DNA of 64,000 nt from assembly GCA_037447655.1 (NCBI GenBank), contig JBBHKE010001763.1, forward strand, positions 1 through 64,000. The letters are read 5' to 3'. Within the stretch, counting starts at the first letter, position 1. The number at the start of each line of letters is the position of its first letter. A program made the translations under genes and the position numbers. The DNA is from Zygnema cylindricum (Eukaryota > Streptophyta > Zygnematophyceae > Zygnematales > Zygnemataceae). The notes beneath the pieces were generated by a model. The model ran no database searches. It saw nothing but the letters and a program-made list of their open reading frames with translations, and was not told the DNA's origin. Shown here one piece after another: positions 1 to 64,000 of this stretch.

Positions 1-83
1 CTCCTCTCCCTCTCTCTAGAGAAAGAGATACGGTTGTCGTCTATCAAGGTATATGCGCTGTGGCAGAAACATCTGTTAATTAA

Positions 84-146
84 TGCGATAATAATACGAT
101 AATAATACGATAATAATACAGTAATAATACGGTAATAATACGATAT
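84..146. repeat. Degenerate tandem repeat, unit about 11-12 bp
   Basis: About five imperfect copies of a unit reading roughly cgataataata follow one another. It is simple-sequence DNA and no coding potential is seen. Confidence 0.75.
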
Positions 147-226
147 ACATAATCACCTCAAACCCTAATTTTAAACTGTACAACCGACTGAACATCAAAT
201 TTGGCTAACTGATACTAAGTTCAATA

Positions 227-526
227 CACCGTGTCACAGTTGATGTTTTTTTCCACCTTCAGATCAACTTTTCTTCATGCATAAGTGTCCAAACCTAACT
301 TAGAGACCAGCAATCGGAAGATGAGACTCTTAACTTTCCATCCCAACTGTCGGATTGATTATCTCATGAGCGTACATGGAGAAAAATGAGTTTTAACTTT
401 GGAGCCCAAAAAAACGTAAACACTAATACCGACTGGTGGTCTCCAAATGAAAATCCAGACAATGTGTACACGGAGAAAAGTTGATTTTAAGGCAGAAAAA
501 TGCATTGCTGATAACGATGCACAGTG
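227..526. mobile_element. TA-flanked MITE-like element, CACCGTG family (diverged copy)
   Basis: The segment starts CACCGTG and ends CACAGTG, and each end is bordered by TA. The terminal inverted repeat is short here: only about the first seven bases agree well. The internal TTTTCT and AGAAAA blocks resemble the foldback arms of the better preserved copy at 53786-54002, and the ends resemble 5464-5671. A diverged member of the same non-autonomous Tc1/mariner-like family is the likely reading, but chance similarity of the short ends cannot be excluded. Confidence 0.45.
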
Positions 527-1202
527 TACTGGTACAGATTCAAGAATCAACATAAAGATTCTTATAGTAAGCGGTTTAAGTTTAATCCAATAAGCACAGA
601 AGAATTAATGTTGAACAGTGTCAACATTAGGGAAGCTGGAAAGTGTTGCAGGTTAACCGCATCAACTTATCGGTTTTTTGGAAGGATCAAGTTTGATTAA
701 ATGATGTCAACTTGTTGGGTAAAATGGCAATAATAATATCATACATGTGAGTTACTTAGAGAACAACAAAAAAAGCATCAAAAGCACATTGACAACGCTG
801 CCAATAAAGATTAATTACGATTCAACATGAAAAAGAATGCAATATAAGGTACAACTACCAAAAAGATAATAATAACAACAACAACTAATCACTCACAAAA
901 TTACTGTGGTGATGGTGAAATACTGTGTAAATAAACTTTCCATGTTTATCCCATATTCCTATGCATATAAATGAAGATTTATGAGTCTTTATTTTTCACA
1001 AAGGTGGCAATTCATATTATACACACATGATAAACATGATATTTCCTTATTTAACAGTTCAATAGATATTATAGAAGCCGGAATACCAATAAGTAAAGTG
1101 AAGCTAAGTAAAAATCGTATTAGGACTTAAGTCTACGACAGAACAATAAGTACGTTGCTAAATTAGAGTCCAATAGTGTAACCCAAACTAATAATATTGT
1201 AC

Positions 1203-1542
1203 CTGATATTGGGCCCGGCTGCGAAGAACCACTTGTGAGAATAGCAATCGAATCGTTAATTTCCTTCTCTGTAAGTCCCTCTGGTTCAGTTTCAGATTCA
1301 GGTTCGATTTCTTGAGGGCTGACCAATTCTTGAAGAACCGGAGAAGGTTCCTCTACTTCAGAATATGGAACATGAAGCTGAGACTCTTGAGTAGTCTGTG
1401 GTTCACAAATAAAATGGATTCAATCTCAGGTGAAAGAATTAAAATGGATTTGTGCAGGCGGGTATCTTATCCTATTAGCTAGTTTTTGCCAGATACATTT
1501 AACATATACATGTTGTTACATACATATATACGTACATGTCCC

Positions 1543-1575
<33 letters not shown>

Positions 1576-3752
1576 CATGTAGACACACATACACACACAC
1601 ATAGACACGTATATATTTTATGTACACATGTAGTGTACAAACATACAGTGTACAGATATACAGTGTACATATTTTTTTTTTAATGTCCAGAGGGAGCATC
1701 TAACAACCTCCTTAAAGAAGTATTCGCTAGTTTGCAGAGAAAAGCAATTGTTTTTTTTTTTTTCTCAGGACTGACCACAAGCACCTTCCAGCTAGATTTG
1801 TTCTGGACAGAAATTTGAGATAGATAATGACTATATGCAAACAAAGACCAGAAGTTTTTTCCGCGTGTTTAACCACACTTTTGGTTTCCAGAAGTCCCAC
1901 GTGTTTAGCAATAGTACATTTACCAAAGTAATGGTGCTCTATTAATCTGCCTTATACTCAATTATTAAAGAGTTGGTGTACAAATTGCATTTTCTTTCAC
2001 TGTGATTCTCCGGGTTTTTGGTTTGATTGACTCTGCTAGACGTGTAGTTGCATACTTTGGAAATTCTGAAATCCTTTTTTTCTCTATTCTGAAAGTTACG
2101 ACCTTACCATAGCCAAATAGTCAAAATCTCTTCCCAAAAAATCAAAAACCGCTTTTTGAACTCACCTCTTCTTCGACTCGCAATCTTTTTTTAGGTCGTT
2201 CCCTCAGACCCAAATCTTCTGACAACTTCCTTGCTGTCTTTTTTCCAATAAGATATTTGGGTGGGACTTGTGAAACAAGACCGGCCAATGTAGCGTAAGA
2301 CTGTGACGCCAGTTTTAACTCTCCTTCGCTGGGAGGTCGATCTCCCCTTAACCGATTCATTCCAGAAAGGACAAGTATAGCTTCCGCAAGCCAACCAGAA
2401 GCAACTTCTTGATCCGATGTTAAATCAGATAAGTGAATATCAAGAGTCGATTTTCTGTCCTTTCTATGAACAGTTTTGGGTACAGTGTTCAGAAGATTCG
2501 CAACTTTTATATCTCCATCCAATGTGTCAGTGAAACGATTGCCGGTTTCTTCGAATTTGATAAAGGACTCTGTTTTAATCTCTGGTAAACTTGTGTTTAC
2601 CCCTTGTGTTTTATTTCCTGCGGTAGCTTTTGTCAAAGTGAGAAAATCATCTATTGCCGTGTTTGACCCGAAATTTACGCTTGGGACCTTCGCGTCCTCA
2701 CTAATCTTTCCTATTGAAACTGAGTCAACCATTTGATGATCATCCTCAACTTCCATTGACTTTGTTGTCAAAATATTTCCTCCTCCACCTGGCCCAACTC
2801 CCATCAATTCACCTCTGTCTTCTTCTTTCTTTGTCTTGACACTCCCATCCAAAATTGGATCATGTACAGCCACAAGTTTCCCGTGTTTTTCTCCGATTCC
2901 ACCTGAATTCTCAGTTACTCTTTTAATACTTATTCCATTTGTGCAATTTTCCTGGCGCATTTCTACTGCTGGAGCTTCTAATACTGAACCATTGCTAAAA
3001 CCTCTAGCATCCTTGCTAAAAATTGGTTGACTTGATTTTTCAACTTCTGGTACTTCATGAGTTCCAGTTCCATCTTCACCTTCGAGCTCACTCCCATCCA
3101 CATCCATGGCTACACTACTCCCTGTATGATCTCTGGGATGGGAAATTCCTTCAAAAGACTCGTCTTTTTCCTTTTTGACGCCATCAATTAACACAATTGG
3201 CTTCATTTCTTTCCCATTTTTTTGATCTGTCTCAGTTCTCTCTTCCCCTTTAACTGATCCCACTTTTGCAGAATGATCATCAAGAGGAGGTAAGTGCTCT
3301 TCTTGATTTGAACAGTTTTCCACATTTCCTATAATAGTCAAATTGCATTCCCCACCTTCTGTTGGTACCTCACCACTCAAAACATGATTTCCATTTAAGG
3401 TTTCTTGTCTCACATTATCATGTCTATTCTGTTCCATATTAGCTTTGATTGACTCTTCTGGATTCGTAATTTCTAACTTTCCTAACTCCTTTTTCACCAT
3501 TAAAGAAGCATTGTCTTCCAACATCTTCTCCAAGGGAGAGGAGTCGATAACGGCTCCTCCAGCAACCAGTTCCTGAATTAAAGAGAGAACTAATTTTACA
3601 TCTCTCATAAGTTCAGCATCTTGATTTTGATTTTGATTTTGATTTACCTTTTTCGACTGTAGAGTCTCGAGAGAAGTAGGAGCATCTGTTTCATGTATAG
3701 GCTTACTTGATTCTGATTTTGAAAATACATTGCTTTGGAAATGCTCTTCCAT
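1203..3752 (-). CDS. Unrecognised acidic, probably nuclear protein (5' part; gene continues off the left edge)
   Basis: Two coding exons are supported. Exon 1 is 3752-2166 (529 codons, donor GAG|GTGAGT). Exon 2 is 1395-1203 (acceptor CACAG, donor CAG|GTACAA, leaving phase 1). No later exon is found before the window edge, so the C-terminus is missing. The start chosen is MEEHFQSN at 3752. An upstream in-frame ATG at 3833 sits just before a TTCCTGCAG that looks like the acceptor of a 5'-UTR intron. The protein is rich in Glu, Asp, Ser and Lys, has an N-terminal QNQNQNQ run, and ends exon 1 with the basic stretch RPKKRLRV, a plausible nuclear localisation signal. A better ordered segment of about 90 residues precedes it (GWLAEAILVLSGMNRLRGD to KYLIGKKTARKLSEDLG). 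I do not recognise the family. Confidence 0.7.
1396..2165 (-). other. Intron of the acidic-protein gene with a TG/CA microsatellite
   Basis: The intron has the borders GTGAGT (at 2165) and TTGTGAACCACAG (ending at 1396). It holds a (TG)n tract at about 1553-1575 followed by ACACAC tracts at 1584-1604, so the two arms can pair as a hairpin. Poly-T runs occur around 1672 and 1750. No exon is seen inside. Confidence 0.5.
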
Positions 3753-3947
3753 GTCTGTATAGGTTCCGGGGTTTGTCCAAGTTTTTTCGGAAACAGGGCA
3801 AACGAAAAACCTGCAGGAAATTGAGACAACCATGAGAAAGACAAAATGGAAAAATTGCGTAAACTAGAGGAAAGACAACAAAAGGACAAGGGTGCAAAAA
3901 AATGCGTACAGAAAAATAAGATAGGAAAGGAGAGAGAAGAGGAGGTA

Positions 3948-3953
<6 letters not shown>

Positions 3954-4013
<60 letters not shown>
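3954..4013. repeat. (GA)n microsatellite in 5' UTR/promoter
   Basis: Nearly pure GA repeat with one GG interruption, followed by about 200 bp of purine-rich sequence. On the gene strand it is a TC-rich tract just upstream of the putative 5'-UTR intron acceptor. It is the counterpart of the longer tract at 6929-7027 in copy B. Confidence 0.85.
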
Positions 4014-4015
<2 letters not shown>

Positions 4016-4431
4016 AAGGGCGACAGAGGGAAAAAGAGGCAGGGGAGGAAAACTGCATAAGAAGCGAAGGAGGAAGGAAGAGGGAAAGAGCGAGAGAGAG
4101 GAAAAGAAAAAGAGAAGGAGAAAGGGCAAGGAAAGCTAGAGAAAGGGAGAAAGGGGAGAGAGAGAGGGAGAGGGGGAGAGAAAGGAGGAGCAAAAGGGAG
4201 AGAGAACGGGAGAGATGAAGTGAGAGAAAGAGAGGGCGCGAGGGAAAGGAAGGGGGAGTGGCACAGCAAAGATTGGCAGTCAGAGGGAGGGACTGGAAGT
4301 GACAATATTTAAATTTGAATTGGAAACGATTGAAGTGGAGCCAAAACGAAGCGGTTTTGGCTTCGAATGAAAGTCTCGGGAAAAGAGGGAAGGCAAACCT
4401 TATCGGTCGGGAGGAAGCTTTAAAACGAAGT

Positions 4432-4519
4432 GCCACGTGGAAGCTTCAGGACTCAGATAGATGTCACGTGGGAGAAAGCATTAGTGCAGCTAGGAATGGA
4501 GATGGCTGCCACGTGGCAT
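4432..4519 (-). promoter_or_regulatory. Three G-box/ABRE-like CACGTGG motifs in the promoter of the acidic-protein gene
   Basis: CCACGTGG, TCACGTGG and CCACGTGGC occur at about 4434, 4465 and 4510, roughly 700 bp upstream of the chosen start codon. The core CACGTG is the binding site of plant bZIP and bHLH factors. Clustering of three within 80 bp suggests a real regulatory module, possibly responsive to ABA or light. This is inferred from the motif only. Confidence 0.5.
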
Positions 4520-5242
4520 CCTTTGCACAAAAGGAAAGGCGTGATTTAAAATGGAATACGGTTCAGTTTGAGTTCCACGGATTTTACTATTTTAGGGCAT
4601 ACTCTATGGTATAGTGCGCCTTTCATTGCCTTGTCTTCTGTAATGTTTTTCTGTAATATGACGGAATTATTACGAATCAAAATAGATTCAAATCGTAATT
4701 TCTACTCGAATGAAAAGTTGACGCGTGCGTCAGAAACATGATTCCGGGCTGACCTGAAAGTTTTACATGCGTAGACGTGAAAGGATGTAAAGTTGTAAAC
4801 TTTTGGCTTCCAGCACATCACCAAACAAAGGACAGATCGAGGAACAAAAGGAAACCATTTTGAGCAATCGGAGTTTAGTTTTGGCAAATAAACCTTTTTT
4901 TTAATTTTTTTATGACTTCAGCTTTCTCCTTTACGTCTATTAAAGACATTTAATGAACACGTGGCGTAATATTATTGCCTACAAATACTTTTGGTCAGAT
5001 TTTGTAGATTTTTTAGTCAACAAGATTGTACAGACAATTTTCCATATAATTTAGAAAGATACGATTTAAATACGAACTAAGGGGGCTAATTTGAGTAATA
5101 ATTTCGCAGTTACTGTAGTATTGATTTTTTTACCAGCATGGGACTCAGCTCGTTTTTTAGAGTTTTAATGGTTCATGTATTTTATTATTTAGGATTGTAA
5201 TTTGAGTGGGAATATCGCAACCGTTTGCAAAGGAGTTCACGA

Positions 5243-5422
5243 CAGAGGTCGCAATCGGGTACCCGAATTCGTACCCGAACCGTACCCAGCCGGCCGCGTC
5301 GGATCCGGAATGGATTCGGGTGCCAAACCCCGGGGGCCGGCCCGATTCGGCCGGGTGATTCAAAAACAAAAAAACAAAAAACTCGGGTACGGCGAGATTC
5401 ACGTACCCGACTGCGACCTCTG
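5243..5422. mobile_element. hAT-like MITE, CAGAGGTCGC family, copy A
   Basis: A 180-bp element with inverted ends CAGAGGTCGCAATCGGGTAC and, reversed, CAGAGGTCGCAGTCGGGTAC. The flanking 8-bp direct repeats are GTTCACGA and GTTGACGA (one mismatch). An 8-bp duplication with CAG-type ends is typical of hAT transposons. The interior is GC-rich and repeats GGGTACCCGA-like words. There is no coding capacity. Confidence 0.8.
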
Positions 5423-5463
5423 GTTGACGATGTTGGTTTTTCAGAGCATGAGCATTGACAGTA

Positions 5464-5671
5464 CACCGTGAATCGCTATTAGCATTAACATATATTTAGT
5501 GTTAAAGAACAATTAGCGTGATTAACGCTAGTTGGGAATTTGGGGATTTTCGAGGAAATCAGTCACTCTAATTTGGTTTTTAGGGTTTTTTTATTCACTC
5601 TATTTAAGGATTAGGGTAAAAATTTAGGGGCGCCGAATTAGCATGATTAACGTTAATAGCGATTCGCAGTG
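5464..5671. mobile_element. TA-flanked MITE, CACCGTG family
   Basis: A 208-bp element whose terminal inverted repeats are 25 bp with four mismatches (CACCGTGAATCGCTATTAGC at one end, CACTGCGAATCGCTATTAAC reversed at the other). TA stands on both sides. The homologous site in duplication copy B (around 10497) reads gacagTATtgg without the element, so insertion at a TA dinucleotide is directly visible. TA target and TIR structure fit a Tc1/mariner (Stowaway-like) MITE. Confidence 0.85.
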
Positions 5672-5982
5672 TATCGGTTGTTTGTGAACGTCCGTACGTG
5701 GAAAGTGTCGTACACTTGAATATGGTAGCCGGAGTACGACACACGAAAAATGGCACATAAAGTTTGTAACCGCGGCGTATCAGAGAATTGGAAGTTTGCC
5801 GATATTAGTGGTCTGATCTATTCCGGTCAATCCATTCCATAAAAGAAAAAATGATTTTCTACTCAGAAGAAATTGCCATCGTTTTCTCAAATCTAACTGT
5901 TAGTGTTATTACTATTTACTCAAAAAAATGGTTCTATTACCTTCCCATAGCCTCATGGACGTCCTCCACACTCTGTTAGGTC

Positions 5983-6732
5983 GTGGGGCATTCGTCGCGA
6001 GTCCGGGCCCCCAACCCGCATTCAGGCTTCCCTCCCTATATCTGTCGGGGGGTTGGGTCTATTACTGACTGCTCGTGTTGCTCCCGCTGCCTTTTTGGGA
6101 AATTGGTGCCTTATTGCCTCTACCCTTGTTTCCCGTTTTTTGGCTGGGGACACCCCTGTTCTAGCTACTGTGGTCCCCCGCGTTTTAGACGGTGTGCTAG
6201 CATTCCAGCGGACTCTATTGGACGCGTCACGTTCTCTTCCTCCCCATGCCCTAGCGGATGTGCCGATTTTCTCCACCTTGGTTACCACATCTGCTGAGCG
6301 TGTCCAGGAATCAATTTCCAATCGGGTTGTCGCCGCCATTAAATCTGACCTTCTCAATGCGCTTCCCTCTGATTCTTCGCATGCCCGTCTTCTCTCTTGT
6401 GGTGGACCAGGTTCTGGATCTTAGCTTTTGGCTACACCTATTTTGTCCACTCTCCGATTCTCACCTGCTCAATTCACCACCGCCCTCCGATTTCCCCTTG
6501 GCCTCCCCCATCCTCCTTTACTTGGCTCTCTTTTTTGTGCATGTGGTCGTGTTTTGGGGCCCGACGGTGTCCATCTGCTTCGTTGCTCCCATGGGGGGGA
6601 TTTGATCCAGACGCACGACAGTATTCGCGACGTTGTTGCCTCTATCGCTTCGGAGGGGGGCTTTTCTGTGCGTCGGGAGGTTTCTCACATTATTCCATCA
6701 CGTTGGGTCGATGTTGTTTTGCTTGATGGTGC
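5983..6732 (+). pseudogene. Fragment of a retroelement ORF, region C-terminal to reverse transcriptase
   Basis: One reading frame runs from about 6053 to the junction with duplication copy B at 6733, broken by a single in-frame TAG at 6422. It encodes LLNALPSD, then LRFPLGLPHPP, then a Cys/His motif CACGRVLGPDGVHLLRC, then HDSIRDVVASIASEGGFSVRRE. This layout (short linker, C-x2-C...H-x4-C, conserved xRxxRDV helix) is the region seen downstream of the reverse-transcriptase domain in many eukaryotic retroelement ORFs. The RT domain itself is absent and the 3' end is cut exactly where copy B begins. The region is GC-richer than its surroundings. Family assignment is by recall of the motif and remains tentative. 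Confidence 0.5.
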
Positions 6733-6928
6733 CCGGGGTTTGTCCAAGTTTTTTCGGAAACAGGGCAAACGAAAAACCTGCAGGAAATTGAGACAACCAT
6801 GAGAAAGACAAAATGGAAAAATTGCGTAAACTAGAGGAAAGACAACAAAAGGACAAGGGTGCAAAAAAATGCGTACAGAAAAATAAGATAGGAAAGGAGA
6901 GAGAAGAGGAGGTATGTGTGTGTGAGAG

Positions 6929-6971
6929 AGAGAGATAGAGAGTGAGGCAGAGAGAGAGAGAGAGAAAGTGT

Positions 6972-7027
<56 letters not shown>
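6929..7027. repeat. (GA)n microsatellite, copy B
   Basis: Longer and more interrupted GA tract at the position equivalent to 3954-4013. The length difference is the main divergence between the two otherwise near-identical 1.1-kb segments. Confidence 0.85.
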
Positions 7028-7029
<2 letters not shown>

Positions 7030-8149
7030 AAGGGCGACAGAGGGAAAAAGAGGCAGGGGAGGAAAACTGCATAAGAAGCGAAGGAGGAAGGAAGAGGGAA
7101 AGAGCGAGAGAGAGGAAAAGAAAAAGAGAAGGAGAAAGGGCAAGGAAAGCTAGAGAAAGGGAGAAAGGGGAGAGAGAGAGGGAGAGGGGGAGAGAAAGGA
7201 AGAGCAAAAGGGAGAGAGAACGGGAGAGATGAAGTGAGAGAAAGAGAGGGCGCGAGGGAAAGGAAGGGGGAGTGGCACAGCAAAGATTGGCAGTCAGAGG
7301 GAGGGACTGGAAGTGACAATATTTAAATTTGAATTGGAAACGATTGAAGTGGAGCCAAAACGAAGCGATTTTGGCTTCGAATGAAAGTCTCGGGAAAAGA
7401 GGGAAGACAAACCTTTTCGGTCGGGAGGAAGCTTTAAAATGAAGTGCCACGTGGAAGCTTCAGGACTCAGATAGATGTCACGTGGGAGAAAGCATTAGTG
7501 CAGCTAGGAATGGAGATGGCTGCCACGTGGCATCCTTTGCACAAAAGGAAAGGCGTGATTTAAAATGGAATACGGTTCAGTTTGAGTTCCACGGATTTTA
7601 CTATTTTAGGGCATACTCTATGGTATAGTGCGCCTTTCATTGCCTTGTCTTCTGTAATGTTTTTCTGTAATATGACGGAATTATTACGAATCAAAATAGA
7701 TTCAAATCGTAATTTCTACTCGAATGAAAAGTTGACGCGTGCGTCAGAAACATGATTCCGGGCTGACCTGAAAGTTTTACATGCGTAGACGTGAAAGGAT
7801 GTAAAGTTGTAAACTTTTGGCTTCCAGCACATCACCAAACAAAGGACAGATCGAGGAACAAAAGGAAACCATTTTGTAGTGTTGGGTATCGGGTAAATTA
7901 ATATCGCGATGGTTTCAATATTCGATATATCGAATTTTAATCCAGCAGACTTCTCGATATATCGTACCGAGACCAGCATAAGCCATCGCGATATATAGTA
8001 TTCTTTAAAATTGATATTTTAATATTTTATATAATATGTTATTTTAGCGAAAAAGACAAATTGTCTGATACGCCACGTACGACGTGATTTTCGTTGCGTG
8101 ACTTAAAGGTAGACGCCGCAAATTGTAACCGACAAAAAAGTACTAAGGG

Positions 8150-8843
8150 TGAACTTCCATTAGAGGAAAAGTGGGGTTGTTTACTGGATGCCGTACGAAT
8201 TCGTACATATTCGTACTATATTTTTTTTTTATCAGACGAAACATGACGAAACATGTCTACTGGATGGCTCCAATATTATAGGCGTAAATTTCGACCGTTG
8301 GATTTTTCACTTTTTTAGATTCGCGAAGCAATCACGCACATCGTCCAGTGTGAAGAGACTCTCCTCGGGAGGAGAGTTTCTTCACACTGGTCGCGTACCA
8401 TTGGTACACGTGAAAATTAGAAAAAAAATCCACCACGAACAGGCAATGTGAATCGAACACGTCGTACACGCCATGTGCCTTCCGCCACCGTGTATGAAGG
8501 TCGACCGAAATATCTTCGCACGCTCCTTCTGACATCCGCTGGCCTTAAAAGTTTGCGGCGCCTTTTTGACATTCCGTTCCGAAATTTTGATTTTCAATTT
8601 CAAAATTAGAATCTGGTCGCAAAGTTTTCGTACGAGTCATTAACTACCTCCACCCGTACAAATATTACGTACAGATTTTCAGCTTTAAGAATATTTTTAG
8701 ATTTTAAGAATCTGAAAACTAGCGTACGTGGCGCCAATCATAATTGAGAAACGATGTCTACTGGCACGACATAATGGAAGGCCGTGCCAGTAAACATCAG
8801 AAATAGACGTATCCGCATGTTTACTGGGACCGCCTAATGGAGA
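8150..8843. mobile_element. Nested TIR element, CCATTAGGCGGTC family, copy 1
   Basis: The left end reads GAACTTCCATTAGAGG and the reversed right end reads GTTCTCCATTAGGCGGTCCC. The reversed right end closely matches the left end of the 46276-46975 element. The interiors also share CTGGCGGAAGGCACATG-like sequence on opposite strands. It is about 690 bp with no credible ORF, and sits inside the hAT-like element at 7877-9420. Exact borders and target duplication are not resolved. Confidence 0.5.
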
Positions 8844-8983
8844 ACAGGCCTAACTGTAATTCATATAATTACTTATTTAGTACGTAGAGAACTTCACATA
8901 CGAAAAGTTCACGCTAATTTAGTCAAAGTATAATCTGAAAAAAAACAAATTGCTGACTCATTTATATTATTATTAATTAACTT

Positions 8984-9178
8984 TTGAAGTGTACAAAATG
9001 TGAATTTTTACTATTATTTTTATTCATTATTTTTTGAAGTGTACAAAATGTGAATTTTTATTATTATTTTTATTAATTATTTTTTGAAGTGTACAAAATG
9101 TGAATTTCTATTCTTATTTTTAAGGTTTATTGTTTGAAGTGTACATATGTGAAAGTTTATTATTATTTTTATTAATTT
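8984..9178. repeat. Four tandem copies of a ~50-bp AT-rich unit
   Basis: The unit contains TTTTGAAGTGTACAAAATG followed by a TTATTATTTTTATTAA tail. Four copies with increasing divergence lie end to end within the hAT-like element. Confidence 0.85.
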
Positions 9179-9805
9179 GGAGTAGCAGTAGCTACAACTA
9201 CCAGCTGCCGTAGCACTAGTAGCAGCGGTAGTACTAGCTGCAGTAGCAAGAATAGTTATAATTTTTCAAAAAAAGGCCTCGATATATCGGCTATAGGATA
9301 TATTGGCGATATATCGCGATATTTAGCTTTTCGATGTATCGAAGCGATATATCGATTACCGGGTACCTGAAATTTGATGCATATCAAATATCGGCAAATG
9401 GTCCTTGATACCCAACACTACAGTACCATTTTGAGCAATCGGAGTTTTGTTTCGGCAAATTAACCTTTTTTTTATTTTTTTATGACTTCAACAATCCTTT
9501 ACGTCTATTAAAGACATTTATTGAACACGTGTCGTACTATTATTGCCTACAGACACTTTTGGTCAGATTTTGTAGATTTTTTAATTAATAAGATTGTACA
9601 GACAATTTTCCATATAATTTAGAAAGGTATCGAATTAAATACGAACTAAGGGCCTAATTTGAGTAATAATTTCGCAGTTAATATTGATTTTTTTACCAGC
9701 ATGGGACTCAGCTCGTTTTTTTAAGTTTTAATTATTCAAGTGTTTTATTATTTAGGATTGTAATTTGAGGGGGAATATCGCAATCGTTTGCAAAGGAGTT
9801 CACGA

Positions 9806-9988
9806 CAGAGGTCGCAATCGGGTACCCGAATCCGTACCCGATCCGTGCCTGGGCCGGCCGCGTCGGATCCGGAACGGATTCGGGTGCCAAATTTTGGGGG
9901 CTGGCCCGATTCGGCCGGGTAATTCAAAAGCAAAAAAAAAAAAAAAACTCGGGTACGGCGAGCTTCGCGTACCTGATTGCGACTTCTG
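9806..9988. mobile_element. hAT-like MITE, CAGAGGTCGC family, copy B
   Basis: Counterpart of 5243-5422, preceded by the same GTTCACGA. Its right end is CTGATTGCGACTTCTG. A second family member is inserted seven bases later, which separates this copy from the expected right-hand target duplication (ggtcacaa at about 10461). Confidence 0.75.
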
Positions 9989-9995
9989 GACTAGT

Positions 9996-10454
9996 CAGAG
10001 GTCGCAAACGGTTAACCGAAACCGTAACCGACCGTTAACCAACCGCCCGCGTCGGATCCGGAATGGATTTGGGTGCCAAATTTGGGGGGCCGGGCGGATT
10101 CGGGCGTTTGATTCACAGAAAAAAAAAACGGTTACGGTCGGGTAAGCAAAAACGAAAAAAATTGAAAGTTCTGTACTATCCATACTATCCAACATTATTG
10201 TACTTTGTACTCTTAGTATCGTGGAAGGTATAAGGGAAATGTGCCATTAATTTTGTACTTATTCGGGTACGGGCGGGTACGGGTAGTCGCGAGAAATCGA
10301 GTTTCGGTTAGCTTTTATTTTCGTAAACGCGTTTCGGGTAACGGTTAACAATTTTGGAGCGTGACAAAACCCGGTCAGGCGTCGGGTACTCAGATTTTGA
10401 AAAAAAAAAACGGTCGGTTTCGGTTATCTAAAATTTTGACTTTTGCGACCTCTG
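9996..10454. mobile_element. hAT-like element, CAGAGGTCGC family, longer member
   Basis: A 459-bp element with ends CAGAGGTCGCAAACGG and, reversed, CAGAGGTCGCAAAAGTC. The interior is built of GGTTAACCGAAACCG and GGGTACGGG words, distinct from the 180-bp members. No clean 8-bp duplication is visible at its borders. It is absent from duplication copy A. Confidence 0.7.
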
Positions 10455-10767
10455 ACTCTAGGTCACAATGTTGGTTTTTTCAAAGCATGAGAATTGACAG
10501 TATTGGTTGTTTGTGAACGTCCGTACGTAGAAAGTGTCGAATATCGTAGCCTGAGTACGGCACACGATAAATGGCACGTAAAGTTTGTAACCGTGGCGTA
10601 TCGGGGAAACAGAAGTTTGCCGATATTATTCGTCTGATCTATGCCGGTCAATCCGTTATATAATAGAAAAAATAGTTTCTACTCGAGGGAATTGCCTTCG
10701 TTTTCTCAAATCTAATTGTTAGTGTTATTACTATTTACTCAAAGAAATGGTTCTATACCTTCCCATA

Positions 10768-11785
10768 AAGTTGGCTGCAAGAAAGACTGCTTTGATTGCA
10801 AGCGTCAGTGGTCTTTAAAAATAATTTAAAATTGTAAAGCAAATGAAGTGTAAATAAGAAGAACAGCTTGTACTAAAGTATCTTGCGCAAGTGTTCACAC
10901 TATTAGGAGACTAGGGCGAGCATTTGACCAACAAATATTGGAGTGTTTCGTGTGAACAGTCAAATGTCCCACAAATGTGTGCTCACGGCATAGTTCAAAT
11001 GTACAAAAACGATTAGGTTCATCTTCAAATCTTTCTGGGTAGTTTCATTTTCTGTTCTAATACGTTGTTTAAACAGCGAAATATAGACAGACATAAAACA
11101 GACTGGTTTGTTTTTGGTAAAGTTAAAAATACATGTGTGAGTTAATAATTAATTTAAATTATTTTGGTATCAAACGATTACCGAATTTTGGTTTGCGCGA
11201 CTTAGAGACAATACACTTACTTTGGAAAAAAACTCTTCAACGATTGACGAAATCTCGAACCAAAGTTGACCCTTAATCATTTGTCGTCCCCTTTGCAAGA
11301 AAAAATATCTTATTTTTCTCTTTACTTATTAAAAAAGCTTAAACGAAAGGAAAAAACTAACAGCCTAGGAGCGCAAACAAACAAGTTATGCTTTAGTCAA
11401 AAAAAAAAATTAGGCATAAAGTTCAAAAAAAAAAACGCCTTTGGGGGTGTACCGATAAATAATCAAAAGCAATAAACAATCAAAATTGATAAACAACCAA
11501 AACTGATAAACAAACATGATCCATTTTATGGACCACACCATTTGACGCGACTAAATGTACACTTCGGACTATTCTCATTTTTTTTATCTTTGCTAAAGTC
11601 TAAATGCCCAACTGAGGCATGAACAGCGTCCTCCCAATCTACACAAGATACACAATAATTAAAACCAACGAACTCTTCGAGTAAAAGGCAAAACCTCTAT
11701 TTTGGAGCAAAACCTTGTTTGTAACGGAGGGTAAAAAATATAAAAACTCTCCAAAGAAGCGACGATGTGTGGTGGTTTACGAGAA
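10768..11785. other. Intergenic, downstream of TL29; nothing recognised
   Basis: AT-rich sequence between the end of duplication copy B and the TL29 stop codon. A few poly-A runs (11400-11445) and a short AT-rich repeat of caataaacaatcaaaa type (11450-11515) are present. No coding exon or structured RNA is seen. Confidence 0.5.
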
Positions 11786-14700
11786 TTAAAACCTGATTTT
11801 CCTTCGAGGTGGGACAAAAGTGTAAGCTTCATAATTAATGGGAGCCCCAAATTGTGCAATTTTGGTAAAGGTTGTGATCAAATCCACCTGCCAGAAAATA
11901 CTTCAGCCAGGTTAAGTGACAGAAAAAGACAAAAAAAAAAAGGTAAACCAAAAAGAAAAAACAAAAAACTCATACCGAGACTGTTAATGACGAAAGACGG
12001 AGTTTTCCTGGAAAATATTTCAGACAGGTAACTGACTAAAAAACTAAAAAAAAGATAAAATCGAACCGTCAAACCAAAATAAAATATCAGACTGTCAAAT
12101 GATAGAAAATAGAGTCTCGCACTATAGTAACACCCTGTATGCAGGAATTCTCAGGTGCCCAGTATTCATATTACATTTAAATTCAAGAAATTTGCCCTGA
12201 TGTTGAGAGTGAACCATACAGTTTTCAGGGTGAACCGTATATAAATTTACCCGAAAAAACTGTACGAGTCGAACGATTCACCCTCAAAACGGAAGTAAAA
12301 CGAGAGTAAAACTTTGACAATGTCCTGTCAGTGAAAATTGGATGCGTGAAATTGTCCATACCATGGTGTTCACCTAAACTTTAACGGTGAAAAGCTCGTC
12401 CAAAAGAGTTCCTTTCAATTTTCCGCCAAAATAAGCACCTTTGAGAATACATTTTTCTAATTTCCTCGATGCAGGAGATTTTATCTACAAACAATAGGTT
12501 TAATGTGGAAAACCAATTGGAAATTGCTACCCCGTACTATACACATACTATATGGGTTGTCCCAATTCATCCCGCACATTAAACCTATGCTACAAACTGA
12601 TTCCTAAATAAAGAGCCTGTGGAAAATAAAAAGAACTCAAAACCCATACTTTCTTCCAATTTCCAAATTATAGCACATTACCGCTTGTGTCACAATGACC
12701 AACGACTTTATCTATGGTTTGGCGAAAAGACGCCGATGCCACACAAAATTGGTGAAATTTGCGAATTCACAGGGGGGAATAAGGAACAGTAAGGGGAATA
12801 TGAGCAATTCCTGGAAAATCAAAAATAATTGCTCCAGTTTTGATTTTCTGCACGAATGCACTGGCATGAATTTGTGCAAGTGATACATCGGTACTTTACA
12901 CTAATGTGTTTACGCGGGCTATCGCCATACTAACACCAGAACTTATCACTAACCAATAATCTACCTTACCAGTCGTTGAATATTCCAGTTTCATCAGACA
13001 ACCAACGAGCAAAACCAGCTACCGTACTTTCACAACTCATTGTGTGAATTGTTCTGTCGGTTCAACTTCCTTATCTTTATTGACGAGGTTGGTGGGATCA
13101 ATTTTAGGGATAGTTCCATGAGTAACTTACCTCATAGTCAGTTTGAGAAATAGATTCCCTACTTTTCTGGTATTTCTGGACAAAGGGAGCAGCGTCGGAA
13201 TCTTTTGCCAGCTTCTCTTCAATGGCCAAAATATCCCGGTCGAGGAAAGCTGAAAGTACGACTAACTGTTATGCAATACGCAAAACCAAAGACAATAAAT
13301 GAGTCAGAATGGTAAGAGACCAAGAAAAACATGGTCGTACCTACTAAATGTAATAAATGCACGAGGTAAGAAAAACACCGAATGAAGAATGTCAGCAAAA
13401 GGAGAACTTCCATCTGTTGTTTGGTCCTCAGACTAGAAGAGCAACAAAGGGTTTTCTTTCCCCCTATTATTGTTGGACAAGAACATCGTTTTATTTGCCT
13501 TAAAATTACAAGTTAGGCATTTTACTCATTAAACTTGGTCATGTTGTCGCATCTCCAAGAACTTCTTGTGAAGATAGACTACTAAAGACGACAAAATCAA
13601 CAGATGAAGATAATGCGAGAGCTAATTAAAATGGATACACCGGCTAAGAAAAGAAGGACAAATTTTACAGAATAAAAACAGCCAGATAGGGCGAGTATAT
13701 ATGCATCATGGAGAAAAAAGACAACAAACACACCTGTCTGGGCTTCAAACCATATGGTGCAAGTTTTGCCTTCCATTCCTCCACTGAAGTGGACGACCAA
13801 TCGGGAACTCTCCCGGCTTGATCCGCCTCAGTAGCGTCAGCACGACCAAATTGTTTATCAAAGAAACCCCACTGGTGAAAAAAGAAAAAGGAAAAAAGAT
13901 AAGGGGTAACGATGAGAGTAGCAATTTAGCCCGACATGTAAATCTTATCCACCAAGCGACATTTTCCCTTATGCGGAAGCCTCCCATTCAGTGCGCTTTT
14001 ATACAACCAGGTAACCTTCACATCCACTCCTTTAAAGACCGGCGAATAAAACCTATGGGACAGGAAAAAGACTCTTGCTTGAAGGTTCTTTGGAAACCGG
14101 AAAAGGGAAAGAAATATAGAAACCTGTGAGAAAACAAATGAAACCAAATACAACAAAAACAAAAATGAAAAAATTCTGCAATACCTGCGAGGACGAGCCA
14201 AAAGCGAAATTAAGTTGTCGTCCTTTTGCCTCGTCACCACCAGCCTTTCGAATTGCCGCTTCTAAATACATGCGCTTTACAGCAGCTTGACCTGCATGGA
14301 TTTATGGAGGCAAGTGAAAGTTTTTTTTTTACTATTATCAGATGCGAGTAAATGCATACGCTTTCCAGCATGAAATTATGGAGGCAAGTGAAAAGCTTTT
14401 CTCTTCTTTTTCTGATCAGATGAGAAGAAAAGTTGTGATAGACATATGCAAGTTGCCTTCTGTTTCCGCGACAATTTCAAGTTTAGACTGTGAACAATCT
14501 CACGCTTAATATCCAAGAAGGCAGTTTCACCACTCCATGACCGTACTTCATGTCCTCAAAAAAAATGTTTTACATCAGTCTTTTAAATTGTCGTCAACAA
14601 ATCCATGTTAAAGACTTGAAGTTGTCCAAGTTACTCTAGTACTTCATTTTATAGACAAGCCGAAATGTATCACATGCCATCAATACAAAAAAAAACCATG

Positions 14701-17700
14701 TAAAATAGTTCCACATGTCAATCAAATGCGAATGATTAACCAGAAATATGGTTTCCAAACATAAGAGCATCAACTTACATTACTCAAACGTCCTCCACTT
14801 CTCACTTGTCCTCCTTAATTACAACATGACTAGGAAAAACATTGCATGATCAAGACCTGCTTTATAAACAAGAATGGTTACATATCAAGATTTATTACGA
14901 GTATCGCATATAGAGATTGAAATTGGGACAATGAGATTCTCACCTCCAAATTGAATAATATCTGCCCAAGAAATCGGTCCTCCCTTTGCCCCCTCATCGA
15001 TATCTGCTTTCACACTTCCAAGCAGTTTGACAGCCTTCTCAAGGCCCTTATTTTCTGGGCGTTCAAGCTCCTCACTGTCACAAAGAGACAAAACATAGAA
15101 ACGTCTTATTTAAGTGACATGTTTCAGAAAATTTGGTGGTAACAATTATTACTGCAAGACAGATCCTTGTTTTTCAAGTAAAGCAGGAAAAGTAAACTAA
15201 CAGAAGTCGACATGGAAACTGGAAATATGGAATCGTCTATTTATGAAAGACATTAGGATGGTTTTTGAAGCCTTAGAATTCTCGAAACCATATAAAAAAA
15301 AATAAGTCCAAGGAAAACCGTTTTCCCCCATTCAAGGGTGGAGATGTGAATTCTTTATCTTACCTGAAATGGATAGAGCCATTTGCGCCTCCAGAACTGG
15401 ATGCCTGTAAGGCAACACAAAAAGAAACAAATCAATCAATCAGATAAAAATGAAAAATCGCCTGTTACACAAAACGATTCAATGTGCTTTTTGTCAAAAC
15501 AAGTATTGACCACAAACAAAAACATTGCAAACAAACAAACAAACTTGGCAAAGTACAACAAATTACGCAACTTTAAAGGTTCAACACACTACACTAGCCA
15601 CCGTTTTTGGAGTTAGTGAATTATTTGCGTTAACACGTTATTAGGATTAACCACGCTAAATTATGTTTTAATCGTGGCTCTCTATGGACCACTTAACTGA
15701 TTAGTGTTATTAACACTGATTATGATTTTTTGACAAAAAGACACTCCCTCCACTAGAGTGTTTAACTCTAATGGCAGTGAATGATGTACCAATTAGAATT
15801 GCGTCTGACTGAATAATCTGCATGTGTAAAAGACTTAATTTTTTCAAAAAACTGGCATGAGCATAAGCAATTAGAACTGCTTCTCACAGGATAATGTGTA
15901 TATGCAAAAGTACCTATATATTTTGAATTTTAAAAAAACTGACCTTGTCGTAAGTAAGGGCATCGTTAAGAGCTAGGCGAAGCAACTCTGGAACGAGCTC
16001 ACTGTTTTCCTGAAGCCAAGAAGTAGGCTGCGACGAGTCAGTTGACAGAAAAATAAAGATAGAAAAGCTGTCCATCATGCTCATATTTGCATACTTTAGA
16101 ATGCTGAATACTACAAAAGCTTAGTTTATTTTAACTTTCTGGTTATGCCAGATGGGTTACCAACAACTATTAAACTTGTTTTTTGCACTGCCATTCAGAT
16201 GCCACAGGTCCCTCTCCTTCTAGCATATACTATAATCCATACTAAAAACACTACATACTATAAGATACTATACTATACATGCTCTTACACTAAAAACATA
16301 TACTACACTAAAATATATAACATAAAAAATATAAAACGAAGTAATATGCAGTTAATGTTTACATCGTGCCACTCAAGGTTCTTAGTAAATATTTTTGTGT
16401 ATAGAAATAAATACAGTTGACACCCTTCAGTTTTCTGTGACTTGGCAAAGCTAGCGGAAAAGAACTTCCAGAATACCAGAAAGTAACAAACTTCTCTTTG
16501 AAACTTGACAGTTAAGCTCTGTAGCTTTACAGCAGCAAAAAGAAACTTGATAATTACATGAATCAGTTTTGCCAGGCTGTTCTCGGACTAGAAAGGCCAT
16601 CTTAATGAAAAAAAAAAAGCAATTTAAAATTTGCACTTTGTTCTTGCTAAAAGAGAAACACCAGAGTGACAGAAAACTGTTACGCATGATTTTTCATTTG
16701 ATTAGCAACTGGCAAAATGTATGAAAAAAAAATCATTTTCCCAGTCGAATTAGCATTTTTTGAAAGATACAGAGAGAGAACGAAAGAAAGAGTGAAAAAG
16801 TGAGAGAAAAAGAGAGAGAAAAGAGAGAGAAATAAAAAGGAAAGAGAGAGAGGGAGAGAGAAAGGGAGAGAAAGATAGTAAAGAGAGATAGTAAAGAGAG
16901 TGAAATTTGTTGCCCCACCTTAACCGCAACCTTGAGCTTGTCTTGAACGAGTGCTGTATTCAGACAAACAAAATACATTTTCATAAACCGAAATTATTGA
17001 ACTTATCTCGACAGAGAAAATCACCCGTTCAGTTTCTGCCATGGGATCTAAAGAGCCTTAATTGACTCGTCTTGTGCAAATATAGACCAGAAAGACTGCC
17101 CAATAAAAAAAAAAGGCAGAAAAACAGACTAACAACGAGCAGAAAAAAAAGGAAACGAAGTGAAAAAAAAAGTTAAAAAGATCTGTGAAAACAAAGGGGG
17201 TCACAGAAAACTAAAATTGACAGAAATAAAGACATGGATGGAGTAAAAAAAAAGAAATGTGGCAGAGAAAAAGAAACGAGTGCAGAAAAAAAGGCACAAA
17301 AACATGTAGAAAAAAACACGAAAATAAAAAACTGCTGTAGAAGAGAAATATGGTCCCCATCTAAAAATAGCTCGAAACTACTAAGACTCATAAAATTCCA
17401 ATTTTTAAAAAGCATAAAAACAACAAATAAAGTGTGTGAAAGTAACTCACTCAAGAAATCACCCCTTTGGATCCTTTGAATGAGATCTGCCGCATTAGCG
17501 TCACCTGTGAGAGAGAGACTCCCAAAAGTACCCTGCAAAAATATGCAAAAAAAATAAAGGCGACTAATATGTACAGAAGGGAGTACATATACAAAGAGAA
17601 AACGGGCAAAGAGAGGGGGTGGAGGGGAAGGGAGAAGGCGGGTAGGAGGTAAGGAGTAGGGAGAGGCAGAGGGAGAGGGAGAGAGTGTAGAGCCCAGACG

Positions 17701-19613
17701 GTAAGGAGGGACAGAGGAACGGTTAAATTAAGCCAAATTTTCAGCGATCAAGACAAAAAATGGCGTCAACAATATTATCCTTGCCCGTAGATCAAACGGT
17801 AAGGTGTTGGTAAGCAAACTATACTATCCATCGGCCACTAATTTGGTCACAGCTTTTTATAACCAAAAATAACTAAAGTGTTAAGAACACCGTTTAAAGG
17901 AGTGGACTACAGTGCACAAAGTCTCCCTACACTAAACGAATGATCCCTTTACGCTAGTAGCATTGGGCACTGTAGCTTGAAAACAATAGAGGAATAATGG
18001 AGAATTATCATCTAAAGATAAGAAGGGATGTGGTTAGAGGTAATCAGTTACACCATGACCTGAGCGGCTAACTTGTTCAAACCCTTGAGAGCCAAATGTA
18101 CTTGATACTATATCCACGAAAGGAAAGCTTGCAAACAAGAAAAATCTACTGAATCTAAGAAATCACAATGATTAACAAAAATAGTCTACTAGTTTTACAA
18201 ATGTTTACAAACCACTAGACCAAAAGAAACAAAACAAACAAAAAAATATGAAAGCAGCTTGAACTAGCAACTGCAAAGTAACTAGTTGTTGTTGTAACTG
18301 CAAAGTAACTAGTTGTTGTTGTAACTGCAAAGTTATTAAAAAAAGAGCGATGCGCAAATTACATTTTTTACAACATTCATACAGCATTTTTTCTCAAACT
18401 TGGCTTTATACAACAGAAATTGGAGTAGACTAAAATTTCTCATTCTACTCTAACAAGTGGTGCTTGTTAAATTTTGCATTTGATGCAATCAGAAAGTCAA
18501 AGGTTGTACTCACCACAGCACTCAGTCCCGCCAATGAAATGAGAGTGTGCCTTCTGGTTGTGTTTCCTATTTGGTCCTCATTATTGATTGAAGACAGATC
18601 ACTTTGACAACGAATGCCTTTCTGCGATCCAATCAAGAAAAGGGTCACCACTTCGTAAATTGACTATATGCGATCATATGAATAAGCAATAAAAGACGAT
18701 AAAACTTGAAATGCTTTGTCCTTTTCTTTGTCATTTTCCATAGTGAAGAGTATGATCTATACTGTATTGAACTCGGTAGAACTTTGAATACTTAAATATT
18801 TTACACGGGTTTGTCTCCTTCTAATGTGAAATAGTTTCTAAAATACCCACAGAGCTGAAATGAAGCCAGGGTAAGTGAATGCTTTGTCAAAATTGACAAA
18901 ACTAAATTAATTCCGAATCCATTCTCATCTTTTTACAAGTTATTTGTGATATGTGCTAGCAGAAAGGACAGTGAAGAGTATTTCCTCAGTTTGTAACACT
19001 AAAACCACCACAGTTGACTGTCAAGTTAAGAAACTAAACAAGCATTTAGAGGATATTTTAGCTAATGAAGTGAAAAAAGATCAAGACTGGGATCTGGAAT
19101 GTTCGTGTGACTCGTAGTTGACATTTCCAAAAAACAACAAAAAAATAACATAATAGAATAAGAAATGGATTAGTTGTATATATCACTCAAACTAAATGCT
19201 TTCAGATGCAAAGGATTTTTTTTCCTTTTATTTTCCATTTTGTTTTTTTTTCCCTTCTCTTTTTCCCCGGCCATTTCATCTAAATAAATAAAAGAAAGTC
19301 AAGCAATATCAGCTTCCAAACGTTAATCGAAGGAATCTTTCCACACAGCATTATTAACAACCTAGCTGACGCTTTATGAAAAAAATCTACTACATTACAC
19401 GTCAAAATAGGGATTAAAGCTATTAAAATCTCAGAAAAAAAAAATGTTATTTAAAAAAGAAAAAGGTGTAAGCTTAAAATGACTAACCAAAGTCCTGTGT
19501 CCTGAATGCATAGAAGGTTTGACATGAGCTTGTCCAGAGGACAGAGTTGAAAGAGTTGTCCTAGAAGCTGCCAGACTGGCACCGACAAAGGAGGTGGTAA
19601 TGCTGGCAGCCAT
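11786..19613 (-). CDS. TL29: Thylakoid-lumen TL29 / ascorbate-peroxidase-like APX4, chloroplast precursor
   Basis: Eleven exons: 19613-19488, 18621-18514, 17532-17451, 16953-16919, 16009-15944, 15404-15364, 15074-14944, 14291-14185, 13871-13734, 13265-13131, 11887-11786. All introns are GT-AG and phases agree, giving 356 residues. The first 42 residues are Ser/Thr/Ala-rich with few acids (chloroplast transit peptide). Exon 2 carries TRRHTLISLAGLSAV, a twin-arginine lumen signal. The body follows the class I peroxidase fold: LRLALNDALTYDK (about 129-139), GGANGSIHF, KGGPISWADIIQFGG, WGFFDKQFGRADATEAD, VQKYQKSRESISQTDYEVDL and a C-terminus INYEAYTF. Where ascorbate peroxidase has LAWHDAGTYD, this protein has LALNDALTYD, so the distal His is lost. 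The TL29 family is known as a lumenal protein associated with photosystem II, without haem-peroxidase activity. Confidence in the family is high. Confidence 0.92.
11892..12060. repeat. Imperfect tandem duplication in the last TL29 intron
   Basis: CCAGAAAATACTTCAGCCAGG (split by the 11887 acceptor) recurs as CTGGAAAATATTTCAGACAGG about 115 bp away. Each is followed by an A-rich tract. The second copy lies inside the intron and could act as a decoy acceptor. Confidence 0.4.
15680..15722. repeat. Palindromic GTGTTAnTAACAC repeat, inverted copy
   Basis: TTAGTGTTATTAACACTGAT at 15701 is preceded by TGGACCACTT. Reversed, this matches the GTGTTA...AACAC followed by AGTGGACTA layout seen at 17876, 23941 and 63456. 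It lies in a TL29 intron. Confidence 0.5.
16764..16905. repeat. GA-rich low-complexity tract in a TL29 intron
   Basis: Interrupted GAGA/GAAA sequence next to exon 16953-16919. It is simple sequence and codes for nothing. Confidence 0.8.
17876..17980. repeat. Palindromic repeat with GAGTGGACTACA core
   Basis: AGTGTTAAGAACAC is followed after nine bases by GAGTGGACTACAGTG and then CCCTACACTA. The right edge reads TAGCATTGGGCACTGTAGC. The core recurs at 23966 and 63482, so this is a dispersed short repeat, probably the remnant or core of a MITE. Confidence 0.5.
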
Positions 19614-21327
19614 GGCTGATTCTGCTGGTCAGCTCCTTGTACCAGTCTATCCAACATCCACTACAGTACAATACTGGACTTCAAAGTTCAAAACTTAAAA
19701 GTTCAAACTGGGGAGGAGCTCGACGAAAAAAGTAACCAGTGGAGTGGCAGGATTGCGGCGAGTCTCCATAGGAGAAAATCTAGTTGCACCATACTGGATT
19801 TGTCCAGCGTGGCGTGACATGAATGGCCTGTTAGATTTAGTATCGTTGTAGCTCTGCTCCATAGACGGTACGGTCATAGGATTTCTGAACTGGCTGTTAA
19901 ACAATGGGCACAGAGTTTCGGTGGCATTTCCGTGATAGTGTAAAGTACAAATCATAGACGACGGAAGACTTTACTGTCGATAAGGAGCAGTAAGGTTTAG
20001 TACTGTACTGTACTGTACTGTTCAGTCTTGTAGTTGTGCTGTTCTAATAAAGTTTTTCGATGGTGTATACCGAAAAGGGGAATACTTTTCTGCAAAACTT
20101 GCGATGGAAAAACCATCAAAGGTACATAAGGGATAAAAAAAAAACATTTAAAGACTACATTTAAAACAATAACTTTTTGGCCCCGCAGGGGTGCCGAAGT
20201 CGTCTAACTCGCCCGTATTCTCCGCGCGACCGTATGTTTAGGGTTTATTTTATCTGTTTTTGTTTTTTTTTTTTTTTAAACAACCCTAAACATAAAACCC
20301 TATTTCACATACCCGATCCCAAGAGGTACAGTACCGAAGGTCAGTACGAGGTGCCGAAGGTCCCCACACTTGAATGGAGGCTTGTTCAGTTGTTCGATAC
20401 CCATACTGTACTGTACAGTACAAAGCGTTGATATCCAATTCGTACGGATTTCAATTTTTTTACGAAAACTACGTAATATTCGTCCTTTTCATACTTTTCG
20501 TAAAATTCGTGTAAATTCTCTGTACGGCCATGTACAAAAACGTACGGAAAGCGTAATCTTAGAAAATCCTTAAAAATATTAAAAAGTACGGAAATTTAAC
20601 AGAAATGTCCGAGTATGAAAATGTGCCCTAACAAACCTAACAGTACGGAATATCTAAGCAAGCCATACTGAAATAAAAGGAGCGTACGGCAATGTACCTT
20701 GGAAACCCTAAAAATCCCCTAAATAACCCTAAAATGTACGAACATAGACGGACACTGTACGTCTGTGTAAAAATAATGTACGGGTACAAAGCAGGGTACG
20801 CATTTTATTAACTTTTCAAAAGCGTTTGATGCGTACCGTACGTAGTATTCGTTAGTTTATACCGTGCGTAATATGCGCACGGGACATTGATGATCGGAAT
20901 GCTCATAAATATGTACGGAGAATCTTCGCTAGGAACAAAGTTACAAGATTAAAGTTTCAGTTACATGGGAAAGTGCCCTAACATCTCTAAACAACTGAAA
21001 TCTATCCAGATGGCTGAAACGAGGGCTTCTTTTTACAAAAATGCATGAGAAATGACTCATGAACGGCAAACCCTTCGTTCGAAGTATTATTGTTATTTTC
21101 TTTAACAACGCAAAAATGTTTCAAGTTTCAACGGCAATAAGTGCATATTTAAAATACCGTAGCGTGTAGGTCCATACTACAAAAGTAAAAATATTAAAAT
21201 AGACAATGTTGTCATGGACGTTGTACATGGTAACAATATTGTCATGTTCACTCCTTATTTCGTGGGAGTGATCTGAACCGTCCGCTGTATCATTTGGAGA
21301 GCGGAAAATTCCGTGTTTCATACAGAC
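19614..21327. other. Intergenic region between divergent TL29 and SBNO genes, left part
   Basis: It contains the TL29 promoter side, a TACTG repeat (about 19998-20025) and a stretch from 20430 to 20880 unusually dense in GTACG words. Several degenerate CCCTAAA motifs (20282-20300, 20704-20735) occur. A CATGGGAAAGTGCCCTAACA at 20965-20984 resembles, reversed, the end of the element starting at 21330, so a related element may end here. No coding exon is recognised. Confidence 0.45.
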
Positions 21328-21329
21328 CT

Positions 21330-22421
21330 AGGGTACTTTCGCATGTAACCGAAGCTTAGTCTTGTTACTTTGTTTTTTAGAGAAGATTCTCGTACATCTT
21401 TCAGAGCATTCGTATGTAAAAAAATGAAATCGTAACTTTAGATTGTAACGGATGTAGACGTGGGTGTAATTTGTGACGATTGTAGACGCGTACAAAACTC
21501 CTGACAATTGATAACGTTTACAAATTAGAGACGGTTGTAGACTTCTAGCTACTTGTGACATTGTAGATGTTTAGGGTTCGTGACATTTTGACGTCACGCG
21601 TACTTATGATAGCGTCGACGTCACAAATTCCAAAACATTCCAACGTTTACATAATAGAGACGGTTGTAGACTTCTAGCTACTTGTGACATTGTAGATGTT
21701 TAGGGTTCGTGACATTTTGACGTCACGCGTACTTATGATAGCGTCGACGTCTCAAATTCCAAAACATTCCACCATGGTTTTCCGATTTTGTTTTTTCGTC
21801 CATTCTCACTCTACTTGACACCAAAATATGCTAAAAGACAGCCAAAATAAATATTTTTTACAGATCTTTCATTTGATACCTTTCTTGCCTTTTTCCATTG
21901 CAAGAATTGTGAGATAGACGCGTTAGTGGGAGAAGGAGAGAGAGAGAGGCGCTTTCACGGACTTCGCTTTTGCAAAATGGCGTCCGTTGGTCGAAACCTC
22001 CTCCACGGCCCCTGTACGTAAAAAAGCGCACGGAAAAAAGTCACGCACAGGCTGGAAACGTGCGGTGGGAATTTTTTTTGGTACTCCGCGCTCAAAAAAT
22101 GTAAAAAACTTACGGCACGTGCGACAGCATCTGCCTATTCGTTTAACGCGTGGAACTTTATTTAAAATCACGTCGCGAGGTGATTTTATATAAAGTTTGA
22201 AGATGAACTGGAAGGACGCGAAATTGGGTCGAAATGCGCTAAATGACAAACTGCTTCGCGCAAGACACAAATTGTAATACATTTAAAGTTGTAAGGTAAC
22301 GCAACTTGTACGGTATCAATTTCATTTTTTTGGTACGGCTGCGGAATTTTCTCGTTTTTTTCTAAGTTATGGAGGAAAACGACAGAAAATAACTGTAACT
22401 TTAGCACATGCGAAAGTACCC
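21330..22421. mobile_element. TIR element, AGGGTACTTTCGCATGT family
   Basis: AGGGTACTTTCGCATGT stands at 21330 and the same 17 bases occur reversed at 22405-22421, giving a 1.09-kb unit. Its left half is homologous to 55583-55940 (shared ATGTAACCGAA, CGGTTGTAGA, TTTTGTGACA and TGACGTC-containing stretches). An internal 140-bp segment is duplicated in tandem. No transposase was found and no certain target duplication. Confidence 0.6.
21505..21775. repeat. Two tandem copies of a ~140-bp unit
   Basis: The segment from about AACGTTTACAAATTAGAGACG to AAATTCCAAAACATTCC is repeated directly after itself with two or three differences. A single-copy relative is in the 55.7-kb repeat. Confidence 0.85.
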
Positions 22422-22727
22422 TTAAACTATAATACTTTTCTCCTCTTTCGGCGAAACTACAGTAACTGTACTTTACAGTACATCCCTCTTCCACTCTTCC
22501 AGTTCTTCAAAATTAAATAGTTATTTTGTAACTCATTTTCCCTCCAATTTTTTTCCCGCGTTCAATCGTAATGTGTGACCTACTCCTCCGGATTTAAAAC
22601 TTTTGACCTTACCTTTGTTCATCATCTAGTCATAACATAAAAAAAAACTTGAGCATGCTCAAACGTTTCTGTTGTGCAACTGCAGAAAATTAGGGTTTGC
22701 AATTTACTAAAGTTAATCTCGCACTAA

Positions 22728-25700
22728 ATGGCTCGAGGACGCTGGTTTTATAATAGGAAGAGTTATTCGTCGGAGGAGGAGTCAGAAGGAGAAGAAGAGA
22801 GGAAGGAAAGCTCTTCAGAAGAAGTAGAGAACGGACAGACAGATGAAAGTCTCATTGACGTAAGCTTTCCTGTTTATCCTTTTACTCATTACTGTTTATC
22901 CTTTTAATATGTGTTAATTTTTAGTAAATGTTATTTCAAAATTAAGTGCTTTTGAATGTATTGAACTTGTTTGGCGCTTTTTTTAATGAAATAGAAGGAT
23001 TTCATATTTCTGTAATATTATTTTTTGAGGCTGCCTTAGACCTAAAACGTCGTCAGACTCTTAGTTTGATATTTTTCTTTTTCTTTTTTGTTTTTTCGCT
23101 GCTTTCTTGTTTTGTTATTTTGTGTTTGAAAATTTGGAAAACACTAACTGGACTACGTTCACACTTAAATGTCTTCAAATTTTGCCATTTCGCACCCCGG
23201 TTTCTTTCTTCATTTTGGTTTTCACTTATTTTCAAAAACACTGGATTGTTTCCATATTTGATCTCCAGGAATCTGCAGCGGCAGAAGAGCCGTCCGGTGC
23301 AATTTTCCAGGTATATTTCTCCTCCTCAACTATTATAATTTTCTCCTCAAATCAATTCTGTTCTCTATCTCAAAACTATTATAAATTTCTCCTCGTTGAG
23401 CAAAGCCAAGCGGCATTCCCTTCCACCATTTTGTGCACTGCTCTCTCCCTCCCTCCCCTCCTCCCTCCCCCCCCCCTCCCTCCCTCCCCCCCCCCTCCCT
23501 CCCTCCCCCCCCCCTCCCTCCCTCCCTCCCTCCCTCCCGCCCTCCCTCTCTTCCGCTCTCCCTCTCTTCCGCTCCCCCTCTCTCCCACTCACCCTCTCTC
23601 CCACTCACCCTCTCTTCCTCTCTTCCTCTCTTCCGCTCCCGCTCTCTCCCGCTCACCCTCTCTCCCTCTCTCCCTCTCCCCTCTCTCCCTCTCCCCATCT
23701 CTCCCTCTCTCCCTCTCTCCCTCCCTGTCTCTCTTCCTCTCTCCCTCTCTCCTCCCTCTCTTCCTCTCTCTCCCTCTTTCTCCCTCTCTCGCCCTCTCGC
23801 TCTCTTTTTCTCCCCTCTCTCTCTCCATGGGTTTCAATTCGCTTCATAAGAATTGGATCGTCAAAGTGTGAAAAAACACGATGTCTGAAGTCTGTGGCAG
23901 ACCATGCCCATCATTAAAGACACGAACTAAAAATGACAAATTAGTGTTACTAACACTATTCAAGGGAGTGGACTATGACCTCCCACCTCTCTTTTCACTT
24001 TATTAGTGTTATACATTCTAATTTCTGCAGAGTACAGTTATGTTCATTTCAGTGGAAGGTCACGGCTTTTTTTTCTTTGGTTCTTTATTTAATTGTGGAA
24101 GGTGACCACTTCATGGGACAGTCACTGACATGAATACTTGATAGCAACAATCTCTTTCCTTTTTGTGCTGTTGTGATTTCATTAATTCAACAATCTTCAA
24201 GAAGAGCTTGGATTTGATGAAGATTGATTGACGTTGTCATGTTAACACGGTAGAATCGTAGGATGGAAGTCGAAGTTGCAAAAACATGACTGTGCTTTTC
24301 CTTTTCTTGCAATGTATGTTTAATTTTTGCAGCCGTATGATCCTCCAAAACTGAAGGAAGGACGTGATCATCCTGATCCAGTGTGAATCCTAAACCTTTG
24401 AAAACCGCAGAACTTTTTTTGAAGTAACTGCAAGGCTGTCACAAATTTTGTTTTATCTTGTTTTATTTTATATTAAGTTTGACTAGACCAGAAATACGTT
24501 GCCTGGCTTATGCTTTGATTAGAATGAAAACAATTCACAAAATGTCTCCCAAGGACATATTTTGTTGATCCTTGCCCTTCCCTTCTTTTTTCCCTGGAGC
24601 AGGTTGTGGAAACAGCAATTTTGGCCGAAGTAGATCCTCCAGACATTACTTACAAGCATCACTTAAAGGTATGCTGAATTACCTCTTTTAGAGCCTCTCA
24701 AACCTTAATTTTCTATGCTTGAAGATAAGAATGCAGACCTTCTTGTTATGTTGAGTGCCCATTAGGGTTAAATTATTGCCATCCCAACCTTTCCAAAGTT
24801 CTACATCATGTACTTTTGTTGTGATGAAGTCTTTTGTCTTTGTCCTCTTTTTTCAGCAGTTTCTTTACCATTATCTTCCATTTTGATTAAAATTTTGCTT
24901 TGACAAGGTTGCTTTTTAATGTGCTTTTCTATTCTGATTTTTTTATGAGTGCAGAAGCAAATGCTTGATGGGACGTTATCTAGGTTGCAACTTGAGTCTA
25001 TAGTCTATGCGATGCAAAAATTTGATGGGCCGAGACTTATCTCAGAAGAACGCCATGGATATTTTTTAGGTGACGGTGCGGGTGTAGGCAAGGTGTGGTT
25101 TAAACGTTTTCCTGGAAAGCATACATTTTTATAGGTTCATAGTTTAATAATTTCCTAGGTTCATTCTTTTTAAGGCAAGGTATGGTTTTAATTGCTGTCT
25201 TGCGTTTTTCTAGGTTAATAGGTCAATAGCATTGGTTACGTATATTTTTCTAAGTTAATTGAGAAGAGTGCTTCTCCTGAACGACAATGCCTCCAACCAT
25301 GGGATAAATAGAGAAATAAGTAGAAAGTGTATGCGAATCTGTTGAGCACTGATATGAAGAGTTTTGAGCGAGGTCTTTAGCAGGATCCTCTTTTGACAAG
25401 GGTGAACCTAAGAAGTTGTACTACTCTAATCCTGTTTTTGTAATGCTGCTCTCCTCAAGTTTCCTGACAGCTGGAAGTTCTTCCTTTTCCTTATTGAAGT
25501 CTTGCTGGTTTTACAGGGCCGCCAAATTGCTGGTTTGATTGCTGAAAACTGGCACCGAGGCGCTACAAGGGCACTCTGGGTGTCGGTTAATATGGATCTA
25601 AAGTGAGTTTTTTTTCTTTTAAGTGATTGGACTATAGAAATCTTGTTGTTTAGCCAAGGGTACTTGTTGAAAAGATGTCGACTTCTATTCAGAAAAGCAC

Positions 25701-28700
25701 TGTAATTATTTGTTTCAGTAGTTTGCGCCTTTATGTACCAATTATTCAATAGATAGTTTTTTTTTTATATTCCCTCTTGAAGACTGTGACTTTTCCTTAA
25801 TGTAAGTAAAAAACTAAGTCAGTAAATTCCTAAGCTTATGAACTTGCCATATAGGCCGTAGTCTCTGTCAATTTTTATTTTAAGAAGGAAAGAAGGTTGA
25901 TTGTTAATTGTTTCAAACAAATTAACTTCCCTTCAAATATGTTTACTTTTGAAGTGCCTTATGCAATTTAACGTTTGTATTACGATCTACGTTTCTATAA
26001 CATGTTTCTGTCCGTTGTGCATTTCATGTTTGCTATTCATAGATATTGATTGTTTTGAACATTACTGTAAAGATATTGATTGTTTTGAAGATTGCGGTAA
26101 ATGTCTTATGCTGTTAACTCCTTAATGTACTCTTGCCTCTTTTATGGAGCCAGACTTGATGCTCAGCGTGATTTGACCGATTTGGAGGTGGAGCTCGACC
26201 TGTGGCCGAAAGGGAGGTCTTTTCCCTCAGGAGATTGTTTCACATATGGAGATGGAGTTATGGTGAGTTTTGTTCCTTTAAAATCCTGGGGTAAACTATG
26301 ACGATTTCGTTTGTTATTAATGTCCTAGATAACACAATTCGAACGCGTAGCACTCTTTCCTATATTAACTTCTCTATTTTTGTGTTTGTATTCCAGTTTT
26401 GCACATATTCTTTTCTTACGCGAGAAAAGCGAATTAGTCAGATTACTGAATGGCTAAGAGCGGATCCGTCTGGTTCTCCACTAATTATATTTGACGAGTA
26501 AGTCTACTTTATTCACCAACATTGTGTGGGCAAACCGGTCATCGATTATGTATACATAATGGTTTTTTATTGAACTGGCAGAACCTCGTTTATACTAGCA
26601 AAAGTGCAAAGTTTGGTAGGTCCAGAGCTAAATCAAGCATTTTCACACTGCTTTCAAGGGCCCGTAATGATTTGTGAAGAAACCAATAGTGTCACATAGG
26701 ATAGGTGAAAATCATGATGTTTCTCGCAGTTATTGTCTTTTAGAATTTGAAGTCTGTTAAGAGTACTGTAGTGACTGGTGATCTTACGTTACGATTTATC
26801 ATTTGTTTGTTTGCTCCATTGTTCTTATCCTACTAGATCAACTCCTTTGTATAGAATTCATCATACTTAACACCTTATGCTTACTCCATCTGATTGATCG
26901 ATCATCATCATTGTCACCATTGTATTGTACGTACAGTACTAACATACGTATTTGACACCTTACTAATTTGTTCTTGGAAACTTTTGGGCATTTCAGGTCC
27001 CACAGAGCGAAGCATTTCAATTCTACAGAGGGAAAGGCGCTGTCAAAAACGGCTGTGAATGTTGTGAGACTACAAGCTGAAATTCCTGATGCCCTAATTT
27101 TATATTGCAGCGCAACAGGAGCTTCAGAACCGCGAAATCTGGTAAGAGTAATAGAGGATTCATATTTCATTTTTACATTATGGGGTCTTTTTCTCACTGC
27201 AACGTACAGAAGACTGGTTTGTTGTAATATGTAGTCTCTGAAAGATGTTGAAATCTGGTGATACTCATGAGCTGTGTGATTTTATTATCTGAACGTGTAG
27301 TGATGTTCGAGAACCTATGTCTAATTTTGCTAACATCAGTTTTAGTCCTTTTTTTGTTGTGCTTCCTGCAGGGATACATGACAAGGCTCGGCGCGTGGGG
27401 ATTTGAGGTAAAATAGTGTGGCCTTCGATGTCTTGGTTCTATATTATTTTTGGTTAAGTTCATATTCAATTCGTTCTGCGTCGTTGGAAATCGAAACCCT
27501 ACTATTGACCTTCACTCAGCGAGTCTGTTTTGAGAAAAATGTGACATGCCTCTGTTTGCATTTCTTTGCTTTCTATGTTTCGCTGGTAGTTTGTTGATTG
27601 GCTAGCGTCAAAGGTTTTATTACACTGATTTTTTAAGCACCTTATTTTTGATGGTACAATCCAGGGTATTCTAATTAATCTGATGATGCATTGTGGCTTG
27701 AACAGTCATATTCACAATTCGTGAAAACCCTAGGGAAGGGAGGCATGGGAGCAATGGAGATGTTTGCTGTAAGTGTCTGAACCAACTTGCAATTTTTACG
27801 CATTTTAAGCTGAATGTTTGATGATGGGCATTTTTGTTTGATTGTAATGTAAGTCAATATTTCAGTCATTGTATCGCTGAAGGTGTTGCGTAAAAAGTTC
27901 CGTTTACATAAGTTGAAGCAAGTCAATTGGTGGTTTAAGTAGACCAACTCCTACGTGTTTCATTCAAAATTCAAAGCTAAAAGTCGCATCTATATCTGTC
28001 GTTTTGCTTCATTTTGTAGTATTCAGCTTATTTTCACCCAAATGGTCCTTAACACTATTTCGGAAGACGGCCTGTTTGGGCACAGTATACCTTGAATCAT
28101 CATTAGTGGTAACAACACTAATTCGGTCCCGGTTCTTTTCGCCCTGGCAACACAAAATATAGTTAACAATGCTAAATGTTTTTTCTAAACTAGCGGTTCA
28201 CAATTGCCCATATCACTTGGATTGGAAATAGAATTCTTAATACTAAAGGTAACAGTGTTTCATACTAAGTAAAATGTATACAATGTTTTATACTAAGTAA
28301 AATGTGTGGCATTTCCACAGATGGCATTGAAAGCTGTTGGATCTTATTCATGCCGTTCTCTCTCATATGCCGGGGCAGAATTTGAGGTCTGTTCCCTGAA
28401 GGTGAGCTGATTTTTTCACCTGTCCTTGCATTAATTGCGCGTTCTTTTATGAGCCCAACAATTTGGAAAGTTAAACTTTCGCACATGAGACAATACATGG
28501 ATTGTGATGTGTTGTCAGATTCCAGACGATTTTGTGAAGCAATATGAGACAGCGGCGTCATTTTGGCAGCTTTTGCTGAGAATACAAAAAGTTTGGAGCA
28601 CTTATTTTGAACGTCGTAAAAACCGGCTCGACGGTATTTGGTCGAGTCATCTTCGTTTTTTTAAACAAATGCTGATGGCTTCTAAGGTACTCTACTCTCT

Positions 28701-31700
28701 CCAGAAGGTTCATGTCTTTTCATTTTTTTTTGTTTGTTTTTGCAAGCTTTTGAGGGTATCCTTCTTTTTTGGATACTTGAAGTCCTTTTTGACTAAATTA
28801 TGTGTATAAATCAGCTTTTCTCAATCGCTCATTTTAGCTTTTGTGGGTTTTCAATAATATGTCTGATTTATTTTCAGTAACTTTAAAGAATCCATTTCTT
28901 GAATTGTCCAATGCTCCGTGAAGATTTCTTTTTTTCTTGATGTTATTTAACTATTATTATAATTCCTTTTTTTCAGGTGCCCAGTCTCGCAATAATGGCC
29001 CAGGAGGCTGTTGACAATGGAATGTGTGTAGTAATTGGTTTGCAAGCAACTGGAGAGGCCTTCTTAAATGACGTGAAAGAGGTATTTTTATTTTTGATAT
29101 TGTTTTCCACATGCTAAAAATCCGGTTTCCCGATAATTGGGCAAAAAAAATATTTTGGGAATCGCTGCACCAGAATACAAGTCAGTTGCTTGTCAAACTT
29201 TGTGGGCCACGTTTTAGTACCGTAGTCTGACTCACTTTTTTTTTTGTTTCCTTGTTCATTTTATTACAGGATGATGGTGATGATGTTGATGACATGATGT
29301 CAGCCCCAAGATTGGTCCTACAGAAAGTTGTCACAAACATTATCGCTCCATCGCTATTGAGTATGAAGAGGACATGTATTCCATGCGAGGCAGAGGTGAT
29401 TTTTCTTTTTGTGTCATTTTCAAGAGAAGGGATTTGTCCTTGTGTCCCGATGTAGATGTTTTAAATTTCACTGTATTCATGTGGTTGTATTCATGTGGTT
29501 GCAGATCCGGGTTTGTATGCTATTTGGTAATCATTTCTGGTAGTTTTACTTTCTTTATTGGTATCGAGTCCGTGAACTAACTATTGGAAATCGGCGATAT
29601 TCAACTTATCGCATGGGCGCCAAAGTGTTAACTTTGGAAAATGGCCAAGCCGGGGATCGAACCCGGGACCTGTGCAAACCGTACACTAGCTCTACCAACT
29701 GAGCTACAGCTACCCGGCCGATGTGTACGCAAGCGCCTAATACCGAATTTATACGGCGATAAGCGGCGCACTGGCGAACCAGCTTAGAGCGCGATACACA
29801 CGTGTGGAGTCCAAAGTGGGACAGTTCTCCAACATGCCCCCTCACGATGTACTCCATCTCGTGTGGCTTGCCATCGCCCCTTGGCTCTGATACCATATTG
29901 GAAATCGGCGATATTCAACTTATCGCATGGGCGCCAAAGTATTAACTTTGGAAAATGGCCAAGGCGGGGATCGAAAGCGGGACCTGTGCAAACCGTACAC
30001 TAGCTCTACCAATTGAGCTACCTGGTCGATGTGTACGCAAGCGCCTAATACCGAATTTATACGGCGATTAGCGGCGCAGAGGCGAACCAGCTTAGAGCGC
30101 GATACACACGTGTGGAGTCTGTTGATTTGAGGCAGCTGGCGCCACTAAAGAAGATGAAGAAGCACCGGCAGTTGCCATGATAATCAATTGTGCAAAGAGG
30201 AAACTCTCACGAAATCCCACAAACAACCAACTTCACAATGAAGCCCCAAGCAAACCAGACACACCCTAGGTCTGCAAATTTGCCTCAATATAAAATATAC
30301 ACCAAAGAAACCACATGCAAAATTTCACAAAGTTCTGCCAAAAGATCACAATGATCTTATAATTCAAACACACCCAAAAACTGTTTCGCAGTTTTTCCTA
30401 CACAATAATCCTACTTTTCCTAAAGTAATCTAAGTCCTATATATACAAGTGAGCCTACGGTTGATCACACCGTACTCCAACTAGCGTGGTCAATTGGTAC
30501 ACTACTCTTCATTAACAAAATCCCACCGTCGAATGCACATAATTATTTCCACCAATCAGACAGCAGCTAGAAATGAAATAGTACGCGGTTAAAGTTCGTC
30601 TGCTGAAATGACAGTACTGTCTATACTTCTCTTCCAAAAATGACGGCGGACTCCGTCCGCTTTCCACGTATTCTTTCATCACCGAAGATGAACCTCCACG
30701 TGTAACTTTGGTCCTCAAATGTAACTTGTACCTTTTCTTCTAGAACAACCAAACTTGACTTTCTCACAGACCGACACGTGTGCTTGGAGTGCACCAAATC
30801 TGTGTACTCCCTTTCGAGTTTACATACTCACTAAATCATGTCCTGGCCAATTTATCTTCACACAAACTGACTCATATTCAGAACACCTTTCTTGCGCAGA
30901 CTGCTATAGCTGCTATGACTCTGCTACGACTGCTTTGACTGCTATGATTGCTATGATCTGTCAGCGCAGCTGTGATATTAGAGCAGCGCAACTGCGATGT
31001 CTGATCAGAGCAGCATAGCAGCACAGCAAGAAGTGTAGAGTGCTCAAGGTTTCTAGCTGCAATGTCAAACTTAGCGCAGCATGGCAGCATAGTAGCAAGT
31101 TATAGAGAGAACTCAAGGTTTCCAAAACAACACTCCCCTAAACCTTAGGCTCTCTCAGCCTCTGAGTCCACATTCCCCTCTACAGAACTTCAACTTATGT
31201 GCAGGTAAAGACTTAGTCATCATATCTGCTACCATCTTCTCATCCGGAAGATAACTTAGCTTTAAAATTATGTTCATCACCTTCTCTCTTACAAAATGCA
31301 GCTTGATGTCAATGTGCTTGCTTTTGAAGTGATGACTAGGGTTGGATGCAATCGCAATAGCTGTTTGGTTGTCACACCACACTATTTGAGGTCCGGATTG
31401 CATAAAATGAAGTTCTTGGAGGAGCGACTTCACCCATAGTAACTCCTTGACAGCTGAGCTTGCTGCCATATATTCAGCCTCCATTGTAGACTGAGCTGTT
31501 ACCTTTTGAAGCTTGATGCTCCAGCAGCATGTTCCATTTCCAATCTTCAAAATGAATCCAGTGGTGGAACTGCGGCTTGGCATGTCTCCATAGCTAGCAT
31601 CGCTCCATGTCTGAATTTTGACTTCATCTCCACCGAGAGCAAGTCTAAGATTCCGTGTTCCTTCAAGGTACAGAAGAACCCTCTTTGCGGCCTCCCAATC

Positions 31701-34700
31701 TGTTTATCTTGGATTCTACAAACTTCGACTCAAAGCGCCAATTGTTGTCGCAATATCCGGCCTTGTGCAGTTCATGAAGTAAATTAGGCTACCAACAATC
31801 TGTCGCTATGGAATGGTGGCCATAAAATCTGCCTCCCCTGACTCCAAGGTATCGTCAAAAATGATTCCTCCATCGGTCTCCATGCCTTCCACTTTCTGCT
31901 TAAATTCCATGGGAGTGGCACTTCCGTTTGCCTCAGCCATGCCAAACTTTTCAAGCACATTTCCTATCGCTTCACGGTGCGTTAGATAGATTGTTCTCCT
32001 ATCTCTATCCCTTTCTACTTGAATTCCAAGAATATACTTTGCCTCACCTAAGTCCTTCATCTCAAATCTTGAATTCAAGGCTGCCTTTATTTTGTTAATT
32101 CCATTTAATGACTTGCTTAACAGCAGCAAATCATCTACATATACCGCAATGTACATAATCCCATCTTTCCCTTCCATAACATAGACTGAGTGATCTGAGC
32201 TAATCCTAACGAATCCTAGACTGGTGAGAAACTCATCTAGTTTTAGGTTCCACGGACGTGGAGCCTGCTTCAAACCATACAAGGATTTCAACAGTTTACA
32301 GACCAGATTTTCTTTTCCAGTCTCTTCATACCTTTCAGGCTGCTTCATATAAATTACTTCCTCTAAATCTCCATGCAAAAAGCTGTCTTAACATCCATTT
32401 GATGTAGTTCCATTTTCTCAATGGCCGCTAAGGATACCAAAATTCTAACAGTTGGAAACCGGACAACTGGAGAGAAAGTCTCTTCATAGTCAATTCCCTC
32501 CTTCTGATTATAGCCTTTAGCAACAAGCCTAGCCTTATATCTTTCAATAGAGTTATCTGGATTCAACTTTACTTTAAAGACCCACTTACAGCCGATGGCT
32601 TTTCAGTCTGGTGGAAGCTCCACAAGCTCCCAAGTTTGAGCCTCCATTATCGATCGCATTTCATCGTTAGCCGCAGCAATCCATTGATCTTTTTCCGGAG
32701 CTGAAAAGGCTTCCTGTATTGTGACCGGTTCCATCATGCTGGCAGATAATAGAGCAGTTTCGCAGCTTCGCAATTTCGCAGCGTCGCAGCTTTGCAATTT
32801 CGCAGCGTCGCAGCGTTGCAGCTTCGTAGCGTCGTAGCTTTGCAGCTTCGCAGCATCGTAGTTTTCAGTCAGATCCACTGAACCGACAGAAAATAGCGCA
32901 GTTTCGCAGTTTCGCAGCCTGCTGCTTTGCCTTTTTCCCCCCGGAAAATCTGAGGTTGGAATTGTTGGATCCGTAGGTTGCCGCCGAGGAGGAGGTGGTG
33001 GAGGAGGAGGAGGATTCTCCACAAGGGGACCAGTCGGAGGGTCCAAAGTGGGACTAGAAGAAGCGAGAGGAACACTTTCAAAAATAACATATTCTTTGAT
33101 TTTGGAATCTTTTTCAAAATCTGTCATACCAAAAACATCTACCGATCTGCTCTCTTCTTTAACCTGAATATTTCTAGCAGTCTGAAGAGTATTCCTATCC
33201 CTATTAAATACTCTATAGCCCACGGATTCATCATCATAACCCATAAAAATTCCTGGAATCGATTTCGGACTAAGCTTAGAAATAGGGAGATTATCCAAAA
33301 TAAAACATTTACTCCCAAAAACCCGGAAGTGACTAACATTCGGTTTTCTTCCAGTCCACACTTCATATGGTGTTTTCCCTTTAATTGCTCTAGTCTCTAT
33401 TCTATTTCTAATATACGACGCACACGAGAAAGCTTCACCCCAAAATTTGAAATCTATTCCCTTATCTAGTAACATAGATTTTGCACTTTCTGTTAGAGTT
33501 CGGTTGAGTCTTTCAGATACTCCATTCTGTTCCGGAGTATAAGAAACTGTAAATTGCCGAGAAATGCCCTTGTCTTTTAAATATTCAGAGAATGTATGAG
33601 AAATATATTCCCCTCCGTTGTCGGACCGAAGGGAAAGGATCGGTTTCCCATGAAGTTTTTCGGCCCATACCCGAAAATGCTTGAAGTGAGTGAGCACTTC
33701 ACTCTTTTCTTTCATAAAGTAAACCTTGCTATATCTTGAGAAGTCATCCGTAAAAGTGACCAAAAACCGGTTTCCACTGAGTGAAGGAACTTTTGATGGC
33801 CCCCACACATCCGAATGAATAATTTGTTGCAAATCCGTTGCCCGGTTATCTGCTGTGTGAGGTAGTGGCAGCTTATGAAGTTTTCCCAAAGCACATCCAT
33901 CACATACATGGGAATCTGTTTGTCCTAATTTAACACCATCTATCATATTTTGCTTTACCATTTTATCAAGCCTTTCATGATGAACATGACCGAGCCTCTT
34001 ATGCCACAAAACATTTTCCGGAAGAACACTAGAGTATGCAAAGTCAATTTCACTAGCCAAGTCCATCCGGTACAACAAGTTTGGGCCTCTAGTTCCTACG
34101 AAAGCTACCTTCCCATCTTTGCTTACTACCTTTTTCCCATTCTTTTGTAAAATTCAAAACCTTTCATTTCTGCTACCGAAGTGGAAAACAATTTTTTTGT
34201 AAACTTTGGGATATAGAGAACATCATGCAAGGTTCTCTTTACAATCTGACCATTGATGTCACGTGCTAACTCCACGCTTCCCTTTGCCGTAGCCTCCACA
34301 CCGCTGTCATCCGCGTAATAAATCCGACGAGTGGGAATTGGAGTAAGCGTTTTGAAGTAAGCCCGGTTGCCGCACATGTGGGAGGAGCATCCGGAGTCCA
34401 TAATCCATCCGTTCTCTCGAGGTTCCTCCATGAGATCTTTTGCAAGAGCAAAGAACTCGTCATCATCCGATTGCGGAAATCTGACCACATCTTCCTTTCC
34501 TTCCGGTCGTTCATCTTGTGACGTCTCATCAAATGCAAGGAACGCCGCATTTTTAATCGGCAGTTTTGATGTCGGAAATTTTGGTGATGAATCCTCCGAT
34601 CGTACCCTCCATCCCGCACGATAAATTCCTGTTTCACATGCTTTTATAAATGCCGGACACAGCCGGAAAACATGACCTTGACCAAAGCAATAGACACACC

Positions 34701-37700
34701 TATCATATTGCCTATAATTCGGATTGGGGGTAAAGTTTCTGTTTCCAGAAAAATCAGCCGGCTTATATGTCTGTGCATTGTAAGCAACCACTGATTGACC
34801 ACCATTTAATGCTATCTGAGTTGCCTCTTCGTCTAGGATATAAGCCTGAGCTACTGCTATATTCCATTTACTCTTCTCTAACCGTCTTAGCTGCTCTGCT
34901 GCTCCTCTATATTCAGTAGGAAGCCCTCTCATTAGAATCATAGCTTGATGATAAGGAGGAAAACTCCCCCCGGAACATGCATTCTCCGATAATAGAAGTT
35001 TCAAGCCATTACAATATGAGTTCATGTCACCCCCAGTATATTTATAGTCCCAAATTTTTCCAGCAGTAACAACCTCATTCTGCTCACTAGCTAAGACATA
35101 AGATTCACTCAAGGCCTTCCATATTTCAGATGCCGTAGAGATATGGATATATGTCATGTTAAGATCTTCTGACAAAAGTAACTTCAACACATGCAATGCA
35201 TCTTCATTTTTCTTTCCAAACTCCGGATCCGTATCCGGAAGAATACCAGAAATCACATCATATAATTTCACTTGTTTCAAATAAGACTTAGTCAAATCCA
35301 CCCAATAAAGATACTTTTGCCCATTAAACACCGGGATCCGTGAGGGAGGGCCCGTGACCTGTTGATTTGAGGCAGTTGGTGCCACTGAAGAAGATGAAGA
35401 AGCACCGGCAGTTGCCATGATAATCAATTGTGCAAAGAGGAAACTCTCACGAAATCCCACAAACAACCAACTTCACAATGAAGCCCCAAGCAAACCAAAC
35501 ACACCCTAGGTCTGCAAATTTGCCACAATATAAAATATACACCAAAGAAACCACATGCAGAATTTCACAAAGTTCTGCCAAAAGATCACAATGATCTTAT
35601 AATTCAAACACACCCAAAAACTGCTTCGCAGTTTTTCCTACACAATAATCATACTTTTCCTAAAGTAATCTAAGTCCTATATATACAAGTGAGCCTACAG
35701 TTGATCACACCGTACTCCAACTAGCGTGGTCAATTGGTACACTACTCTTCATTAACAAAATCCCACCGTCGAATGCACATAATTATTTCCATCAATCAGA
35801 CAGCAGCTAGAAATGAAATAGTACGCGGTTAAAGTTCGTCCGCTGAAATGACGGTACAGTCAATACTTCTCTTCCAAAAATGACGGCGGACTCCGTCCGC
35901 TTTCCACGTATTCTTTCATCACCGAAGATGAACCTTCACGTGTAACTTTGGTCCTCAAATGTAACTTGTACCTTTTCTTCTAGAACAACCAAACTTGACT
36001 TTCTCACGGACCGACACGTGTGCCTGGAGTGCACCAAATCTGTGTACTCCCTTTCGAGTTAACATACTCACTAAATCATGTCCTCGTCAATTTATCTTCA
36101 CACAAACTGACTAAACACCTTTCTTGCGCAGACTGCTATAGCTGCTATGACTCTGCTACGACTGCTATGACTGCTATGATCTGTCAGCGCAGCTGTGATA
36201 TTAGAGCAGCGCAACTGCGATGTCAGATCAGAGCAGCATAGCAGCACAGCAACAAGTGTAGAGTGCTCAAGGTTTCTAGCTGCAATGTCAGACTTAGCGC
36301 AGCATGGCAGCATAGCAGCAAGATATAGAGAGAACTCAAGGTTTCCAAAACAACAGAGTCCAAAGTGGACAGTTCTCCAACACTAACCATGCCAGAAACG
36401 GTGACATGTGGTCAATTTCGGAATCCCACTCACATATGAGGTTTGAGTTTCTGTGAGATTATTATTAATACAACAGTGTTGGATCATTCAGTAACAGTGA
36501 CCTTTCAAATGGTCTAGAAATTTGTGTTTAGGCTTTTAGGGTTTTCGTTTGAAGTTGTGTCTTGACCAGTATCTTGATCAGTAACCGATTCTTTTATTAT
36601 ATTTTTTGCAGGTTATCCAAATGGTCAGGAAGTGGGTTCAAAAGAATCCACCTCCACGTGTTCGTTGTAGAAGTGTTCCCATTCGAAGACAAGTGCCCTC
36701 AGCAGTTGGACGATCATCGGAGAGAGAAGACACTGATGTCGAGGTAAATTTATTTTCCATTTACATGAACTGCCGTACAATTTGGGATAATTTGGGACAG
36801 TTTGGCATAATTTGGGACAATTTAACTATCTCGAGACAATTGGGGACAATTTGGAACAATCTGGGAGGAACAGAGTGAATTATACACCGTGCTGGACGTA
36901 TTTGTTATAACTTTTCATTAAAACAACGTTGAGGAGGCTGTTCTTTTTTTTTGCAGATGCTCACAGTAATGAATTCTGAGGAAGTTGAGGCCGTGAAACT
37001 TAAAAAAGCAAAAGCATCTGGTTCCTATGTTGTCCTTGATGACAACTCACCAAATGAAGATGACAGAATGAAGTTGCATACTTCAGGGTTAATCCAATCA
37101 CAAGTAAGGATTAACATCAATTTCTAGAAGATTAGCCGCTATTGGTTTTGATAGCCCTAGTCCAATGCTGGTCTTCTTGTGCTTTTGACCATAAAAACAT
37201 ATATAACACTATAGTGGTGAATAATTGTTCATGCCAGATGTAATTAAATCACTAAAAGAGTCCTCACACTAAATTTCTTTACTGTACTACTGTAGTGAGT
37301 GATGACGTAGCTTTCTGCGAAACTATATTTAATTGTTAAATAAAATCTGATTTTTTTCAATAGAGTAAGCTGTCATGGGAGCCAATGCCAGTTTTTTGGG
37401 TTAAAGAGTGTTCCTTGTCTTTGAAAAATAATGGAATGGCGTCAAGTGTTTTATTTGACATTGTTATTGTTCTCTATGTAACTTCTTCCTTGCATTGTTA
37501 CTTGCATTTTCCTTTCTTAACATCCTCTTTTTGTTTCAGGGAACCAGAAAGCGTGGAAACACTGAGGCTCTTATATGTCTGAGTGATGACGAGGATGAAG
37601 ACATCAAAATTTTAGGCACAAAAGGTGTGAAGATCAAAGGTAAAAATCAAATAAAGACTCCTGTGGTTGATTTAGAAGAAGAAGAAGACAAAGAAGAAGA

Positions 37701-40700
37701 AAAAGAAGAAGAAGAAGAAGAAGAAGAAGAAAATGAAGGCGACGACGATAGTGATTGTGAGCTTTTAGATGGTGGGTTATCTTTGTGGGGTGGTTCTGAT
37801 AAAATAACTCCCAGGCAGGAAAAGGCGGACACTGTTTCCAAGCCTAGTGTAAACTGTACAGACTGGAAAGCTTTCAAACTGACTAGTAATGGTAGAAAAC
37901 GTGTCAAATTCGAAACTCCTGGGAAAGTGACTAGTGACTACCCAACAGTGGACTTGAAAAAATCACCTCTAAAAGCCTCCATGGCCCAAAACAAAAATGT
38001 AAGGAAGCCTCGCGAACTTTTCAAGGATGAAACAAATCCTTCTACATCATCTAAGGCTGGAGTTTCAACACCAGCTGGGACGAGAGGGAAACGAGGGAGA
38101 GAGAGTGGTCTTTCTACTAAAGAAAAAAAAGCAGCTGCCGCTGAGGAAGCTAGGTGAGGCTCCTGTTTTACTTTACCTTGCAATAAGCACGTAAAGAAAA
38201 ACTTTTTGTTTGGCTCATTTCAGAGGTTTAGTGTCTCTAGGGGAATATCTCTTCATGGTTTATACTGGTTGCACTTAGGCAATGTATGGTTTGGAATCAG
38301 AATTCAAGTGAACAGAATTTTCTTTTTCATGATCAATTTTCAAGCTAGCTGGGATGAGTGAGTTCAATTTGAGCAAGAAACGTCATCTAATGTGGGTTAT
38401 ATTCTATTGGGACTCTCACAGTTCTCAAAATGCGTTCTGAAAATCTATTCAGCTGAGTTTCTCGTAGTTTATTTAGGTTATTATTACTTTCAAGGAACTG
38501 AAAACTCTAATGGATTTTTTGTCATTTGCCAGAGACAAGTCTTACGACAGTCCTGAAAAACTTCGACAGGTAGACCGTATTTGCAATTCTCTCCTCAAGG
38601 CAATTGGGAATTTAGATCTTCCATTCAATCCGGTGAGGCATACGGGAAATAACTCAGTCAACCCTTCACTGATTTTTCTCAGTCCAGGTCATTCATTTCT
38701 GTTGGTTCCTTGGAAATTCCTCCTTAGAAATTCCTTTCTTTTGACGTGTGCTGCCTATGTGGTGGCGAGGTATAAGATGCTTATTTGTTTCTGTTTTTTT
38801 TTGTTTTTTTTTGGTTTTTCTGTGTTTGCAGCTTGATGATTTGAAAGCGTTACTGGGAGGTGAGGAACATGTTGCCGAGATGACTGGCCGTAGGGAAGAA
38901 ATGGTGACAGACGATAATGGGTCGATTACTTGTAGACGGAGATGTGGAGGTGTTGCCACCAAGGTACTGTGAGCTTTATAGTGGTTTTCTCGGGTTTTTT
39001 TAAGGTGTTTTAGGTTTTTTTACGGTTTTTTAGGGTTTTTTTTTGGGGTTTTTCCTTAAGGTTTTTTTAAGGGTTTTGGGTTTTTAATAACCCTTTGGCA
39101 CTTTTGGCAATGAAGAATCAAATGGATTGGTTGCCCTGATGATATAGCTGACCTGTTTTTTGCAATGGCCTCCTATCGATGTCTTTTCCTCCCCGAACTG
39201 ATGGCCAAAAGTACAAGCTGACCAGAAAATACTATGTATTTGACGATTTTTTGTGCGAGGATTTCAAGATTTTCGGAATAGGGGAAGGTCAAACTGTGTA
39301 GATTGAATATTTGTCGGGAGCTGTTGGAAATCGGCGATACTCAACTTATCGCATGGGCGCCAAAGTGTTAACTTTGGAAAATGGCCAAGCCAGGATCAAA
39401 CCCGGGACCTGTGCAAACCGTACACTAGCTCTACCAACTGAGCTACACGGCCGATGTGTACGCAAGCGCCTAATACCGAATTTATACGGCGATTAGCGGC
39501 GCACTGGCGAACCAGCTTAGAGCGTGATACACACGTGTGGAGTCCAAAGTGGACAGTTCTCCAACACGCCCCCTCACGATGTACTCCATCTCGTGTGGCT
39601 TGGCATCGCCCCCTGGCTTTGATACTGTTAAAGTTATTTCTTTGTTAGAATCTTCGGACTAGCCCTACCTTTGTTAATAACGCAAACCGGTATTCCAGTT
39701 TGCGTTATCTAGCTAGTTAGAGCAGTCTAGCCTATGCTTTTCACCTAGCTCAGTTTTTGATGTTCTTTCAGTTTCTATTTCAGTTTCAGTTTTATGTATT
39801 AGTTATCTATTTCTGTTTTCTACTCCTGAAGCTTCTTAGAAGCGCACACTGCAGCCACTGTAGTATGTGACAGTTTCCGCCAGTAGATCTGATCCTTAGA
39901 TCTCCCTGACACCTAAGGATCCCAACTCTGCCTTTTCGGCAAATGAGCCAAGTGACCCTTCAGAGTCACATAAGCTCCCTAGATCTTGAAAGGTCATACT
40001 AATGACTTTCTCTCTTCTACTTAAACGACAAACTCTGTATTGTTTACTACCAATTAAAAAGGAATACAATTTGTCTCCCTTTACCTTTGTCCTTTTATTA
40101 TTTCCATCCCACTTTGTCTGCTGCCATGTCTTCAATTCCTATAGGTTATGGGCCTGTTCACACGCATTCAAACACTGTTGCAAAATTTAACGGCACTGAC
40201 TTTTACGGATGGAAGTTTCAAATTGAGCACCTTTTGCGGCGAGAGAAACTTTGGACCATTATCTGTGGAAGTGAGCCCGAACCTTCGGATGCAGCCGCCA
40301 AAACTGCTTGGATACTTCGCAATGAGGAGGCGCTTTCTCGATTGGTTCTAGCTCTTGAACCTTCCCAACTTGGACTTATCCGTGACGCTAGCTCTGCTCA
40401 TGACGCCTGGACACTTCTGACAAATGCCTACGAAATCCGATCTTGGTCCAACAAACTTCTTCTTCGCCGACAACTAATTTCTTCTCAGAAACTTCCCTCC
40501 GAGAGTATGCAAGACTACATCCAGAATATCAAATCTCTGGCTGGTCGACTGAAAAGTATCGGCTCTACCGTCACCGATGAAGATATTATCACGGCGATCT
40601 TAGGAGGACTGTCGTCCTCTTATGCCGCCTTTATCTCATCAATCGACAACTCCTCTGTCCCTATCACTATTCCATCTCTCACCACCAGTTTGGTGCATGA

Positions 40701-43700
40701 GGAGACAAAACAGAATCTGCCTCCGCCCACTGGTGCTGCTCTGGCAGCCTATCATCCGTCCACCCGCCCACCCAAGATTTTCTCCTGTCGCTATTGCCGC
40801 GAACCTGACCATGTTATAGACAATTGTCCTGCCCTCAAACGTAAGCAGGACCGACAGGGAAATCCTGGTCGTACAGGTGGACGTGGACGCCAGAGTGGCC
40901 ACGGCCTTTATCATGGTCACGCCTCTACAGCTGAAGCGATTTCCCCTGTCGTACCTGAAAATTTCGCGCCAACCAACCCTTTTAACTATTTTCCTTCACC
41001 TGAATACGTCAATCCTCCTCCTGGCGAATATTTCCAACGGTCACCTATCGCCCAGCCGTACAACAATTATCATTACAGTTCAACTCCAACTGTCGCTGGA
41101 CAGTTACCGGCTGTCCCATCTGCTCCACCACCACCTGACTACGGATTCGCCCTCGTCACATCCGCTATGCCCGATCCTCTCATCCCACACGACTCTTGGA
41201 TCGTTGACTCCGGAGCGTCCCATCATTTATCCTCACGCTCCGATTGGTACACAACTATATCGCCGCTTCATTCTCCCATGACGATTTTACTTGGCAACAA
41301 TGCCGCCTTAACGGCAACCCATATCGGACAGATCTCCACTGTCGGCCCAAATGTGACATCACCCATAATCCTTTCTCACGTCCTATTTGTTCCTGGACTG
41401 AAAAAGAATCTTTTCTCTGTTGGCGCTGCTCTTCATCAAGGCGCCACTGCTGTTTTTTCCACTACTACTGTCACATTCTTGTCATCTACTCAAGCGCAAG
41501 TAGGTCTTGGAAACAAATCTGGATCTATCTACATCCTCTCCCATTTCCAATCCACTGGATCTGCAAACCTTGCTATATCCCCGCCACCTCAATCGTTCCC
41601 ACGATGGCATCTCCGATATGGCCATCTTTCCGCCTCCGGTCTGCAAGAATTAAGCAAAGGTCTTGTCAATGGCCTAGACTCATTCTCACCCAAAAATCTA
41701 CCTTTTTGCTCTGGATGCATCCAAGGCAAATTAACGCGTCCGTCCTTTCCATCTTCCACTTCTAAATCCAGTGGCCCCCTCACATTGGTCCACTCTGATC
41801 TCTGTGGTCCCATGTCTGTAGCCAGTCACACCGGCGCCCTATATTTTGTAACTTTCATTGATGACGCCACACGCTTCTGTCATCTTTTCCTTCTTCAGCG
41901 AAAATCTGACACGTTCCACAAATTTCAAGTATATAAATCCCTGGTTGAAAACTCCCTCGACTGTCGTATTAAATGTCTAAGAACCGACAACGGGGGGGAG
42001 TACTTCTCCACCGAATTTTCGCGATTCCTCAGTAATCACGGAATTGTTCATCAATCTACGGTTCCCCATACACCACAGCAAAATGGTGTTTCCGAAAGAT
42101 ATAATCGAACGGTGGTTAACATGGCTAGGTCCATGTTACATTTTGCTGCCCTGCCAACAATTTTCTGGGCAGAGTCTGTAACCACTGCGAATTACTTACG
42201 TAATCTTTCCCCAACCTCGGCTCTTCCCGGAAAAACCCCTCATGAAGCATGGACAGGAGTAAAACCGGACGTCTCACACCTTCGTATATTCGGTTGTACC
42301 GCTTGGGTAAAGAATCTTACTCCAGCAGGCAAATGGGACAGTCGAGCCAAATCGGGCGTCTTAGTTGGTTTCGCAACCGAATCCAAGGCATACCGAATCT
42401 GGGTCTCCAGTGAACGCCGAGTCGTCCTCAGCCGTGACGTCAGCTTCAATGAAGAGCCTCTCCTTCTCAAACTTCTGCATGCTTCGCCTCCTTTTCCTTC
42501 CCCTTCCCCTCCTCCTCTTCCCCTTACCCAGCTGGAATCTCCTTCATCACTCCTTTCCATCATATCTCCTGCCATTCCTCCTCATTCGGCCAATCATTCT
42601 TCCCTCTCCCACCCTTCTCTATCCTTCCCTCCTTCCACACTCGTCAGATCCACTTCGGAGCTCATTTTACCATCCTCCCCTTCCCCACTCTCTCGGACTG
42701 TTTCCGATCCTTATTCCCTCTCTCCAGTCAATCCTAAGGATCCACCATATGCTATTCAAAGAGAAAATTCTGTTCCCACTCCTAATGCTATCACCCTCCC
42801 CCTTCGAAAAAGTGAAAGAATTCTCAACCAGCAGCTTCGTGAAGGCAATGGATCAGCAAACATTGCCACTGTCGACGTTCCTCAATCATTTTCAGCCGCC
42901 ATGAATGGACCGTATGCTACCTCCTGGAAAGTGGCCACAGACGCGGAGTTTGCATCCTTAGAGAAAAATGGCACGTGGGAACTCACCTCTCTCCCAAAAG
43001 ATCGCAAGGTCATCGGATCGAAGTGGGTTTTTCGCGTCAAAACAAAAGCTGATGGATCCCTTGACCGCTTCAAGGCTCGCTTCGTCGCCAAAGGTTTTCT
43101 CCAAAAGGAGGGAGTTGACTTCAATGAAACCTACGCTCCAGTAGCAAAGTTTACCTCCATTCGTATTCTCCTCTCCCTTGCTGCTGCTCGTGACTGGCAC
43201 GTCCATCATATGGATGTGCAGACAGCATTTCTCTACGGCACATTAAGCGAGGAAATCTTCATCCGTCAACCGGAAGGATACGTAGCGCCTGGCAATGAGC
43301 ACCTCGTCTGCAGACTTCTCAAATCTCTCTATGGCCTAAAACAAGCCCCTCGCGTTTGGAATAAACACCTGGAGGCCGTTCTTCTCAAGGAGGGCTTCAG
43401 CAAGCTTGATGCAGATTTTGGTCTTTTTCTGCGAGGTAATGACGAGTCTCTGGTCATCCTAGTTATATATGTCGATGATCTCCTCCTTGCCAGTCCTTCT
43501 CTTTCCCTCATCAATCTAGTAAAAACCATGCTTAACCTTTACTTCTCCATGACTGACCTAGGAGAAGTAGAATACTGTCTTGGCATTTTTGTCGGTCGAA
43601 ATCGACCATCCAAAACCTTATATCTATCCCAAGAGAAATATATCAATGAAATCCTCACCAGATTTTCAATGTCAGATTGTAGCCCGATTTCCACTCCATT

Positions 43701-46700
43701 GGACCCCAATGTAAAGCTTATCAAAAACTCCGGTGGGCCTGTCCCCGGAGCCACCCATGACCTTTATCGTTCCATTGTTGGGAGTCTCATGTATGCTATG
43801 ACAGGGACGCGTCCTGACATAGCAGTAGCAGTTGGACAGCTCAGTCAATTTGTGTCTAACCCTTCAGCAGATCACCTCCTTGCTGCCAAACGAGTTCTTC
43901 GATACCTCCAAGGGACAAAATGCCTCAAGCTCACCTTCACTGGCTCCTCTTCGCCTGAGCTGGTTGGTTTCTGTGATGCGGACTGGGGGGGAGATTTGGA
44001 CTCTCGACGCTCCACTACCGGAGTGTGTTTTTCCCTTCATGGCGCCCTCATTTCCTGGTCTTCCAAGAAGCAACCAACCGTTGCTCTTTCCTCCACGGAA
44101 TCAGAATATATGGCTGCCACTCATGCCACCAAGGAAGCAATCTGGTTGCGATTTCTCCTCTCGAATCTTCAGTTTCCACAACCATCCGCGACTGTCATCT
44201 ACAGCGACTCCCAAGGTTCCCTTGCCCTTATGGGCAATCCCGTACACCATCGCAGGACTAAACATATCGACATTCAGTTCCACTTCACACGCGACGCCAT
44301 TTCTGCCGGTACTGTCAAGTTCACCTACTGTCCCACCTCCAAGCAGCTGGCCGACTTCCTCACAAAGGCTCTAGCCCGGCCTCAGTTCGAAATTCATCTG
44401 TCCAACTCCGGCCTTCGATTCTAACCAAGAGGGGGGGTGTTAAAGTTATTTCTTTGTTAGAATCTTCGGACTAGCCCTACCTTTGTTAATAACGCAAACC
44501 GGTATTCCAGTTTGCGTTATCTAGCTAGTTAGAGCAGTCTAGCCTATGCTTTTCACCTAGCTCAGTTTTTTGATGTTCTTTCAGTTTCTATTTCAGTTTC
44601 AGTTTTATGTATTAGTTATCTATTTCTGTTTTCTACTCCTGAAGCTTCTTAGAAGCGCACACTGCAGCCACTGTAGTATGTGACAGTTTCCGCCAGTAGA
44701 TCTGATCCTTAGATCTCCCTGACACCTAAGGATCCCAACTCTGCCTTTTCGGCAAATAAGCCAAATGACCCTTCAGAGTCACATAAGCTCCCTAGATCTT
44801 GAAAGGTCATACTAATGACTTTCTCTCTTCTACTTAATCGACAAACTCTGTATTGTTTACTACCAATTAAAAAGGAATACAATTTGTCTCCCTTTACCTT
44901 TGTCCTTTTATTATTTCCATCCCACTTTGTCTGCTGCCATGTCTACAATTCCTATAGATACCATGTTGGAAATCGGCGATATTCAACTTATCGCATGGGC
45001 GCCAAAGTGTTAACTTTGGAAAATGGCCAAGCCGGGGATCGAACCCGGGACCTGTGCAAACCGTACACTAGCTCTACCAACTGAGCTACCCGGTCGATGT
45101 GTACGCAAGCGCCTAATACCGAATTTATACGGCGATTAGCGGCGCACTGGCGAACCAGCTTAGAGCGCGATACACATGTGTGGAGTCCAAAGTGGACAGT
45201 TCTCCAACAGGAACTATTTCCAGTTGTAAAGATCATGTGTTCTAAACTGATATGTTTATTATTGTCTGTGTCTATTATTGACCGCGTAACTGAATTCCTA
45301 ACCGTTTGTGGAAGTTGTAGCTTTATGGCCTCCTTCTAGTCGAATTAATGACTTGTTGCACTCAAACTATGTTCAATTGAAGCGAAATCTCCGGTTAACT
45401 TTGTTTCATCTAGCAGTGCATTAATGAAAACAATTGAAAAAAGCAATTGGACAATGGTATTTGTTGTTCAATTCATCTTACAACAAAGATTATGCCGTTT
45501 TTTCTGGGTCAGTCATGCAAGACAGCCGAACTGTCTAATTAACTGAAGCTTTGATCAAAAGTGGTTGCTTATAATTCCTTTGTTTATTAATTCAAGTTTT
45601 TTTTTATATGGTGGTATGGCCATACAGGAGATAAATATTCAAGAGCAAAAGAACTTCATGAATGGTAAAAAACACATCGCCATAATTAGCGAGGCTGCTT
45701 CTTGTGGAATATCGCTCCAGGCAGATCGACGAGTTCCAAACCAAAGGAGACGGTTACATATCACTTTAGAGTTGCCATGGAGCGCAGAAAAGGCAGTACA
45801 ACAGTTTGGGAGGTCCCATCGTTCAAATCAGGTTTCTGCCCCGATTTATCGCATTTTAATGACGAATTGTGGAGGAGAAAAACGATTCGCATCTTCGGCC
45901 GCAAAACGACTTGAGGTGGAGACTATCTTCTTTGCCCTATTACATTAAATTGGTTGCGTGTTTCCTGGGGTAACATTCTTGCTTATGCCTGTGGACTTGA
46001 TGAACTGAACAACAGTTCTAGGAACTCGTTTAATTGCTTAAATGTACTTGCCAAATAATGAAACATCTTGCCTCATTAGACAGGTATCTGTTATATTTTG
46101 CGAAGGTGTCTCACATTGTATCACTGGTTATCTATAAAAACTTGCAACCCAAACTGTCAAGTGGATTACCGAATTGTACATGAATTTGTCTGTTGTGTAA
46201 TCAACACAGATCGTGGCTTAATTGGTCCAACTGATTTAACTCAACCCAACTCAACTCTATTTTTTTAACTTAGAGCGTTGTTCCATTAGGCGGTCTCAGT
46301 AAATGTCAAAAATCCGTTTACTGAAGCCATCGTTCCATTGTGTCGGGTCAGTAATCGACATTTTATTTGCGTGGCAAAACTTGATTGGTCCACGTAATAG
46401 ATGAATAAGATTTTGGAAATCTTTAAAGAATCTCTGACAGCAAATTGTGACCACATATTCGTACTGGCGAAGGTAAAAAGTAACTCGTACGACGTATTGA
46501 ATAAAATCTGTACGGGCGGACGAAACTTAAGATTTGTAAAAGCGTACGAAAATGTCAAAATGGTTTAGTGGATGGCAACAGACGTGTGAAACAATATCCT
46601 CCGTCAAAGATTTTATTGCGGCTTCCGGTGGCCTCGCATCCTCCCTGGCGGAAGGCACATGTCATATGCAACGTGTACCCACCTGGTCGCGCGGTCGTCG

Positions 46701-49700
46701 TGGATATTTGTTCACTTTTCCACGAGGCACGATGCTATTCGTTCAGGCGCTAAGAATTGACCTACTCCTGGTCACTTGTTGCGAACTGAAAGTGTCAGAC
46801 GATGGAGTATCCGATTATGCATCCGACGGTCCACGTTTACGCCCAGAAACGTGGAGAATCAAATCCCTCATACAGTAGGCTTGTTTTTGTGACATTTTAT
46901 TTTTTTTGCTACGGCACTGTACGAAAGAGTACGGCTTTCAGTAGACAACGGCATTTTTTCCCTAATGGAACCTTACCCTTATTGCCTTTCCTCCACGGGT
47001 GGATTTGTATTCACAGAGCCTTGGTGCTTTACTAAGAGGTGATCGACGAGCTGTTGGAGCCGGCCCAGAATTGAAGGAGTTCAACGTCGATAACATGGTA
47101 ATATAATAACATATGTAATGTAATAACATATGTAATATAATAGCATAAGTAATATCTTTGGTCGTTTCAGTTGTTTTTCTTTTTGTAAATATTTGTAAAA
47201 CATCCTGAGAAATCCGGAGAAACTCCGAAAACCCTAGAAAACATCGTGACATATAGGTCCAGAAGTACTAGGATGAGGCGGAGGCTTCATTGATTATGTT
47301 AGACATCTTTATCGGCCTATATGAAATAGCATATATTAAATTGGTCTGGAGAGGGGTACAAACAGAGAGAGAGAGAGATGTGGTGGCAGAGTTTTGCTAG
47401 AAAACGTTTTCATGGATGACTTCTATTATCTGGTTGTCTTATTTTAATTTCATTCAAGGCGTTGGAGTCACTTTTGTCTGGAATTTTTGTAATTGCTGTT
47501 GTCGATTTAAGAAAATAAACTTGCGAGGTAGTTATTCATACATAAAGGATCTTTGAATCTCTGAGCATAATATTATGTGTCCCTAAATTGGCTCCTACTT
47601 AAAATGTCCATATCATCCTCGACTTTTTTTGTAACTGAAGGAAATCGTCATATTTTGGTTGCGCTTCGTGATTGGAAGAGATAATAACTTCATGGTGATT
47701 GTACTCACTCATCTTTCAAAAACCCTCAAAAACCTTTAAAAACCTTGTGAATTTTGCAGTATGGTGCAAAAGCTTTGAGGCACATGGTGTTGGACATAAT
47801 GTCCTACAAATGCTCCTTCGATGTTAATTTACCAACATGCCCTAATAATGAGGTGAGTTTTCACACGGGAAACCAGTCTAAAATTTTCGCACACTTAGTT
47901 ATAACACAATTGACCTGTAGCTTTTTTTGCTGTCCTCTCATCCTATATTCTTTCTCCCTTTGGTCTGCAGAATTTTATTTTTTCAGGACCTGTACACTGT
48001 CCTTCCCTACTAGAGCTGATATTACTTAGTTGATTATAACATTTAGGCATTTTTTGACTAATAATTATAACTGTGTTGATAAAACCAAATAAAGAAGTGC
48101 ACACTATGCCATTATGTCACCCAACCCTAAATTGGTATTTTTGAGTCTAAGTCTCCTTAGGACTTTTAATTTTTTTACTGTAATGACTAAGTCGCTTAGT
48201 TTCCCCGGGGGACTTAAAGACATGATGTGGGAGACGCCACAGGAATACTAGTGAGCATTTTGAGTTTTTTTTTCGTTTTTGGATAGATAAGTTTTGTACA
48301 TGGGCTTGAGTCTTTTACGGTGTCCTTTAGTGCTCATTTGGAGTCCTTTAATAAAGTTCAATTGTTTAGTGTATTGGTTTCCGGGCAATGTATAGTGTTG
48401 TATATTGCCGGTGTGGTACTTATAGTTGACGTGTGCCTCTTTCTAAGTAGTATAGATGTCAGTAAATTGTCTAATCTTGTGATTAGGAGACCTGTTGCTT
48501 TTCACATCAAATATTAGGTTTAGCAAAACTTTTTCTGGAAGTTGAGGTTCTAGGCAAAATTTTGATGTACAAACTTGTATATTATTTTTTCAGCGTTCAG
48601 AATCTTTCCTGTTCCTTGTTTCTCGCTCTTGTTTTCCCTCTCTTTTGCAGGATTTTCAAACCTACTCAAAGAAACTGATAATTGCAGCAGGATTGGCATA
48701 TGAAGATACTAGGTTTGTGAAATTTGAACTTTTTACTTTTAGGGAGACCTGTAAGAGAGTTTTAAACTTTTTTGTAACCGATTGTTATACTTTTGTGTTT
48801 TAAAAAACAGTACTAGGCCATAAAATTGTTGCTGCACTAGGGTTTTAAAACATAATCTATCTACTCTTTAATTTCACCCTCACTAATGATCTGATGTCAA
48901 CTTTTTTAAATAATGTATTCCCGATAGTTTTTTTTTTACCTTCTCGTTCTTAAAACAACTTGAGTTAAAATCTTTCGCTATGTTATGTGTCTGGTGTTCT
49001 TGTTTAGTATAGACTTTCAAGGTCCTTTAGGGCGTCTTTTTTTTATTTTTTTCAAGTTTGTTATGTGTGCGTGTTTGTACTTTTGAAAGGAATATTTGTT
49101 TTGGCAAACTCTACAAAACCCTAAAAAGCCTTTCCTTCAGTTCTGATTCAGAAGTTTTGGCCTTTTGTGGGAAAACAGCACCGAACGTATTGAATTGTTA
49201 AAAGTTACACAGTTTTTGAATCGCATTCTCGGTCTCTCTTTTTCCGACCAAGAATTGTTGTTCAATCACTTCTCGCAATACTATGACCATATCGGTAAGT
49301 GGAAGTTGAATCGTAAGGATGTACATAATTTATGTTTTTGGTTCTTAAGTCCAGAGTTAATGAGAGTCCGAAGCTTCGTTCCTGTTTAAAGCTTAGTTTC
49401 CACATGGTTATGAAATTGAATAAGAGTAAGAGTAAAGAGTAAGAGTGTTTTGTTGTTTTGTCATTATATTCTGGAGATCTATGTGAGAGTGGGAATTTCC
49501 AGTGGGATAATAATACAGCTTTTGAAATTAAAGTGACTTAAAATTGAAATATTACTATATTGGGAGTCTCCCTAAGAGTAGTTTTTTGCCAGGAGATTTC
49601 CGATTTTTGATGTTTCCGTGAGATGGACATTGCAGCATTAAAACAAGACTAGGCTTGTTTTTTTTGTTTGGGAAATTTTTAAACCAGTTAGGTTTCCGGA

Positions 49701-52700
49701 AATTGTACTGTTAATTGACTTTAACTGAATCATGTCGTTATCATTGTGAGATTTATTACATCAGCTCAATTAAGCATAATATTGAGTTAGATCCTAAAGG
49801 AAACCGTGAATAGCAGGGATAATTTTAGTACGCCGTTTATTACTAATAGAGTTGACGTATTTTTCACTTTTCAAACTCGTTTTTTTCCATGCATATTTCT
49901 TGAATTTTCCATCAGAATATTATGATTGAAAGGAAATCAAAGATAAACTTAAACATGACGAAGTGAAATAATATTAATTCAATATTAAAGTCTGGATACT
50001 ATTCTGGAATTTGTTCGTAAAATCAGGTGATAGTCCCTCATTTCCACCCAAAACGGTAAAGAACAAAATGCTAAAGAAAAAAAACAAGATATTCATTAAA
50101 TTAATCCAATCAATGAATCAATTAATCTTTTTTGGTGTGGTTTCTGTGGTTGGGGCAGTCAAAAAATTCAGAGCAATGGGGCATTATGATGAGGGAATTC
50201 TCTCTCTAAAAGGACAGAGCATTCGAATGCTTCCGGGATACCCACAAGTCATATACAAGGATCCTATCTATCTTAAAGAGGCAAAACTGGTAAATACCCA
50301 TTTAATATTATGATGGGAATATACATGATTTCATTAAAGAAGGATATGATTGGTCTTCCAGAGATGTCCATTCGTGAACTGCTGTTGACCTCAGTTTTTG
50401 TCTTGTTTTTGGATAATTGTTGGGAATTTTCTACTTTTTTGTTAAAAGTGGTCAAGATTTCTGTTGTTTATGCTGTCATATGCTTATTATTTGAGTTTAC
50501 TAAATCAAAATGTTTTGGAAATGCTTTTTATGAAGAAAGTTTCGCAAAGTTGGACTAAATAGATTGCTGATTAGTATCATTGCTTATCCACACTAATTTT
50601 TGGTAAAAGTTTAAAGGAACCAGATATTTTCTCCACTCAACCTCAGGTTGTCAGTTTGGGAAGCACATTTTTCCCAATTTCCCTTCTAAAAAAGCACAAG
50701 GGTTTTAGGGTTTTTTAGGGTTTTTAGGGTTAAAAAACCCTAAAAAAACCTAACCTTTAAAAAACCCTTAAAATAAAATTTGTAAATTTAGTATTATAGT
50801 TGATAAATAGTTTGGACAACTCCAATGGTGGTACTACGGCCTTACCAAATTCCCAGTCCTCGTGTGACGTGACAGGCAAAGCTTGAGCTTGATCGAGGAA
50901 TCAGTTGGGAGGGAATAAAGCAGAAATGGGACGAGGATCAGAAAGACAATTTTGCGACGTTCGATTCAAAAAATGGGTTTTGGGTTTCTTCATACTGTGG
51001 CGATGAAATCCTGGGTATCCCTCCAAAAGTCCTACTTGCGACAGCAATTGGTGGAGACACTTCTTATAATCCGATATTTCGCAAATATCGAATCCAAACT
51101 CCTAATCTTAATGGATACAAAACTTGGACGCTGGAGAAAGTTGAGGAAATGTGGAAGAAAACGACAATCGAAAAGGTAAAAATTGGATATTTTGTTGCTG
51201 TTTTGTTTCCAGTGGAGGTAAGTATGAAGGAAACTTAGGAAACTGTCAGTTTATGTTTTATTGTTGCTTAGTCTAAAACTTCCACGAATGTGTTAAGTTC
51301 TATTTCTGTGTGAGTTCTTTTCTTATTTCTCCACTACGTTTTTTTTTCCCCTTATTTGGTGTTGCAAGGTGGATCGGAGTTCTGTCACTGGGAGAATTTT
51401 TACATTATTTTCTGGTCTTTTAACTTTTTTATTTTGTTGTTGAGCCTTTAAGTTTTCTAGGTTGTTTTTTTATTAACTCATTGAAAGTTTTTCTACGGTT
51501 TTTAAGCTGTTTGTGTTCGGATGATGACCAATAGTTCAAGGGCTGTTGAGAATCTTAACCCTAGAAATCCTTAAAAAACCTTAAGGGGCCCTAAAACAAC
51601 CTCGTTTCGTTTTTTTGTTTGCAGGCTGAAAAATCTTGGAGGTTTTGGTACGAACGAACTGAACGGAAGTGTGAACATGGACCCAGTTGCAAAACGAGCA
51701 CCTGCCATGTTGGAACTCGCATGCAAAACCACGATCTCATTATCGGTAGGCAAACTATAACTTCAAATTAATGATAATAGTCTTCATTTTTTAACCGAAA
51801 TGATTAAGTAGCCCTTTTTTCTTCCCAAATACTAGGACTCATCCTTTCCCTCTTTTCCCTCTCCCGCTCTCTCCCTCTCCATCCTGCTCTCTCCCGCTCC
51901 CTCTCCCTCGCTCCCGCTCCCTCCCCCTCTCCCTCTCCTCTCTCCCTCTCCCTCTCCATCTCCCTCTCCCCCTCCCTCTCCCACTCCCTCTCCCTCTCCC
52001 TCTCTCTCCACCTCCTCCTCAAACGTGTGACTCTGGCCGTCCCTGAAGAACTTGTGTTGGCCGTGTTGAAAAAAAATGAAGAGTCGTCTCACTAACAAGA
52101 AAAAAAAATAAAAAATGATACCTTATTGATTGACTTTTGACTTATTGATGTTTTTCTCTTTTTTCTGTCTCTCCATCAGGTCATCCTTTATCTATTTTCA
52201 AAGATCTCTGGGAAATAAGAAAGGGGAAACAGAGTGAACGTATCCTTCGGGTCGTTAGGGCGGAGCTCGATGATGGCTCGAAATTACTTGGGATTCAAGG
52301 TTCGTTTCTGATTATTATTGTTCGTTCATAATTGTGATTGTTTGTTTATTATTATTATTGAAAGTCGTAGACTCGGAAGTTTTGGTAGTCGTCTTTTTTT
52401 CACTTTTTTTTTTTTTTTTCAGTTTTCGGTTAACTATCGTTGATCCGTTGACTTTTTTGTTTAACGAAGTTTTGCAATCTTCGTTTTTTACTTGCAATCG
52501 GTGTCATATTGTGGTCCTCACATGTTTAACATGCATAATAATGTTTGTTAAATAGTGTACGTATTATATATTATGTAAAATGTGTTCTGTATTTTGTATT
52601 ATGTATTATATGTAATAATGTATCTATTATAATAATACACGTGATTTAATTAAATTTTTGCATTGCTATGCATGTTAAAGTCTTTTTTTTTTAATAATGC

Positions 52701-53161
52701 AAATGTTTATTTCAAAAAGTTGAAGGAAGTCAAGAATCTAAAAAAAAAATATCAGTTTGGTATATGTTCAATCTTAAACTCTCTTATTCGTCCTCTTTTG
52801 AGCAAATCTTCCCTCTCTTGTGACTTTTGCAGAATCTTTTGTTTTACTTTTTCTTTTACTTTTTTTGGCCTCCTTTCTAACTTTTTCTTTGTCTGACCTT
52901 TTTTGACCTTTTTTTATTTTTTTTCCTTTTTTCTTGACTTTCTTTCTGGTGGCTCTTTTGACTCTTTTTTACTTTTTTGTGGAATTTTTAAACCTTCTTT
53001 TTGCGTCTTACTTTTGACTTTTTTTGACTTTTTTCTTTGCTTCTTTTTTCTTTTTTGTCTTTTTTTTTTGTTGTTTTTTGACCATTTTTGCAGTGAAATT
53101 GCGGGAAATTCAGCCGTTGCTTGACCGTCTTGGACTGCCCGAAAATTTTGTCGCTTTTTAA
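22728..53161 (+). CDS. SBNO: Strawberry-notch/SBNO (FORGETTER1-like) helicase-like chromatin regulator
   Basis: Thirty exons, all GT-AG with consistent phases, encode about 1314 residues: 22728-22859, 23269-23310, 24333-24380, 24603-24668, 24955-25092, 25517-25602, 26154-26262, 26397-26497, 26997-27141, 27372-27407, 27706-27768, 28321-28401, 28519-28686, 28977-29081, 29270-29395, 36612-36743, 36957-37103, 37540-38153, 38533-38632, 38832-38963, 45628-45915, 47017-47097, 47760-47852, 48651-48712, 49179-49294, 50159-50289, 50882-51175, 51625-51745, 52180-52299, 53094-53161. Walker-A-like [14 protein letters not shown] (about 135-148) and a DESH box (240-243, split by an intron) are followed by [12 protein letters not shown], the SBNO-specific SYAGAEFEV and the helicase motif [10 protein letters not shown] (about 916-925). 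The C-terminal CEHGPSC module is typical of the family. Plant FGT1 has a PHD finger in the linker; here residues 480-780 are acidic/basic and Cys-poor, with a Glu run. Family members act on chromatin with nucleosome remodellers. The exon 27 acceptor could be six bases earlier. Confidence 0.93.
23441..23826. repeat. CCT/CT-rich microsatellite in SBNO intron 2
   Basis: About 380 bp of CTCCCTCC and CTCTCC repeats. Long open frames on both strands here are artefacts of the period. Confidence 0.95.
23941..24030. repeat. Palindromic repeat with GAGTGGACTA core
   Basis: TTAGTGTTACTAACACTA is a near-perfect palindrome followed by GAGTGGACTATGACC. A second TTAGTGTTA follows at 24004. Same family as 17876 and 63456; it lies in SBNO intron 2. 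Confidence 0.55.
28076..28215. mobile_element. Possible MITE related to the GTGTTA palindrome family
   Basis: TTTGGGCACAGTATACC at the left faces a reversed GGGCAATTGTGAACC at the right, with TTAGTGGTAACAACACTAA inside. Ends are imperfect. It is in SBNO intron 11. Confidence 0.35.
29643..29719 (-). tRNA. tRNA-like sequence embedded in the TRIM1 3' LTR (probably not a functional tRNA)
   Basis: A cloverleaf can be drawn: acceptor GGCCGGG with CTTGGCC, A box TAGCTCAGTTGG, T arm CCGGGTTCGATCCCCGG. This copy has a six-base duplication (agctac) between acceptor and D arm. The anticodon arm is weak and position 33 is C rather than U, with GGT in anticodon position. It is best read as a Pol III promoter module carried by the LTR. 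Confidence 0.6.
29957..30027 (-). tRNA. tRNA-like sequence in the TRIM1 5' LTR (degenerate)
   Basis: Same module as at 29643-29719 and without its six-base insertion. The T arm is damaged (CCGCTTTCGATCCCCGC on the minus strand), which weakens the B box. Confidence 0.5.
30120..31132 (-). repeat. Copia-1 3' LTR
   Basis: 1013 bp, near-identical to 35360-36355. The stretch 30898-31090 is a degenerate GCTATGACT/CAGC-type repeat. It contains the same ATG and gag-like codons as the 5' LTR. Confidence 0.9.
31155..35418 (-). pseudogene. Copia-1 gag-pol polyprotein, disabled
   Basis: The gag reading frame starts at 35418 inside the 5' LTR ([20 protein letters not shown]) and crosses into the body. 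Domains in order: gag with zinc knuckle [14 protein letters not shown] (about 34660-34700), protease [11 protein letters not shown] (34400), GAG-pre-integrase [13 protein letters not shown], integrase HSDVWGPS...RSDNGGEY...[15 protein letters not shown] with YVDDLL (about 32125), and RNase [10 protein letters not shown]...[10 protein letters not shown], with a stop at 31155. Breaks are a frameshift near 34145 between protease and integrase, a TGA near 32600, a frameshift near 32387 in RT, a TAG near 31808, and further shifts at about 31725 and 31690. Active-site motifs remain readable, so inactivation looks moderate in age. Confidence 0.9.
32750..32865 (-). repeat. Coding tandem repeat in the integrase-RT linker of Copia-1
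   Basis: A 24-bp unit encodes about four copies of an eight-residue repeat of the form [17 protein letters not shown] related CETAL block lies on either side. Confidence 0.75.
35360..36355 (-). repeat. Copia-1 5' LTR
   Basis: 996 bp, the transcription-initiating LTR for the minus-strand element. It carries the gag ATG at 35418-35416, 59 bases before the LTR end. Confidence 0.9.
36775..36870. repeat. Short tandem AATTTGGGACAATTTGG-type repeat in SBNO intron 16
   Basis: Six to eight degenerate copies of an 11- to 12-bp unit (tttgggacaat) directly after the exon 16 donor. Confidence 0.6.
37674..37740 (+). repeat. GAA repeat coding for the SBNO poly-Glu stretch
   Basis: An in-frame (GAA)n tract within exon 18 encodes about 20 acidic residues with few Lys interruptions. 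Length variation would keep the frame. Confidence 0.85.
38995..39095. repeat. Degenerate TTTAGGG-like tract in SBNO intron 20
   Basis: Repeated GGTTTTTTTAGG/GGGTTTTTT words resembling plant telomeric sequence, but irregular. Confidence 0.4.
39383..39452 (-). tRNA. tRNA-like sequence in the TRIM2 3' LTR
   Basis: Same module as 45025-45095. It retains the A box, while the acceptor arm and T arm each have small deletions (GGCCGTG at the 5' side, GGGTTTGATCC at the B box). Pol III activity is doubtful for this copy. Confidence 0.5.
39626..40143 (+). repeat. Copia-2 5' LTR
   Basis: 518 bp. It contains the gag start codon at 40126, 18 bases before its end. CTCCTGAAGCTTCTTAGAAG and similar inverted words lie in its middle. 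Confidence 0.92.
40126..44424 (+). CDS. Copia-2 gag-pol polyprotein, uninterrupted
   Basis: One open frame of 1432 residues from the ATG at 40126 ([10 protein letters not shown], inside the LTR) to TAA at 44424. A longer frame reaches 40087 without a better start. Domains by approximate residue: retrotransposon gag (UBN2 type) 15-215; zinc knuckle [14 protein letters not shown] (about 221); aspartic protease [10 protein letters not shown] (about 357); GAG-pre-integrase [13 protein letters not shown] (about 495); integrase core HSDLCGP (about 556), RTDNGGEY and [10 protein letters not shown]; reverse transcriptase [11 protein letters not shown] and YVDDLLL (about 1114); RNase [17 protein letters not shown] (about 1322) and [12 protein letters not shown]. 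All catalytic motifs are present, so it may be an autonomous, recently active element. The RT stays in one frame with gag, as in plant Copia elements. Confidence 0.95.
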   Translation: MSSIPIGYGPVHTHSNTVAKFNGTDFYGWKFQIEHLLRREKLWTIICGSEPEPSDAAAKTAWILRNEEALSRLVLALEPSQLGLIRDASSAHDAWTLLTNAYEIRSWSNKLLLRRQLISSQKLPSESMQDYIQNIKSLAGRLKSIGSTVTDEDIITAILGGLSSSYAAFISSIDNSSVPITIPSLTTSLVHEETKQNLPPPTGAALAAYHPSTRPPKIFSCRYCREPDHVIDNCPALKRKQDRQGNPGRTGGRGRQSGHGLYHGHASTAEAISPVVPENFAPTNPFNYFPSPEYVNPPPGEYFQRSPIAQPYNNYHYSSTPTVAGQLPAVPSAPPPPDYGFALVTSAMPDPLIPHDSWIVDSGASHHLSSRSDWYTTISPLHSPMTILLGNNAALTATHIGQISTVGPNVTSPIILSHVLFVPGLKKNLFSVGAALHQGATAVFSTTTVTFLSSTQAQVGLGNKSGSIYILSHFQSTGSANLAISPPPQSFPRWHLRYGHLSASGLQELSKGLVNGLDSFSPKNLPFCSGCIQGKLTRPSFPSSTSKSSGPLTLVHSDLCGPMSVASHTGALYFVTFIDDATRFCHLFLLQRKSDTFHKFQVYKSLVENSLDCRIKCLRTDNGGEYFSTEFSRFLSNHGIVHQSTVPHTPQQNGVSERYNRTVVNMARSMLHFAALPTIFWAESVTTANYLRNLSPTSALPGKTPHEAWTGVKPDVSHLRIFGCTAWVKNLTPAGKWDSRAKSGVLVGFATESKAYRIWVSSERRVVLSRDVSFNEEPLLLKLLHASPPFPSPSPPPLPLTQLESPSSLLSIISPAIPPHSANHSSLSHPSLSFPPSTLVRSTSELILPSSPSPLSRTVSDPYSLSPVNPKDPPYAIQRENSVPTPNAITLPLRKSERILNQQLREGNGSANIATVDVPQSFSAAMNGPYATSWKVATDAEFASLEKNGTWELTSLPKDRKVIGSKWVFRVKTKADGSLDRFKARFVAKGFLQKEGVDFNETYAPVAKFTSIRILLSLAAARDWHVHHMDVQTAFLYGTLSEEIFIRQPEGYVAPGNEHLVCRLLKSLYGLKQAPRVWNKHLEAVLLKEGFSKLDADFGLFLRGNDESLVILVIYVDDLLLASPSLSLINLVKTMLNLYFSMTDLGEVEYCLGIFVGRNRPSKTLYLSQEKYINEILTRFSMSDCSPISTPLDPNVKLIKNSGGPVPGATHDLYRSIVGSLMYAMTGTRPDIAVAVGQLSQFVSNPSADHLLAAKRVLRYLQGTKCLKLTFTGSSSPELVGFCDADWGGDLDSRRSTTGVCFSLHGALISWSSKKQPTVALSSTESEYMAATHATKEAIWLRFLLSNLQFPQPSATVIYSDSQGSLALMGNPVHHRRTKHIDIQFHFTRDAISAGTVKFTYCPTSKQLADFLTKALARPQFEIHLSNSGLRF
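44438..44956 (+). repeat. Copia-2 3' LTR
   Basis: 519 bp, nearly identical to 39626-40143. Differences are one T insertion and about four substitutions. Confidence 0.92.
45025..45095 (-). tRNA. tRNA-like sequence in the TRIM2 5' LTR (best-preserved module)
   Basis: 71 bases fold as a near-complete cloverleaf: acceptor GACCGGG/CTTGGCC (one mismatch), D arm GCTC-AGTTGGTA-GAGC, T arm CCGGG-TTCGATC-CCCGG, with an A after the acceptor. The A box TAGCTCAGTTGG and B box GGTTCGATCCC fit Pol III promoter consensus. The anticodon arm pairs only four of five bases and has C at position 33, so a charged working tRNA is unlikely. Position-34 to -36 bases would be GGT. It has the same strand as the TRIM. 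Confidence 0.65.
46276..46975. mobile_element. TIR element, CCATTAGGCGGTC family, copy 2
   Basis: The left end TTGTTCCATTAGGCGGTCTC matches the reversed right end of the 8150-8843 element. The reversed right end reads GGTTCCATTAGGG. Length is about 700 bp, like copy 1. The open frame 46552-46878 lies wholly inside it and resembles no known protein. It is in SBNO intron 21. Confidence 0.55.
50700..50770. repeat. Inverted TTTAGGG-like telomeric motif cluster in SBNO intron 26
   Basis: AGGGTTTTTTAGGGTTTTTA is followed at once by AAAAACCCTAAAAAAACC, forming a head-to-head hairpin of degenerate plant telomere-type repeats. Confidence 0.6.
51838..52018. repeat. CTCCCT-rich microsatellite in SBNO intron 28
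   Basis: About 180 bp of (CTCTCCC)n-type repeat. Apparent Arg/Glu-rich reading frames on the minus strand are artefacts. Confidence 0.9.
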
Positions 53162-53785
53162 ATTCTCACTTTTTTCATATATTTCAGTTTTTTGTATAGT
53201 ACTAGTTTTCGTAATTACGTACATTATACCGAGATGGCCATGAGAATTCATAAATTATTTAGCCCTTTTTTTTTTTTTTTTAGGAGACATTCCTTTTCCT
53301 TTATTTTTTCTAAGGGAAGGGAAGGAAAGGAAGTGAAAAAGAATGTGAGGGAAGAGGAGAAAGGAAGGGTAGGGAGGGAAAGGGAGGGGGAGAAGGGAAG
53401 GAGGAGAAGTCGAGAAATTTTCAGTGAATTTCAATGAAGTTATGTTTGTCGATACTCTGAAAAGTTTATATGGGAAGGAACTCTAAAAAAATGGGGGGGG
53501 GACAAAGAAAATGGAGAAATGATGTAGATATCCCAAAAGAAACAACAATCTGGTGGTAAAAAATAAAGATATAATAAAAGAAGTTGATAAGAAATAATTT
53601 GAGGTGTTTGTTTTTTTTTTTTTGCTCGTGGATTGAGAATTGGATGCAAATGGCTTTTTTGTGGAAAAAAAATAGTGATATGCTAATTCTGAACCATAGC
53701 TTAGTGTGGGAAAAGTGAAAACAATTGGAAACGCTATATATGTTTCATTGTACTGTGTATTATGTGGTTATTTTTGCATATAGTA
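53162..53785. other. SBNO 3' flank
   Basis: AT-rich 3' UTR and downstream DNA with a purine-rich stretch (53310-53420). No further exon is seen. Confidence 0.4.
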
Positions 53786-54002
53786 CACCGTGGATCGTCA
53801 TTAGCGTCAAGGTTTTTTTTGCTTCTTAAAACATCTTTTCTCTGTACACACTTGTTGGATTGTGGATCTGACAGTTGCGATTGAAAGGTAACATTCTCAG
53901 CTTCCGATTGGCGGTCTCGGATTGAAAATCTAACAAGTGTGTACAGAGAAAAGATGTTTTGAGTGGCGAAAAATACCTTGACGATAATAACGATTCGCGG
54001 TG
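53786..54002. mobile_element. Foldback MITE, CACCGTG family
   Basis: TA-flanked 217-bp element with ends CACCGTGGATCGTCATTAGC and, reversed, CACCGCGAATCGTTATTATC. Inside these, a second inverted repeat of about 33 bp (starting AAAACATCTTTTCTCTGTAC at 53828) pairs with only one mismatch. Almost the whole element can form one hairpin. Same family as 5464-5671. Confidence 0.85.
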
Positions 54003-54620
54003 TACAATTACTTTGCAAGGTAACAATGTTTCATTGTAAAATTTGTGTACTATACGATATATTATGTATAGTACATGTACTTTATAGGGCAGCAATGTTT
54101 CATTGTAAAATATGTGTACTATAAGGTACTTTATGTGCATTACATGTACTATATAGGGTAACCATATAATACAAGTAATACTTTATTAAGAAAGCACGAC
54201 GGTAAACCATTTGAGTACATCAATGAAAAAAAAAGAAAGGAGGAAAAGTGAAAATGGAAAGGGAAATTTTAAAGTCAAAAGATGGAAAACCAGCCCAGGA
54301 CATGGGATCGAAGGAATTGAACGGAAAATGGAAAACGGACTCTGGGGAGGAAGCAAACCGAAATGAGAAAACAATGTGAAAGAAACTTATTTACAGATCA
54401 AAATAACAAAACGAGAAGACTCTATTAAGAAAGCATGACATAGAAAGTATTTCCTTTCAAAACATATTAACAAAACATACAAAACATAAAGAACACAAAA
54501 AATAAAAAACAACCTACATGGAAACCAAAAAAAAAAAGTAAAGACGAAACTGGAAAACGGAACGGAGAGGAAACAATTTAAATGGAAAAACAGTGTGAAA
54601 GAAAGTAAAGGAAACTTTCT
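54003..54620. repeat. Imperfect direct repeats downstream of SBNO
   Basis: TACTATA...GGCAGCAATGTTTCATTGTAA-type sentences recur two or three times between 54020 and 54160. TATTAAGAAAGCAYGAC (54184 and 54423) and ACAATGTGAAAGAAA/ACAGTGTGAAAGAAA (54372 and 54590) mark a roughly 230-bp duplication. Confidence 0.5.
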
Positions 54621-54639
54621 GTAGAACAGAAGTAAATGA

Positions 54640-54720
54640 AAGCTCTAACGAAACTGAAAGAAAAGATGATGTGGCTCTCTCTTCCACAGAAGTCGAGTAT
54701 ACGGTCAACGTATATGGCGC
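54640..54720 (+). pseudogene. Possible short relic of Copia RNase H
   Basis: One frame reads DDVALSSTEVEYTVNVYGA before a stop. VALSSTEVEY is very like the RNase H motif [12 protein letters not shown] of Copia-2. The match is short and the surroundings are not recognisable, so it may be coincidence. Confidence 0.3.
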
Positions 54721-55582
54721 ATAAAAAAATTGTGAAGGCACCGATTCCTTTTGAACTTTGTCAGAGACTCTCGACTCCACAACCTTCCTCACCAAATTTT
54801 TTCCTCAATCTCTATTTGAATATCATTGTTTTTACTATTGGCATTTCGTGGCTAGACATGGTTCGGTCGCGGGAGAATATTGGCATTATATATCTAAAAA
54901 TGACGATTCTCCATTCTCAAACATTATATCCCAAAGTGTTATCCTGCCTCTCGTTTATTTAAGCTTGAAACAATATATGTCCTTTTATATATATGCCCTT
55001 TTCTTAGTGTTAGATGTCTTTGTGTGCTTCAAAAATCTAGTCTTTAGTTAGATGCTTTTCTACCTCCCCTAAGGCAACACCCATTATTAGTGTTGGTCAC
55101 CTGGGTAGATGTATGGCGATTCTGTGAATGATTTAATTCTCGTGGCGGTCGAGATATTTGGTTTTTTCATTTTTGCGTTGCTTTGAATGGTTTCTGTACT
55201 TTTTTTCGGTTGAGAAAAATAATTTGCCTCGTGAACTAAAATCCGAACGGGCCAGAAACCTGACACCCGCTTCTGTTTCTTTCGTTCAGTTCGTTCAATT
55301 TGTTCAATACGTTCGTACATATTGTCGTACATAATCCATATTGATATAGCGTTACATGGTTATTAGATCCTCCAATACTTAAAAGTACCGTACGAACAAA
55401 TGCTGTGCATTAATGCATTTCTATTTCGTACACTTCATTTACGTTTGACCTTACTTCTACTTTGCAGTCGCACAAAATCCATTTAGTGCGCAAAAAACGA
55501 AGTTTTCAATTACAATACTCCGCCAAAGACTTGGTTTCGTGCGATTCGTACAGGATCCACCTGTTCCAGAATATTTAGGCTG

Positions 55583-55940
55583 TGTGCCCATGTAACCGAA
55601 ACCATAAAATGTCACTTTGAATTTTAGTGAAGATTCCCCGTACTACAGTACTTTGCAAAGCGTTCCAATGTGAGAAAAATTGTTATTGTGAACTGTGACG
55701 GTTGTAGACGATTACAAAACTGTAGCGACGGTTGTAGATGTTTAGTTTTTTGTGACATTGCAGATGTTTAGAGTTTTGTGACACACTGACGTCGTGCTCA
55801 CTTGTCGCAACGCCGTTGTCATAGCACCAAAACTTTTCGCCATGGCTATGCGATTTTTTTCTGTTTTATCACTCAACTTGCCATCAAACTACGTCCAAAG
55901 GTAGTCAAATCCCCTCTTTAAAGCTTTCACGTATCTTTGC
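55583..55940. repeat. Relative of the AGGGTACTTTCGCATGT element
   Basis: CCCATGTAACCGAAACC at 55588 and then GACGGTTGTAGA, TTTTGTGACATTGCAGATG, ACTGACGTCGTG and CCATGGCTATGCGATTTTTT follow in the same order as their counterparts at 21341-21795. The right end is not recognised. Confidence 0.55.
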
Positions 55941-57125
55941 CAATATTGTCGTGTTTCACTCCAAGAACAGGGAGAAAGGAGCGGCAGCGTGAGAAGGATG
56001 GGGAGAGATGACAACGGTGTAGAGTGGAAGATAAACAAATTTTGAAGCGTTCAAAGAAAAATAGCGCATCTTAATATACCAGTATGACAAAACAAACAAC
56101 TGCCATTCTGCTTCACCAAGCAACATTTCAGGATTCAATACACATGCTGATATACTCCAATTTCAGAAGTGCACAAAGTTCACTGAGAGATTGAAATTTA
56201 ATGCTACTCTTTTACGGTTTGTTTAAACATCGAGATGAAAATATGACAAGGGCGTTCAGCCATTTCAGGCCTAAGGGATACAACTCCCTAACAGTAGTGC
56301 AATTAAGCAGTTAGATGTAAAAGCGCAGTCCTTCCGTTTCCACGTTCATGATTTGAGATTATATTTTCCATGCATCTCCTCAGTTTTGACTTAAGAATAC
56401 CACAAAACAAAAACTTAGTTTTGGCTTTCATAATGAAAACGAACACACATCTGGCAACAAAACTGACCCTAACCCCGTCCACCATAAGCATTCATTTTTT
56501 GGTGTATGTAACTAAATGCTTTAAGGAGTCCCACAATTTCAACAACTCACATACCACTGAGTATTCCCGTTTAGAAGGTCAGAGACTCTCCTCATCATCG
56601 AGCATCCTTTTTATTTAGAAAAGGAGAAGTTCACTTACAATTTTCAGAACGAATTGCTTTCCAAATCATAGATTTTGCAGCTTTTACTATCTATCTTGTT
56701 AACTATCGCAATGATTCAGATCTCTGTCCACAGTTGATAAACTTTCCACAAACAATGTTCAGTGTCAAAGTTCAGAACTCCAGATGCAGCAACTATCCTT
56801 TCAAAACAATAGAAAAAAGTAATCTTATAGTAGCTTTGACAACCATGAACAATTAGGAAAGTTGGGAAGACAGCCTGTTGCTTCAAATTTCATGATTTTC
56901 CATAGTAATTCGATGAAACGGCTACTAATGAACGAGCCTCTACTGTAACTTTCAATGTGATCGGTCAAAATTAGTGAAACAGATTTTTCTAACGTCTTAG
57001 GTGAGAGCTGCCTTAATGATGAATACAATGATAGCCCTTGCTGTTCAAAAACAACAACCTTATCCTTTCCCTCTGCCAAAAAAATGTGAGAAATAATTGT
57101 GAAACGTAACAAATCCTTAGAACAT
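55941..57125. other. Intergenic/3' flank of AspAT
   Basis: AT-rich sequence between the repeat and the AspAT stop codon. Part will be 3' UTR of the minus-strand gene. No coding exon is recognised. Confidence 0.4.
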
Positions 57126-62247
<5,122 letters not shown>

Positions 62248-63147
62248 ATTTTACTAGAGACAATGTCAAAACAAAGCAAAAAGTAGTTGCTTGCTGGAAG
62301 AAATCCTGCAGACACTCGGAAGAAAAGAGTGAAAGGAAGTCAATAAAGCTTCTTCGATGCAATCTTACTAACGCTATGAGCTCTGACTTGAGGAGTTTTG
62401 TCCACTTTGGTGGATTTACAAATTACAGCCGCCACACAGCCAGCGAGGAGTACACTTCAGCGAGGAGTGCGTAGGGTGACGAAATTGTACTTAAAGTTCA
62501 CATCGTACAGAATTTAACGGCGCGCAGGATGGACTCTAAAGATTGAAAGCAACGGGGACCACCCGGGAAGATGCCACGTAGGCAGTGTACAAAGGATGGT
62601 TCGCCTGAATTGAAAGAGGGCTCTCTGGGTATGCTTGCACGTGCGATACATTTGTCTACCGCTGGGAGAAGGCTCCGAAGAAGTCAGTCCTACGTGGTTG
62701 AGCTTCTAGAAGGGTGTCTTGGGCCTTTACGTCGGAGTCATTGAAATTCAAGTGTGAATGGTGAACCCAATGATTGCAGTTCTATTGCCAGTTCTAACCG
62801 TTGTTAGTTAGCCTTCCACATAAAACGGAGAATATGGCGACCGTGCGCGTTCCATCTTACTGACCTTTCGAACGGTGTACATTCAAGTTTGTGGGGAGGG
62901 GGGGTTGGGAATTGCTAATCGCAAAGACAATTATTGCTGCGCGCAGATACACCTCGAATCGTTATTTTTGTGGGGGGGGGGGGGCGGCGGGATTCATAAA
63001 ACAAACTTTATGATTACTGCGCCAATAACCAAAATCAAAATCGTTTCACATCATTAATCCCAGATAACTATCAAAACCATGCCTGAAATATTAACAATCA
63101 GTACCACATATTTATCCATATTAACTATCAAAACCACTTGAAATGCA
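62248..63147. other. AspAT 5' flank and intergenic DNA
   Basis: Contains the presumed minus-strand promoter. GCCACGTAGG (62573) and CCTACGTGG (62689) are ACGT-core boxes. G runs (62893 and 62975) and a duplicated TTAACTATCAAAACCA phrase (63064-63135) follow. No gene is seen. Confidence 0.4.
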
Positions 63148-63351
63148 TTGCATAGCGTCATCACCATAATACTTGTAGCTTCTGCCGCCGAACTTGATTC
63201 TTCTCAACAACTGGAAATTGTGTTGCAACGCATTCGGCAAACCCTAGAGAAACCGGGAAACTTTGGCATGGACGGACAGATCGGGGCAAACCCACTTCGT
63301 CGCCTTCTCCATGAATCCCAAAGGATCAACAACGCCCACAATGAGCATTGA
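63148..63351 (+). CDS. Hypothetical short ORF or terminal exon
   Basis: A 67-codon frame ends ELDSSQQLEIVLQRIRQTL...IGANPLRRLLHESQ. Its amphipathic, ordinary-looking composition contrasts with the low-complexity ORFs nearby. A CTTGTAG just before ASAAELDSS could be a splice acceptor, making it a last exon. No upstream exon or family is recognised. Confidence 0.25.
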   Translation: MHSVITIILVASAAELDSSQQLEIVLQRIRQTLEKPGNFGMDGQIGANPLRRLLHESQRINNAHNEH

Positions 63352-63394
63352 CATATATGCATGACTAAAAATGTTCAATGTATTGCACTGCCCG

Positions 63395-63590
63395 TTATTA
63401 GTGTTTTATTTGTGTTAATACAATAATTCAGTCGACAGTTTTATTGGACAAAAATAATAGTGTTGATAAAAATATTTAAGCGAGTGGACTACAATTTGCC
63501 ACATTCCCCTACACTGAACTAGTAGCATACATTTTATTTCGCATGTACGCCAATGATTCCTTTACACTAATAGCAACAAATCCGCATCAT
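63395..63590. repeat. Palindromic repeat with GAGTGGACTACA core, right-edge copy
   Basis: TTAGTGTTTTATTTGTGTTAA and AATAGTGTTGATAA precede GAGTGGACTACA at 63482, then CCCCTACACTGAACTAGTAGC and TTTACACTAATAGCAAC. The order is the same as at 17876-17975. TIRs are approximate (TTATTAGTGT... and, reversed, GCTATTAGTGTA). Confidence 0.5.
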
Positions 63591-63789
63591 GATAAAGTGC
63601 ATCATGAGTGTTGTACATGTTGTATGATAATTACTACAGAGGAAAAAAAAAACCTTCAACATGTTTCATATTGAACTATATTTTACGTCGTAAAACAAAC
63701 ACAGGTCTAACAATAAATGTTTGAAAAGTATCGTACATCCTAAAAAGAAGTGTTACACAAAAAACTCCAAGCCTATAAAGGGCTCTTCC

Positions 63790-63955
63790 TTACAACCTTT
63801 TGGACGTTTTTCTCTCATTTAAATCCCATCCAAGATCAAGCGTCGTTTGAAGACGTGTGACGACTTGCTCTAACCGGCGACCAGCTTCCACCTCTTTAGC
63901 TGATTTAGTTTTTACAGCGCCAATATTATTCCGCCCAAACTCACTCAACTTTTTC
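63790..63955 (-). CDS. Putative last exon of an unidentified gene (continues off the right edge)
   Basis: On the minus strand an open frame from a possible acceptor (TTAAAG|GAAAAAG at 63955) ends in TAA at 63792-63790. It encodes KKLSEFGRNNIGAVKTK, then SAKEVEAGRRLEQVVTRLQT and ends WDLNERKTSKRL. Composition and the predicted helix (LEQVVTRLQTTLDL) look like real protein. The family is not recognised and the splice site is a guess. Confidence 0.4.
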
Positions 63956-64000
63956 CTTTAATGTCAAAATCTTGTCTTCTTGTCTGCTCCGTTTCTCAAC

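Follow-up and report, generated by a model that had tools for sequence, protein, structure and literature searches.

Our analysis of a 64,000-nucleotide window of Zygnema cylindricum DNA reveals two TRIM retrotransposons with what appears to be a captured tRNA-like sequence, containing A and B boxes, in their LTRs. The kind of element is not new: by published description, rather than by alignment with published Helenus families, the Zygnema TRIM is a new Helenus-type member in a new lineage, the zygnematophyte algae. We consider it fairly probable (about 0.6) that this is a non-coding TRIM of the Helenus type ('TRIMp3'), in which a captured Pol III promoter in the 5' LTR starts the transposition RNA.

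Anatomy of the two elements

Both TRIMs lie on the minus strand and are each split by one nested Ty1/copia element. Their lengths, obtained by summing the LTR and internal ends over the mapped coordinates, are 560 bp (TRIM1) and 552 bp (TRIM2). The features of the two elements and their insertions are as follows:

29577..29581, no strand: TRIM1 target site duplication (TSD) CTAAC, from the letters read; partner at 36383-36387
29582..29834, minus: TRIM1 3' LTR, 253 bp, TGTTGG...CCAATA
29835..29895, minus: TRIM1 internal part, 61 bp, with PPT-like GTGAGGGGGCA at 29835-29845 (minus) and PBS TGGTATCAGAGCC at 29883-29895 (minus)
29896..30119, minus: TRIM1 5' LTR, larger piece; remainder at 36361-36382, total 246 bp
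30120..36355, minus: Ty1/copia element 1, inside the TRIM1 5' LTR; its LTRs (about 30120-31132 and 35359-36355, minus) are 95.7% identical; TSD GAGTC at 30115-30119 and 36356-36360
36356..36382, minus: TRIM1 5' LTR, first 27 bp, of which 5 bp are the copia 1 TSD; CTAAC comes next at 36383-36387
39317..39321, no strand: TRIM2 TSD GGAGC; partner GGAAC at 45210-45214, 1 mismatch
39322..39566, minus: TRIM2 3' LTR, 245 bp
39567..39625, minus: TRIM2 internal part, 59 of its 61 bp, with PBS TGGTATCAAAGCC; last 2 bp at 44962-44963
39626..44956, plus: Ty1/copia element 2, inside the PBS of TRIM2; its LTRs (about 39626-40143 and 44438-44956, plus) are 99% identical; TSD GATAC at 39621-39625 and 44957-44961; open reading frame at 40087-44424
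44964..45209, minus: TRIM2 5' LTR, 246 bp, the best preserved of the four

The start of the TRIM1 5' LTR at 36356-36382 counts as 22-27 bp, without or with the copia 1 TSD. In both elements the PBS (TGGTATCA[G/A]AGCC) adjoins the 5' LTR and a PPT-like stretch (GTGAGGGGGC[A/G]) immediately precedes the 3' LTR. We take the PBS to be a match to the 3' end of initiator tRNA-Met. The 5-bp TSD is perfect in TRIM1 (CTAAC/CTAAC) and has one mismatch in TRIM2 (GGAGC/GGAAC). A previous sequence-only reading of this DNA had described two miniature elements with LTRs of about 246-253 bp, an internal region of about 61 bp, a PBS and a polypurine tract. This anatomy is borne out, at the junctions of both elements, with measured LTR lengths of 245-253 bp and the minus strand and TSDs added.

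Both nested copias were considered as the autonomous partner of the TRIM and rejected, as neither has an aligned stretch longer than 11 bp in common with it. The letters after their 5' LTRs resemble the anticodon-loop type of initiator-Met priming, in contrast to the 3'-end type of the TRIM PBS. Exact patterns of the LTR and the internal part gave no matches in viral contigs and prokaryotic genome contigs, as expected for an algal repeat. Of 8000 candidates scored in a search with the open reading frame that contains DUF7797, none was a homologue at E up to 0.001.

The tRNA-like segment of the LTRs

A tRNA-like segment of 71-78 nt is present in an identical place in all four LTRs of the two TRIMs, which implies that it was there before the insertions. 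The segments and the adjoining motifs are:

29642..29719, minus: segment of the TRIM1 3' LTR, with its ends placed by alignment; both boxes intact
29956..30027, minus: segment of the TRIM1 5' LTR; Rfam tRNA score of 15.8 bits (E 0.96), B box no longer present
39382..39452, minus: segment of the TRIM2 3' LTR; Rfam tRNA 36.1 bits
45020..45023, minus: TTTT (LTR 187-190) directly after the segment, shared by the four LTRs and possibly a weak Pol III stop
45024..45095, minus: segment of the TRIM2 5' LTR (LTR 115-186), found by ARAGORN and Rfam RF00005; A box TAGCTCAGTTGG at LTR 122-133 and B box GGTTCGATCCC at LTR 165-175
45123..45129, minus: TATAAAT (LTR 81-87), shared by the four LTRs; it starts 34 bp upstream of the segment

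The best copy, placed by the sequence-only reading at 45025-45095, is recovered at 45024-45095 both by ARAGORN, which calls it tRNA-Thr(GGT) and calls a tRNA in none of the other three LTRs, and by the Rfam tRNA model RF00005 (37.3 bits, E 3.2e-4 for the whole window). The covariance-model search that the same reading had suggested gives matches in all four LTRs (37.3, 36.1, 26.3 and 15.8 bits), only two of them above the gathering score of 29; the whole-window scan at the gathering threshold gave the 37.3-bit copy only, and the other three come from short stretches with laxer filters. The 26.3-bit match, below the gathering score, covers 29649-29707 of the TRIM1 3' LTR, where a 6-bp insertion adjoins the A box, and in the TRIM2 3' LTR the B-box consensus is disrupted by a C to T change and the loss of one base. 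The exact A box occurs in three LTRs and its pattern (TRGCY...YGG) in all four, and the B box (GGTTC) occurs in two. The claim that every LTR contains a complete cloverleaf with both boxes thus stands as regards the presence of the segment, but not as regards the Rfam threshold, the ARAGORN call, the exact A box or the B box.

By ARAGORN shuffles, the occurrence of the tRNA-like segment in the LTRs is beyond chance, since none of 5000 dinucleotide shuffles of the best LTR was called. The pair of A box and B box was likewise absent from 5000 shuffles of that LTR, and the window contains the same pattern at two sites, each within one of these LTRs; 20 whole-window shuffles gave none. TATAAAT appears in 63 of 5000 shuffles of the LTR as against all four real LTRs; a role in Pol II transcription would suit this TATA motif just as well. 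Of 5000 LTR shuffles, 4152 contain TTTT at some position. In addition, the motifs lie between the two copies of an 8-bp direct repeat (CACTTTGG, LTR 16-23 and 201-208). Such a repeat might point to an origin of the segment as a SINE in the LTR, but by our own estimate one such repeat is about what chance would give in 246 bp, and the repeat is therefore not used as evidence.

Compared letter by letter, the PBS matches the reverse complement of the 3' end of the segment at 4 of 13 positions, and the best match anywhere in the segment is 8 of 13. On this comparison, the tRNA-like part does not prime the TRIM's own reverse transcription. Folded alone, the best copy has a minimum-energy structure other than a cloverleaf, and its stability is unremarkable (z -1.13; 25 of 200 shuffles fold as well).

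The sequence-only reading had also proposed that decay of the segment be compared with that of its flanks. Substitutions affect 9 of 72 columns in the segment and 8 of 174 in the rest of the LTR (Fisher p 0.049), a comparison of four LTRs that, being all dead copies, cannot settle the matter. The segment is thus without extra conservation over the remainder of the LTR, which argues weakly against constraint. Of the 17 differences among the LTRs, 15 are private to a single LTR, the pattern that decay after insertion would give.

Proposed transcription by Pol III and the alternatives

Pol III transcription of the TRIM LTR is plausible. In the proposed mechanism, an autonomous LTR retrotransposon would supply Gag, reverse transcriptase and integrase in trans, and the non-coding TRIM would be a parasite moved by these proteins. 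The segment would be an internal promoter of Pol III type 2 acquired by capture: TFIIIC bound at its two boxes, possibly helped by the upstream TATA motif, would direct initiation near LTR 110-115 in the 5' LTR. Were Pol III to terminate right after the segment of the 5' LTR, the PBS would be missing from the RNA; the RNA is predicted to read through the weak TTTT there and to end at the TTTT of the 3' LTR. On this model strand transfer would use the tRNA-like stretch as the repeated R region, with minus-strand synthesis primed by initiator-Met tRNA. Service as a tRNA is not expected of the tRNA-like RNA.

The evidence on this mechanism is drawn from two elements in one window. TRIM anatomy and TSDs in both elements, tRNA covariance-model matches in all four LTRs, the outcome of the ARAGORN and box-pair shuffles and the like arrangement described for Helenus favor the Pol III reading. 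The loss of the B box in two LTRs, the E value of 0.96 for the weakest copy and the lack of excess conservation count against it, as do the stop that must be read through in the 5' LTR, the frequency of TTTT by chance and a TATA motif equally suited to Pol II. A more specific version, which we hold only tentatively and with the odds against it, is that a TRIM with a hybrid promoter (TATA plus tRNA A and B boxes) originated among the algae that are sister to land plants, through a tRNA capture separate from the others, the segment being the transcribed R region of an RNA that starts at the 5' LTR segment, runs past the first weak stop and terminates at the next. Cassandra and the Helenus of Selaginella are known in vascular plants. 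If the separate capture is true, the Pol III-driven TRIM strategy has evolved more than once in the green lineage, and outside the vascular plants.

The same LTRs might instead belong to an ordinary Pol II TRIM, with transcription starting about 30 bp downstream of TATAAAT (LTR 81-87) and the segment carried as a passenger from an old tRNA or SINE insertion in an ancestral LTR. Such a history fits the presence of TATAAAT in all four LTRs, a segment at least as variable as its surroundings, and the non-cloverleaf fold of the best copy. An old passenger, however, would tend to lose its boxes, and both are found with consensus letters and tRNA-like spacing in two LTRs, one per element; the arrangement also recurs in the Helenus of fungi, animals and Selaginella (PMC10886601). 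We regard the passenger account as unlikely, although it deserves to be taken seriously. It is also conceivable, but distinctly improbable, that two promoters divide the work, Pol II making the transposition RNA and Pol III nothing but a short tRNA-like transcript, about 75 nt long and terminated at the TTTT after the segment. TATAAAT, the A box and the TTTT after the segment are all there in four of four LTRs, as this arrangement would have it, and the B box in two; the TTTT, however, is the very motif that shuffling produces so often. For comparison, the title of the Cassandra paper speaks of an 'independently transcribed 5S RNA'.

That the segments are genuine tRNA genes which happen to sit in repeats is highly improbable, and a functional tRNA gene was rejected. 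The ARAGORN call of tRNA-Thr(GGT) at 45024-45095 and the two LTRs above the Rfam threshold would suggest such genes, but the segment sits in the same place within four LTRs of elements that have a PBS, PPT and TSDs, and this context largely refutes the idea. Moreover, ARAGORN calls only one copy of the four, the best copy does not fold into a cloverleaf at minimum energy, and threonine tRNAs of eukaryotic nuclei do not usually have a GGT anticodon. Since its LTR combines a TATA motif with Pol III boxes, the Zygnema TRIM is a further case in which the choice of polymerase is directly testable.

Relation to SINEs, Cassandra and Helenus

Tools that search for tRNA genes can be misled by LTRs of this kind, a practical warning for annotation; spurious tRNA gene calls from LTRs of the Helenus kind are on record for rust fungi (PMC10886601).

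The segment recalls the head of tRNA-derived SINEs (SINE2), which is likewise tRNA-like and includes A and B boxes. SINEs, however, have no LTRs, PBS or PPT and depend on LINE machinery to move. A SINE identity was rejected given the LTRs, PBS, PPT and 5-bp TSDs, and direct reading of the segment edges showed no poly(A) tail.

The likeness that the sequence-only reading drew to Cassandra, with a captured tRNA-like sequence in place of 5S, was right, the A and B boxes being present. As described in the available text of PMC10853983, Cassandra is likewise a TRIM with a small-RNA gene and its Pol III promoter in each LTR and a Met-type PBS, but its LTR contains 5S rRNA where the Zygnema LTR is tRNA-like. 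We found no match to 5S rRNA in the window at the Rfam gathering score, nor, with E values up to 1 allowed, in three stretches of 701 bases that surround the LTRs. In the available text of Gao 2016, no TRIM family apart from Cassandra is reported to contain 5S rRNA, and the word 'tRNA' does not appear in the main text (PMC4717578). Ajax, a nemertean TRIM with a partial 5S promoter, shares the small-RNA promoter fragment and 5-bp TSDs but is 5S-derived and has an animal host (PMC10886601).

The sequence-only reading knew of no described TRIM of this type, but there is one: Kojima 2024 introduced the name Helenus for TRIMs whose LTRs contain tRNA-like sequence and suggested 'TRIMp3' as a label for TRIMs of the Pol III type, Pol III transcription of Helenus not being demonstrated in that study (PMC10886601). 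The idea of tRNA-bearing TRIMs is thus already in print. Among the matches listed in the open-licence literature, the papers recognised as treating such elements are that one and a meeting report that cites it (PMC12859917); the available parts of the Zygnema genome preprint (PMC9915684) contain no occurrence of Helenus or Cassandra, and those of the yellowhorn genome paper (PMC8647845) have nothing on tRNA-bearing TRIMs.

One gene tree, of aspartate aminotransferase, sets the host among zygnematophyte algae, and together with the search for that protein it led us to reject a flowering-plant host. If this placement holds, the tRNA-bearing TRIMs of green plants, listed so far from a single lycophyte, extend to a zygnematophyte alga. 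Zygnematophytes are the sister group of land plants. Their group is absent from the Helenus host table of Kojima 2024, in which Selaginella moellendorffii is the only plant (PMC10886601). The Zygnema TRIM differs from Helenus-1_SMo, which has an LTR of 120 bp and an internal part of 85 bp as against 245-253 bp and 61 bp here, and from most fungal Helenus, in which the PBS is of the anticodon-loop type and not, as here, of the type that matches the 3' end of initiator-Met tRNA (PMC10886601). In other respects the elements are alike: both are short, non-coding LTR elements with a PBS and PPT and with tRNA-derived sequence in both LTRs (A and B boxes, the B box here in two of four LTRs), the 5-bp TSDs are those reported for plant and fungal Helenus, and the TRIM length of 552-560 bp falls inside the reported range of 311-1263 bp (PMC10886601).

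Anatomy of two miniature LTR elements and their nested insertions

The minus strand of the window carries two miniature, non-coding LTR elements, TRIM1 and TRIM2, with total lengths of 560 and 552 bp (parts summed). Both are interrupted, each by one larger Ty1/copia element (copia 1 in TRIM1; copia 2 in TRIM2) with Gag, integrase and RVT_2 domains in its reading frames (Pfam). The sequence-only reading had passed over these nested insertions.

Features of the TRIMs and their nested elements
29582-29834, minus strand: TRIM1 3' LTR, 253 bp
29835-29895, minus strand: TRIM1 internal part, 61 bp
29896-30119 and 36361-36382, minus strand: TRIM1 5' LTR, 246 bp, two pieces summed
30120-36355, minus strand: copia 1, in the TRIM1 5' LTR; TSD GAGTC; LTRs of ~1 kb, 95.7% identical
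39322-39566, minus strand: TRIM2 3' LTR, 245 bp
39567-39625 and 44962-44963, minus strand: TRIM2 internal part, 61 bp
39626-44956, plus strand: copia 2, in the TRIM2 PBS; TSD GATAC; LTRs of ~518 bp, 99% identical
44964-45209, minus strand: TRIM2 5' LTR, 246 bp

The TRIMs are bordered by 5-bp TSDs (CTAAC on both sides of TRIM1; GGAGC/GGAAC for TRIM2), and the LTR termini are TGTTGG...CCAACA, with ...CCAATA instead in both TRIM1 LTRs. The internal part begins with the PBS (TGGTATCAGAGCC in TRIM1, TGGTATCAAAGCC in TRIM2), which we take to be the complement of the plant initiator tRNA-Met 3' end, with one mismatch in TRIM2, and ends in the polypurine tract GTGAGGGGGC[A/G].

Paired-LTR K2P distances are 0.038 for TRIM1 and 0.029 for TRIM2 (based on 9 and 7 differences, with two of the four TRIM rows 1 bp too long), 0.027 for copia 1 and 0.008 for copia 2. 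This ranking fits the nesting order, TRIM1 and copia 1 being not clearly different. Copia 2 is young, since its 1445-codon frame is open and its LTRs are nearly identical; among the best 120 of 3079 matches to its RT domain, none exceeds 56% identity. An in-frame ATG near 40126 (region 40120-40190), inside its 5' LTR (39626-40143), is likely the gag start, and the gag frame of copia 1 likewise starts within the 5' LTR (region 35300-35470, minus strand). The LTR of copia 2, when set by the TSD, ends in TATA, not CA. In copia 1, GGTCACGGGCCC follows the 5' LTR and is possibly a mutated form of copia 2's anticodon-loop primer site.

The tRNA-like segment of the LTRs

tRNA-like segments (Rfam tRNA gathering score 29; the three weaker copies were scored in searches of short stretches)
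45024-45095, minus strand: best copy, TRIM2 5' LTR, LTR positions 115-186; Rfam tRNA 37.3 bits, whole-window E 3.2e-4
39382-39452, minus strand: TRIM2 3' LTR; Rfam tRNA 36.1 bits
29649-29707, minus strand: TRIM1 3' LTR; Rfam tRNA 26.3 bits
29956-30027, minus strand: TRIM1 5' LTR; Rfam tRNA 15.8 bits, E 0.96

The segment is real, tRNA-derived and common to the LTRs, as the Rfam scores, box motifs and shuffle controls for ARAGORN and the box pattern demonstrate. ARAGORN reads the best copy as tRNA-Thr(GGT), and this is the sole copy in the whole-window listings of either program; dinucleotide shuffles of the best LTR yield no ARAGORN call (0/5000). The A-box..B-box pattern occurs at two sites in the window, both within TRIM LTRs, and is absent from 20 window shuffles. 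The sequence-only reading had described each of the four LTRs as containing a complete cloverleaf: the segment is indeed present in each, but completeness is too strong a claim, since two of four copies reach at least the Rfam score of 29, ARAGORN calls one, and the B box is found in two, with the A box recognized by motif in four and exact (TAGCTCAGTTGG) in three. The minimum-energy fold of the segment alone is not a cloverleaf (z -1.13), whereas the fold of the complete LTR is more stable than those of its shuffles (z -3.14; 1/200 equally good).

Stronger conservation of this part than of the remaining LTR, as might be expected of a functional module, is not seen in the four LTRs. Substitution columns number 9/72 within the segment versus 8/174 outside (Fisher p 0.049; the alignment omits the first 22 bp of the TRIM1 5' LTR), which makes the segment, if anything, the more variable part. 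However, 15 of the 17 columns are private to a single LTR, as post-insertion decay would produce, and are therefore hardly informative about selection acting on the source element. A single substitution, at LTR position 245, distinguishes TRIM1 from TRIM2. Position 116 is A in both 5' LTRs and G in both 3' LTRs, a pattern unexpected under independent decay that perhaps reflects parallel transitions.

In the best copy TATAAAT occupies LTR 81-87, its first base 34 bp upstream of the segment; all four LTRs contain the motif, which occurs anywhere in 63/5000 LTR shuffles. TTTT immediately follows the segment in all four, and alone carries little weight because 4152/5000 shuffles contain it somewhere. 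An 8-bp direct repeat within the LTR (45002-45009 and 45187-45194) brackets the TATA motif, segment and TTTT; it could be due to chance or be left over from an insertion that enlarged a shorter ancestral LTR.

Host genes in the window

45547-45945, plus strand: strawberry-notch-type helicase exon, PF13871
50873-51235, plus strand: second stretch of the same gene, without a Pfam match
57129-61330, minus strand: multi-exon aspartate aminotransferase gene, PF00155 at 57129-57416 and 58805-59086

The second helicase stretch was assigned by eye and is presumably a further exon. TRIM2, with copia 2 nested in it, ends some hundreds of bases before the first exon, possibly in an intron. For the aminotransferase (joined translation of 358 aa, exon borders guessed), the closest matches in the 120 best-scoring of 8000 candidates show 93% and 80% identity, and the best organism-named ones are from Sphagnum (77%) and Riccia (74%); flowering plants reach 74%. 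A 38-row tree, made from the query plus 37 proteins selected from those 120, pairs the query with the 93% sequence (100/100); wider sets add 'Mesen1' (100/97) and 'SM000018S03723' (97/91), separate from moss, liverwort and vascular plant rows. We take these identifiers to denote Mesotaenium endlicherianum and Spirogloea muscicola, both Zygnematophyceae. By this one gene, the host is most probably a zygnematophyte alga. Elsewhere, frames at 3644-4436 and 6685-7450 run through long GA/CT-rich low-complexity DNA; their translations are near-identical over long parts, which suggests that several hundred bases were duplicated close to the gene at 2142-3833.

Proposed transcription of the elements and comparison with Helenus

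Given the anatomy, the TSDs and a tRNA-like segment in every LTR, we assign a probability of about 0.6 to mobilization by a partner element's enzymes, with the transposition RNA initiated by the captured tRNA promoter. Pol III would start this RNA near the segment of the 5' LTR and end it just past that of the 3' LTR, so that the tRNA-like stretch would serve as the R region. Self-priming by the segment is unlikely because the segment's 3' end agrees with the PBS at 4/13 letters. The main rival, a Pol II TRIM carrying the tRNA fragment as a passenger, draws on the TATA motif and the lack of visible constraint on the segment; we consider it the less likely of the two.

The sequence-only reading knew of no described TRIM of this type, but the type is already described: TRIMs with tRNA-like LTR sequences have been named Helenus, and TRIMp3 proposed for Pol III-type TRIMs (Kojima 2024, PMC10886601). 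That article describes Helenus from fungi, from animals and, among plants, from Selaginella moellendorffii alone; the TSDs of plant and fungal Helenus are 5 bp long. No later green-plant report appeared among the open-licence matches listed. The Zygnema TRIM thus belongs to an already described type, in a host lineage absent from the article's host table. It shows most of the Helenus features compared. The B box occurs in two of the four LTRs sampled, and neither nested copia, as a candidate autonomous partner, aligns with the TRIM over more than 11 bp. The element differs in proportions: its LTRs are 245-253 bp and its internal part 61 bp, whereas those of the Selaginella Helenus are 120 and 85 bp (PMC10886601).
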